In this document: one piece after another, positions 1-64,000 of the stretch
Position numbering within the stretch: position 1 is the first letter of the stretch
Layout of the letters: every line of letters starts with the position of its first letter
Source: Impatiens glandulifera
Lineage: Eukaryota; Streptophyta; Magnoliopsida; Ericales; Balsaminaceae
Assembly (NCBI RefSeq): GCF_907164915.1
Contig: NC_061867.1
Coordinates: 35,027,751-35,091,750, forward strand
Reading direction: 5' to 3'
Length of the DNA: 64,000 nt
Translations under genes and position numbers: made by a program
Notes under the pieces: model-generated
The model's input: only the letters and a program-made list of their open reading frames with translations
Told to the model about the DNA's origin: nothing
Databases searched by the model: none

Positions 1-10
1 CGACAAAAAT

Positions 11-545
11 AGATGAATATCCCTAACGTCCCGAGGTTCTAGGATCGAGCCCGTTAGATATGGATGACAATGGAACGATTCAGGGCGGGGAATGCATTTA
101 CCATCCTTACCCTGTTTTTATTTCGGAAAATCTCCGCGGGGCACTGTTTATAAAATATTTAAAAAAATTAAAAAATTATATAAACGAATTTTTTAATATA
201 ATATATATTGAAATTTTATATTATTATAAAGAAATAAACTTACAACTCTTATAAATTATAATTAATAAATAAATGTATTGGTGATTTTATATATTTAATT
301 GTGTTTCTAGTGTTTGGGAAAGAATTAGGGTGAGATCGGGTCGGGTCGAGAAGGGGGACACAAATACCATCTCCCCCTCATTCTCGTTCGATTTTAGGGA
401 AAAACTACCCCAAACGGGGTAACTCAGTTCGGTTACCGCGGGACAATTTCAAATTGTCATCCTTACCGTCAGATGACACGTTTAACACAACTAATTAAAT
501 TGGCTAAGTGTGTTTGTAAGTTATATGTTTAACCTAGGGGAATTA
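11..545 (+). repeat. SINE-like, tRNA-related repeat split by a MITE
   Basis: Outside the MITE this stretch holds GGATCGAGCC (from 42), close to the Pol III B-box consensus GGTTCRANYCC, and after the MITE a segment resembling AACTGGTTAAATTGTTGAGTG. Both parts occur in the same order and spacing in the minus-strand insertion at 37653-37778. I infer one short dispersed repeat family with a tRNA-like B box. No A box was found and family membership is unproven. Confidence 0.4.
59..465. mobile_element. hAT-like MITE, copy A
   Basis: A 407-bp GC-rich insert ends in inverted repeats TATGGATGACAAT and ATTGTCATCCTTA. It is flanked by CCGTTAGA (51-58) and CCGTCAGA (466-473), an 8-bp target site duplication matching at 7 of 8 bases. 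An 8-bp duplication and short terminal inverted repeats fit the hAT superfamily. There is no transposase, so it is non-autonomous. Its base composition (runs of CGGG and GGGG) stands out sharply from the AT-rich surroundings. Confidence 0.7.
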
Positions 546-1062
546 CTTGTACTCTAAAAGAGAAATGAAAACTTAAAAGTTTTAAAAAATAATTATAATA
601 TTCAAACAAAAAAATAGGAATAGACTATCACCAACTTCAGTCCTAATATCTCCTCTAGCTGACAATTAAGTTGAAACAACCAAATTGATGTTATACATAA
701 GAAAATTTACACAAAATATTGGATGTAATAAAATTACACATTCAACCAGATGAGTTGTATTAATTCCCTTAAAATTCCTTTAAAAGAGTTTTATAAAACA
801 TGATAGAAAATCCTTATATTAGATGATACCAAAATTTTGATCAATTTTAATCTGACATGATACCAAAATTTTGTAGTGTATTCACATGAGATTTTGTTTG
901 GAAACTAAACTTAGTAAATAGACACAAATTTAGAACTTATTGGTTGTTTCTCATTTGGATCTCGATACAAAAATAAAAATTATTAATTGCTTTAAAATGA
1001 GACCTATAATATTACAACCACCCAAAATTGTACTGGCACAATAATGAGAATATTCCCTCAAA

Positions 1063-1860
1063 TAGATGAATATCCCCAATGTCCTGAGATTCTAGGATCG
1101 AGCCCGTTAGATAGGGATGACAATGGGATGGTTCAGAGCGGAGAATGCATTTACCATCCCTGTCCTGTTTTTATTTCGGAAAATCCCCGCGAGGCACCGT
1201 TTATAAAATATTTTTTTATAAAAATAAAAAAAATATATATAATAAAATTTTAATATAATATATATTGAAATTTTATATTATTATAAAGAAATAAACTTAC
1301 AACTCTTATAAATTATAATGAATAAATAAATATATTGGTGATTTTATATATTTAATTGTGTTTTTAGTGTCCGGGGAAGAATTAGGTGAGATCAGGGCGG
1401 GACGGGTCGGGAAAATGTACACAAATACCATCTCCGCCCCATTTCCATTCGATTTCGGGGAAAAACTACCCCAAACGGGGCAATTCGGTTCGGTTACTGT
1501 GGGACTGTTTTAAATTGTCATCCTTACAATCAGATGACACGTTTAACACGACTGGTTAAATTGTTGAGTGTATTTGTAAGCTATATGTTTAACCTACGGG
1601 AATTATTCACACCCTTAAAGAGAAACGAAACCTAGTATTTTAAAAAAATAATGAGAATATTCAAACAAAAAAATAGGAATAGACTATCACCAACTTCAGT
1701 CCCAATATCTCCTTAACTGACAATTAAGTTCAAACAACCAAATTGATGTTATACATAAGAAAATTTATACAAAATATTGGATAGATTAAACATATTCAAC
1801 TAGTTGAGTTGTATTAATTTCCTTAAAAGAGTTTTATACAACATGACCAAAATAAATTCT
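1063..1860. repeat. Right copy of the ~1.05 kb tandem duplication
   Basis: This repeats 11-820, including the MITE and its SINE-like flanks, so the duplication happened after the MITE inserted. It diverges from the left copy by scattered substitutions and short indels, and ends near 1860 where the two copies stop matching. Confidence 0.85.
1112..1526. mobile_element. hAT-like MITE, copy B
   Basis: This is the duplicated counterpart of the element at 59-465, with ends TAGGGATGACAAT and ATTGTCATCCTTA. Left flank CCGTTAGA (1104-1111) and right flank CAATCAGA (1527-1534) are the now more diverged target duplication. It arrived by segmental duplication rather than independent transposition, because both flanks are shared with copy A. 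Confidence 0.7.
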
Positions 1861-2535
1861 AATGTAGAAAATCTTTATTTTACCTAATTGATTTCTGATG
1901 GAGAAGAAATAAATAAGGATAATTTTTAGAATAAGCATTTGCGGGTAAAGAAAGAAAATAAGGAGCAACAAATGGGGTAAAGAAATCAAGGGTAGGAGAA
2001 ATAATTAAAAGGCATTGTGTATTACCAATCAAGTAAAAACTGTGTTTATAGTCCGACTTTTATAACCTTGGGAAGAAAACAAGCGTGGTTAAAGATATTT
2101 GGTAATAATCTCGATTTTTTTTACCGTGGTTAAAGGAATTTTATAACCACAGTTTTTTGTAGTCATGATACAATAACCATGGTTTGGTTTTACCTTAGTT
2201 AAAGACCTACATTTTTACTATAACATATTCATTATTGTCATAGACAATTGGTAACTTTATTTTATGCTAAGAATATATTATCACTGTAGAGAAACATATT
2301 AAAGGTGTTGGGACCTTGTATATTGAGGTTTACCAGATAAAGGGAGACCAACAAAATTAGCCTAGGGAGTAATCTTCCGTCTAGATTTTTATATATCATT
2401 TGATATGTATCATCCTTGTTGCTTAATTGTGTAATGAACTGACCATAAAATTGAAGTTGTGTAGGTAATTAGACCCATAAAAAATGTGTACATAAGTGAA
2501 TACATATTTTCTCCAACTATCATCAACCTTGATTG
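1861..2535. other. AT-rich spacer with possible CACTA-type subterminal repeats
   Basis: No gene is seen. Between about 2040 and 2225 short motifs recur in both orientations (CCGTGGTTAAAG, TAACCACAGT, TAACCATGG), and TTTTTTGTAGT at about 2153-2163 resembles a CACTA terminus read outward, except that the base after TAGT is C instead of G. This could be one end of a decayed CACTA element, but no partner end was found. Confidence 0.25.
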
Positions 2536-3083
2536 TCGTCGGCATGTGTGGGCATTTTTAGGCTAATCCTAAATAATCTCATTACGTAGCTGTTAAGCGT
2601 ATTTTAAAATATTTAAAGGGAACTCAATGTGTTGGATTGTGGTATCCGAAAGATTCCAGTTTCAACTTAATTAGTTACTCTGATGCAGACTATGCAAGTT
2701 GTAAGATAGATCGAAGGAGCACTAGTGGAACGTGTCAGTTCATGGGTGAACGTCTGATCTCTTGGTTTAGCGAGAAGTGGACGTTTATCGCCACGTCTAC
2801 AGTAGAAGCAGAATACCTAGCTATAGGCAGTTGCTCTGCTCAATTGTTTTGGATTCAACACCAGTTGAGAGACTTCGACATCTAGGAAGACGAGTCTTCG
2901 ATCTTCTATTACAACATCAACACTATTGCGATCACATATAATCCAGTGTTGCATTCCAGAACGAAGCATATCGACATTCATCATCATTTCACCCGGGAGC
3001 ATGTTGCTCAGAAGCACGTTCGGCTGGAATACGTGCCAACAGATCAACAAATGGCGGACATCTTCATGAAGTCACTCCCTTAG
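2536..3083 (+). pseudogene. pol: Ty1/copia pol, RNase H end (element K)
   Basis: This is the C-terminal part of a copia polyprotein. From 2637 the frame reads the RNase H landmarks SDADYAS, DRRSTSGTCQF, LISWFSEKW and STVEAEYLA, all typical of copia RNase H. A TAG at 2883-2885 interrupts it, after which the same frame continues through HSRTKHIDIHHHF and TDQQMADIFMKSLP to a natural stop at 3081-3083. The upstream ~100 bases still align with element C1 near 52360-52440, but reverse transcriptase, integrase and gag are absent. A purine tract and LTR start follow, so it is the truncated 3' end of an element related to C1 but of another subfamily. Confidence 0.9.
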
Positions 3084-3162
3084 ACTAAGTTTTCTAACTT
3101 TAGAAATATTTTAGGTCTTATAGATTTAAATTAATTTAGTATGCATAAATTAAGGGGGAATT

Positions 3163-3415
3163 TGTTGGTGAGATGATACGCCAAACGTGTTAAGACGGAT
3201 GTCTCAAATCGTGCTGAAAAAATATTTGTCTAATGACACGTTATATCAGACGGGATGTGCTTAAGCAACTTGCAATTTCAGCATAGTTTGACACTAAGCT
3301 GCTTGGGCAGACGGCTGTTGACACGGCTGTTGTTGTGAGTCAACAGACACCTTCAGCATAGACGACGTTAAATAAGTTCTAATCCCGAAGATGGTGAATA
3401 TTGAATTGAACAATA
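3163..3415 (+). mobile_element. Start of the 3' LTR of copia element K, truncated
   Basis: A polypurine tract (AAGGGGGAA, 3152-3160) lies just before TGTTGG at 3163, the expected start of a 3' LTR after copia RNase H. The LTR is interrupted at about 3416 by the CACTA-like element, and its remainder is not found on the far side. It contains an 8-bp inverted repeat, CTGTTGAC with GTCAACAG, around 3312-3345. Confidence 0.7.
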
Positions 3416-6400
3416 TACTAGTGAAAATTGAGGTTTTAAGGACGACATTAGCTGTTCTTAAAGCCTATAAAACTGTCGGTATTAAAACATAATCGACGGA
3501 TATTGAAATTGTCAGCATCTCTTGGTATTACTTGTGTTGGGTAAAGGGAAAGTGTTTTTCCGACAGTGTTCCAGAAACATTCGTGTAAAGTGGACAAAGC
3601 AATACCAACAGTTTTGGCTAAAACTGTCGAAAGGTAGCTTAGGTAATACAAACAATTTTAGCTGATAACTAAAGCAATATCAACAGCTTTAACTAAAAAT
3701 TGTCGGTCGCTTTTTAAAAAAAATATTTACATTTTCCATTCCCCAATCCCTGTTCATACCAAATATCAGCAATTATCAATCAAAACATATGTAGTAAAAA
3801 TAAAACTTTCATAACAAAAATAAGTTCCATAATACGCAAAATGTATCTAGTTCACTTAACATACATGTCTTCATAAAAACTATTAATGTGAAGGTGAGGG
3901 CGGGAAATGTGACATTAAGAAATAGATGAGTCTTCACACCTTCTCTAATCTCATAATTAGAGTTCACACATTTCACACAAGGACACGCTAATTTCGCTCT
4001 TCCTGTACTAGTCTCTGCATAATCTAAAAACTTGTCAACCTCATGTTTTGGATGATCTCGATGCAAAGTCATTCATGTTTTCTTGGGGTACTTGGATTCT
4101 AATAATTTAAACACAAAATACTATCAGAATACTAAATAGTAAAATACACATCATCTATGAAGATACTTTTTTTATATATAGAGAGACATAATTTTATACT
4201 CAACATGATTTCCAAAGTTCACCAAGTTTTCATTAGCTTTACAAATTAACCGAGAGGTTTGAGAGAGATCAATCTAACCTTCTTAATTAAGCAGCATAAT
4301 TATTCTTCCTTTTTCGGTGAGTTTTCTGGTGTCTTTAGAACTGCAAATGAAGAATACCTAATTAAAATACTAATTTGAAACTTCATTATGGATCAAAAAC
4401 AGTTAGTAAATTCCTTTTGGAAATACTATCTCTTTTGTCAAGAATCTCATTTATATGGATGTGAATTCTGAAGAGATCAAGTTTGAAAAAAAAAAAATAG
4501 TTAGTCAAAAATTTGATCAAGATCTCTAACCACAGAAATTCAAAATTTTGATCTAGAAAACAAACCATCACATCTAGAGGAGATCGACATCTGTATACCC
4601 TTTCTGATTTTGCTAAAGAATCACATCTAGAAAGTAATGAAATTTATCAAAGGATAAGAAGAACCCATTTGTATTTTCATCAGAGACAAGGATAACCAAA
4701 ATGACATGTCAGCTTAAGAAAATTCCCTAAGACAAACATATATAGATACACTAACCCTTGAAATTCAAAGTGCCTAAAAGGAGGAATCAACAGAAAACAG
4801 ACATAGCGAGATCTGATCCAATTCGGATATCCAATTCGGATAAACAGAAGATTAATTAAATCATAGATTGTCAAATTTCATAGAATAGATAGCAACAAAG
4901 GACATCAAAGTATCATACTCTCATTGCAAACCAGTAATAGTTTTTGAATAAAACATTATTCAAGTTCTTTGGAACATATCAGCAACATTTCACACAAGTC
5001 AAGATGAAAACATTGAGAGATCGAAAAAAAAATTCTAAACGTTCTCAAGATTATTTTAAAGATAAAAGCAACAAATAGACAAGTTTTTTTTTGCCTGGGT
5101 ATGGAAGAAGCAAGACTCGAAATAAAAGACGATCTTAGAAAACAATTTATGCAAGAAAGAAAACAATAAATATAAATTAATAAAATTCTTTTACAATTTT
5201 AAAAAGAAAACAATTTATGCAAGAAAGTTGTTGGCGGATAGAAATGGAAAGTAGGTGACTAAAGCTTAATTTCCAATTCATTTATATAGGTGTATGACTT
5301 TTGAGTACTAATTTTATCTTCAATTATGGTAAATTAAGTATTTGTTTGTCTTAATTCATATGCAAAATGGAATATATTTTATTAGAGCATTCACAATTTT
5401 GATAAAATATTATGCTCATATCACTTAAAATATGACTTCTACTTTTTCTCATTTCTACCATAACCAATGCAATTAACTATTTTGTTGACTGTTTATACTG
5501 AAATTCTCATTCGAAAAAAAGGAAAGTAATACACGTTGTTTTTATCACAAAAGGAAAGACATGAAATTTGTTATTATTATAACTGATAATTATGCAAGAT
5601 CATGACCACTCTACAATATAGAGATAAACCACCTAAAAGCATCAACAATGCAACAACTGAAATATGATAAAACATGTAAATCATCTAAAAGCATCAACAA
5701 TCCAGTTCAACCACTAATTACGATAAAACATATAAATCATCAAAGCAAATGTCTCAACATTTATAATAATAATAATAATATATGTGAAAAAATCCCAACT
5801 TATGTAAGTAAAATTAACTCTTCTTGCCTTTTTTTTTTGTAGGGATGGCACTTGCGATTATGCATACAATTCAGTCCGAAATCTGGTCTTCGTCACCTTC
5901 TGCATTCTCCCTCATTGATGCAGCACTAAGTGAAAACCTCAAATGTCAAATAATTGTCATTAAACTTAAAGCCAAATGTTTAGTATATTATTGAAGGGCC
6001 ACTGCATAACTCAATAGAACCCATTGTACAACAAAAAACTGCAAGATTGTGTGATTAACAGATAAATATCCCCAAAACACTAATTAATGAAGAATACAAA
6101 TTAATATTTCAAGAAAGGATTTAGTGATGACAGTGAGGGTAAATTTATTCAATTGAAACAATGTTATGGTTAAAATTTCTAAACCTGCAAACATCTTGGA
6201 AAAACTCATCAGCACTAACACACGAGATGAATGAAATTTCTAAATCTTGATTTGCTCAATATCGAAAATTAAAAGTTTTCATACATTGATACTGAATCTA
6301 TTTGACATGGAGAAAACAAATCATACAATTGTAGAATATATATAGTCCTAGAGATTTGGTGAGTACTGATAATAGTTGTTGTTTAAGAATAAGTATAAAC

Positions 6401-7044
6401 CAAAAGAAAGTGTACTTAATAGATAGTTCAATGGTTGAAACATTGAAAATTTGATTCTCTGTGTAAATAAGACGCAAAAATCATTCAGCTCTATTGCACA
6501 CTAAGCAATTTTCTTAAAATGTAAAATACACAAAGAGAAAATCACTGATAAATAGCAGCAAAGAGTGAAACAGATAGATAGTAACAAGGTTCACAGACGA
6601 AATTTCTCGAGTGATTTCGACTGTTAAAATGAGTGCGCCTATACATTGAAAATCATAAAGGAAAAAGTGGATGAAGATGATGATATAAAAAGAGATGCTT
6701 ACAGTGAAATGAGTTGAGTACGACAGCGGATTCAATGGGAGAATGAAGGAAAATGTAATGATACTCTGATAAATGAAATGCGGAAAATACTGAAGAAATC
6801 TGTACTGAATGATGGTTAAGGATCACAGATCAATCAAGGGACGGCGAAGCTCCTGTACATCTTTTACATAGGTAAATTGGGAAGCTTGAGAAGACACCAA
6901 AGTGAGACGCGCGAGAGAAAGAGATTCAAACGGGGAATGACGTGGAGAGAGTGAGGGTCGTTGGAATGAAATACCGATAGTTTTTTCCAAAGCTGTCGGA
7001 TTTCCCAAATAAAATGCATGAACTTGATAGAGAGTTTGAGAAGT
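3416..7044. mobile_element. CACTA-like DNA transposon, non-autonomous, right end missing
   Basis: The left end starts TACTAGTGAAAAT (one mismatch to CACTA) at 3416. Motifs around ACTGTCGG recur in both orientations near the left side (3470-3710) and again at about 6970-7000 on the right, as expected of CACTA subterminal repeats. A transposase-associated-domain fragment lies at 3809-4072. The right terminus is not seen; the 6 kb repeat unit begins abruptly at 7045. The interior (4100-6950) is AT-rich and otherwise without recognisable genes. The boundaries are partly inferred. Confidence 0.5.
3809..4072 (-). pseudogene. CACTA transposase-associated domain fragment
   Basis: The 87-residue minus-strand frame begins MTLHRDHPKHEVDKFLDYAE and contains CPCVKCVN followed by a VKTHL segment. 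This order (R-x-H, a helix ending FLxYA, then CPCxKCVN and VxxHL) is the signature of the short N-terminal domain found before En/Spm (CACTA) transposases and thought to bind DNA or zinc. The rest of the transposase is absent: sequence to the left runs into the element's terminal region within 400 bases. It reads as a leftover exon in an internally deleted element. Confidence 0.65.
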
Positions 7045-7481
7045 GATTAGAGATCTGTGGACAACAGACGAACACACAAAGATACACGAATAAACAAGCC
7101 ATATTTGCTCACAATTGTTCTTACGAATTGCTTTTTTGCTTACTGCGTTTGTATATCAAGAGAGAGATGGAATCAAAGTATTGTCTAGTTGAATGATATT
7201 CTTTAATATACTGTAAGTTGAACAGAGTGTTATGTTCAACAGTGAGCTAGTTTTGCAACTGTATTTGATTCTAAGAAAAAAGTATAGTGAATCCTTCCGG
7301 TGGTTCTTAGTTTCAAACCTGAGCAAACGTTTCCACACTTGAATCGTTCAAGAGTTTGCAAGGGTTTGTGAAGAATAGAAAGTGATATTAATCCCTAACA
7401 GGATTTTTATCAAACCGTTTTGCACGAAGTTGTCATCAATAGTTAGACCCCTGTCTCTATTGGTGCCACCGATCCTTTCCG
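7045..7481 (+). mobile_element. Copia LTR 3' portion in unit R copy 1
   Basis: It aligns with the leader and U5 of the E and C LTRs through GACAAC-GACGAAC, CTGTAAGTTGAACAGAG, CTGTATTTGATTC, ATCCTTCCGG and CACCGATCCT. The LTR is cut at its left end close to where the promoter would lie, so U3 and the minisatellite are missing. No clear primer-binding site follows. Confidence 0.75.
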
Positions 7482-9624
7482 AATCTTTAAAATGCATTTG
7501 AATACGTAATTTTTTTTCTAATTTCTTATAAAGAAAAAAAATTAGGGCTACTCTTTTGTAAACCAAAGCTAGCCACAAATTTGAACCAAATTATAATTAT
7601 TTTTAAAAAAATGTTTGAATATAAGAAGCAAACATGGTTTGCTTTAGGGTAATGTAACTAGTCAAATTTTATAAAAAAAATTAAAATAAACAACATATTT
7701 TAGCTTTAATTTTTAATATATTATTACTTTAAGATTAAAAAAATAAGTAATTATAAATATACGTTATTAAGTAAACTTAAATTAAAAAGTGTATAATATA
7801 TGAAATTAAGTGATTTTTTATTTTATAGCCAACAACACGAGTATTTCAATAATCTCGTTATATATTAATAGATCTAATACACAAATTATAAATTCTCACG
7901 TTCAATGTTGAATTGACTCTCACAATATGCGATCAAACATACAGCATACCACAATATCAACGCCAAATTTTGAGATCACGAGATCTACTCTAGAAAACCA
8001 AAATTCTTGTATAAGTACTTGTCAAACATATAAATAAATATTAAAACTAACATTTAGTAAATTTATGTAACCATGAAGCAAAATATTATTTATTACATTT
8101 ACTATAATATTTCCCAAGTCAATCTTCACATAATATGATTTTAAAAATCATAATTGTTAACCCTTGACATATTTTCTCTTTAATGAATCATCGATAAAAT
8201 ATTAATAATTGCAAGGTCTCTATCACTTTCCATTTGTGATTATATATTTATCAATTCAGTAAGTACAATTTAAAGGGAAATTTTCTTACACGACAAAAAT
8301 AACTTAACAAAATAAATGACAACATACGACAAAAGAGTGAAAATGAATTGTAATACAAAATTAAAATTGAAATCAAAATAATTAATTGTTTTAGAGAGGT
8401 GTAACTCATTTCATTTATTCACTAAATCGCGCAAAATACAACTTAGTGAAAACAAAAAAGGAGGGAAAAAAAAGAAGTTGGCCCAAGAGAAATACTAATT
8501 TCTTGGGATCCCTCTTGTTCTTGTTTAATCATCCTCGTTTCAAGGGGTTGCCGACTACTCCTTCCGAATATGTGAATTTAGAGGATGAATTTGTGTGGAA
8601 ATTATATAAATATATATAAAATTTTATAAAGAATCTCCATTCCATCTTTGATTCCGTAGAGAATTGTCTTTGTCTCTCCACTCGAGTAGGTGCTTTGGTT
8701 GACTTTGATTCATCAAGGGTCCAGTCCCAAAGCTTCTATCAAGTGGGCATGCCCCGCCCGAAAGTAGTTTTCATAGGGATGGTAGATTGTATTTGATTAG
8801 AAGGAAATTAATCTAAAAATTAGATAAGATGGAATAGACTCAAGAAACCACACGAATTAGATAACAAACATTTACTACTAGCACAAGTAATTTCCTCTCT
8901 CATAATCGTACTTCCACATTTGAGTTATCCTAAAAAACAACCAACAAAATAAAGAGATTTTGAGAAATATTAGATTGAATTATACACGTTTCTAAAAAAC
9001 AGAATTGAGTGAACCTCATTAAATATTTTCCATAGTAAATTATTAGACACTTCAGATTTATAAATAAAGAATAACAAACCGATATTTTTGAAATTTAGAA
9101 ATTTATGCATGAGCACTATTAATATATTTCAAGTAAATGAACATTAAAGAGAATACTTATGGTTATGGTTCTACAAACTATTAAATATAACTTTAATTTT
9201 TATAAAATAAAAAATAATTTGCACAGTATTATTTTTAATTTATTAAATCTCAATAGGTTTTTAACCATATTTTAACAAAACTTTAATAAAAATTATATAA
9301 ATTTGTCATATGTATTTATAATTCAACATTAGTGAGTGCAATTATTTTATATACATTGTAGCTTTCCTCTACTCCCTTTATTTCCTCTATTTCACTATTA
9401 ATAAAAAAAGATATATGAATTTATCATATATTTAACTCCTATAAGAATTTGTCATATACTTAACTTCTTAATTTTTATTTTGATAAACAAAATGATATTA
9501 GTTTTAAGTTTAATATAATTTAACTATATAAGAGAATTATAATAAATATATATAAATATATTTGAAGTCAAATAACTTTTTTAAATAATTACTAAAAGAA
9601 GATTAAAATATTAAGTAAACAAGT

Positions 9625-9845
9625 AATTATGTAATCTATATGACATCTACATAATTTAATTTGATTATATCAATAACATAAATAAGAAAAAAAAAATTGT
9701 GTAATCTCTATGAGATCTCCATAATTTAATTTGATCATATCAACAATTTAATTAAGAAAAATAATTAATTGTGTAATCTAAATGAGATCTCCATAATTTA
9801 ATTTGATCATATCAACTATTTAAATAAGTGGATAGATAAGAATTT
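9625..9845 (+). repeat. Three direct repeats of ~71 bp in unit R
   Basis: GTAATCT followed by ATGAGATCTCCATAATTTAA and a TTTGATCATATCAA segment recurs with starts at 9631, 9701 and 9773. The same triplet is present in the other R copies (about 15650-15850, 21675-21870 and 40265-40465), so it predates amplification of the unit. Confidence 0.85.
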
Positions 9846-12689
9846 TACATATTCTAGCTTACATAATTCATATTTCTTCACTAATGAGTGCTTTTAGAGA
9901 GAAAGGAGGGGAACACTTTAGAGTCATATAACAAAAATATGTGGTGATTTTGCTTAGAAAAATCTAAGAACATATTTATATGAAATATGAGGGTTTTCCT
10001 TCCCAATATGCGCATGTGCCTAATTTGGTCCAACTGTGGGTGCATGAGCCTTTTCAACCCAACCTTTGTATGCAAGTTCTCAATCAAAGGTTGGGCCGAG
10101 ATATTCTATATGCCTAGAGTTGGGTCGGATTAGGATCACACGTATATTGAGGAGCAAACCCTAATATTGCGTATAAATATGTGTTTTGTATAAGCATACA
10201 ATTTCGCAAATATTTGATTATATGCAACTAAAGTTTTGCATCTTCTTCTTTCACTATAAGCACTCACAAGATATCACTATCGTGCTAGTTTATTAATGTT
10301 TGTGACTTGAGTTTTCACATAGATATTTTAGATTTATCATGTTTTTAAATTCCGATCTAAGAGGTGACATGTTAAAAAATTGTTTGGATACATCTTCACT
10401 TCTTAACAATCTAACAAAATTTAAAGTGCATATTCTAGACTAAATCAAAAAAATATAAGATATAATATAGTGTGTATACATTTTATTAAAGTTTCAGAGA
10501 TAAATTATTAAAGATTAAAGTTCAATAATTTTTAATTTGTTAAACTAGTTACAAATATATAAAATTTATATTTTATATTCTAAATAATTTCTTTAAATTA
10601 GATTTATATTGGACGTATTAAATATTCTTGTGTAAAAACAGATTTTCAAACACAAACATGATCCCTAAGATGCTATGCTCACTCTTGTCTCACGAGTCAA
10701 TCTTGCGAAAATATATTATGAATTATGTTATAATATCTGCCCTTATATGTTTATGTACCTTTCAATTATAAAACAACATGTACAACACTCATAGTTTGAA
10801 TTAGGCTTTTATCATTAAATTAAAGGAGGTCCTGTGACTAAAAATTAGTAAAAATCATTTTTTTGTTAATGGCTCCACAAAGGTCAAAAATAGAGATTTC
10901 CTTATTTATCCTTAAAAAATATATTATTTTCATTTATGCTTATATTTATAATTCAAATGTAATATTTCTCTAGAAAGCAGACATATTGGTTTTTATTAAA
11001 TTTAACTTATACTTTAACTATCTATCAAATGTCTCTTGATTGTACTCCAATTTCCAATCTTGGTCATCAATCAATCGTATTGAAAACTAATAAATATACT
11101 TTCCATAGTTATTCATAATTTGAAGAAAATTAATAATATGACAAATTTTACAACAATATGACATATAAAATATCATTATATAATATTATTAAATTATGTT
11201 GACTCATATGAGTTTTGATTGGGCCTAAGTTCGCGGTGTATTAAAATAAAATCATAATTTTTTGATATTAAGCTCATTAAACCTAGTTATGTGACCTAAA
11301 ATATATTGTATTTGTTAGAATTTTATTAACACATATAATATTTCTCATTATTCATTTCTAAATTGTAATCTCATATTTTAACCAAGATATTTATTCCATT
11401 AGGTCCAGTTATGTAACCTAAAACTGATCAAGATTTGAGCTCTACTGAAACAACAAGATATATGGGAATCGTTAAAGTTATAGTAGTAGAAATAAAAGTT
11501 GAGATAACCATTTTGGAGGAGAATGCACATTGATCATTATAATATTGTAACTTATCTAAACACTACCTGAAATGAACAATATACATATACTTACACTTGT
11601 TTTTGAATAATGTAACTACTATTGAGAACCTTAAATAGTAACAAAAGAATACTTTAATGTAAACACTTCTAATTAGAATGTTCATAACACAATACAACAT
11701 AAATTATGTGGAATATATTTAATGAAACTTTAATTAAAACACAAAAGAACTCATTTTCAAACAAAGGGATCATACTCAATTATAGAGACTATTTTATTGT
11801 GTTTTTTACATACACAAACCATTGTCATTGCATTACTTCCATCAATTAAGGTGAAATAAAAATATATAATCAAACATATTAATTTTGAAAGAATTAACCA
11901 TATTAATTACTTACCAGTTAATGCTTTAATAGATTCAATATAATTTTCTCCTGAAATCAAACAGAATATGTATAATATAGTTCATGCTAGGCCAACCAAA
12001 AAAATATTTAAGCTATTTTGTATGAGTTATAGATTGACAAAATTAATTTACCAAACAAAAGTTTAATAATAAAATGAATTACTTATCAATAAATAAAAAG
12101 AAATATATTCTTTATGATTTGACGATGATAGTTCTTCACATTCCATGTCTACACCATTATGGTCTGAAAAATACACAATATGTAGTGCGTAGTTTATTAC
12201 TTGTTTTTTCTTAAGTAGATAAGATTTATACATCAACTTCATAAAATTGAAACTTTATCGACCAATTTAGTTGAATGGATGATTATATGTATTAATAATA
12301 CATTACCAAATTTGAAATAAATACATTCGTTGATGACGAAATAACTCTCGAGAGAGATTGATTTGATAACGCCAATTAGTCGAATGCCCAAGTACATATA
12401 GGTTTTACTAATATTTTTACAAAATGTATTACACTACACAGAAAATAATGAGTACAATCATGATAGTAATATTTATGTAAAAACAAATAAATGACATACA
12501 TAAACAATGATTCAATAATTTTAAGTTTAGTTCAACATAGTTCAATATTTATAACTTTTATTCAATTAATTCAGTATTGTCATATATTTTATTTGGACAT
12601 ACATTAGTTATATATTTCAGTATCTCCTCCATTATTCAATTGTTGTGAACAGATCATGACGAGTTATTCAAAAACTAGCTCGGTGTGTT

Positions 12690-12915
12690 GATATGGTGAT
12701 CTATGCAATTCCAGACGTAGATGATGTTCCATCCACCTTTTTAAATGTTATTCAAAGTACTGAAAATATAAAATGGAAAGGTGCTATGGAAAATGAGATG
12801 AAATCTCTTTAGAAGAATGGGAATGAGACTATTTGTTGTAATTGGATCTTTACTAAGAAAAAAAAAATTCTAGAAAACATTGTTATTCACTACAAGGCAA
12901 GTTTGTATATATACA
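12690..12915 (+). pseudogene. pol: Copia reverse transcriptase N-terminal fragment, R copy 1
   Basis: The translation shows DDVPSTFL, then IKWKGAMENEMKSL, a TAG stop, and CCNWIFTKK. This matches the start of copia reverse transcriptase (W-x-x-AM-x-x-E-x-x-SL, then a CKWVFK-like segment). It ends after HYKAS where the sequence changes to an AT-rich tail. No catalytic residues are included. Confidence 0.75.
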
Positions 12916-12967
12916 AAAAATTATAAATTGAATTCAATAATCACAAATGATGTAATCACATTTTAAA

Positions 12968-13499
12968 GATTAGAGATCTGTGGACAACGGACGAACACAC
13001 AGAAGATACCCGAACGAACAAGCAATACTTGCTCACAATTGTTCTTACGAATTGCTTTCTTGCTTACTGTGTTTGTATATCAAGTGAGAGATATAATCAA
13101 AGTATTGTCTAGTTGATTGATATTCTTCAATATACTGTAAGTTGAACAGAGTCTATTCTATTCAACAGTGAGCTAGCTTTGCAACTGTATTTGATTCTAA
13201 GTAAAGTATAGTGAATCCTTCCGGTGATTAGAAGAAGGGGTGACGTAGGAGAGTTTTGCTCCGAACATCCATAAACAACTCTGTATCTAATTTTCATTCT
13301 ATCATATTCTCCTTCATCGGTTCTTAGTTTCAAACCTGAGCAAACATTTCCACACTTGAATCGTTCAAGAGTTTGCAAGGGTTTGTGAAGAATAGAAAGT
13401 GATATTAATCACAAATAGGATTTCTATCAAACCGTTTCGAACGAAGTTGTCATCAATAGTTAGATACCTGTCTCTATTGGTGCCACCGATCCTTTCCGA
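12968..13499 (+). mobile_element. Copia LTR 3' portion in unit R copy 2
   Basis: Unlike copy 1, this copy keeps the conserved leader block GGGGTGACGTAGGAGAG and CGAACATCCATAAAC (about 13237-13275). The preceding inverted repeat CCTTC/GAAGG flanks an 11-12 base loop. It ends at CACCGATCCTTTCC without a recognisable tRNA primer-binding site. Confidence 0.75.
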
Positions 13500-14435
13500 A
13501 TCTTTAAAATGCATTTGAATACGTAATTTTTTTTTTCTAATTTCCTATAAAGAAAAAAATTAAGGCTACTCTTTTATAAACCAAAGCTAGCCACAAATTT
13601 GAACCAAATTATAATTATTTTTCAAAAAAATGCTTGAATATAAGAAGCAAACATGGTTTGCTTTAGGGTAATGTAACTAGTCAAATTTTATAAAAAAAAT
13701 TAAAATAAACAACATATTTTAGCTTTAATTTTTAATATATTATTACTTTAAGATTAAAAAAATAAGTAATTATAAATATACGTTATTAAATAAACTTAAA
13801 TTAAAAAGTGTATAATATATGAAATTAAGTGATTTTTTATTTTATAGCCAACAACACGAGTATTTCAATAATCTCATTATATATTAATAGATCTAATACA
13901 CAAATTATAAATTCTCACGTTCAATGTTAAAAATTACTCTCACAATATGCGATCAAACATACAGCATACCACAATATCAACGCCAAATTTTGAGATCGCG
14001 AGATCTACTCTAGAAAACCAAAATTCTTGTATAAGTACTTGTCAAACATATAAATAAATATTAAAACTAATATTTAGTAAATTTATGTAACCATGAAGCA
14101 AAATATTATTTATTACAGTTACTATAATATTTCCCAAGTCAATCCTCACATAAATATGATTTTAAAAATCATAATTGTTAACCCTTGACATATTTTCTCT
14201 TTAATGAATCATCGATAAAATATTAATAATTGCAAAGTCTATATCACTTTCCATTTGTGATTATATATTTATCAATTCAGTAAGTACAATTTAAAGGGAA
14301 ATTTTCTTACACGACAAAAATAACTTAACAAAATAAATGACAACATACGACAAAAGAGTGAAAATGAATTGGAATACAAAATTAAAATTGAAATCAAAAT
14401 AATTAATTGTTTTAGAGAGGTGTAACTCATTTCAT

Positions 14436-14702
14436 TTATTCACTAAATCGCGCAAAATACAACTTAGTGAAAATAAAAAAGGAAGGAAAAAAAAAAGTTG
14501 GCCCAAGAGAAATACTAATTTCTTGGGATCCCTCTTGTTCTTGTTTAATCATCCTCGTTTCAAAGGGGCTGCCGACTACTCCTTCCGAATATGTGATTTT
14601 AGAGGATGAATTTGCGTGGAAATTATATAAATATATATAAAATTTTATAAAGAATCTCCATTCCATCTTTGATTCCGTAGAGAATCGTCTTTGTCTCTCC
14701 AC
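14436..14702 (-). other. Conserved minus-strand open frame in unit R (unrecognised)
   Basis: An 88-residue frame starts MERQRRFSTESKMEWRFF and contains TRMIKQEQEGSQEISIS, a polar and acidic stretch. The equivalent frame is open in copy 4 (39483-39758) but broken in copies 1 and 3 by a one-base difference in an A/G run (copy 2 CAAAGGGGC, copy 3 CAAGGGGC). I do not recognise the family. It could be a captured gene fragment or chance; no function is proposed. Confidence 0.25.
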
Positions 14703-17700
14703 TCGAGTAGGTGCTTTGGTTGACTTTGATTCATCAAGGGTCCAGTCCCAAAGCTTCTATCAAGTGGGCATTCCTGGCCCGAAAGTAGTTTTCATAGGGA
14801 TGATAGATTGTATTTGATTAGAAGGAAATTAATCTAAAAATTAGATAAGATCGAATAGACTTAAGAAACCACACGAATTAGATAACAAACATCTACTACT
14901 AGCACAAGTAATTTCCTCTCTCATAATCGTACTTCCACATTTGAGGCATCCTAAAAAACAACCAACAAAATAAACAGATTTTGAGAAATATTAGATTGAA
15001 TTATACACGTTTCCAAAAACAGAAGTGAGTGAACCCCATTAAATGTTTTCCATAGTAAATCATTAGACACTTCAGATTTATAAATAAAGAATAACAAACC
15101 GATATTTTTGAAATTTAGGAATTTGTGCATGAGCACTATTAATATATTTTAAGTAAATGAACATTAAAGAGAATACTTATGGTTATGGTTCTACAAACTA
15201 TTAAATATAACTTTAATTTTTATAAAATAAAAAATAATTTGCACAGTATTATTTTTAATTTATTAAATATCAAAAGGTTTTTAACCATATTTTAACAAAA
15301 CTTTAATAAAAATTATATAAATTTGTCATATGTATTTATAATTCAACATTAGTGAGTGCAATTATTTTATATACATTGTAGCGTTCCTCTACTCCCTTTT
15401 TTCCTCTATTTCACTATTAATAAAAAAAATATATGAATTTATCATATGTTTAACTCCTATAAGAATTTGTCATATAATTAACTTCTTAATTTTTATTTTG
15501 ATAAACAAAATGATATTAGTTTTAAGTTTAAAATAATTTAACTATATAAGAGAATTATAATAAATATATATAAATATATTTGAAGTCAAATAACTTTTCT
15601 AAATAATTACTAAAAGAAGATTAAAATATTAAGTAAACAAGTAATTATGTAATCTATATGACATCTCCATAATTTAATTTGATCATATCAATAACTTAAA
15701 TAAGAAAAAAAATAATTGTGTAATCTCTATGAGATCTCCATAATTTAATTTGATCATATCAACAATTTAATTAAGAAAAATAATTAATTGTGTAATCTAA
15801 ATGAGATCTCTATAATTTAATATGATCATATCAACTATTTAAATAAGTGGATAGATAAGAATTTTACATATTCTAGCTTACATAATTCATATTTCTTCAC
15901 TAATGAGTGCTTTTAGAGAGAAAGGAGGGGAACACTTTAGAGTCATATAACAAAAATATGTGGTGATTTTGCTTAGAAAAATCTAAGAACATATTTATAT
16001 GAAATATGAGGGTTTTCCTTCCCAATATGCGCATGTGCCTAATTTGGTCCAACTGTGGGTGCATAAGCCATTTCAACCCAACCTTTGTATGCAAGTTCTC
16101 AATCAAAGGTTGGGCCGAGATATTCTATATGCCTAGAGTTGGGTCGGATTAGGATCACACGTATATTGAGGAGCAAACCCTAATATTGCGTATAAATATG
16201 TGTTTTGTATAAGCATACAATTTCGCAAATATTTGATTATATGCAACTAAAGTTTTGCATCTTCTTCTTTCACTATAAGCACTCACAAGATATCACTATC
16301 GTGCTAGTTTATTAATCTTTGTGACTTGAGTTTTCACATAGATATTTTAGATTTATCATGTTTTTAAATTCCGATCTAAGAGGTGACATGTTAAAAAATT
16401 GTTTGGATACATCTTCACTTCTTAACAATCTAACAAAATTTAAAGTGCATATTCTAGACTAAATCAAAAAAAATATAAGATATAATATAGTGTGTATACA
16501 TTTTATTAAAGTTTCAGTGATAAATTATTAAAGATTAAAGTTCAATAATTTTTAATTTGTTAAACTAGTTACAAATATATTAGATTTATATTTTATATTC
16601 TAAATATTTTCTTTAAATTAGATTTATATTGGACGTATTAAATATTCTTGTGTAAAAACAGATTTTCAAACACAAACATGATCCCTAAGATGCTATGCTC
16701 ACTCTTGTCTCACAAGTCAATCTTGCAAAAATAGATTATGAATTATGTTATAATATCTGCCCTTATATGTTTATGTACCTTTCTATTATAAAACAACATG
16801 TACAACACTCATAGTTTGAATTAGGCTTTTATCATTAAATTAAAGGAGGTCATGTGACTAAAAATTAGTAAAAATAATTTTTTTTGTTAATGGCTCCACA
16901 AAGGTCAAAAATAGAGATTTCCTTATTTATCCTTAAAAATATATTATTTTCATTTATGCTTATATTTATAATTCAAATGTAATATTTCTCTAGAAAGCAG
17001 ACATATTGGTTGTTATTAAATTTAACTTATACTTTAACTATCTATCAAATATCTCTTGATTGTACTCCAATTTCCAATCTTGGTCATCAATCAATCGTAT
17101 TGAAAACTAATAAATATACTTTCCATAGTTATTCATAATTTGAAGAAAATTAATAATATGACAAATTTTACAACAATATGACATATAAAATATCATTATA
17201 TTATATTATTAAATTATGTTGACTCATATGAGTTTTGATTGGGCCTAAGTTCGCGGTGTATTAAAATAAAATCCTAATTATTTAATATTAAGCTCATTAG
17301 ACATAGTTATGTGACCTAAAATATATGGTATTTGTTAGAGTTTTATTAACACATATAATATTTCTCATTATTCATTTCTAAATTGTAATCTCATATTTTA
17401 ACCAAGATATTTATCCCATTAGGCCCAGTTATGTGACCTAAAACTGATCAAGATTTGAGCTCTACTGAAACAACAAGATATATGGGAATCGTTAAAGTTA
17501 TAGTAGTAGAAATAAAAGTTGAGATAACCATTTTGGAGGAGAATGCACATTGATCATTATAATATTGTAACAACTTATCTAAGCACTACCTGAAATGAAC
17601 AATATGCATATACTTACACTTGTTTTTGAATAATGTAACTACTAATGAGAACCATAAATAGTAACAAAAGAATACTCTAATGTAAACACTTCTAATTAGA

Positions 17701-18714
17701 ATGTTCATAACACAATACAACATAAATTATGTGGAATATATTTAATGAAACTTTAATTAAAACACAAAAGAACTCATTTTCAAACAAAGGGATCATACTC
17801 AATTATAGAGACTATTTTATTGTGTTTTTTACATACACAAACCATTGTCATTGCATTACTTCCATCAATTAAGGTGAAATAAAAATATATAATCAAACAT
17901 ATTAATTTTGAAAGAATTAACCATATTAATTACTTACCAGTTAATGCTTTAATAGATTCATTATCAATTTCTCCTGAAATTAAATAGAATATGTATAATA
18001 TAGTTCATGCTAGGCCAACCAAAAAAACATTTAAGCTATTTTGTATGAGTTATAGATTGACAAAATTAATTTACCAAACAAAAGTTTAATAATAAAATGA
18101 ATTACTTATCAATAAATAAAAAGAAATATATTCTTTATGATTTGACGATGATAGTTCTTCACATTCCATGCCTACACCATTATGGTCTGAAAAATACACA
18201 ATATGTAGTGCGTAGTTTATTACTTGTTTTTTCTTAAGTAGATAAGATTTATACATCAACTTCATAAAATTGAAACTTTATCGACCAGTTTAGTTGAATG
18301 GATGATCATATGTATTAATAATACATTATCAAATTTGAAATAAATACATTCGTTGATGACGAAATAACTCTCGAGAGATTGATTTGATAACGCCAATTAG
18401 TCGAATGCCCAAGTACATATAGGTTTTACTAATATTTTTACAAAATGTATTACACTACACAGAAAATAATGAGTACAATCATGATAGTAATATTTATGTA
18501 AAAACAAATAAATGACATACATAAACAATGATTCAATAATTTTAAGTTTAGTTCAACATAGTTCAATATTTATAACTTTTATTCAATTAATTCAGTATTG
18601 TCATATATTTTATTTGGACATACATTAGTTATATATTTCAGTATCTCCTCCATTATTTAATTGTTGTGAACAGATCATGACGAGTTATTCAAAAACTAGC
18701 TTGGTGTGTTGATA

Positions 18715-18935
18715 TGGTGATCTATGCAATTCCAGACGTAGATGATGTTCCATCCACCTTTTTAGATGATATTCAAAGTACTGAAAATATAAAATGGAAA
18801 GGTGCTATGGAAAATGAGATAAAATCTCTTTAGAAGAATGGGAAGAAGGCTATTTGTTGTAATTGGATCTTTACTAAGAAAAAAATATTTTTCTAGAAAA
18901 AATTGTTGTTCACTACAAGGCAAGTTTGTATATAT
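18715..18935 (+). pseudogene. pol: Copia reverse transcriptase N-terminal fragment, R copy 2
   Basis: This corresponds to 12690-12915. It keeps IKWKGAMENE and the following TAG, then KKAICCNWIFTKK, closer to the family pattern than copy 1 because the KKAI segment is intact. The frame is lost soon after. It lies at the right end of the repeat unit. Confidence 0.75.
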
Positions 18936-18992
18936 ACAAAAAAAATTATAAATTGAATTCAATAATCACAAATGATGTAATCACATTTTAAA

Positions 18993-19522
18993 GATTAGAG
19001 ATCTGTGGACAACGGAGGAACACACAGAAGATACCCGAACGAGCAAGCCATACTTGCTCACAACTGTTCTTATGAATTGCTTTCTTGCTTACTGTGTTTG
19101 TATATCAAGAGAGAGATAGAATCAAAGTATTGTCTAGCTGAATGATATTCTTCAATATACTGTAAGTTGAACAAAGTCTGTTCTGTTCAACAGTGAGCTA
19201 GCTTTGCAACTGTATTTGATTCTAAGAAAAGTATAGTGAATCCTTCTGGTGGTTAGAAGAAGGGGTGACGTAGGAGAGTTTTGCTCCGAACATCCATAAA
19301 CAACTCTGTGTGTCATTTTCATTCTATCATATTCTCCTTCATCGGTTCTTAGTTTCAAACCTGAGCAAACGTTTCCACACTTGAATCGTTCAAGAGTTTG
19401 CAAGGGTTTGTGAAGAATAGAAAGTGATATTAATCCTTAACAGGATTTCTATCAAACCGTTTTGCACGAAGTTGTCATCAATAGTTAGACTCCTATCTCT
19501 ATTGGTGCCACCGATCCTTTCA
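18993..19522 (+). mobile_element. Copia LTR 3' portion in unit R copy 3
   Basis: It matches copy 2's LTR part and ends CACCGATCCTTTCA at 19522, keeping the canonical CA end of an LTR that copies 1 and 2 have mutated. It contains the leader block GGGGTGACGTAGGAGAG. Promoter and U3 are absent. Confidence 0.75.
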
Positions 19523-22500
19523 GAATCTTTAAAATGCATTTGAATACGTAATGTTTTTTTCTAATTTCTTATAAAGAAAAAAAATAGGGCTACTCTTTTG
19601 TAAACCAAAGCTAGCCACAAATTTGAACCAAATTATAATTATTTTTAAAAAATGTTTGAATATAAGAAGCAAACATGGTTTGCTTTAGGTTAGGGTAATG
19701 TAACTAGTCAAATTATATAAAAAAAATTAATATAAACAACATATTTTAGCTTTAATTTTTAATATATTATTACTTTAAGATTAAGAAAATAAGTAATTAT
19801 AAATATACGTTATTAAATAAACTTAAATTAAAAAGTGTATAATATATGAAATTAAGTGATTTTTTATTTTATAGCCAACAACACGAGTATTTCAATAATC
19901 TCATTATATATTAATAGATCTAATACACAAATTATAAATTCTCACGTTCAATGTTGAATTGACTCTCACAATATGCGATCAAACATACAGCATACCACAA
20001 TATCAACGCCAAATTTTGAGATCGCGAGATCTACTCTAGAAAACCAATATTCTTGTATAAGTACTTGTCAAACATATAAATAAATATTAAAACTAACATT
20101 TAGTAAATTTATGTAACCATGAAGCAAAATATTATTTATTACAGTTACTATAATATTTCCCAAGTCAATCCTCACATAAATATGATTTTAAAAATCATAA
20201 TTGTTAACCCTTGACATATTTTCTCTTTAATGAATCATCGATAAAATATTAATAATTGCAAGGTCTCTATCACTTTCCATTTGTGATTATATATTTATCA
20301 ATTCAGTAAGTACAATTTAAAGGGAAATTTTCTTACACGACAAAAATAACTTAACAAAATAAATGACAACATACGACAAAAGAGTGAAAATGAATTGGAA
20401 TACAAAATTAAAATCGAAATCAAAATAATTAATTGTTTTAGAGAGGTTTAACTCATTTCATTTATTCACCAAATCGCGCAAAATACAAATTAGTGAAAAC
20501 AAAAAAGGAGGGGAACAAAAAAAAAAGAAGTTGGCCCAAGAGAAATACTAATTTCTTGGGATCCCTCTTGTTCTTGTTTAATCATCCTCGTTTCAAGGGG
20601 CTGTCGACTACTCCTTCCGAATATGTGATTTTAGAGGATGAATTTGCGTGGAAATTATATAAATATATATAAAATTTTATAAAGAATCTCCATTCCATCT
20701 TTGATTCCGTAGAGAATCGTCTTTGTCTCTCCACTCGAGTTGGTGCTTTGGTTAACTTTGATTCATCAAGGGTACAGTCCCAAAGCTTCTATCAAGTGGG
20801 CATGCCTCGCCCGAAAGTAGTTTTCATAGGGATGGTAAATTGTATTTGATTATAAGGAAATTAATCTAAAAATTAGATAAGATCGAATAGACTCAAGAAA
20901 CCACACGAATTAGATAACAAACATCTACTACTAGCACAAGTAATTTCCTCTTTCATAATCGTACTTCCACATTTGAGGCATCCTAAAAAACAACCAACAA
21001 AATAAAGAGATTTTGAGAAATATTAGATTGAATTATACACGTTTCCAAAAATAGAAGTGAGTGAACCCATTAAATATTTTCCATAGTAAATCATTAGACA
21101 CTTCAGATTTATAAATAAAGAATAACAAACCGATATTTTTGAAATTTAGGAATTTGTGCATGAGCACTATTAATATATTTCAAGTAAATGAACATTAAAG
21201 AGAATACTTATGGTTATGGTTCTACAAACTATTAAATATAACTTTAATTTTTATAAAATAAAAAATAATTTGCACAGTATTATTTTTAATTTATTAAATA
21301 TCAAAAGGTTTTTAACCATATTTTAACAAAACTTTAATAAAAATTATATAAATTTGTCATATGTATTTATAATTCAACATTAGTGAGTGCAATTATTTTA
21401 TATACATTGTAGCGTTCCTCTACTCCCTTTTTTCCTCTATTTCACTATTAATAAAAAAAATATATGAATTTATCATATGTTTAACTCCTATAAGAATTTG
21501 TCATATAATTAACTTCTTAATTTTTATTTTGATAAACAAAATGATATTATTTTTAAGTTTAAAATAATTTAACTATATAAGAGAATTATAATAAATATAT
21601 ATATATATTTGAAGTCAAATAACTTTTCTAAATAATTACATAAAGAAGATTAAAATATTAAGTAAACAAGTAATTATGTAATCTATATCACATCTCCATA
21701 ATTTAATTTGATCATATCAATAACTTAAATAAGAAAAAAAATAATTGTGTAATCTCTATGAGATCTCCATAATTTAATTTGATCATATCAACAATTTAAT
21801 TAAGAAAAATAATTAATTGTGTAATCTAAATGAGATCTCTATAATTTAATATGATCATATCAACTATTTAAATAAGTGGATAGATAAGAATTTTACATAT
21901 TCTAACTTACATAATTCATATTTCTTCACTAATGAGTGCTTTTAGAGAGAAAAGAGGGGGAACACTTTAGAGTCATATAACAAAAATATGTGGTGATTTT
22001 GCTTAGAAAAATCTAAGAACATATTTATATGAAATATGAGGGTTTTCCTTCCCAATATGCGCATGTGCCTAATTTGGTCCAACTGTGGGTGCATAAGCCA
22101 TTTCATCCCAACCTTTGTATGCAAGTTCTCAATCAAAGGTTGGGTCCGAGATATTCTATATGCCTAGAGTTGGGTCGAATTAGGATCACACGGTATATTG
22201 AGGAGCAAACCCTAATATTGCTGTATAAATATGTGTTTTGTATAAGCATACAATTTCGCAAATATTTGATTATATGCAACTAAAGTTTTGCATCTTCTTC
22301 TTTCACTATAAGCACTCACAAGATATCACTATCGTGCTAGTTTATTAATATTTGTGACTTGAGTTTTCACATAGATATTTTAGATTTATCATGTTTTTAA
22401 ATTCCGATCTAAGAGGTGACATGTTAAAAAATTGTTTGGATACATCTTCACTTCTTAACAATCTAACAAAATTTAAAGTGCATATTCTAGACTAAATCAA

Positions 22501-24764
22501 AAAAAATATAAGATATAATATAGTGTGTATACATTTTATTAAAGTTTCAGAGATAAATTATTAAAGATTAAAGTTCAATAATTTTTAATTTGTTAAACTA
22601 GTTACAAATATATTAAATTTATATTTTATATTCTAAATAATTTCTTTAAATTAGATTTATATTGGATGTATTAAATATTCTTGTCTAAAAACAGATTTTC
22701 AAACACAAACATGATCCCTAAGATGCTATGCTCACTCTTGTCTCACGAGTCAATCTTGCGAAAATAGATTATGAATTATGTTATAATATCTGCCCTTATA
22801 TGTTTATGTACCTTTCAATTATAAAACAACATGTACAACACTCATAGTTTGAATTAGGCTTTTATCATTAAATTAAAGGAGGTCCTGTGACTAAAAACTA
22901 ATAAAAATCATTTTTTTTGTTAATTGCTCCACAAAGGTCAGAAATAGAGATTTCCTTATTTATCCTTAAAAAATATATTATTTTCATTTATGCTTATATT
23001 TATAATTCAAATGTAATATTTCTCTAGAAAGCAGACATATTGGTTTTTATTAAATTTAACTTATACTTTAACTATCTATCAAATGTCTCTTGATTGTACT
23101 CCAATTTCCAATCTTGGTCATCAATCAATCGTATTGAAAACTAATAAATATACTTTCCATAGTTATTCATAATTTGAAGAAAATTAATAATATGACAAAT
23201 TTTACAACAATATGACATATAAAATATCATTATATAATATTATTAAATTATGTTGACTCATATGAGTTATGATTGGGCCTAAGTTTGCGGTGTATTAAAA
23301 TAAAATCCTAATTATTTGATATTAAGCTCATTAGACCTAGTTATGTGACCTAAAATATATTGTATTTGTTAGAGTTTTATTAATGCATAATATTTCTCAT
23401 TATTCATTTCTAAATTGTAATCTCATATTTTAACCAAGATATTTATCCCATTAGGCCCAGTTATTTGACCTAAAACTGATCAAGATTTGAGCTCTACTGA
23501 AACAACAAGATTTATGGGAATCGTTAAAGTTATAGTAGTAGAAATAAAAGTTGAAATAACCATTTTGGAGGAGAATGCACATTGAACATTATAATATTGT
23601 AACAACTTATCTAAGCACAACCTGAAATGAACAATATGCATATACTTACACTTGTTTTTGAATAATGTAACTAATAATGAGAACCATAAATAGTAACAAA
23701 AGAATACTCTAATGTAAACACTTCTAATTAGAATGTTCATAACACAATACAACATAAATTATGTGGAATATATTAAATGAAACTTTAATTGAAACACAAA
23801 AGAACTCATTTTCAAACAAAGGGATCATACTCAATTATAGAGACTATTTTATTGTGTTTTTTACATACACAAACCATTGTCATTGCATTACTTCCATCAA
23901 TTAAGGTGAAATAAAAATATATAATCAAACATATTAATTTTGAAATAATTAACCATATTAATTACTTACCAATTAATGCTTTAATAGATTGATTCATTAT
24001 CAATTTCTCCTGAAATCAAACAGAATATGTATAATATAGTTCATGCTAGGCCAACCAAAAAAACATTTAAGCTATTTTGTATGAGTTATAGATTGACAAA
24101 ATTAATTTACCAAACAAAAGTTTAATAATAAAATGAATTACTTATCAATAAATAAAAAGAAATATATTCTTTATGATTTGACGATGATAGTTCTTCACAT
24201 TCTATGCCTACACCATTATGGTCTGAAAAATACACTACATAAATATGTAGTGCTTAGTTTATTACTTGTTTTTTCTTAAGTAGATAAGATTTATACATCA
24301 ACTTCATAAAATTGAAACTTTATCGACCAATTTAGTTGAATGGATGATTATATGTATTAATAATACATTACCAAATTTAATATAAATACATTCGTTGATG
24401 ACGAAATAACTCTCGAGAGAGATTGATTTGATAACGCCAATTAGTCGAATGCCCAAGTACATATAGGTTTTACTAATATTTTTACAAAATGTATTACACT
24501 ACACACAGAATACAATGAGTACAATCATGATAGTTATATTTATGTAAAAACAAATAAATGACATACATAAAAAATGATTCAATAATTTTAAGTTTAGTTC
24601 AACATAGTTCAATATTTATAACTTTTATTCAATTAATTCAGTATTGTCATATATTTTATTTTGACATACATTAGTTATATATTTCAGTATCTCCTCCATT
24701 ATTCAATTATTGTGAACAGATCATGACGAGTTATTCAAAAACTAGCTCGGTGTGTTGATATGGT

Positions 24765-24985
24765 GACCTATGCAATTCCAGACGTAGATGATGTTCCATC
24801 TACCTTTTTAGATTTTATTCAAAGTACTGAAAATATAAAATGGAAAGGTGCTATGAAAAATGAGATGAAATCTCTTTAGAAGAATGAGAAGAAGGCTATT
24901 TGTTGTAATTGGATCTTTACTAAGAAAAAATGATTTTTCTAGAAAAAATTGTTGTTCACTACAAGGCAAGTTTGTATATATACAA
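24765..24985 (+). pseudogene. pol: Copia reverse transcriptase N-terminal fragment, R copy 3
   Basis: This is the third counterpart of the reverse transcriptase start, with DDVPSTFLDFIQSTENIKWK, the shared TAG and KKAICCNWIFTKK. The shared stop shows that the frame was dead before the unit was amplified. Confidence 0.75.
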
Positions 24986-25037
24986 AAAAATTATAAATTG
25001 AATTCAATAATCACAAATGATGTAATCACATTTTAAA

Positions 25038-25759
25038 CTTGAGATTATGTTTTATGTTTTAGTTGATACGCATTATTTTAAAGGTGTATTATAAAGATTA
25101 AAATTATCATGATTATGATATATGTGTGTAAATTTTAGAGATTAAAAGAATTATTAGATTTTAGATGGGATGAGTGTGAATTTGAAGGATTAAGATAATG
25201 GTGGTTCAAATTAAATCAAATGCACAAAATGACGAATTACTTGGAGAAAATGCCAAAAGTGAAGGTAGATGTTTGTCGATAATGAGTTAGTAAAATGTTA
25301 GTATCTGGTGTTCAAATTCCTTATTATTTGCTCATTTTCATATATGTTTTTTTGGTTGTAATTACAACACATTTAAATGTCTAATTATTAGTTTCTCTAA
25401 CTCTATAATGGTGACTTTATTTAAAAATAATCTCACTTTGATTAACAATTTTTTTTTAAATATTATATTTTTTAATTATTTTATTTTAATTAAATTGAAA
25501 TTATGGTCTAGAATATATTTTAATTATATATTAACCAATTTAATAACATTATTTTTAGATTAAATCCAATTTTAATTCTCTATATTTTTAAATAGATTCA
25601 TATAAAATTAATCAATTTAATTAAAATTTTGTGAATGCATTTAATTTGAATTTGTTTAAAATTTATAAATTAATTTTAAAAACATATGATGTTAATTATT
25701 AATTTTAAAATGTTAATCTTTAATATAAATGATTATTTGTTATGAAATAAGTCAACAAT
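25038..25759. other. AT-rich spacer, nothing recognised
   Basis: This is unique AT-rich sequence between the R array and the minus-strand LTR. No coding, repeat or structural RNA signal was found on either strand. Confidence 0.6.
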
Positions 25760-26890
25760 AACAGAGGGTTGACCAAGTATTGTTAACCACGAAACCATCG
25801 TTTGATATTAACTCTATTAGAAGTTAATATTTGTTTTTATTCTTTACAAGTCTTTACAAACTCTTGAACGGAGTCAAATGCGGAACTGTTTGTTTAGACT
25901 TGAAGTGGAATATAAAGAGTTGGAAGATTAGGAAAGTAAAGAGCACAAGATACAAAGATTGTTTATGGATATTCGGAGCAAACTCTCATACGTCACCCCT
26001 TATTCTCAATATTGAGAAGAGTATTCACTAGAAGATTTGGTTTGAATACAATGCTTACACAAACCCAGTCGGACAACCAGGACTTAGACAATGCATGTTT
26101 CCGATTCCTAGTACAACACACTCTGTTAAACAGAACAACCTCTATTTAACTTACAATACTGAAATTTCACACAGAAAGAACACTATATAATACAAAGAAA
26201 TTATCTAGAAAACTTGTAGATCTTTAGAACTTAAAAGATTGAGCACTTTAAAGAGAGTTCACGCAAAATTGCAAAGCAATAGTGAAACCGTGTAAAAACT
26301 CTAGAAAGAACGATTGTGCAAATTTTCCTCCAACTTCTTCTTAAATAAATAACTCTTCAACGGATAAATTAGCTTCAGAGGACACATGTCCTATTTTGGT
26401 TGGATGAGTGTTAGGGTAGTACATTATAGGATATGACTTTTTTATCGTGGATGTACTGAATGAAAATAGTGCGCCAAATATTCATTTGAAGATCGTGGTG
26501 TACTGGAAACGTACATCACATGAAATTTGAATTAATTTGGCATGTAGCAGTCTTTTATAAGTTTAGTTCAGTTGTTGTCAGACTGCCAATAACGGATGTT
26601 TGATCAAATACCGAATTTGATCAAGAACCGAAAATGCTTCATAAAACTGAATTTAATCAAATACCAAATTTGATTAAATACCGAAAGTGCCTTGTATAAA
26701 CCGAACTAATTAAATACCGAAAGCGCCTTGTATAAAACCAAATTGGTTAAATACCGGAAGCGCCTAGTAGAAGCCGAGCCGATCAAAATACCGGAAGCGC
26801 TTCTCCAGAAATACCGAAGAGAACATATAACCAGAAGCGCTTCTCCAAAAATTAATTTGGATAAAAATACCAGACACGCTTCTTCATAAT
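25760..26890 (-). mobile_element. Minus-strand copia-type LTR of a second family (L3)
   Basis: Read on the minus strand, this contains the same ordered leader and U5 landmarks as the E and C LTRs: a leader block ending GTTTGCTCCGAATATCCATA, a segment like CAGTTCCGCATTTGA, and the TTGTAAAG repeats before the LTR end. Overall divergence from the E and C LTRs is much higher. Upstream of the leader (to the right) lies its own minisatellite at 26595-26890. No internal coding region is attached on the left. It is probably a solo or truncated LTR. Confidence 0.7.
26595..26890 (-). repeat. LTR minisatellite with inverted repeats (second family)
   Basis: Degenerate units around AAATACCGAAAGCGCCTTGT and ATTTGATCAA recur about 7-9 times with variable spacing. 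Two units are near-perfect stems: TGATCAAAT-ACCGA-ATTTGATCA (26601-26623) and TTAATCAAAT-loop-ATTTGATTAA (26653-26677). The G-C pair of one is replaced by an A-T pair in the other. Position and architecture match the E-type LTR arrays although the sequence is unrelated. Confidence 0.75.
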
Positions 26891-26892
26891 AC

Positions 26893-27183
26893 CAAAGTGA
26901 AAATGGACAATCCAACTCAAAACGTTCTTTAGAGTTAAATACACTTAAAGAAACTGTTACTACTTTAGAAATTCTAAATTCTAAGAAAGATATGGAGAAT
27001 ACACTACAAAAAGAAGAAGTTGAGAGATGTAAGGTAGAGTATGTAGAACAACAAAAGAGAATTAAACTGTTAAAGTACAACTATATTGATCTAGTTCAGG
27101 ACAAAGTTGTTCTTCAAACTTTCCTAGTATTATGGACTAAGTTAGGGCAACAAACGAACCCAAATATTCTCACTCGGGATGGC
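26893..27183 (+). pseudogene. Possible gag-derived coiled-coil fragment
   Basis: An open stretch of 97 codons without its own convincing start runs up to a TGA at 27184. The product is rich in K, E, L and T with a heptad-like pattern (LNTLKETVTTLEILNSKKD, then VERCKVEYVEQQKRIKLL) and ends VLWTKLGQQTN. The C1 gag has a comparable coiled-coil region followed by FWTKSGEAVKQ, so a distant gag relationship is plausible. It lies on the plus strand beside a minus-strand LTR, so it does not belong to that LTR in the usual order. Other coiled-coil proteins are possible. Confidence 0.3.
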
Positions 27184-27299
27184 TGATGAAGAAGGATATT
27201 GATTCAATCTTTAATTTGGTAAATATGCTTCTTATTCAAATACAATTCATATTCTTTTATCATAATGCTATTAATGTTAGTTATAATAACAAAGATTTA

Positions 27300-27760
27300 A
27301 ATATGTTGAATTATATGTTTAAATAATTAATAGGTAGATTTAAGTAGGTTGAATTATAGGTTAGTGTTTTATAAAATTTATTTAGTAAGTTTTCAAGTGA
27401 TTTAGTTTTATGTTTAATATATAATTTTTTTAATATTGTCAAGAAATCTAGTTTCATATTTAATGTTGTTTAATTAATAGATTAGTGTTTTATGAACTTG
27501 ATTTAGTAAGTTTTCAAGTGATTTAGTTTTATGTTCAATACATGAGTTTTTTAATGTTATCAAGTGATTTAGTTTCATTTTAATATTGTATAGTTTAGTG
27601 TTTTATAAACTTTATTTAGTAAGTTACAAGTAATTTAGTTTTATGTTAAATATATGGGTTCTTTTAATGTTGTCAAGTGATTTAAATTCATATTTGTCTT
27701 TTCAAGTGATTTAGTTTTATGACCAATATATAAGTTGTACAATGTTGTCAAATGCTATTG
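27300..27760. repeat. Imperfect tandem repeat, units of ~80-125 bp
   Basis: AAGTGATTTAGTTTTATG or near variants occur at about 27394, 27517, 27626 and 27704, joined by similar TTTAATAT, TTAATGTTGTC and AGTGTTTTATAAA segments. Unit length varies through internal deletions. No coding potential is seen. Confidence 0.65.
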
Positions 27761-27888
27761 GAGAATGCATCATGATGGGTGGGATGGGTCTTGGGCTTCA
27801 AAAGTAGTAAGAAAATTAGAATTGTATATCGTTCAATATATAAACTAGATTATAGATCTAATTTCTTATTTTGTTTAAATTATACAGG

Positions 27889-28445
27889 TTTGCAAAAATG
27901 GAGATGGATGAATTAAAAGTATTTGAAAATATCGTTTTGTGTAAAATTTGGCATGTTATTGTGAATATTTTTGGTCAAAATTTTGAAACATAAGTAGTTG
28001 ATGAATTTAATTTGCAAATATATTTTGTAAATTTGTAATGAATTATGTTGGTTTATTAAGAATTGATACATGAATCATTTCAAATTTATTTAAATTGAAT
28101 TACAATATTAGTTTTTGAAATAATGCGCTGAAGGTTGCAAAAATTATGCAAATTTAATTCAAAATTTGAAAATATATTTTATAGCATTATGCAAATCATG
28201 CATTTCAAATAATGCAAATGAAGTTGTATAAGTTATTATTAATAGTAATGCAAAGTTGTGAATAATATAATTGTAAGAATAATTACAGTATTATCAATAA
28301 TATAATTTTAGTTGTGATAATCCGAAGAAAGTTGAAGATCAGTTACATAAATATAATACAAATGATAATGCTATAATATAAATTGGGTAATATAAAAAAA
28401 TTTACAACTAAATAATGAAAATTGAATTAGACATATTTGTAATTC
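27889..28445. repeat. Dispersed AT-rich repeat Y, copy 1
   Basis: It aligns with 37240-37960 through shared segments such as GTAATGAATTATGTT, ATTAGTTTTTGAAAT, GAAGGTTGCAAAAATTATGC and GATAATGCTATAATAT. This copy lacks the SINE-like insertion found in copy 2, so it serves as the empty-site reference. The family is unknown. Confidence 0.75.
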
Positions 28446-28755
28446 AAAAGCATCAATGAATCATTATTACTTCACAATATATAAATTCTAATACAACAAT
28501 GAATGAGTAATCAAGATTAAATTTCAATTTAAATATTTCGGAAAACAGTAATTTCATAAATACAGTTATACAGTTTCAGATTCATTAAGATTAACATGCA
28601 TATTATACAATTTAAGTTTACATTCATCATGAATCAAACTAAAACTATATTAAATAGCAAATATTTCATAAATAGATTTCAAAAATATAAAAATTTAAAA
28701 ACAACATGAATTAAACTGGAACTATATCATACATATTATATAATGATAAATGATT
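28446..28755. other. AT-rich spacer, nothing recognised
   Basis: AT-rich sequence lies between repeat Y and the MITE at 28756. No gene or repeat was recognised. Confidence 0.5.
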
Positions 28756-28929
28756 GGGAGAGGGAGTTTGAGGGAGGGAATTAGGAGGGAATGATGTGGC
28801 GCAATTTGATTAACCAAAAAATAACAAAGTTTCTCCCTTCTCTCTCTCCTCACCTTTTATCCTTTTTCCAACCAGTGATTTAGTGACACATCATTCCCTC
28901 CCTCATTCCCTCCCTCAAATTTCCTCCCC
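28756..28929. mobile_element. MITE-like element with ~43-bp terminal inverted repeats
   Basis: The left end (28756-28798, ending GGAGGGAATGATGTG) and the right end (28887-28929, starting CACATCATTCCCTCC) are imperfect inverted complements over about 43 bases. The purine-rich left arm and pyrimidine-rich right arm stand out from the AT-rich background. No target duplication is clear, so the superfamily is unassigned. There are about 88 bases between the arms and no ORF. Confidence 0.7.
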
Positions 28930-29922
28930 TATTACTCCTCTTATATAATTTCAGTTTAAAAAATACATGAAGATACATATTATTTATTAAACTAGTGCAT
29001 ACATATCTTATAAATATATTTCAGATTCATAAATATAGAAGAAATTAATCTTAAACTATGAGATAAATAATATACTTCAAATTATTTCATAATAACAACA
29101 AGAATTAAAATAAATAAAAAATTTATAAATCCTATACTAAATCTATTTGAAAAAAAAAACATATTTAAGTTACAATCACAGAAAAAGACAGGTTCCGATA
29201 TCGGCTGATGAACGTAAGTCGAGGTCTTGGTATGTAATAGAATAAATATTACCCTAAAATGAACTCTAAACAAAAATCTAAAATAAAACAAACAATAAAC
29301 AAAAATTATACCATAAACGTGTACCTTGAACAAAAAGAATTGGTCTCTTCAACAAATAAAATGAATTGGACTTGGGCTTTTCTACATATTTAAAAGTTGA
29401 TTCCGAATTTAAAAATATATATAAGTTAAATTTTTATTCTTAAATATATTATAATGTTTAATTAATTTATTTTTAATTTATATTATTTTTAATTTTTAAT
29501 TTAATTAAATTTAAATAATAATTACTTAAAAGACAGATATTAATAAAACAATTAATAATACTATAAAACATTTTAAATTATGTTATAAATTTTAATGTTA
29601 ATATAATTATAAGTCAAATTTAATTAAAAAATTAAAATAGTGAAATAAAATATTTATAAAGTTTAAAAATAAAATATAAAAAATATTAAAATTTAAGATA
29701 ATTAAATTATCAGGTTCTTAACAAATTTTGTATATAAAAAAATAAAGGTTGTTTTATATATATAAAGGTTGAAAAAAGTTTTTTCTTTTAATGTTTATCG
29801 ACACTTAATATGCGTTGGCATATAAGAAAGTATGTTTTGTTGTAATGATAATTTTTGACTTCTGATAATTTCCAATTTGTTGAAGTGTAACTTGTCGAAG
29901 AATCAAATTAAAAATAAAAATC

Positions 29923-29925
<3 letters not shown>
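28930..29925. other. Very AT-rich spacer, nothing recognised
   Basis: Long A/T runs and short low-complexity stretches fill this segment. The open frames here are short and compositionally biased, so I leave them out. Confidence 0.55.

Positions 29926-29977
<52 letters not shown>
29926..29977. repeat. TA dinucleotide microsatellite
   Basis: An uninterrupted AT/TA run of 52 bases (26 units). Such runs are prone to length change and to assembly error. Confidence 0.97.
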
Positions 29978-29979
<2 letters not shown>

Positions 29980-32306
29980 AATTAAACATAAAAATAATTA
30001 ATTATTTTTCTCACTTTCTATTAATAATTTTTCATTTTTTAAACTATCCATTAGAGATGGAGGACAAGACCTCCCTACAAAAAAAAAATTACTATTGAAC
30101 AAATTTATAAAATGAGTTGTAATGGCTTAGAAAATATGTGATTTATTATATATTAAGAGATTATCATTTGTACTAAATTACATTACTTTTAATCTAAATG
30201 ATATTTTATTCCTAATCTATCTTGCAACTATGAAGTTTGGGTTATCAATGTAATAACAATTAAAAACTCATAAAAATACTATAATTGTTTGAATATTTTT
30301 GAAAAGAATATTTAAATGATTATAAATTTGTAAACTTTTGACCAAGAATATCATGTTTCATTGGTATTGAAAATACACTTTTAATTTTTAAATTATAAGT
30401 TACAATCTATAAACCTAGCATACTAGTCATGATCGAAACCAGTCAAAAATGTGTAACGCTCATCCCAGAACACAAGCTCAAGAATGCCATAGCCTGCCTA
30501 CGACCAAGGGATCAACCAAGCGTCAAAAAGCGTCGTTTCACCTAGAAATTCATCTCGTTCCACGCAATGTCAAAACAATGCACTTACTTCATTTAAATAC
30601 ATTAAAAATTATTATCTCGGATAATCCACAAAAATGATGTGAGTCTCGGCCATTTTAAAGATTACTTCTTGAAAAAAAAACTTATCATTGACTCTGACCA
30701 AAGATCATTTTCCCCATATCTCGAAGGCATCATGGTTCCATGGCGGGAGAAATCACATGAAGACCGTGCACGTCATTAAATATTTTTTTTTCTTTTGAAA
30801 TTGCATGTGTGAGATTGACATCCTAAGGTAGTGACTATTATAAAAGTATCCCTTCTTTAGGTGATAGAATATTCTATACTGTTCCAAGAGCTTCACAAAG
30901 TTTATAAGAATATCTCTAAATGGTATACTATCATTTTATCTATTACATAAGTTACAAACCAAATTTGAATTTTACATATTTGAATTTTGGTGTTATTATA
31001 TACTGTCCTTTCATTTGTTGATTGCAAATAAATCTGGCATGATTTAGAAACTTTATGTTGAATTGAATCCATTCATTCACTTTAAAACAAAACGTCTAAT
31101 ATTTTAAATTTGAAAAATATCGGTTTGTTATTCTAGTTCTCTATATAAAAATTGCATCCCGAGGACGATCCAAGTAGTTTTTTAAATGTAACGGGAGTAT
31201 TTCTAAACTATTTTTGAACGATTTTGTGAATGTTCGCTCGATTTCACAATTTTGGATAAAACACTCGGTTTTGATTTTTTATTTATTGTAGAACTAGGAT
31301 AGGATAAATAATTTTTTTATTGCATATTAATTGTTATAGGATAAGCGAAGTTTTCTATAAGCTTAGATTTTGATTTTGGATTGAAATTACAAAATTCGAT
31401 TTTTGAGGACAGCTCAATTTTTGGTGAAATATCTCATGACACCCTTATATGTTAAATGAGGACCTCTAAAATATGTAAAAACGTTGAGTATATTGAGGAG
31501 AATCTTTGAACATGTTGAGGAGGAGCTTTCTATATGTTGAGAAGGTAAAAAAATCATGTTTTGGGATGTTTCAACGTCTAGTTGGAGGTTGAAGTTTACC
31601 GAGGTCAACTCCCTCCCTATCAAGATGATCGAGATCAAAGGCCCTTTAACTAGGCCAATGAGCAACCTACATTTCGACCGAAGGCTCTCGCTCATTGGCC
31701 AATAAATACCCTTTTGTATGTTGAGTTGTTCTATGTGCCCGTTGACTATTGATTACCCCACGCCCATAACCATAACTCGCGGGTCAAGCGCTTGACCCAA
31801 TTGTCTTAGGGTCTATTTCAATGTCTTTATCATTTTTAGGGTGTCTTTAATATTTTTTTAAATTCAAAAATATATAAAAATGCTTTAAAATTATTTTTAC
31901 AACTGAAACATTAAAAATATTCTACTTGGGCCAATTTGGTTTCCTTTTTCTATTTTATCATTATATTTGTATATAGTATATACAACTTGCACTCAAAAAA
32001 ATCAAAATATATTTTTAATGTTTATTAAGAAAAATATGTATTATTTAAAATTAACTTTATTGTTAATAGTTTTCAGGTTCTAACTAGATCCATTACAATA
32101 TTAATACGTGTATTTAAATTTATTCGAATTTTAATACCTTAGATATCAATAGGCTTGGATAATTCTAAAAAAATAAATGTAAAATTAATAATTTCAAATA
32201 TTGCTTAAACATTTAAAGTAGAGACCATCACTTATATGGATATGGAGAACAAAATGCTAAGACTTTATCTCGTGTGTAACCAAATTCAAAACTATGAAAT
32301 AGAATC
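29978..32306. other. Spacer with no recognised gene
   Basis: AT-rich at first, more balanced at 30440-30780 and 31140-31830. The second part holds phrases such as CTCGCTCATTGGCC and TCAAGCGCTTGACC that are unlike the surroundings, perhaps a decayed element of unknown type. I could not assign any coding region on either strand. Confidence 0.45.
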
Positions 32307-32461
32307 TGTTGAGTCAAATTATTTTGACTAACAGTATTTTGATGATGAGTTTGTATAAAACTTAAATAAGAAAGAAACTAAGTCGTCTAATTGTTTTTGT
32401 GCAGGTGCATCAAAACATGCTAAGTTTGACTTAGCTTGAATCAGGTTCATTAGACGTATTG

Positions 32462-32880
32462 GTTATTAGACGTACGTAGTTAGACGTGTAGTCTAACAGA
32501 TACGCAGTTAGACGTGCAGTCTAACAGATACGTAGTTAGATGTGCAGTCTAACAGATATACAGTTAAACGTGTAGTCTAATAGATACGCAGTTAGACGTG
32601 CTGTCTAACAGATGCGTACTTAGACGTACAGTCTAATATATGTGCAGGTAGACGTGTAGTCTAACAGATGCGTAGTTAGACATGTAGTCTAACAGATACG
32701 TAGTTAGACGTGCAGTCTAATAGATACGTAGTTAGACATGCAGTTTAACAAACGTACTTAGATATGCAACAGATGTAGTTAGACGTGCATTCTAACAAAT
32801 GTAGTGAGACGTGTATTCTAACAGATACGTAGTTAAACGTGCAGTCTAATAGATATGTAGTTAGACGTGTAGTCTAACTC
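32462..32880 (+). repeat. Hairpin minisatellite, ~15 units of 28 bp
   Basis: The consensus unit is AACAGATACGTA followed by GTTAGACGTGCAGTCT. The core GTTAGAC-GTGCA-GTCTAAC is a 7-bp perfect inverted repeat with a 5-base loop. I counted about 15 units, several with a mutation in one arm. No reading frame is conserved through it. Confidence 0.9.
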
Positions 32881-33091
32881 CATTAGACGTGTGCTCTGAT
32901 GGATCTCGCTATTAGACATTGACATTTAACTCCCTTAGACTTTGCAGTCTAATGGAGCATGTCTAATGCATCCCTTCAACAGTTGTTTGATGTTAGCATA
33001 TGTCTACCCACGATCAACTAGTTGTACGCTACTCCTGATCCACTCATCTGTTCAGTCCGATACATCGGCTATTTGTATCCAATGAATGAAC

Positions 33092-33293
33092 GCCACGTAC
33101 GCGAATATTCCTTCCACTACTCGTTCAGTAAAGGACAGTTCCAGAAGAATATTCGGTGCACTACTAATTTGGTACGACCACGATCTATGTGCACAGAGCC
33201 TGTTGTACTCTTGTACTATGGAGGCTTTCCAATGGGCGCTTACTACGTGTCCATCTAGAAGATTCGACCGTTGGTGTCCTAACTCTATATATA
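33092..33293 (+). promoter_or_regulatory. LTR promoter of E1 left LTR
   Basis: GCCACGTACGC lies at about 33092-33102, TACGTGTC at 33244-33251 and TATATATAG at 33286-33294. The last is a good TATA box about 35 bases after the second ACGT motif, so transcription would be expected to start near 33320. ACGTGTC matches the core of plant ABA-responsive (bZIP) sites; that it acts so here is inference. Confidence 0.55.
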
Positions 33294-33877
33294 GATCCTC
33301 AAGGACAACGGTCGAGGTACGAACAAAAACAACAAGTCTTAAGAATTACCGGTCTTACCAGCCTTACCTGATATCAATACTCTTGCACTTACTAATTTGT
33401 ACATCTTCTTAAGTTCAAGAAAGAGAATTAGAATCTGTTTTATTGAGAAATATTCTTAATCATATTGTACGTTGAACAGAGCATGTTCAATTCGACAGTT
33501 AGCTAGCCAGTAAACTGTATTTGATTCAAAGAAGTATAGTGAAATCCTTCCAGTTGTGGAAGAAGGGGTGACGTAAGAGATTTTGCTCCAAACATCCATA
33601 AACAAGTTTTTGTGTCATTTACATTTTGTCTTTCATTCTCTCATTGGTTCATAGCTTCAAACTTGAGTAAACAGTTCCGCACTTGAATCTCTTCAAGAGT
33701 TTGCAAGAATTTGTGAAGGATAGAAAGTGATATTAATCCCTAACAAGATTTTTATCAAACCGTTTTCCAGAAGTTATCATCAATAACTAGACCCTCATCT
33801 CTATTGATTACACTGATCCTATCATAATCATTATATTAATAGTCATACGTCAGCATCCTTTAATAAAAGAAACGGTC

Positions 33878-33897
33878 ATACTCAAAGGTTTGAGTAT
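33878..33897 (+). other. Perfect 9-bp inverted repeat after the left LTR
   Basis: ATACTCAAA-GG-TTTGAGTAT lies 53 bases downstream of the left LTR end, where a retroelement's 5' leader would be. The same inverted repeat is kept in E2 at 55472-55491. Confidence 0.7.
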
Positions 33898-33985
33898 CTC
33901 ACTTCTGCAAATTTTCTTCTCTCTCTAAGAGTTCTTCATATGTCTCTTAGTATTCTTCAAGAAATCTCTGTCTTTTCATCTCGAA

Positions 33986-34552
33986 ATGGGTTCTATTGTT
34001 CCATCCATTCTTCAAATCGACTTTTTCTATGTGTCAATGATGGAAATTCCTGCTATGGTAACTATGTTTGAATCGCTCAAAGCTTCAGGTCTTGAGAAAT
34101 TCCTCAAGGCCCCCGTAGTCATTCAAGAACCTGAGGTTCGTGAACTTTTCAAATACGCTGAGCTATATGACGGCGTGCTCGTCGCAGCCAAAATATTTGA
34201 TGATATTGTTGTCTTCACTAAAGTGTCCTTCGCTCGATTCTTCAACCTTCAGACCAAGGGGATATCCGAGTTCCTAACGTCTTTAGAAGAAGTCCTATCT
34301 TAAATGAGACTTATCTTCTCCGATACTTTTCTTGATAGGACTCTAGTTCTTGTCAATAACTCTGGATTGCGGTCCTCTCTAAAAGTTGAGTTCTTCTTAC
34401 TCAACGACATCATTTCCAGATCCCTTCTGGCCAAGGGATGTTCTAACCATTACTCGAAGATGGTCTTCGAGATGATGATTGCTATCACCAAGGGGACAGC
34501 AATCAACTGGTCGAGGGTCATTTTCCGCAATATGGTGGGGATGTTTTAAAGG
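33986..34552 (+). pseudogene. Orphan ORF of unit E1
   Basis: One frame runs from ATG 33986 through a TAA at 34301-34303, resumes at once (ATG 34304), and ends TAA near 34547; weaker similarity to the family continues to about 34700 (YAALLSIF, VLDYIVQHRR). Features: a start IVPSILQIDFFYVSM, MVTMFESLKASGLEKFL, and a second half with FLLNDIISRSLL and MMIAITKGTAINWSRVIF. From memory this order (M-x-x-MF-x-xL-x-xSGL, then RLLNDI, then INW) resembles repetitive hypothetical proteins of Lamiales genomes; I could not check this. Function is unknown; no protease, polymerase or zinc-knuckle motif is present. E2 carries the same TAA, so the frame was already split before duplication, unless the stop is read through. 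Confidence 0.55.
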
Positions 34553-35003
34553 AGATCCCCTAGATATGCTGCTCTACTTAGCATATTTCTTCCTTCTATC
34601 ATTTCCAGTGTCGCGGGATCTGGTATTCTCATCAAATCATCGAGGGTCTTGAACTATCAAAATGTTCTTGACTACATTGTCCAACATAGGAGGCTCAAAT
34701 AAAAGAAAAGAAATCGAGAGCCCTTTCTGGCCGAAAATGATTAGTAGAAATCTTCCCTCCCGATGATGTTAAAAAGGGGGAAAATGAAAAGATAGGCCTT
34801 AGATTTAGGGGGAAAGAAAATCTTTTGATGTGTTGTTGCTATCCTTGAAAAAATTTCGTTTTATTTATCAATCATTTTATGTATCTCCTAATAATCTTGA
34901 AAATATGAATATATGATCTTTTGCTCATATTGTTGTGTTGTTTATTGATCATACTTATAGTTATCTTTTATTTAAGTTTTAATATCATCAAAAAGGAGGA
35001 AAT
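34553..35003 (+). other. E1 3' internal region and polypurine tract
   Basis: It contains a decayed continuation of the orphan ORF (to about 34700), purine-rich segments (AAAAAGGGGGAAAATG, TTAGGGGGAAAG) and a final tract AAAAAGGAGGAAAT (34990-35003) immediately before the TG of the right LTR, as expected for plus-strand priming. Confidence 0.6.
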
Positions 35004-36492
35004 TGCTGGGTCAAATTTATCATGACTATCGTTATTTTGATGATGTATGAGTAAAACTTAATTATGATGTTTAAATATGAATGAAGTTAAGTCGTCTAAT
35101 TGTTTCTATGCAAGTGCATCAGATTTGGCTAAGTTAGACGTGGTCTAAGCAGGCTAATTAGACGTGTAAGTCTAATAGATACGTAGTTAGACGTGTCAGT
35201 CTAACAGATACGTAGTTAGACGTGTTATTCTAATAGATACGTAGTTAGACGTGTCAGTCTAACAGATATGTAGTTAGTCGTGTCAATCTATCAGATACGT
35301 AGTTAGACGTGTTAGTCTAACAGATACGTAGTTAGACGTGTCATTCTAATAGATACGTAGTTAGACGTGTCAGTCTAACAAATACGTAGTTAGCCGTGTC
35401 AATCTATCAGATACGTAGTTAGACGTGCTAGTGTAACAGATACGTAGTTAGGTGTGTTAGTCTAACAGATACGTAGTTAGACGTGTCAGTCTAACAGATA
35501 CGTAGTTAGACGTGTCAGTCTAACAGATACGTAGTTAAACGTGTCAGTCTAATAGACATGAAGTTAGACATTGGCGTCTAACTCCTTTAGATTAGTCTGA
35601 AGTGATGGAAGGTTAGACGTTGCAGTCTAACTACATTAGACGTGGTAGTCTAATGGGATGCGTACTTAGACGGTGCAGTCTAACTCCATTAGAGGTGGTA
35701 GTCTAATGGATCTCTTTGATAGACGTTGACGTCTAACTCTATTAGACTTGGTGGTCTAATGGAGCACGTCTAATGCCTCACTTCAGCAGCCTTCTGAAGT
35801 TAGCATACGTCTACCCACGATCAACTAGTTGTACGTTACTCCTACTCCACTTTCTCTTGCAGATCAGTATGCCAGTTACTTGCATCAAATGAATGAACGC
35901 CACGTACGCAAATATTACTCTCACTACTTGTTTAGTACCAAACAGTTACAGAAGGATATCCCGCGCATTACCATTTAGTATGGCCACGATCCAGAAGTAT
36001 AGAGTTTTTTGTACTTTGTCCTTTAGGCGGCCATCCTATGGGCGCGTGCCACGTGTCCATGCAGAAGATTTGACCGTTGTACATCATATTCAAGTTTAAG
36101 AGAAAGAATAAAAAACAGTGTTTTAGCTGAGAGATATTTTTAATCATATTGTAAGTTGAACAGAGTATGTTCTGTTAAATAGAGTGTTAGTTATTCAGTG
36201 AACTGTATTTGATTCAAGAAGTTTAGTGAAATCCTTCCGGTTGTTGGAAGAAGGGGGACCATCCATAAATATCTTGATGTGTTCTTTCCTTCTGTCTTTC
36301 ATTATTCATTAGTTCAAGGCTTCAAACCCAAACAAATAAACAATTCTGCACTTGGATCGTTTTAAGTGTTTGTGAAGGTTTGCGGAGAATAGAAAGTGAT
36401 AGTAATCCCTATCAAAATTTCTATCAAACTGTTTTTCTGTAGTTGTCATTAATAGTTAGACCACGTCTATATTGATTACACCGATCCTATCA
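35004..36492 (+). mobile_element. Right LTR of E1 (subtype with 29-bp units), promoter deleted
   Basis: It starts TGCTGGGTCAAAT and ends CCTATCA. It carries about 14-15 units of the 29-bp array, then hairpin-bearing unique sequence, GCCACGTACGC and CCACGTGTCC (36049-36058). Compared with E2's right LTR about 110 bases are missing right after GACCGTTG (36077), removing the TATA-like region and transcription start. The leader stem block is also shortened (GAAGGGGG then CATCCATAAA). Confidence 0.8.
35156..35585 (+). repeat. Hairpin minisatellite, ~14 units of 29 bp
   Basis: The unit core is GTTAGAC-GTGTCA-GTCTAAC (7-bp stem, 6-base loop), one base longer than the 28-bp subtype. A four-unit higher-order pattern (ATTCTAAT, CAGTCTAAC, CAATCTATC, TAGTCTAAC type endings) occurs twice between about 35220 and 35450. 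The first unit ends ATTAGAC...GTCTAAT, a paired change in both arms. Confidence 0.9.
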
Positions 36493-37211
36493 ATGGTAAT
36501 ATAGTTTTTAAATATTTTCTCAACATTAGTTCCACATTTTATTAAATCAATTTACATAAAAAGTTCTTAAAAAATAGATATTTTATTTAGTTTATTTAGA
36601 ATTTATTTCTAGTGACTTAACTCATTCATCAATAAACACTTGATTTTCAGTTTGATCAAATACACCCTTAGTTTATATTTTGACTTTTGAGCCTTATTTG
36701 TGCATGTGTACCATAATTTGTATAGAGGAAAGAAAAGTTGTTGAAGAAGCAACAAGGCAAGCTCTTCTTCTTGATAATATGATGACTATTATGGATGGGT
36801 TTGATGCAGGACGCTCTCTTCGTGAGTGGTATCATTATGTGTTTCTTAAAATAAATTGGTGGTTTCTCATTGAGGCTTGTATTCATATACAAATTCATTA
36901 TAGCATCATTTCAAATAGGGACAATGTTATGTTTTGACAATATTTTGGAACCTAGATAATATATTTTCAAGGTTATCCTTGTGGGATTTAAGACACATAA
37001 TGTACAGTATAAGAAAATATTATACTTAGAGGAAATGTACATTATAAAGACAACTATATGGACCTACATTAGATATATCAGGACTTCAAATACAAATTAC
37101 ATTGGATGTTACGGAAGGTGCAAAGTTTTGCTTGACCTTCATGTAAGCCTGTAAGGTCAGCCTGCTGGAGCTTTTTGCTTCTTGCATCGCATGAGCAAGT
37201 TTAATGTATAC
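36493..37211. repeat. Flank duplicated with E1 and E2
   Basis: This recurs almost unchanged at 58158-58872 directly after E2, so it was copied together with the LTR unit. It contains an 85-codon plus-strand frame (36680-36937, present also at 58345-58602) with VVEEATRQALLLDNMMTIMD, which I do not recognise and which lacks family landmarks. No other gene is visible. Confidence 0.85.
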
Positions 37212-37239
37212 AGCTTTGCAGAAATAAAGATAGAGTGAA

Positions 37240-37960
37240 AAAGTACATACTAATGGATGAAGTGAAATATTTTGGAGCTATTTTGAAATGTCATTTTGTG
37301 TAAATTTTGACATGTTTTTTAATATTTTTGAAACATTAGTACTTGATAAATTTAATTTGTAAATGTATTTTGCAAATTTGTAATGAATTATGTTAGTTTA
37401 CTATGAATTGATCATATACTTAATAATTGTTTTGGTTATTATATATATATATATAAAATCATTTTAAAATGAATTCAACTGAATTGTAATATTAGTTTTT
37501 GAAATTACAAACAGAAGGTTGCAAAAATTATGCAAAATTTGAAAATATATTATATAGAATTATGGAAATCGTGTATTTCAAATAATGTAAATGGAGTTGT
37601 ATAAATTATTGTTAATAGTATTGCAAAGTTGTGAATAAAGTAATTGCATTAATAAAATAGGACAACGAATTAAGTATGCAGCCCATAAACACACTCAACA
37701 ATTTAACCAGACGAAGAATTTGCCGCTTGACGGGCTTGAACCCATGAACTTAGGGTTAGTATCTGTCTCTTATTGTCGGAATAGTTGCAATATTATCAAT
37801 AATATGAATTTAGTTGTGACAATACGAAAATAGTTACAGATCAATTACATAAGTTTAATGCAAATGATAATGCTATAATATACGAAAATATAAATTAGGT
37901 AATATAAATAGAATTTCAAACTAAATAATATAATTGCAGACATATTTGTAATTTATTATG
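37240..37960. repeat. Dispersed AT-rich repeat Y, copy 2 (with insertion)
   Basis: It aligns with 27889-28445. It differs by a short AT-rich insertion near 37430-37460 and by the SINE-like insertion at 37653-37778. It has no coding content. Confidence 0.7.
37653..37778 (-). mobile_element. SINE-like insertion with tRNA-type B box
   Basis: About 126 bases are present here and absent from the paralogous site in repeat Y copy 1 (near 28270), which marks it as an insertion. On the minus strand it contains GGGTTCAAGCCC (complement of 37732-37743), fitting the Pol III B-box GGTTCRANYCC, and CTGGTTAAATTGTTGAGTG, shared with the repeats at 1-1.6 kb. No A box or clear target duplication was found. 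Confidence 0.5.
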
Positions 37961-39176
37961 CAAATTATAAATATATATATTACAAAAAGTATTACATTAC
38001 AAAATTTAATAAGTTATTTCAAAGAGTGTTGTATTACGTAATTTTATAGGATAATATAGTTTTTGTTGAATATATTTTTCATAAAAAATAAAGTTTATTG
38101 CTTCATTTTTATATATTTGTTATATTGAATATTGCGAAAGAAATTGTTGTATATAATTTAATAAGTTATTACAGTTATGGTGAATATATTTTTATTATTA
38201 ATAGATTCATCTTATTGAAATTATTATTGCAAAACAATGGATTTATTAATAAAAATATATATATTACAAAAATTTTGACAAATACATATTCACCATGGTT
38301 AGTTAAAATTTTAGAAAAAGTTAATTTTCTACATTATATCTAGATTTCGTGAAATTGATGTTGAATTAATTATTGTAAACACTAATGCAAATTTGCAACC
38401 GGGTATTTTCAATGTTTAGGTGTTATTACAAATTTGGTTACGAAGTTCCAAACTAATGCTAAGTCAATTGCCAAATTCAGTTTGTAATGCAAAAATAGTT
38501 CTTGGGAACTTGTTACAAATAAACAGTTTTTTTAGATCAACAAGTTTTCTTGTCTTAATCTTTTCGATAATATAGCCTCTTGTTTCATTGCATCTACAAC
38601 AACTTTTTTCAAATTATTCTTATTAAAAAAATGGGTAAAGTGTGCATCATTAGAATCCTCACTTATAACATAGTCATCTTCATCTACCAGATTAGAGGTC
38701 TTCTAATTCAACTTCAACATCTCTAGTAATATCATTATGAATTTCATTAACAATATGATCATCAACTTCAACATCAGTTTTTTCACCAACGTTATAATCA
38801 ACAGAATTATAATGTGTGACAATCTTCTTCAATCACCCCCTTCATACACTATAGTGAATGGCATAATTAAGATGAGTTATTTTATCAATTTCAGTACCAA
38901 AAAAAAAATTAAAAATAATATCCTTCATTATCATATATGTAGATTCATTATTTACTCCAAAGAAAATGTAATTTTTTACTTTTTTAATCCAACTTAATTT
39001 TTTTTCCGGAAATGTGTACAAACGCAAGACATTCAAAAAATCTTAAATGACTTATTGAGTGAGTGATATTGCAATAGGCATTTTGAGATATCTTTCTTTT
39101 ATTGAAGTTGTAAATCTCATATTTTGAATATAGAAAACTGCTTCAAGACTTTTTACGTGGACAACATCTTCTAATA
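37961..39176. other. AT-rich spacer, no gene recognised
   Basis: Short frames on both strands are driven by composition. A minus-strand frame (38842-39036) with IFFGVNNEST faintly recalls FAR1/MULE-type proteins but is too short and degenerate to call. Confidence 0.4.
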
Positions 39177-42100
39177 AATATTTCCCAAGTCAATCCTCAC
39201 ATAAATATGATTTTAAAAATCATAATTGTTAACCCTTGACGTATTTTCTCTTTAATGAATCATCGATAAAATATTAATAATTGCAAGGTCTCTATCACTT
39301 TCCATTTGTGATTATATATTTATCAATTCAGAAAGTACAATTTAAAGGGAAATTTTCTTACACGACAAAAATAACTTAACAAAATAAATGACAACATACG
39401 ACAAAAGAGTGAAAATGAATTGGAATACAAAATTGAAATTGAAATCAAAATAATTAATTGTTTTAGAGAGGTGTAACTCATTTTATTTATTCACTAAATC
39501 GCGCAAAATACAACTTAGTGAAAATAAAAAAGGAGAGGAACAAAAAAAAGAAATTGGCCCAAGAGAAATACTAATTTCTTGGGATCCCTCTTGTTCTTGT
39601 TTAATCATCCTCGTTTCAAGGGGGCTGCCGACTGCTCCTTCCGAATATGTGATTTTAGAGGATGAATTTGCGTGGAAATTATATAAATATATATAAAATT
39701 TTATAAAGAATCTCCATTCCATCTTTGATTCCGTAGAGAATCGTCTTTGTTTCTCCACTCGAGTAGGTGCTTTGGTTGACTTTGATTCATCAAGGGACCA
39801 GTCCCAAAGCTTCTATCAAGTGGGCATGCCCCGCCCGAAAGTAGTTTTCATAGGGACGGTAGATTGTATTTGATTAGAAGGAAATTAATCTAAAAATTAG
39901 ATAAGATCGAATAGACTCAAGAAACCACATGAATTAGATAACAAACATCTACTACTAGCACAAGTAATTTCCTCTCTCATAATCGTACTACCACATTTGA
40001 GGAATCTTAAAAAACAACCAACAAAATAAAGAGATTTTGAGAAATATATATTGAATTTATCATATATTTAACTCCTATAAGAATTTGTCATATACTTAAC
40101 TTCTTAATTTTTATTTTGATAAACAAAATGTTATTAGTTTTAAGTTTAAAATAATTTAACTATATAAGAGAATTATAATAAATATATATAAATATATTTG
40201 AAGTCAAATAACTTTTTTATATAATTACTAAAAGAAGATTAAAATATCAAGTAAACAAGTAATTATGTAATCTATATGACATCTCCATAATTTAATTTGA
40301 TCATATCAATAACTTAAATAAGAAAAAAAATAATTGTGTAATCTTTATGAGATCTCCATAATTTAATTTGATCATATCAACAATTTAATTAAGAAAAATA
40401 ATTAATAGTGTAATCTAAATGAGATCTCCATAATTTAATTTGATCATATGAACTATTTAAATAAGTGGATAGATAAGAATTTTACATATTCTATCTTACA
40501 TAATTCATATTTCTTCACTAATGAGTGCTTTTAGAGAGAAAGTAGGAGGAACACTTTAGAGTCATATAGCAAAAATATGTGGTGATTTTGCTTAGAAAAA
40601 TCTAAGAACATATTTATATGAAATATGAGGGTTTTCCTTCCCAATATGCGCATGTGCCTAATTCGGTCCAACTGTGGGTGCATGAGCCTTTTCAACCCAA
40701 CCTTTGTATGTAAGTTCTCAATCAAAGGTTGGGCCGAGATATTCTATATTCCTAGAGTTGGGTCGGATTAGGATCACACGTATATTGAGGAGCAAACCCT
40801 AATATTGCGTATAAATATGTGTTTTGTATAAGCATACAATTTCGCAAATATTTGATTATATGCAACTAAAGTTTTGCATCTTCTTCGTTCACTATAAGCA
40901 CTCACAAGATATCACTATCGTACTAGTTTATTAATGTTTGTGACTTGAGTTTTCACATAGATATTTTAGATTTATCATGTTTTTAAATTCCGATCTAAGA
41001 GGTGACATGTTAAAAAATTGTTTGGATACATCTTCACTTCTTAACAATCTAACAAAATTTAAAGTGCATATTCTAGACTAAATCAAAAAAAATATAAGAT
41101 ATAATATAGTGTGTATACATTTTATTAAAGTTTTAGTGATAAATTATTAAAGATTAAAATTCAATAATTTTTAATTTGTTAAACTAGTTACAAATATATA
41201 AAATTTATATTTTATATTCTAAATATTTCTTTAAATTAGATATTGGACGTATTAAATATTCTTGTGTAAAAACAGATTTTCAAATACAAACATGGTCCCT
41301 AAGATACTAAGCTCACTCTTGTCTCACGAGTTAATCTTGCGAAAATAGATTATGAATTATGCTATAATATCTGCCCTTATATGTTTATGTACCTTTCAAT
41401 TATAAAACAACATGTAAAACACCCATAGTTTGAATTAGGCTTTTAACATTAAATTAAAGAAGGTCCTGTGACTAAAAATTAGTAAAAATAATTTTTTGTT
41501 AATAATTTGTAGTTCATGTCGAATGGCTCCACAAAGGTCAAACATAGAGATTTCCTTATTTATCCTTAAAAAATATATTATTTTCATTTATGCTTATATT
41601 TATAATTCAAATGTAATATTTCTCTAGAAAGAAGACATATTGGTTTTTATTAAATTTAACTTATACTTTAACTATCTATCAAATGTCTCTTGATTGTACT
41701 CCAATTTCCAATCTTGATCATCAATCGTATTGAAAACTAATAAATATACTTTCCATACTTATTCATAATTTAAAGAAAATTAATAATATGACAAATTTTA
41801 TAATAATATGACATTTAAAATATCTTTATATAATATTATTAAATTATGTTGACTCATATGGGTTTTGATTGGGCCTAAGTTCGCGGTGTATTAAAATTAA
41901 ATACTAATTTTTTGATATTAAGCTCATTAGACCTAGTTATGTGACCTAAAATATATGGTATTTGTTAGAGTTTTGTTAACACATATAATATTTCTCATTA
42001 TTCATTTCTAAATTGTAATCTCATATTTTAACCAAGATATTTATCCCATTAGGCCCAGTTATGTGACCTATAACTGAGCAAGATTTGAGCTCTACTGAAA

Positions 42101-43560
42101 CAACAAGATTTATGGGAATCGTTGAAGTTATAGTAGTAGAAATAAAAGTTGAGATAACCATTTTGGAGGAGAATGCACATTGATCATTATAATATTGTAA
42201 CAACTTATCTAAGCACATCCTGAAATGAACAATATGCATATACTTACACTTGTTTTTGAATAATGTAACTACTAATGAGAACCATAAATAGTAACAAAAA
42301 GAATACTCTAATGTAAACACTTCTAATTATAATGTTCATAACAAAATACAACATAAATTATGTGGAATATATTTAATGAAACTTTAATTGAAACACAAAA
42401 GAACTCATTTTCAAACAAAGGGATCATACTCAATTATAGAGACTATTTTATTGTGTTTTTTACATACACAGACAATTGTCATTGCATTACTTCCATCAAT
42501 TAAGGTGAAATAAAAATATAAAATCAAACATATTAATTTTGAAAGAATTAACCATATTAATTACTTACCAATTAATGTTTTAATAGATTCATTATGAATT
42601 TCTCCTGAAATCAAACAGAATATGTATAATATAGTTCATGCCAGGCCAACCAAAAAAAACATTTGAGCTATTTTGTATGAGTTATAGATTGACAAAATTA
42701 ATTTACCAAACAAAAGTTTAATAAAAAATGAATTACTTATCAATAAATAAAAAAAATCTATTCTTTATGATTTGACGATGATAGTTCTTCACACTCCTCA
42801 ATGCGTACACCATTACGGTCTGAAAAATACACAATATGTAGTGCGTAGTTTATTACTTGTTTTTTCTTAAGTAGATAAGATTTATACATCAACTTCATAA
42901 AATTGAAACTTTATAGACCAGTTTAGTTGAATGGATGATTATTGTATTAATAATACATGACCAAATTTGATATAAATATATTCGTTGATGACGAACTAAC
43001 TCTCGAGAGAGATTGATTTGATAACGCCAATTAGTCGAATGCCCAAGTACATATCGGTTTTATTAATATTTTTACAAAATGTATTACAATACACAAAAAA
43101 TAATGAGTGCAATCATGATAGTAATATTTATGTAAAAACAAATAAATGACCTACATAAACAATGATTCAATGATTTTAAGTTTAGTTCAACATAGTTCAA
43201 TATTTATAACTTTTATTCAATTAATTCAGTATTGTCATATATTTTATTTGGACATACATTAGTTATATATTTCAGTATCTCCTCCATTATTCAATTGTCG
43301 TGAACAGATCATGACGAGTTATTCAAAAACTAGCTCGGTGTGTTGATATGGTGACCTATGCAATTCCAGTCGTAGATGATGTTCCATCCACCTTTTTAGA
43401 TATCAATCAAATTACTGAAAATATAAAATGGAAAGGTGCTATGAAAAATGAGATGCAATCTCTTTAGAAGAATGAGAAGAAGGCTATTTGTTGTGATTGG
43501 ATCTTTACTAAGAAAAAAAGATTTTTCTAGAAAAAATTGATGTTCACTACAAAGCAAGAT
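39177..43560 (+). repeat. 6 kb repeat unit R, copy 4 (dispersed, truncated)
   Basis: It matches the R unit from about position 1159 of the unit (AATATTTCCCAAGTCAATCC) to its reverse transcriptase end. It lacks the LTR part and has an internal deletion of about 440 bases near 40050 (equivalent to about 14995-15436 in copy 2). Unlike the tandem copies it continues past CACTACAA-GCAAG into more reverse transcriptase. Confidence 0.9.
39483..39758 (-). other. Conserved minus-strand open frame in R copy 4 (unrecognised)
   Basis: A 91-residue counterpart of the frame at 14436-14702, again open across QRRFSTESKMEWRFF and TRMIKQEQEGSQEIS, with a different C-terminus after a frame difference in a purine run. 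Family and function are unknown. Confidence 0.25.
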
Positions 43561-44060
43561 TTGTAGTTAAAGACTACGCTCAGAAGGAAGGAGTTAATTA
43601 TAATGATATTTTCTCTTTTTGATAAATACTTGTCCATTAGAATTTCATTGTCCTTAGTGGCGTAGATGAATTTGGAGCTAGCTCAACTAGATGTGAAACC
43701 TGCATTCCTACACAGTCATTTGAATGAGGAAATTTACATGTCTCAACCAGATGGATTCAAAGTTGCAAATAAAGAAATTTGGCTTTGAAAGTTGAATAAG
43801 TTAGTGTACGAGTTGAAAAAATATCCTAGAAAATGGTACAAGTGACTTGAAATGCTTATGATGGAGCATAAGTATAGAAGAAACAAATTCAATTATTGTG
43901 TGTATTTGCATAAACTACAAGATGAGTCTTATATCTATATATTATTGTTTTAATGCTTATGATATACTGTAAGCATTAAAAAATCAATATGAAATTGACA
44001 AATTTAAAGCTCAATTGAGTAGAAAGTTCGAGATGAAAGACATGAGAAAATTAAAATTTA
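43310..44060 (+). pseudogene. pol: Copia reverse transcriptase fragment, R copy 4
   Basis: It begins like the R-unit fragments (IKWKGAMKNEMQSL, TAG, KKAICCDWIFTKK) and goes on through VVKDYAQKEGVNYNDIFS, LAQLDVKPAFLHSHLNEEIY, MSQPDGF and LNKLVYELKKYPRKWYK. These match copia RT blocks including the first catalytic Asp (LDVKxAFL). At least five stops or frame changes occur, and the YVDD block is not recognisable. It is the best evidence that the R unit derives from a copia element. Confidence 0.8.
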
Positions 44061-44499
44061 AAAATTGTTTAGATTTCATAAATATCTTGAGCGTTTGAGT
44101 TGGTGTAGAAGAGCACCAATTGGAAGCACTTAAAAACTATTTTTTAAAGATGAAGATTTGTATTTAATATTGTGCCAATGTGGAAATTTATTTTTTTGGC
44201 ACTATTAGAATCCCACATCGAATGATGATGGGAGTAGGAGACATTTCGAGTGTGACATGTTTCAAAACTCTCATTCTTTTGTTTTGATGCACCCAATATT
44301 TGTATCTTTTTTTCCTTATTATAAATTACTTAATTAAACTTATAACAAATCACTAATCAAATTTATTAAACTAAAAAAATATAAATATGTGGTCAGTATT
44401 AATCTCTTTAAAAATTATTGATATTACTCATTTTATATATGGTATATAACAAAATTTTAAAAAATGTTATTAACCATATTTATGTGGTCAATATTAACC
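44061..44499. other. Spacer, nothing recognised
   Basis: AT-rich sequence between the copia fragment and gypsy element G1. It includes ATCCCACATCG at about 44211, discussed under rejected observations. Confidence 0.5.
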
Positions 44500-45061
44500 G
44501 CCAGGTGATGAAGATTCTTCAGGAAAAGAATCTAATCAAACTATTTCCCCATGAATGGATAGATCATTCTTGGGAAATTATGAGAATGCTTGGTGCGACT
44601 ACCATCAAGCATAGGGCCACACCACTAATAGTTGCAGTGCCCTCAAGCACCTGTTCTAGGATTTGATCGATCAAAACATGATGCCCAAGCCGAAAATAGT
44701 AAAGAATCCACTACCGGATACCGAAGTCAATATGTTCACCATTGATGAAGTATTCCTGGACTCCAATGTGTTATTGAACCTAATCCATAACACCGAACTA
44801 GAGATCAACATGATCAATCCCTAGTCCAAAGAGAAGTCCAAAGCCCGCTATAGTGAGACCTCTAAATGGTGGAAGTCAAAAACGATTCCACACATATACG
44901 CCCCGATAGACATTGCGACAATATGTGGTGGAACGGATTTTCAACACAGTTTTATGAAAACCACACCAGCCAACGTGCCATTTACTTCCCAACTTGTTGT
45001 AGGAATTAGGGGAGAGAATGAACCTAGAAATCTTAACCTAGGATACAGCCTCCTAAGTTAA
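44500..45061 (+). pseudogene. Gypsy gag/pol linker region, degenerate
   Basis: Fragments such as EKNLIKLFPHEWIDHSWEIM and, just upstream of the protease, VPFTSQLVVGIRGENEPRNL are gypsy-like in position but broken by many stops and shifts. No zinc knuckle was identified. Confidence 0.4.
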
Positions 45062-45457
45062 ATGAAAAAGACAAATGCCAACACTTCTATCTGGGGATTC
45101 ATGATATACTCTATCGAGCACACGAAAGATGTCCTCAACGAGTTAAGAGAGGCTAACGTCCTTGCCAACACCACCCATGAGGAACTAGTAGGGATCATAT
45201 TCGCTAGATCAGAACACAACATGATCGACTTTAAAGACAAGGATCTTCTATTAGTCGAATCAAACAATGATAAAGTCCTTTACATTTATGTGCAAATGGA
45301 GGAAAAGATCGTTCTAAAGGTCTTAATAGACAACGAATCTGCTCTCAATATATGTCCTTGGCAGACTCTTGAGAAGATTGGAGTATCCCAAGACAAAATC
45401 ATACCTTCTAACTTGTGTGTCAAATATTTTGACAACTCTCGCCTTGAGATACTGTGA
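45062..45457 (+). pseudogene. pol: Gypsy retropepsin-like protease (G1)
   Basis: The 131-residue frame carries a typical Tat-lineage pattern: NTSIWGFMIYS near the start, IDFKDKDLLL, then VLIDNESALNICPWQTLEKI and CVKYFDNSRLE. Retroviral-type aspartic proteases use D-T/N-G-S; here the motif is DNES (45329-45340), so the invariant Gly is Glu and activity would be lost. The natural frame probably continued upstream, since similarity starts before this Met. It stops at 45455-45457. Confidence 0.8.
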
Positions 45458-45689
45458 TCGATGAAAGTAGATATCTTTCTCCTCTTAAGTGTAGAGAGAT
45501 GTTAAATATTGAACATTGTAAGAAACCTAAGAATAATGATATTGTTTAATCATCTTCTCTTATATGTAATAAATTCCTCGATGTAACACAAGAAGTAGAC
45601 ATTGAATCTATAAGTAAAAATGATTTTTCCTTTTACTCTAATTTACATTTCAAAACCAAACACTTCTTTGAAACTGAGGATGAGATTGT

Positions 45690-46660
45690 TTCCACTGCAG
45701 AAAAGACAATCGAAATTAACTTAAACATGGACAACGATCCTCAGATCATACTGATAGGCCAATGTTTAAACACTTTAGAACGTTTAGAAATTGTTGAGCT
45801 ACTAAAGGACAACAAGGACATCTTCTTCTAGTCATACAAGGAAATGTCAGGCATTAATCCAAAGATCACATGAAATCATATTCATCTATATCCTGACGCT
45901 AAGCTAGTTTGTCAAAGCTCAGATTGATGAAAGAGTAATTCGTGAATAAAATATGAGATTATATCCTAAAAAAACTTGAAGATGGATTTATCAAGGTAGT
46001 ATAATATTCTATCTGTATAGGTAATGTAGTCCTCGTTTTGAAAAAAAAAAGAAAACTACGCATATGTGTAGATTATCGGGATCTGAACAAGGTCTGCTCT
46101 AAAGATCACTTCTCACTATCACATATCAGGATACAAGTCGACCATACTGTCAGGCATGAACTTCTGTCATTCATAAATGGATTTTCAAGATATAACCAGA
46201 TCCTGATGGCCCCACAAAACAAGAAATACACCACGTTTATAACAGAAGTAGTAACCTTCATTTATAGTGTCATGCCTTTCGGTCTTAAGAATGCGGGAGC
46301 CACCTATCAAAGGGAAACCACCATGATCCTTCATGACATGATGCACAAGAAAGTGGAAGTATATGTCAATGAATTAATTGTTAAATTAAAGAATCGAGAA
46401 GGACATGTCCTAAACCCTAAGAAATTTCGGTAACGAATAAGGAAATATCAGCTACGACTCAACCCGAAGAAATGCACCTTGAAAGTCATAACTGGTAAAA
46501 TGCTAGGCATCTTAATCATATAGAGGGGCATCGAAGCCGATCCCTCTAAAATAGAAACAATCACGACTATGTTGGTCCCTCGAAATGAAAGAGAGGCCTA
46601 TGGATTTATAGGTAAAATCCAATGCGTTAGTTGATTCATCAGTAAGCTTACTATCCACTA
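45690..46660 (+). pseudogene. pol: Gypsy reverse transcriptase (G1)
   Basis: It begins in IIL-IGQCLNTLERLEIVELL, then DIFF-stop-SYKEM, and after several broken codons a 131-residue open stretch (46038-46433) with LRICVDYRDLNKVCSKDHF, VMPFGLKNAGATYQR and a region that should be YVDD. Catalytic residues are lost: the first Asp block reads FINGFSRYNQI (Asn at 46176-46178) and YVDD reads YVNE (46362-46373). It ends in NPKKCTLKVITGKMLGILI and GIEADPSKIETI. Clearly gypsy; not functional. Confidence 0.9.
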
Positions 46661-47220
46661 ATTAAGATACTGAAAAAATATCAAAATTTTGTATAGGATG
46701 AAGACTTTCAACAAGAATTTAACAAGATCAATGATTATTTAAAATCCCCTCCCATACTCATGTCGCCCAGAACCAGCATTCATCTCATCATATATCTTAC
46801 TATAATAGACATAGCCATGGGAAGTCTGTTGGCTCAAGAAAACGAGAACAAACTCGAAACGGCTATGTATTACATTTGTAAGAGGACGAGTGGGTGTGAA
46901 CTTAATTACACGCCAGTTGAGAAAATCTGTTGGGCTTGACATGGGTCAACAAAATATCGAGACACTACTTGCAAGCCCACTCCATCAAGTTGGTATCAAG
47001 ACTAGACCCGGCCCATTTCTTATTCCAACGAATTCTTCTTTCACCAAGGCTATCCAAATGATGAAGATGTTATACGAATACGATATAGCATACACAATAA
47101 AAAAATATTTTAAAGGTAGCATTGTTGCGAACATCCTTACTGACCAAGCCAATATTGTTAAGTTAGAAGACGAACTCGAATTCCTCGATTTGGAAATTCT
47201 GAATATAACTTTAGACACAT
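46661..47220 (+). pseudogene. pol: Gypsy RNase H (G1)
   Basis: In three frames one can read DIAMGSLLAQENENKLETA, YYICKRTSGCELNYTPVEKI, then HYLQAHSIKLVSRLDP and finally LYEYDIAYTIKKYFKGSIVA. These are successive landmarks of gypsy RNase H (LAQ, ELNYxPxEK, RHYxxxHxxxxxSxxDP, KGSxVA). Frameshifts lie near 46930 and 47000. The part from 46957 on is copied at 58873-59122. Confidence 0.8.
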
Positions 47221-47267
47221 AGAAACTAATGTTTGGAGGATCTTCTAGTAGTTGACCTGAAAGGGAC

Positions 47268-47614
47268 GTATAACCCAATATTCAATCAAACTCAAATATT
47301 CCATCACCAATAATGAGGCTAAATACGAGGCATTCCTATGGGGTCTCAAGATGGCATATGAAAACGAGGCAACAAAGCTAGAAGTTGTTTGTGACTCTAA
47401 CTTTGTTATATCCCAAACTAATGGTACCTGGCTAGTAAAAGGGGAAAATATGAAACCTTACCACTCCCACTTAACCAAACTCATGAACAAATTTAATCAA
47501 ATATCATTTGTTAACGCTCTAAGAAGTAAAAATCGCTTCGTGGACGCCCTGGCTACTTTGGCATCCATTTCTAAAATTCCCGACAGAATTAAATTCAAAC
47601 CTCTAAAAATCTAA
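47268..47614 (+). pseudogene. pol: Second (archaeal-type) RNase H of gypsy Tat lineage (G1)
   Basis: From GGACGTATAACC the frame reads YSIKLKYSITNNEAKYEAFL, then WGLKMAYENEATKLEVVCDS, VISQTNGTW and, near the end, NRFVDALATLAS. NNEAEYEA, the DSxLVxxQxxG motif and the final ADALAxLAS motif are diagnostic of the additional RNase H of Tat elements. Glu and Asp of the active site are still recognisable (EAKYEA, CDS). In the last motif the usual ADAL is VDAL. It ends with a natural-looking stop at 47612-47614; integrase is absent. Confidence 0.85.
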
Positions 47615-47657
47615 CAAAAACAACGACCTTCTTTTCAATTAGGAGAATTCACTTCCT

Positions 47658-48529
47658 ATATTAGACTTGGTGGTCTAATGAAGGATGTCTAATGCCTCGC
47701 TTCAGCAGCCGTCTGAAGTTAGCATACGTACCCACGATCAACTAGTTGTACGCTACTCCTGCTCCACTTTCTCTTGCAGATCTGTACGCTAGCTACTTGC
47801 ATCAAATGAATGAACGCCACGTACGCAAATATTTCTTCCACTACTTCTTCAGTACCGGAAAGTTACAGAAGGATATCCCGCGCACTACATTTTAGTACGG
47901 CCACGATCCAGAAGCACAGAGTGTGTTGTACTTTGTCCTTTAGGCGGCCATCCTATGGGCGCGTTCCACGTGTCCATACAGTAGATTTAAATGTTGGTGT
48001 CCTTCCACTATATTTAGACGCTCAAGGACAACGAACGAATCTCTCTCGGTCTACCAGTTACTCTTCTCACATTATGAATTACTCATGCAGTTAATGATTA
48101 TACGTCATATTCAAGTTCAAGAGAGAGAATCAAAAACACTATTTCAGCTGAGAGATATTCTTAATCATATTGTAAGTTGAATAGAGTTTGTTATGTTCAA
48201 CAGAGTGTTAGATATTTAGTGAACTGTATTTGATTCAAGAAGTTTAGTGAAATCCTTCCGGTTGTTGGAAGAAGAAGTGACATAGGAGAGTTAGCTTCGA
48301 ACATCCATAAACATATTTTGTGTTCTTTCCTTCTGTCTTTCATTATTCATTGGTCAAGGCTTCAAACCCAAACAAACAATTTCGCACTTGAATCGTTTCA
48401 AGTGTTTGTGAAGGTTTGCGAAAAATAGAAAGTGATAGTAATCCCTAACAAGATTTCTATCAAACCGTTTTTTCGTAGTTGTCATCAATAGTCATACATC
48501 CGTCTCTATTGATTACACCGATCCTATCA
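47658..48529 (+). mobile_element. 5' LTR of copia element C1, left part missing
   Basis: It begins inside the LTR at TATTAGACTTGGTGG and ends CTATCA at 48529, followed after AT by the primer-binding site. It has GCCACGTACGC, CCACGTGTCC (47966-47975), a TATA-like CTATATTTAG (48008-48017) and the leader stem CTTCC/GGAAG. It groups with the right LTR of the E units, not the left. The missing 5' part would include the minisatellite. Confidence 0.85.
47966..48017 (+). promoter_or_regulatory. LTR promoter of C1
   Basis: A palindromic G-box-type CCACGTGTCC lies about 35 bases before CTATATTTAG, a weak TATA element. The first ACGT box, GCCACGTACG, is at 47807-47820. The arrangement is shared with the E LTRs. 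Confidence 0.5.
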
Positions 48530-48531
48530 AT

Positions 48532-48543
48532 TGGTATCAGAGC
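48532..48543 (+). other. Primer-binding site (initiator Met tRNA)
   Basis: TGGTATCAGAGC follows the LTR end CA after AT. This 12-mer is the usual plant copia site complementary to the 3' end of initiator methionine tRNA. It is intact. Confidence 0.95.
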
Positions 48544-48603
48544 TCTGTTTTCTATTCTCAAGAATTAAGAACCCGAATCATATCTAGAGGTAAACAAATC
48601 CCT

Positions 48604-49762
48604 ATGTTCTCAAAAGAAAATTTTGAATGCTGGAAGATGAGGATGCAAACGCGTTTGGCTGCTATCGATTATGACATTCTGTATGTCATCTCTAATGGTC
48701 CTATAAAAATTAAAAAGCCAAGATGCGAATGGACGACTGAAGAAAAGATGATGAACAACTTAGACTACATCGCCAAAGACATCCTATACAAGTCTCTCAA
48801 CATGGATGTGTTCAGCAAGATCAAGTCATGCTCATCCTCTAAAGAAATCTTGGAGAAGCTCATTCAACTGTATGGCTATGATGTTCAAACAAAGAAGAAT
48901 TTAATTGAGCAAAAGGTTCTTATAAGTGTTGTAAATAAGTTCAAATGGGCCGATAGCGATTCAGAGGATTCATCTGGTGAAAGCGATAATGAAGGTGTCA
49001 CATGCGTGATGGAAGACGACAAATCAAATGTGACTCTTCCTCGGAAAGTTTTACAAGAGATGAATTAACTACTGCAATCAATGACATGGTTAGTGAGTAC
49101 AAGAAGTTATCAGACTCATTTAATGAAATGAAATTAAAATATGAATCTAATAATTATTCTTCATCTCAAGTTTCTGAACCAGAATTTTTTGAAAACATGG
49201 TAGAAGTGCTCTCATCTGAGAATGAGATGCACAAAGAAAAAGTTCAAAATTTGTCTTCTGAAAACCAACGTTTGACATATGTGGTAAGTTTCTGGACAAA
49301 GTCTGGAGAGGCTGTCAAACAGAAAATCATTATGCTGAGGCCTACTGGATGCAAATCCAGTTTACGATATGACAGTAATGACTCAGGCATGTTCCGTAAA
49401 AAGTTAAACTCATCAACAGACAAGTTTAAGCCTATAAACTTTGTCGGAGGGAGTTTAACTGATACTGGAACTGATCCAAGATGTGATGAGATAACTTTAA
49501 AGGATGAAATTACTTATATTCCGCAAACTGTTAACTAGCTAAAACCTAAAAAGAAAGCAGCTAATAAGTCTGGAAAACTAAAACCTGAAAAGAAGTCAAG
49601 GAGCTTTAAACAAAAATCATCCTCTAAAGTTAAGGGAGCAGCTGCTAGTAGGAAGACGTCTGCTAAGTCTAAATTATACGCACTTATTACTACACAAAAA
49701 GGGAAGTCCATCAAAATATCTCAAATATGGATTCCTAAGGGACTGACTGATCGAGGACCCTA
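48604..49762 (+). pseudogene. gag: Copia gag polyprotein (C1), internally deleted
   Basis: The start MFSKENFECWKMRMQTRLAA is the usual copia gag opening (F-x-x-W-K-x-R-M), followed by CEWTTEEKMMNNLDYIAKD and KSLNMDVFSKIKSCSSSKEI of the UBN2-type domain. After TKKNLIEQKVL the sequence jumps to FKWADSDSEDSSGESDNEG, which normally lies after the zinc knuckle, so the C-terminal half of the capsid-like domain and the CCHC knuckle appear deleted. A frameshift near 49020-49040 moves to the frame of 49002-49538 (DELTTAINDM coiled coil, FWTKSGEAVKQ, then lysine-rich KPEKKSRSFKQK). A TAG at 49537 replaces a Trp codon kept in C2. Confidence 0.8.
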
Positions 49763-49818
49763 GTGAATGTGGGTACCAAAAAGTTTGTAAATATGTTTTT
49801 GTGTAGGTTGACTGCCTG

Positions 49819-50157
49819 GAGGATTCAGTTTGGTATCTGAACAATGGATGTTCTAGACTCATGACTGGAGAAAAACCACTTGTAACTGATATAACAAAAT
49901 GTTCAGGTCCTAAGATTACTTTCGAAGATAACCGCAAGGGTAAGACCATGGGTAAGGGTAAGATTATCCATGGTAATCTAACCATCAACAACGTGCTACT
50001 TGTTAAAAACTTGTGTTATAATTTGATAAGTATTAGTCAATTATGTGATAATGGATGTTTGTTTGATTTTCAAACTCATGCATGCATAGTTAAAGATCAG
50101 CAGGGCAATGTTCTATTAACTAGAAGTAGGGTAGGAAACTCTTATAAAATGAACTGA
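49819..50157 (+). pseudogene. pol: Copia protease region (C1)
   Basis: The motif around 49831 reads WYLNNGCSRLMTG. Copia proteases have WxxDSG, so the catalytic Asp is Asn (49840-49842) and the Ser is Asn; C2 still has Asp here. Downstream KGKIIHGNLTINNVLLVKNL and CYNLISISQLCDNGCLFDF are typical of the segment between protease and integrase (NVLyVPxLxxNLlSisQLcD). TGA at 50155-50157 interrupts the pol frame. Confidence 0.85.
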
Positions 50158-51192
50158 AAAACTAAAATGTCAAACCCCATATGCATGATCACCAAAACTG
50201 ATCAAAACTGGTTGTGGCATAAGAGATTAAATCATTTCAATTTTAAAACCATTAACAACATTTATTCGCATAACTTAGTTCTTAGTTTACCAAATTTGAA
50301 GTTTGTAAAGGACAAGGTCTGTTCTGCTTGCTAGTTAGGAAAGTAGAGCAAATCATCATTCAAAAGTAAAGGGAAATTTCAATCCAGTCGATGCTTGGAA
50401 CTTTTACATATGGATCTGTTTGGTCCAATTCCTATAAAGAGATTGGGGGGAATGAGATTTACCCTAGTCATTATTGATGATTTTTCACGTTTTACATGGG
50501 TTGTATCTTTTCCTTCAAAGGATCAGACTGTTGAGAATTTTATTAAACTTCTTAGAAGGATTCAAAACCAAAAATATTTAAGTGTTATTCAGATCAGAAG
50601 TGATAAGGGAACCGATTTCACCAATAGACGACAAACTTCTTACTTCGAGGAATCTGGTATTAGGAACAAGTTGTCTAGTGCTAGAACTCCACAGCAAAAT
50701 GGTATTGTTGAGAGAAGAGTCAAGACACTAAAGGAAGCAGTGAGATCGATGCTTGCCGACTCAGGTGTTCCTCAGAAGTTTTGGGAAGAAGCCATAAACA
50801 CAGCATTTTATACACAAAATCGGTCAATAATCAACAAACGCTTTGACAATACACCTTTTGAATTGTTTTATGGAAGAATTCATATAGTTTACTACTTTAA
50901 AGTATTCGGGTGTAAGTGTTTTATTCATAACAATGGAAAAGAATATTTGACCGCTTTTAATCCTAAAGTAGATGCTGGAATCATTCTAGGTTACTTATCA
51001 GTTAGTAAGACCTTCAAAGTATACAATAATCGTACACAAACTGTTGAGGAATTCTTTCATGTTATTTGTGATGAATCTGTTGAAAACAATTTAGTTGATC
51101 CCATCGACCCTACTAACAGATTAGAAGTGGCTTGTCTTGAATCTAATAGTGAGGATGAAGCTCATGTTCAAAGGGATTATCCGTCCGATTAA
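50158..51192 (+). pseudogene. pol: Copia integrase (C1)
   Basis: The zinc-binding part reads LWHKRLNH (His at 50218 and 50233) and CSAC (Cys at 50320 and 50329), broken by TAGs at 50332 and 50344 that replace likely Gln codons. The catalytic core keeps all three acidic residues: Asp in MDLFGP (50413), Asp in RSDKGTDF (50602) and Glu in NGIVERR (50710), with the expected 35-residue spacing between the last two. The C-terminal part has FKVFGCKCFIHNNGKEYLTA and AGIILGYLSVSKTFKVYN. It ends at TAA 51190, where C2 has a Gln codon. Integration chemistry would be possible only for the open 50395-51192 stretch, which lacks the zinc domain. Confidence 0.9.
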
Positions 51193-52156
51193 GTGGCTGA
51201 TTTGAGAATCAACTAGACGTCCAAACTCCAGTTCAACAGGTTGTTGAAAGTTCGGACGTCGAGGGGCCAACTAATCTGACGTTTAATCCTCTTAGATCAA
51301 ACTTTAGATGGAATAGAGATCATCCACGTGAATTGATAATTGGTAATCCTAATTCTCCTCGTAGGATAAGACGTCAATTGATGGATGAGATGACTAATTC
51401 TAATTTTATTTCTCAAATTGAGCCTAAGAAAATTGGTGAAGATGTGCTTGATCCATATTGGATCAATGCTATGCAAGAGGAGTTAAACCAATTTGTGAGA
51501 AATAAAGTGTGGCATTTGACTCCAAGATCGACTGACCAATCGGTTATTAGAACTAGATGGGTATTTCGAAATAAGCTTAGTGAAGAAGGCTTAGTTCTAA
51601 GAAACAAAGCCTAGTTGGTTGCTCAAGGGTATAGACAAGAGGAAGGCATTGACTTTGATGAGTCATTTGCACTTGTAGCCAGACTTGAAGCAATCAGAAT
51701 CTTCCTAGCTTATGCATCTTTAAATAATTTCAAAATTTTTCAAATGGATGTGAAAAGTGCATTTTTAAATGGTAACTAAATGAAGACGTTTATATTGAAC
51801 AACCTCCTAGTTTTCTAGATAATACTTTACCCGATCATGTTTTTAAACTTGACAAAGGTTTATACGGTTTGAAACAAGCTCCTAGAGCTTGTAATGATAC
51901 TTTGACTAAGTTTTTGTTTGATCATGATTTTGTTGTTGGATCAGTAGACAAAACATTATTTATATTTGTTAAAGATTCTCATATTCTGCTTGTTCAGAAT
52001 ATATGTTGATGATATCATATGGATCAACTAACTCCAAATTGTGTGAGAAATTTGTCAAGTTGATGCAGGATAGATTTAAGATGAGCATGAGAAGAATTAA
52101 CCTTCTTCCTTGGTCTTCAAGTTCGTTAACTTGAAACAGGGACCCTCATCAACCAA
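51193..52156 (+). pseudogene. pol: Copia reverse transcriptase (C1)
   Basis: It is in a different frame from the integrase, starting RSNFRWNRDHPRELIIGNPN. Blocks are YWINAMQEELNQFVRNKVWH, TRWVFRNKL, a TAG near 51612, [31 protein letters not shown] (first catalytic Asp at 51746-51748), a frameshift, DHVFKLDKGLYGLKQAPRA, and an intact YVDD (52002-52013). It has at least two frameshifts and two stops. The whole domain from 51449 on is missing from C2. Confidence 0.9.
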
Positions 52157-52942
52157 GCTAAGTATACCAAGGAATTGCTAAAGAAGTTTGGAATGGAGAG
52201 TTGCTTGGCTGCAGCCATTTCAATGAGTTCTTCCAGCAAGCTAGACAAAGATGAAGATGGACAAAGCATTGACATCATTGCCTATAGAGGGCTCATCGAC
52301 TATTTGCTCTACCTTACTGCTAGCAGACCCAACATTCAGTTTGTTGTCGGCGTCTATGGAAGATTCCAGGCTAATCCAAAACTATCTCATTTCACTGTTG
52401 CTAAGCGCATTTTGATGTATTTAAAGGGAACTCAAAATATGGGACTGTGGTATCCGAAAGATTCCAGATTCAATCTAAAAAGTTTCTCAGATGCAGATTA
52501 TGCAGGTTTCAAGATCGATCGAAAAAGTACCAATGGAACCTGTCAGTTCCTCGGTGATCATTTAATCTCCTGATTCAGTAAGAAGCAGATGTCAGTTGCT
52601 ACGTCTACAGCTGAAGCTAAATATCTTGCAGTTGGAAGTTATTGTTTTTAGCTCCTTTGGATTCAACAGCAACTGAGGGACTATGGGGTAGAAGTAGAAG
52701 AATCTCCTATTTTCTACAACAACACAAGTACAATTGCTATCACCTATAATCCAGTTATGCATTCTCGGACAAAGCACATCGAAATCAGACATCATTTTAT
52801 CCGGGAGCATGTCAGTCAGAAGCAAATTTGTCTTGAATATGTTCACACAGATCAACAAGTGGTAGACGTGTTCACGAAGCCACTACCCGAGACTAAGTTT
52901 TCTTACTTTAGAAATATTTTAGGGCTTGTTGATCTTGACTGA
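52157..52942 (+). pseudogene. pol: Copia RNase H (C1)
   Basis: One frame (from about 52157) carries AKYTKELLKKFGMESC, YRGLIDYLLYLTASRPNIQF, SDADYAGFKIDRKSTNGTCQ and, after stops, HSRTKHIEIRHHFIREHV and DQQVVDVFTKPLP. Stops are TGA at 52571-52573, where element K has Trp (LISWF), and TAG at 52649-52651, where K has Gln. It ends naturally at TGA 52940-52942. Confidence 0.9.
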
Positions 52943-52969
52943 TTTATTTTAATTAAGTATGCACATATT

Positions 52970-52980
52970 GAGGGGGGACA
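52970..52980 (+). other. Polypurine tract of C1
   Basis: GAGGGGGGACA directly precedes the LTR start TGTTGTTCAAAT at 52981, in the position expected for plus-strand priming. Confidence 0.8.
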
Positions 52981-53666
52981 TGTTGTTCAAATTTAACTGG
53001 ATAGACAAGAAGACAAAGGTCTCAATATGTCCAATAGATCAGAAGTCTAAGAAGCATATCTACATAGACGCATGTTTGCTCAAGTAGTCTATGCTTCCAT
53101 TTGGATAAATGTCTTGGTGGATAACCTGCGCGCTTAGACGTTCAAGTATATTAGACATTTAGACGTCTGAAAGACAAGAGAAGTTGGACGCTCACGTCTA
53201 ACTAGACACACGTTTAGCACGTGGTGTTTTGCGTAATTAGACGTCTAAAGTCTAATAAACCTTTAGTCGTCTATAAGACAATCGTGATTAGACGCATGTG
53301 TCTAATAGACTCATGCGTCTAATTGATGTCTATCCAGAATTAGAGGCATAGAATGTAAAAGGTAAGTTAAAAGTCTAACTACATGTGTACTTGGACTACT
53401 CATCTTCAGGCTAGTTGGGACAGCTGTCCACTGCTATAGTAGCTGTTCAGGTACTATTCCCGCCAAAATTGAATAGTCATCACTTCAATAACTTGAAGAC
53501 ATGTGTCTCTCAATGTTAAAAAAAATGACTAAAAGTTCTAATAACTTTTATCTACACGCATGAAATTTTATGACAATTTGATGATTATGGACTTAAATGT
53601 TGTTTATCTTGAATAATGTGTCTCTTGAGAACTTACACTCGTTCATCTTTGACAGTTCATATAATC
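52981..53666 (+). mobile_element. 3' LTR of C1, left part only
   Basis: It starts TGTTGTTCAAAT after the purine tract and runs 686 bases until another LTR start (TGTTGGTTC) at 53667. It is dense in TAGACG/CGTCTA inverted repeats, including a 12-bp perfect stem ATTAGACGCATG/CATGCGTCTAAT (53287-53323), but these are not in a regular array. It does not overlap the surviving part of the 5' LTR, so the two cannot be compared. The same segment ends C2. Confidence 0.65.
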
Positions 53667-53805
53667 TGTTGGTTCAAATTAGTTTGACTAACATTATTTT
53701 AATGATGTATTAATAAAACTTTGATTAAAAATGAAGTTAAGTCGTCTAATTGTTTTTGTGCAGGTGCATCAAAAATATGATAAATTAGACATGAACTGAA
53801 ATAGG

Positions 53806-54480
53806 TATTAGACGTAGTTAGACGTGCAGTCTAACAGATTCGCAGTTAGACGTGCAGTCTAATAGATATGCAATTAGACGTGCAGTCTAATAGATGTGCA
53901 GTTAGACGTGTAGTCTAACAGATGCGCAGTTAGACGTGTAGTCTAACAGAAGAACAGTTAGACGTGCAGTCTAACAGATGCGTAGTTAGAAGTGTAGTCT
54001 AACAGATACGCAGTTAGACGTGCAGTCTAACAGATGCACAGTTAGACATGTAGTCTAACAGATACGTAGTTATACGTGTAGTCTAACAGATGCGTAGTTA
54101 GAGTTGCAGTCAAATAGATATGCAGTTAGACATGCAGTCTAACAGATACATAATTAGATGTGCAGTTTAACAGATATGCAATTAGTCGTGTAGTCTAACA
54201 GATGTGTAGTTAGACGTGCAGTCTAACAGATACGCAGTTAGACGTGCTGTCTAATAGATGCGTACTTAGACGTACAGTCTAATATATGCGCAGTTAGACG
54301 TGTAGTCTAACAGATACGTAGTTAGACATGTAGTCTAACAGATACGCAGTTAGACGTGCAGTCTAATAGATACGTAGTTAGACGTGCAGTCTAACAGACG
54401 TAGTTAGACATGCATTCTAACAGATACGTAGTTAAACGTGCAGTCTAATAGATACATAGTTAGACGTGTAGTCTAACTCC
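53806..54480 (+). repeat. Hairpin minisatellite, ~24 units of 28 bp
   Basis: This is the largest array in the window. The core is GTTAGAC-GTGCA-GTCTAAC. Variants such as ATTAGAC-GTGCA-GTCTAAT (near 53873) change both arms and keep pairing, and single-arm changes often give G-T (G-U in RNA) pairs. About 24 units compared with about 15 in E1. Confidence 0.9.
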
Positions 54481-54841
54481 ATTAGACTTGTGCTCTGATG
54501 GATCTCGCTATTAGACGTCGACATCTAACTCCCTTAGACTTTGCAGTCTAATGGAGCATGTTTAATGCCTCGCTTCAGTAGTTGTTTGAAGTTAGCATAC
54601 GTCTACCCACGATCAACTAGTTGTACGCTACTCCTGATCCACTCATTTGTTCAGTCCAGTACGCCGGCTATTTGTATCCAATGAATGAACGCCACGTACG
54701 CGAATATTCCTCCCACTACTTATTCAGTAAAGGACAGTTCCAGAAGAATATTCGGCGCACTACTAATTTGGTACGGCCACGATCCATGTACACAGAGCCT
54801 GTTGTACTCTTGTACTATGGAGGCTTTCCAATGGGCGCTTA

Positions 54842-54893
54842 CCACGTGTCCATCTTGAAGATTCGACCGTTGGTGTCCTAACTATATATATAG
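54842..54893 (+). promoter_or_regulatory. LTR promoter of E2 left LTR
   Basis: CCACGTGTC at 54842-54850 and a TATATATATAG box at about 54883-54893. It is the best-preserved TATA box among the LTRs here. Confidence 0.55.
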
Positions 54894-55531
54894 ATCCTCA
54901 AGGACAACGGTCGAGGTACGAACAAAAACAACAAGTCTTACGAATTACCGGTCTTACCAGCCTTACCTAATATCAATACTCTTGCACTTACTAATCTGTA
55001 CATCTTCTTCAAGTTCAAGAGAGAATTAGAATTTTGTTGAGAAATATTCTTAATCATATTGTACGTTGAACAGAGCATGTTCAATTCGACAGTTAGCTAG
55101 CCAGTAAACTGTATTTGATTCAAAGAAGTATAGTGAAATCCTTCCAGTTGTGGAAGAAGGGGTGACGTAGGAGAGTTTGCTCCAAACATCCATGAACAAG
55201 TTTTTGTGTCATTTACATTATGTCTTTCATTCTCTCATTGGTTCATAGCTTCAAACTTGAGTAAACAGTTCCGCACTTGAATCGCTTCAAGAGTTTGCAA
55301 GAAATTGTGAAGAATAGAAAGTGATATTAATCCCTAACAAGATTTTTATCAAACCGTTTTCCAGAAGTTGTCATCAATAACTAGACCCTCATCTCTATTG
55401 ATTACACCGATCCTATCATAATCATTATATTAATAGTCATACGTTAGCATCCTTTTATAAAAGAAACGGTCATACTCAAAGGTTTGAGTATCTCACTTCT
55501 GCAAATCTTCTTCTCTCTCTAAGAATTCTTC

Positions 55532-56143
55532 ATGTGTCTCTTAGTATTCTTCAAGAAATCTCTGTCTTTTCATCTCGAAATGGGTTTTATTGTTCCATCC
55601 ATTCTTCAAATCGACTTTTTCTATGTGTCAATGATGGAAATTCCTGTTATGGTAGCTATGTTTGAATCACTCAAAGCTTCGGGTCTTAAGAAATTCCTCA
55701 AGGCCCCCGTCGTCATTCAAGAACCTGAGGTTCGTGAACTTTTCAAATACGCTGAGCTATATGACGGCGTGCTCGTCACAGCCAAAATATTTGATGATAT
55801 TGTTGCCTTCACTAAAATGTCCTTCGCTCGATTCTTCAACCTTTCGATCGAGGGGATATCCGAGTTCCCAACGTCTTCAGAAGAAGTCCTATCTTAAATG
55901 GGACTTATCTTCTCCGATACTTTTCTTGATAGGACTCTAGTTCTTGTCAATAACTCTGGACTGCGGTCCTCTCTAAAAGTTGAGTTCTTCTTACTCAACG
56001 ACATCATTTCCCGATCCCTTCTGGCCAAGGGATGTTCTAACCATTACTCGAAGATGGTCTTCGAGATGATGATTGCTATCACCAAGGGGACAGCAATCAA
56101 CTGGTCGAGGGTCATTTTCCGCAATATGGTGGGGATGTTTTAA
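55532..56143 (+). pseudogene. Orphan ORF of unit E2
   Basis: This is the counterpart of 33986-34552 and is open 16 codons further upstream (from 55532), though ATG 55580 matches the E1 start. The same in-frame TAA (55895-55897) is followed directly by ATG 55898, and the second part is identical in length (81 codons). Both parts keep MFESLKASGL, FLLNDIISRSLL and INWSRVIF. Function is unknown; it shares no domain with the copia polyprotein. Confidence 0.55.
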
Positions 56144-56597
56144 AGGAGATCCCCTAGATATGCTGCTCCGCTTAGCATATTTCTTCCTTTTATCGTTTCT
56201 AGTGTCGCGGGACCTGGGATTCTCATCAAATCATCGAGGGTCTTGAACAATCAAAAGGTTCTTGACTACATTGTCCAACATAGGAAGCTCAAATAAAAGA
56301 AAAGAAATCGAGAGCCCTTTTTGGCCGAAAATGATCAGTAGAAATCTTCCCTCCCGATGATGTTAAAAAGGGGGAAAATGAAAAGATAGGGCCTTAGATT
56401 TAGGGGGAAAGAAAATCTTTTGATGTATTGTTGTTATCCTTGAAAAAATTTTGTTTTGTTTATCAATCATTTTATGTATCTCTTAATATTCTTGAAAATA
56501 TGAATACATGATCTTTTGCTCATATTGTTGTGTTGTTTATTGATCATACTTATAGTTATCTTTATTTAAGTTTTAACATCATCAAAAAAGAGGAAAT

Positions 56598-58157
56598 TGT
56601 TAGGTCAAATTTATCTTGACTATCGTTATTTTGATGATGTATGAGTAAAACTTAATTATGATGTTTAGATATGAATGAAGTTAAGTCGTCTAATTGTTTC
56701 TATGCAAGTGCATTTAGATTTGGCTAAGTTAGATGTGGTCTAAGCAGGCTAATTAGACGTGTAAGTCTAATAGATACGTAGTTAGACGTGTCAGTCTAAC
56801 AGATACGTAGTTAGACGTGCTAGTCTAACAGATACGTAGTTAGACGTGTTAGACTAACAGATACGTAGTTAGACGTGCTAGTCTAACAGATACGTAGTTA
56901 GACGTGTCAGTCTAACAGATATGTAGTTAGACGTGTCTGTCTAACAGATACGTAGTTAGACGTGACAGTCTAACAGATACGTAGTTAGACGTGTTAGTCT
57001 AACAGATACGTAGTTAGACGTGCTATGTAACAGATACGTAGTTAGACTTGTCAGTCTAACAGATACGTAGTTAGATGTGCCAGTCTAACAGATACGTATT
57101 TAAAAGTGTCAGTCTAACAGACATGAAGTTAGATGTTGGCGTCTAACTCCTTTAGATTAGTCTGAAGTTGTGTAAGGTTAGACGTTGCAGTCTAACTCCA
57201 TTAGACGTGGTAGTCTAATGGGATGCGTAGTTAGATGGTGCAGTCTAACTCCATTAGAGGTGGTAGTCTAATGGATCTCTATGATAGACGTTGGCGTCTA
57301 ACTCTATTAGACTTGGTGGTCTAATGGAGCACATCTAATGCCTCACTTCAGCAGCCGTCTGAAGTTAGCATACGTCTACCCACGATCAACTAGTTGTACG
57401 TTACTCCTACTCCACTTTCTCTTGCAGATCAGTATGTCAGATACTTGCATCAAATGAATGAACGCCACGTACGCAAATATTACTCTCACTACTTGTTTAG
57501 TACCAAACAGTTACAGAAGGATATCCCGCGCATTAACATGTAGTATGGCCACGATCCAGAAGCATAGAGTCTGTTGTACTTTGTCCTTTAGGCGGCCATC
57601 CTATGGGCGCGTGCCACGTGTCCATACAGAAGATTTGACCGTTGGTGTCCTTCCACTATATTTAGACGCTAAAGGACAACGGACGAATCTCTCTCGGTCT
57701 ACTAGTTACTCTACTCACATTACGAATTACTCTTGCACTTACTAATTGTACATCATATTCAAGTTTAAGAGAGAGAATCAAAAACAATGTTTTAGCTGAG
57801 AGATATTTTTAATCATATTGTAAGTTGAATAGAATCTGTTCTGTTCAATAGAGTGTTAGCTATTCAGTGAACTGTATTTGATTCAAGAAGTTTAGTGAAA
57901 TCGTTCCGGTTGTTGGAAGAACGGGGAACATCCATAAATATCTTGATGTGGTCTTTCCTTCTATCTTTCATTATTCATTAGTTCAAGGCTTCAAACCCAA
58001 ATAAACAATTCCGCACTTGGATCGTTTTAAGTGTTTGTGAAGGTTTGCGGAGAATAGAAAGTGATAGTAATCCCTATCAAGATTTCTATCAAACCGTTTT
58101 TCTGTAGTTGTTATTAATAGTTAGACCACGTCTATATTGATTACACCGATCCTATCA
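56598..58157 (+). mobile_element. Right LTR of E2 with promoter kept
   Basis: It starts TGTTAGGTCAAAT, preceded by AAAAAAGAGGAAAT, and ends CCTATCA. It carries about 13-14 units of 29 bp (56750-57145), GCCACGTACGC (57463), CCACGTGTCC (57614-57623) and a weak TATA element ACTATATTTAG near 57655. It retains the ~110 bases that E1's right LTR has lost. Confidence 0.8.
56750..57145 (+). repeat. Hairpin minisatellite, ~13-14 units of 29 bp
   Basis: Same 29-bp subtype as 35156-35585 but without its four-unit higher-order pattern; most units are close to the consensus core GTTAGAC-GTGTCA-GTCTAAC. Following unique sequence holds further paired stems (ATTAGAC-GTGGTA-GTCTAAT near 57197, ATTAGAC-TTGGTG-GTCTAAT near 57307). 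Confidence 0.9.
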
Positions 58158-58872
58158 ATGATAATATAGTTTTTAAATATTTTCTCAACATTAGTTCCAC
58201 ATTTTATTAAATCAATTTACATAAAAAGTACTTAAAAAATAAATATTTTATTTAGTTTATTTAGAATTTATTTCTAGTGACTTAACTCATTCATCAATAA
58301 ACACTTGATTTTCAGTTTGATCAAATACACCCTTAGTTTATATTTTGACTTTTGAGACTTATTTGTGCATGTGTAACATAATTTGTATAGAGGAAAGAAA
58401 AGTTGTTGAAGAAGCAACAAGGCAAGCTTTTCTCCTTGATAATATGATGACTATTATGGATGGGTTTGATGCAGGACGCTCTCTTCGTGAGTGGTATCAT
58501 TATGTGTTTCTTAAAATAAATTGGTGGTTTCTCATTGAAGCTTGTATTCATATACAGATTCATTATAGCATCATTTCAAATAGGGACAATGTTATGTTTT
58601 GACAATATTTTGAAACCTAGATAATATATTTTCAAGGTTATCCTTGTGGGATTTAAGACACATAATGTACAGGATAAGAAAATATTATACTTAGAGGAAA
58701 TGTACATTATAAAGACAACTATATGGACCTACATTAGATATATCAGGACTTCAAATACAAATTACATTGGATGTTACAGGTGCAAAGTTTTGCTTGAGCT
58801 TCATGTAAGCCTGTAAGGTCAGCCTGCTGGAGCTTTTTGCTTCTTGCATCGCATGAGAAAGTTTAATGTATA
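58158..58872. repeat. Flank shared with E1, ending at the duplication junction
   Basis: It matches 36493-37211 including the 85-codon frame of unknown meaning. The match ends at ATA 58870-58872, where sequence switches to the gypsy tail (equivalent to 46957 onward). Confidence 0.85.
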
Positions 58873-59530
58873 TCGAGACACTACTTACAAGCCCACTCCA
58901 TCAAGTTGGTATCAAGACTAGACCCAGTCCATTTCTTATTCCAACGAATTCTTCTTTCACCAAGGCTATCCAAATGATGAAGATGTTATACAAATACGAT
59001 ATAGCATACACAATAAAAAAATATTTTAAGGGTAGCAATGTTGCGAACATCCTTACTGACCAAGCCAATATTGTTAAGTTAGAAGACGAACTCGAATTCC
59101 CCGATTTGGAAATTCTGAATATAACTTTAGACACATAGAAACTAATGTTTGGAGGATCTTCTGGTAGTTGACCTGAAAGGGACGTATAACCCAATATTCA
59201 ATAAAACTCAAATATTCCATCACTAATAATGAGGCTGAATACGAGGCATTCCTATGGGGTCTCAAGATGGCATATGAAAACGAGGCAACAAAGCTAGAAG
59301 TTGTTTGTGACTCTAACTTGGTTATATCCCAAACTAATGGTACCTGGCTAGTAAAAGGGGAAAATATGAAACCCTACCACTCCTACTTAACCAATCTCAT
59401 GAACAAATTTAATCAAATATCATTTGTTAACGCTCTAAGAAGTAAAAATCGCTTCGTGGACGCCCTGGATACTTTGGCATCCGTTTCTAAAATTCCCGAC
59501 AGAATTAAATTCAAACCTCTAAAAATCTGA
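58873..59530 (+). pseudogene. pol: Gypsy RNase H tail and second RNase H, copy G2
   Basis: This repeats 46957-47614 at an offset of 11916. It holds YDIAYTIKKYFKGSNVANIL and, after the same frame breaks, MAYENEATKLEVVCDS, VISQTNGTW and NRFVDALDTLAS. Here the final motif is further decayed (ALD in place of ALA). Upstream protease and reverse transcriptase were not duplicated. Confidence 0.85.
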
Positions 59531-59574
59531 CAAAAACAACGACCTTCTTTTGAATTAGGAGAAGTCACTTCCTA

Positions 59575-60445
59575 TATTAGACTTGGTGGTCTAATGGAGG
59601 ATGTCTAATGCCTCGCTTCAGCAGCCGTCTGAAGTTAGCATACGTACCCACGATCAACTAGTTGTGTGCTACTCCTGCTCCACTTTCTCTTACAGATCTG
59701 TACGCTAGCTACTTGCATCAAATGAATGAACGCCACGTACGCAAATATTTCTTCCACTACTTGTTCAGTACCGGAAAGTTACAGAAGGATATCCCGCGCA
59801 CTACATTTTAGTACGGCCACGATCCAGAAGCACAGAGTCTGTTGTACTTTGTCCTTTAGGCGGCCATCCTATGGGCGCGTTCCACGTGTTCATACAGTAG
59901 ATTTAAATGTTGGTGTCCTTCCACTATATTTAGACGCTCAAGGACAACGGACGAATCTCTCTCGGTCTACCAGTTACTCTTCTCACATTATGAATTACTC
60001 ATGCAGTTACTGATTGTACGTCATATTCAAGTTCAAGAGAGAGAATCAAAAATACTATTTCAGCAGAGAGATATTCTTAATCATATTGTAAGTTGAATAG
60101 AGTCTGTTATGTTCAACAGAGTGTTAGCTATTTAGTGAACTATATTTGATTCAAGAAGTTTAGTGAAATCCTTCCGGTTGTTGGAAGAAGGGGTGACGTA
60201 GGAGAGTTAGTTTCGAACATCCATAAACATATTTTGTGTTATTTCCTTCTGTCTTTCATTATTCATTGGTTAAGGCTTCAAACCCAAACAAATAATTTCG
60301 CACTTGAATCGTTTCAAGTGTTTGTGAAGGTTTGCGAAAAATAGAAAGTGATAGTAATCCCTAACAAGATTTCTATCAAACCGTTTTTTCGTAGTTGTCA
60401 TCAATAGTCATACCTCCGTCTCTATTGATTACACCGATCCTATCA
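59575..60445 (+). mobile_element. 5' LTR of copia element C2, left part missing
   Basis: This is the counterpart of 47658-48529 with the same truncation point, so truncation preceded duplication. The G-box is changed to CCACGTGTTC (about 59882). It ends CTATCA at 60445. Confidence 0.85.
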
Positions 60446-60447
60446 AT

Positions 60448-60459
60448 TGGTATCAGAGC
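60448..60459 (+). other. Primer-binding site of C2
   Basis: Intact TGGTATCAGAGC after the LTR, as in C1. Confidence 0.95.
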
Positions 60460-60519
60460 TCTGTTTTCTATTCTCAAGAATTAAGAACCCGAATCATATC
60501 TAGAGGTAAACAAATCCCT

Positions 60520-61646
60520 ATGTTCTCAAAAGAAAATTTTGAATGCTAGAAGATGAGGATGCAAACGCGTTTGGCTGCTATCGATTATGACATTCTGTAT
60601 GTCATCTCTAATGGTCCTACAAAAATTAAAAAGCCAAGATGCGAATGGACGACTGAAGAAAAGATGATGAACAACTTAGACTACATCGCCAAAGACATCC
60701 TATACAAGTCTCTCAACATGGATGTGTTCATCAAGATCAAGTCATGCTCATCCTTTAAAGAAATCTTGGAGAAGCTCATTCAACTGTATGGCTATGATGT
60801 TCAAACAAAGAAGAATTTAACTAAGCAAAAGGTTCTTATAAGTGCTGTAAATAAGTCCAAATGGGCCGATAGCGATTTAGAGGATTCATCTGGTGAAAGT
60901 GATAATGAAGGTGTCACATGCGTGATGGAAGACGACAAATCAAATGTGACTCTTCCTCGGAAGGTTTTACAAGAGATGAATTAACTACTGCACTCAATGA
61001 CATGGTTAGTGAGTACAAGAAGTTATCAGACTCATTTAATGAAATGAAATTAAAATATGAATCTAATAATTATTCTTCATCTCAAGTTTCTGAACCAGAA
61101 TTTTTTGAAAACGTGGTAGAAGAGCTCTCATATGAGAATGAGATGCACAAAGAAAAAGTTCAAAATTTGACTTTTTAAAACCAACGTTTGACATATGTGG
61201 TAAGTTCCTGGACAAAATCTGGAGAGGCTGTCAAACAGAAAATCATTATGTTGAGGCCTACCGGATGCAAATCCGGTTTAGGATATGACAGTAATGACTC
61301 AGGCAGGTTCCGTAAAAAGTTAAACTCATCAACAGACAAGTTTAAGCCTATAAATTTTGTCGGAGGGAGTTTAACTGATACTGGAACTGATCCAAGATGT
61401 GATGAGATAACTTTAAAGGATGAAATTACTTATATTCCGCAAATTGTTAACTGGATAAAACCTAAAAAGAAAGAAGCTAATAAGTCTGGAAAACTAAAAC
61501 CTGAAAAGAAGTCAAGAAGCTTTAAACAAAAATTATCCTCTAAAGTTAAGGGAGCAGCTGCTAGTAGGAAGACGTCTGCTAAGTCTAAATCATACGCACT
61601 TATTACTACACAAAAAGGGAAGTCCATCAAAATATCTCAAATATGA
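60520..61646 (+). pseudogene. gag: Copia gag polyprotein (C2), internally deleted
   Basis: It has the same internal deletion as C1. The Trp after FEC is TAG (60547-60549), killing the start, so the first open stretch begins at 60553. The same frame change occurs near 60940; a further TAA at 61176-61178 breaks the coiled-coil part. The C-terminal stretch 61188-61646 keeps SWTKSGEAVKQ, GLGYD, and the lysine-rich KPEKKSRSFKQK tail, with the Trp that C1 has lost. Confidence 0.8.
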
Positions 61647-61729
61647 ATTCCTAAGGGACTGACTGATCGAGGACCTTAGTGAATGTGGGTACCAAAAAGT
61701 TTGTAAATATGTTTTTGTGTAGGTTGACT

Positions 61730-62073
61730 ACCTGGAGGATTCAGTTTGGTATCTGGACAATGGATGTTCTAGACACATGACTGGAGAAAGACGACTTGTA
61801 ACTGATATAACAAAATGTTCAGGTCCTAAGATTACTTTCGAAGATAACCGCAAGGGTAAGACCATGGGTAAGGGTAAGATTATCCATTGTAATCTAACCA
61901 TCAACAACGTGCTACTTGTTAAAAACTTGTGTTATAATTTGATAAGTATTAGTCAATTATGTGATAATGGATGTTTGTTTGATTTTCAAAGTCATGCATG
62001 CATAGTTAAGGATCAGCAGGGCAATGTTCTATTAACTAGAAGTAGGGTAGGAAACTCTTACAAAATGAACTGA
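61730..62073 (+). pseudogene. pol: Copia protease region (C2)
   Basis: The motif reads WYLDNGCSRHMTG, retaining the catalytic Asp lost in C1, but with Asn in place of the usual Ser. The downstream NNVLLVKNLCYNLISISQL is as in C1, and the same TGA ends the stretch, so that stop predates the duplication. Confidence 0.85.
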
Positions 62074-63087
62074 AAAACTGAAACGTCAAACCCCATATGC
62101 ATGATCACCAAAACTGATCAAAATTGGTTGTGGCATAAGAGATTAAATCATTTCAATTTTAAAACCATTAACAACATTTATTCGCATAACTTAGTTCTTA
62201 GTTTACCAAATTTGAAGTTTGTAAAGGACAAGGTCTGTTCTGCTTGCTAGTTAGGCAAGTAGAGAAAATCATCATTCAAAAGTAAAGGGAAATTTCAATC
62301 CAGTCGATGCTTGGAACTTTTACATATGGATCTGTTTGGTCCAATTCCTGTAAAGAGATTGGGGGGAATGAGATTTACCCTAGTCATTATTGATGATTTT
62401 TCACGTTTTACATGGGTTGTATCTTTTCCTTCAAAGGATCAGACTGTTTAGAATTTTATTAAACTTCTTAGAAGGATTCAAAACCAAAAATATTTAAGTG
62501 TTATTCAGATCAGAAGTGATCGGGGAACCGATTTCACCAATAGACGACAAACTTCTTACTTCGAGGAATCTGGTATTAGGAACAAGTTGTCTAGTGCTAG
62601 AACTCCACAACAAAATGGTATTGTTGAGAGAAGAGTCAACACACTAAAGGAAGCAGTGAGATCGATGCTTGCCGACTCAGGTGTTCCTCAGAAGTTTTGG
62701 GAAGAAGCCATAAACACAGCATGTTATACACCAAATCGGTCAATAATCAACAAACGCTTTGACAATACACCTTTTGAATTGTTTTATGGAAGAATTCATA
62801 TAGTTTACTACTTTAAAGTATTCGGGTGTAAGTGTTTTATTCATAACAATGGAAAAGAATATTTGACCGCTTTTAATGCTAAAGCAGATGCTGGAATCAT
62901 TCTAGGTTACTTATCAGTTAGTAAGACTTTCAAAGTATACAATAATCGTACACAAACTATTGAGGAATCCTTTCATGTTGTTTGTGATGAATCTGTGAAA
63001 AACAATTTAGTTGATCCCATCGACCCTACTAACAGATTAGAAGTGGCTTGTCTTGAATCTAATAGTGAGGATGAAGCTCATGTTTAA
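62074..63087 (+). pseudogene. pol: Copia integrase (C2)
   Basis: It shares the TAG stops within and just after CSAC with C1. A private TAG at 62449-62451 replaces the Glu codon kept in C1. RSDRGTDF, the open stretch from 62587 with RTPQQNGIVERR, and GCKCFIHNNGKEYLTA are present, so all catalytic acidic residues remain visible. A private TAA (63085-63087) ends it where C1 has Gln. Confidence 0.9.
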
Positions 63088-63364
63088 AAAGATTATCCGT
63101 CCGATCAAGTGGCTAATTTGAGAATCAACTAGACGTCCAAACTCCAGCTCAACAGGTTGTTGAAAGTTCGGACGTCGCGGGTCCAACTAATCTGACGTTT
63201 AATCCTCTTAGATCAAACTTTAGATGGAATAGAGATCATCCACCTGAATTGATAATTGGTAATCCTAATTCTCCTCGTAGGATAAGACGTCAATTGATGG
63301 ATGAGATGGCTAATTCTGATTTTATTTCACAAATTGAGCCTAAGAAAATTGGTGAAGATGTGCT
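63088..63364 (+). pseudogene. pol: Start of copia reverse transcriptase (C2), cut by deletion
   Basis: It runs as in C1 through NFRWNRDHP, IIGNPNSPRRIRRQL and IEPKKIGEDV, then joins directly to LTR sequence at 63364/63365. Relative to C1, 1611 bases (about 51449-53059) are absent, removing all remaining reverse transcriptase, RNase H, the purine tract and the LTR start. Confidence 0.85.
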
Positions 63365-63970
63365 CTACATAGACGCATGTTTGCTCAAGTAGTCTATGCT
63401 TCCATTTGGATAAATTTCTTGGTGGATAACCTGCGCGCTTAGACGTTCAAGTATATTAGACATTTAGACGTCTGAAAGACAAGAGAAGTTGGACGCTCAC
63501 GTCTAACCAAACACACGTTTAGCACGTGGTGTTTTGCGTAATTAGACGTCTAAAGTCTAATAGACCTTTAGTCGTCTATAAGACAATCGTGATTAGACGC
63601 CTGCGTCTAATAGACTCATGCATCTAATAGATGTCTATCCAGAATTAGAGGCATAGAATGTAAAAGGTAAGTTAAAAGTCTAACTACATGTTAACTTGGG
63701 CTACTCATCTTCAGGCTAGTTGGGACAGCTGTCCACTACTATAGTAGCTGTTCAGGTACTATTCCCGCCAAAATTGAAAATTCATCACTTCAATAACTTG
63801 AAGACATGTGTCTCTCAATGTTAAAAAAATGACTAAAAGTTCTAATAACTTTTATCTACACGCATGAAATTTTATGACAATTTGATGATTATGGACTTAA
63901 ATGATGTTTATCTTGAATAATGTGTCTCTTGAGAACTTAAACTCGTTCATCTTTGACAGTTCATATAATC
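63365..63970 (+). mobile_element. 3' LTR fragment of C2
   Basis: It matches 53060-53666, including the TAGACG-rich inverted repeats; here the long stem is altered to ATTAGACG-CCTG-CGTCTAAT. It is followed by another LTR start, as after C1. Confidence 0.8.
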
Positions 63971-64000
63971 TGTTGGTTCAAATTAGTTTGACTAACATTA
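63971..64000 (+). mobile_element. Start of a further E-type LTR, cut by the window end
   Basis: TGTTGGTTCAAATTAG repeats the start of E2's left LTR (53667), so the array of alternating C and E units appears to continue to the right. Confidence 0.75.

Follow-up and report, generated by a model that had tools for sequence, protein, structure and literature searches.

Probable Sirevirus RM boxes with a variant core in tandem arrays of Impatiens glandulifera LTRs decay without base-pair covariation

Introduction

Tandem repeats in which every unit is an inverted repeat raise the question of whether base pairing, or some other use of the palindrome, keeps the two arms alike. Such repeats occur on contig NC_061867.1 (assembly GCF_907164915.1) of Impatiens glandulifera, in the 64,000-nucleotide stretch from 35,027,751 to 35,091,750 of the forward strand, hereafter the window. 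An earlier note on this DNA had described hairpin-forming minisatellites inside LTRs and had taken changes on both sides of the stem as a possible sign of a constraint on pairing. Coordinates below are those of the window, and the features located lie on its + strand.

Palindromic arrays and the LTRs that carry them

The hairpin repeats were confirmed as four tandem arrays within LTRs, comprising 68 scorable units with the consensus GTTAGAC-N5/6-GTCTAAC. Repeat detection and unit extraction placed 28-bp palindromic units in arrays A (32473..32878) and C (53812..54477) and 29-bp units in arrays B (35158..35569) and D (56753..57133), and the arm sequences previously quoted for both subtypes proved correct on extraction. 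A total of 77 rows were extracted, nine of which, including that at 32440 in A, were dropped as edge, indel or degenerate rows. TTAGAC-N5-GTCTAA occurs 24 times, compared with 0.02 in shuffles. A looser search, which tolerated up to one core mismatch and loop lengths of 0-8, counted 96 boxes, 63 of them inside array stretches (with bounds slightly wider than the arrays given above); five 64-kb Markov simulations gave 0-4. The reported variants with an A-T outer pair, ATTAGAC...GTCTAAT, are also present, as array units at 35152 (B), 56747 (D) and 53865 (C) and, outside the arrays, as several boxes in the tails and others in the pol-env linker.

The tail boxes of A (32883..32952, of a 53-bp composite type) were recognised by eye, the second also in the box scan, which located those of B (35613..35759, 53-bp composite units with outer pairs alternately G-C and A-T), C (54483..54551) and D (57178..57324). 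The same scan found boxes in the linker that separates pol from the env position, at 53134..53323, with a copy at 63439-63611; the linker interval 53040-53400 holds seven box matches, two of which overlap others, against 0.028 expected.

The estimated 65 or so potential hairpins are not independent, because A and C, and likewise B and D, are copies of each other by segmental duplication; four independent arrays are thus ruled out. LTR C (53667..55418, 28-bp subtype) is a solo LTR, flanked by the 5-bp target-site duplication TAATC at 53662-53666 and 55419-55423. LTR A (32307..33824, 28-bp subtype), delimited by its identity to C and a TG start, is a chimeric copy of it, with 79.7% identity over the first ~150 bp and 95.1% behind the array. 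The two array-bearing LTRs of the 29-bp subtype were read as 3' LTRs: LTR B (35004..36492), without the ~100 bp that carry the TATA-like box, and LTR D (56598..58157), with a TATA-like box at 57656. LTR E (47656..48529), 87.7% identical to LTR D and truncated immediately before the last tail box, was read as a 5' LTR. A reading of A and B as the LTR pair of one short element was rejected: the solo LTR C, of which A is a chimeric copy, lies within a longer element, and both B and D follow a PPT. The boxes start 145-165 bp into the LTR and, in the three of four array-bearing LTRs that have a TATA-like box behind them, lie upstream of it by 409 (A), 409 (C) and 524 bp (D).

Sirevirus features of the elements

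In their features the elements resemble degenerate Sireviruses (Ty1/copia) of the env type. The Sirevirus 5'LTR/PBS junction, CA-ATTGG-TATCAGAGC, is present as the exact 16-mer CAATTGGTATCAGAGC at 48528..48543 and again at 60444-60459. In viral contigs this junction was found in 14 stretches, and among the palindrome matches listed there (80 loci of at least 120 stretches) none had more than two sites. Multiple PPT octamers occur near the 3' LTR in the A-final form AGGGGGAA: a motif search found two extra PPT-like copies within 34775..34814 (at 34775 and 34807) and two before LTR D (56369 and 56402), these four in linkers being among six in the window, the others at 3153 and 21955; the canonical octamer AGGGGGAG has no occurrence on the + strand. 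The terminal PPT-like copies differ from the upstream octamers, and read AGGAGGAA before LTR B, together with an inverted-repeat arm and the AT/TG attachment site (34982..35005), and AAGAGGAA before LTR D, with AT/TG (56588..56599). A 12-bp inverted repeat accompanies the AT/TG site at the PPT/3'LTR, its arm matching at 11/12 positions in B and 12/12 in D, with the right arm ~30 bp inside the LTR.

Pieces of copia gag, Pol_BBD, integrase and RT, all degenerate, are spread over several frames at 48442..52942. Nine broken pieces were compared with Pfam: three exceeded the curated cut-off with copia pol domains (Pol_BBD, integrase core, SH3 and RVT_2), gag fell below it, and five had no relevant match; the RNaseH-like end of pol was recognised by eye only. 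The open frames at the env position (55523..56143) match no recognisable Pfam family, and a homologue search with the first of them returned 38 candidates, none significant. By eye, no C-rich run was noticed near the LTR ends, whereas a C-rich integrase signal near the LTR 3' end is described for 17 of 21 elements (PMC2829016).

Palindromic 'RM boxes', located in the upper LTR and again ahead of env, are a known feature of Sireviruses, and the CGG-CCG signature is given for 12 of 13 published RM elements, Tnd-1 being a published exception (PMC2829016). A high-copy palindrome in the upper LTR half and in the linker before ENV is likewise found here. Its core is TTAGAC-GTCTAA and not CGG-CCG, and no TCGGAC...GTCCGA box occurs in the window, in which one half-matching pair lies in pol at 63168. 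The observed/expected CpG ratio of the arrays with their tails is 1.17-1.44 (window, 0.74); the RM cluster is no CpG island by content, because G+C is 39-41% in all four. A literature text search for the TTAGAC form of the motif returned works unrelated by title. The missing CGG-CCG core, the low G+C and the distant TATA-like box were counted against a Sirevirus RM assignment, as were the distance of the first boxes from the LTR start, the lack of a TATA-like box in LTR B and of a family for the env-position frames, and the C-rich run not noticed by eye.

Possible functions of the boxes

In the upstream part of the LTR, as in the pol-env linker, the boxes form dyads on TTAGAC-GTCTAA that are perfect or nearly so. 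The arrays are probably the palindromic RM boxes of an old Sirevirus of the env type, a Ty1/copia LTR retrotransposon, and now represent decayed U3 regulatory dyads. Their most plausible candidate role is cis-regulatory, as sites for a protein dimer, which is one of the options in the earlier note. Of that note's interpretation, the LTR location and the palindromy stand, whereas the argument from two-sided changes to a pairing constraint is not supported. In the active element, a host transcription factor, either dimeric or two-headed, would have bound each dyad, and promoter strength may have been tuned by array length. Slippage or unequal crossing-over would have added whole units to the arrays, and two original arrays would have become two pairs by segmental duplication. 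As RNA crossing U3 is predicted to fold into hairpins at these dyads, small RNAs and silencing may also start from them, as has been described for maize Sireviruses (PMC10760457, PMC5311732).

That the boxes serve mainly as hairpin templates for host small RNAs silencing the element is rather unlikely. RNA folding covered arrays C and D, each with its tail, and both are predicted to fold much better than shuffled sequences (z -16.6 against 20 shuffles for C; z -12.4 against 100 for D). Maize Sirevirus palindromes are described as small-RNA hotspots (PMC10760457, PMC5311732), and C>T and G>A make up 36 of 60 arm changes, a bias that fits methylated DNA. Such templates would account for targeting, however, and not for the element's retention of the boxes. 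A neutral minisatellite, in which a functionless chance palindrome was spread by slippage and unequal exchange, is improbable. It would agree with the similar rates of change in the arms and in the remainder of the unit since the duplication, both in A/C (10/182 versus 11/178 sites; p 0.83) and in B/D (18/209 versus 13/214; p 0.35), the slow part in B/D being the linkers (2/130) and not the arms. Against it, the core is found again between different flanks in the tails and in the linker, there far above expectation as counted above, and its position agrees with that of published Sirevirus RM boxes (PMC2829016).

Base pairing and covariation

The boxes decay without base-pair covariation, and unpaired variants were tolerated. 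Both arms have the consensus in 33 of 68 units, and 45 are fully paired when G-U is allowed. Two-sided Watson-Crick changes account for three of 476 pair cells, arising from two events, against 1.7 with shuffled arms (p 0.22), and the covariation score is at shuffle level, 235 of 500 shuffles being at least as high; covariation within the arrays was rejected. At this chance frequency, the two-sided changes do not support the constraint on pairing proposed from them. Descent of all such changes from one variant unit, which the earlier note had named as refuting its proposal, nearly holds: the array changes reduce to two events, and the tail A-T boxes form one lineage, judging from where they lie in the 53-bp composite unit. 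Since the duplication, three two-sided differences have arisen, none compensatory. Units 35265 and 35381 of B each have three broken pairs and a common variant right arm, so that the broken unit was probably copied.

Selection of the stems as RNA hairpins or DNA cruciforms with compensatory change, which the earlier note had considered, would fit the predicted folding, the 36 units with fully Watson-Crick arms (28.7 with shuffled arms, p 0.0006), the outer-pair double changes of any kind (5 versus 1.88 expected, p 0.015 before collapsing duplicates) and the Watson-Crick outer pair in 11 of 14 non-array boxes, but is very improbable given chance-level compensation, the persistence of three-pair-broken units and linker boxes of loop length 0, in which a full stem is impossible. 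Clean left and right arms co-occur above expectation (Fisher p 0.009; on array subsets, p 0.015 for B and C only and 0.14 for C and D only), an excess that joint damage or joint constraint may have left and that counts against the reading as decayed RM boxes. Across box classes, which were hand-chosen post hoc, the outer pair is Watson-Crick in five of five lineages (p ~0.03), a weak surviving support for pairing. More generally, minisatellite units that were copied and segmentally duplicated may give false covariation signals when counted as independent.

A possible CpG-to-TpA origin of the core

As a tentative extension of the RM-box reading, based on comparison of the arms, this Sirevirus family may have acquired a CpG-to-TpA form of an ancestral RM box. 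Four matching transitions would have turned GTCGGAC...GTCCGAC into GTTAGAC...GTCTAAC with the dyad intact, and the methylation-proof core would then have been re-amplified in tandem; this course of events is, on balance, unlikely. A random 7-bp arm would equal a CpG-decayed published arm at all seven positions with a probability of ~0.001, as framed post hoc. Two linker boxes, each shared by the two duplicates, contain TG alongside TA and might represent intermediate stages of CpG loss, whereas the CpGs kept in the loop and linker of the units count against such an origin. If true, symmetrical CpG loss freed the regulatory cores of the transposon from CpG silencing, and CpG-loss covariation would be found at the level of the family, not among units. 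Promoter function and host silencing may meet at Sirevirus palindromes, and a family whose two arms lost their CpGs but whose dyad survived would make it possible to test directly whether the palindrome serves as a dimer-binding site, an RNA hairpin or a methylation target.

Comparison with known systems

Palindromic repeats in the control region of Sireviruses are already known, and it is the core variant that differs here. Among the elements compared below, Usier has its host in the wheat group, and Tnt1 is, to our knowledge, not a Sirevirus and unrelated in sequence. As in the Sirevirus RM boxes described in PMC2829016, high-copy palindromic dyads lie in the upper LTR upstream of the TATA box, with extra copies in the linker upstream of ENV, and the elements share the PBS junction, the AT/TG site and the inverted repeat; the upstream PPT octamers are A-final, as stated for ToRTL1 and Tnd-1. 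Unlike the published boxes, those of Impatiens have a TTAGAC-GTCTAA in place of a CGG-CCG core, form regular 28/29-bp tandem arrays with 5-6 bp loops and low G+C, and are followed by a TATA-like box at a greater distance (PMC2829016). The Usier RM, GTCGGACGTCCGAC, has 7-bp arms identical to those here except that each CG is TA in Impatiens (PMC2829016, Table 3), and the zero-loop linker box TTAGACGTCTAA corresponds to it. The Usier RM keeps its CpG core and has no loop, whereas the arrays have loops of 5-6 bp (PMC2829016).

In sugar beet, the palindrome GTCGGACGAGTCCGAC flanking BvMSat05 has CpG-form arms as in the Usier RM and likewise lies beside minisatellite arrays; the minisatellites of that study and their adjacent regions are reported to have no homology to the beet retrotransposons analysed there (PMC2820488). 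The BII boxes of tobacco Tnt1 are also LTR-promoter boxes, said to bind defence-induced factors (PMC3316501). The LTR palindromes of maize Sireviruses (Bousios 2016, cited in PMC10760457 and PMC5311732) share a palindrome-rich LTR regulatory region and hairpin potential with the arrays described here, and differ in the core, CACCGGAC-GTCCGGTG, and in the small RNA mapping reported for maize.

Palindromic boxes and the elements that carry them

The window contains retroelement DNA and tandem segmental duplications, and four LTRs in it (LTRs A-D) bear tandem arrays of palindromic units, namely array A (32473-32878), array B (35158-35569), array C (53812-54477) and array D (56753-57133). Each unit, 28 bp long in A and C and 29 bp in B and D, centres on GTTAGAC, a 5- or 6-base loop and GTCTAAC. 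The presence of such units, described in an earlier note, was borne out, the perfect TTAGAC-N5-GTCTAA core occurring 24 times in the window versus 0.02 in shuffles. A search relaxed to one mismatch at most in the core, with loops of 0-8, gave 96 boxes (dyads around TTAGAC-GTCTAA), as against 0-4 in each of five simulated 64-kb sequences; 63 of them fall within the array stretches, 32, some overlapping, in the remaining LTR parts or in linkers (between pol and the env position), and one elsewhere, at 3080.

Segments 32473-36079 and 54063-57644 share 92.9% identity, and 36077-37210 and 57746-58872 share 96.7%. Judged by sequence, arrays A and C are paralogous, as are B and D, and the array evidence therefore comes from only two independent lineages, each seen twice. 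Separately, a unit of ~6 kb is present in three tandem copies at about 97% identity (7302-25037), with a partial further copy downstream (39164-43565).

The junction CAATTGGTATCAGAGC occurs in exact copies at 48528 and 60444, and the PPT-like octamer AGGGGGAA at 34775, 34807, 56369 and 56402, with two more copies elsewhere in the window. AT/TG follows the terminal PPT-like run, which is surrounded by a 12-bp inverted repeat extending ~30 bp inside the LTR. Junctions, PPTs and inverted repeats of this kind are among the Sirevirus hallmarks described in PMC2829016. A domain scan of nine broken frame pieces gave matches above cut-off in three (Pol_BBD; integrase core with retroviral SH3; RVT_2) and a copia gag match below cut-off in one, the remaining five having no relevant domain match. 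Directly before the truncated LTR E (47656-48529), at 46700-47655, inspection by eye also showed fragments similar to a retroelement reverse transcriptase/RNase H frame. LTR E is 87.7% identical to LTR D; E is taken as the 5' LTR and D as the 3' LTR of a single old element, in whose linker LTR C is a solo LTR with TAATC at both sides. LTR A, a copy of C, shares 79.7% identity with it over the first 150 bp and 95.1% behind the array, which places a joint at or in the array start.

Several rearrangement ends lie at or near boxes (32470, 47656, 59572 and 63364), among them the LTR A chimera joint and the truncations of LTRs E and F; another, where the duplicates come to differ in length by 1.6 kb, lies about 75 bp before the linker boxes. 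LTR B lacks, at 36071-36079, about 100 bp of LTR D (57644-57746) that include the TATA-like box. By eye, an imperfect inverted repeat (CGACCGTTG-GTG-TCCT ... AGGACAACGGTCG) holds the TATA-like box of LTRs A and C in its loop (about 33270-33310 and 54865-54915); it is more poorly preserved in LTRs D and E.

Changes in the two arms

The earlier note had taken two-sided arm changes as a possible sign of a constraint on pairing. Among 77 extracted rows, 68 units were scored, nine edge, indel or degenerate rows (including A 32440) being left out, and their 476 pair cells hold 60 base changes, with C>T or G>A accounting for 36. The terminal C of the right arm, in CAG context, is now T in 16 of the 68 units, making the outer pair G-T in 11, A-T in three and C-T in two.

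Some results pull toward pairing. Fully paired units number 36 versus 28.7 in shuffles (p 0.0006), because clean left arms co-occur with clean right arms (Fisher p 0.009 overall; 0.015 for B and C, 0.14 for C and D, 0.10-1.0 for single arrays), with no matching association for clean linkers of the units (p 0.30 and 0.45). This co-occurrence may come from damage heterogeneity or from copying of damaged units. Double changes of any kind at the outer pair, with duplicates not yet collapsed, occupy five cells versus 1.88 expected (p 0.015), two of them unpaired C-T cells that duplicate one another.

Two-sided Watson-Crick changes are confined to three A-T cells (the duplicates B 35152 and D 56747, plus C 53865), versus 1.7 when right arms were shuffled within arrays (p 0.22). 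With one member kept per duplicate pair, A-T outer pairs numbered 2/40 (C and B; expected 1.1), 2/38 (C and D; 0.84), 1/30 (A and B; 0.27) and 1/28 (A and D; 0.18), with no significant excess in any of the four combinations (Fisher p 0.18-0.30). On a MAFFT alignment of 56 distinct rows, in which the right arm of row 35122 is misaligned, the covariation score was 0.094, as in shuffles, with two double-change cells versus 1.9; the structure pairs 91.3% of cells, versus 21-33% when slid by 1-3 columns, a contrast that the palindromic consensus alone gives. Since the segmental duplication, arms have diverged at 10/182 sites in 13 matched A/C units (elsewhere 11/178) and at 18/209 in 15 matched B/D units (elsewhere 13/214), the linkers of the B/D units alone differing at just 2/130, and none of the three two-sided differences in the matched units is compensatory. 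Units B 35265 and B 35381, with three broken pairs each, have a variant right arm in common, so that a broken unit was probably copied. Pairing as a selected property is not supported in the window.

Tail and linker boxes

Behind the arrays, tails of a 53-bp composite unit alternate a G-C-ended box with an A-T-ended one, whose arms reach CCATTAGAC/GTCTAATGG in some copies. The A-T-ended boxes noted earlier after the arrays are thus present, but by position each is the second box of the 53-bp unit, and they therefore count as one lineage. Linker boxes at 53134-53323, with a copy at 63439-63611, have other flanks and loops of 0-8; the stretch 53040-53400 contains seven box matches (two overlapping others) versus 0.028 expected. 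Among 14 hand-listed non-array boxes with duplicates collapsed (that at 53237 scored A-T by its longer loop), 11 have a Watson-Crick outer pair (5.7 expected, p 0.001), as do 5/5 when reduced to lineages (1.8 expected, p 0.033). Retention of this pair across lineages is suggestive only, since list and lineages were drawn up after the data had been seen.

Possible roles and comparison with Sirevirus boxes

Their position and symmetry suggest that the dyads most likely served in U3 as sites where a host factor bound, which would have acted on the downstream promoter. A compatible second role may be that of hairpin RNA as a small-RNA template; predicted RNA folding gave z -16.6 for array C with its tail (20 shuffles) and -12.4 for array D with its tail (100 shuffles), and maize Sirevirus palindromes are described as drawing small RNAs (PMC10760457, PMC5311732).

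In a literature text search, the TTAGAC form matched six papers, all unrelated by title, and CpG-form motifs matched only PMC2829016 and PMC2820488. The Usier box GTCGGACGTCCGAC (PMC2829016) has the arms of the window boxes, except that the window has TA at each CG. Allowing for CpG decay, a random 7-bp arm of window composition would match one of 12 published arms at all seven positions with a probability of ~0.001, by a test devised after the Usier match was seen. The sugar beet palindrome GTCGGACGAGTCCGAC, beside a minisatellite, likewise has arms in Usier-like CpG form; that report (PMC2820488) gives the beet minisatellites and adjacent regions as lacking homology to the beet retrotransposons analysed. 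According to PMC2829016, palindromic repeated-motif (RM) boxes occur in 13/21 Sireviruses, mostly in the upper LTR half, and also upstream of ENV in nine env-bearing ones, with a CGG-CCG core in 12 of the 13. The window boxes broadly match the RM boxes described there in position, copy number and symmetry. They have neither the CGG-CCG core nor the CpG island.
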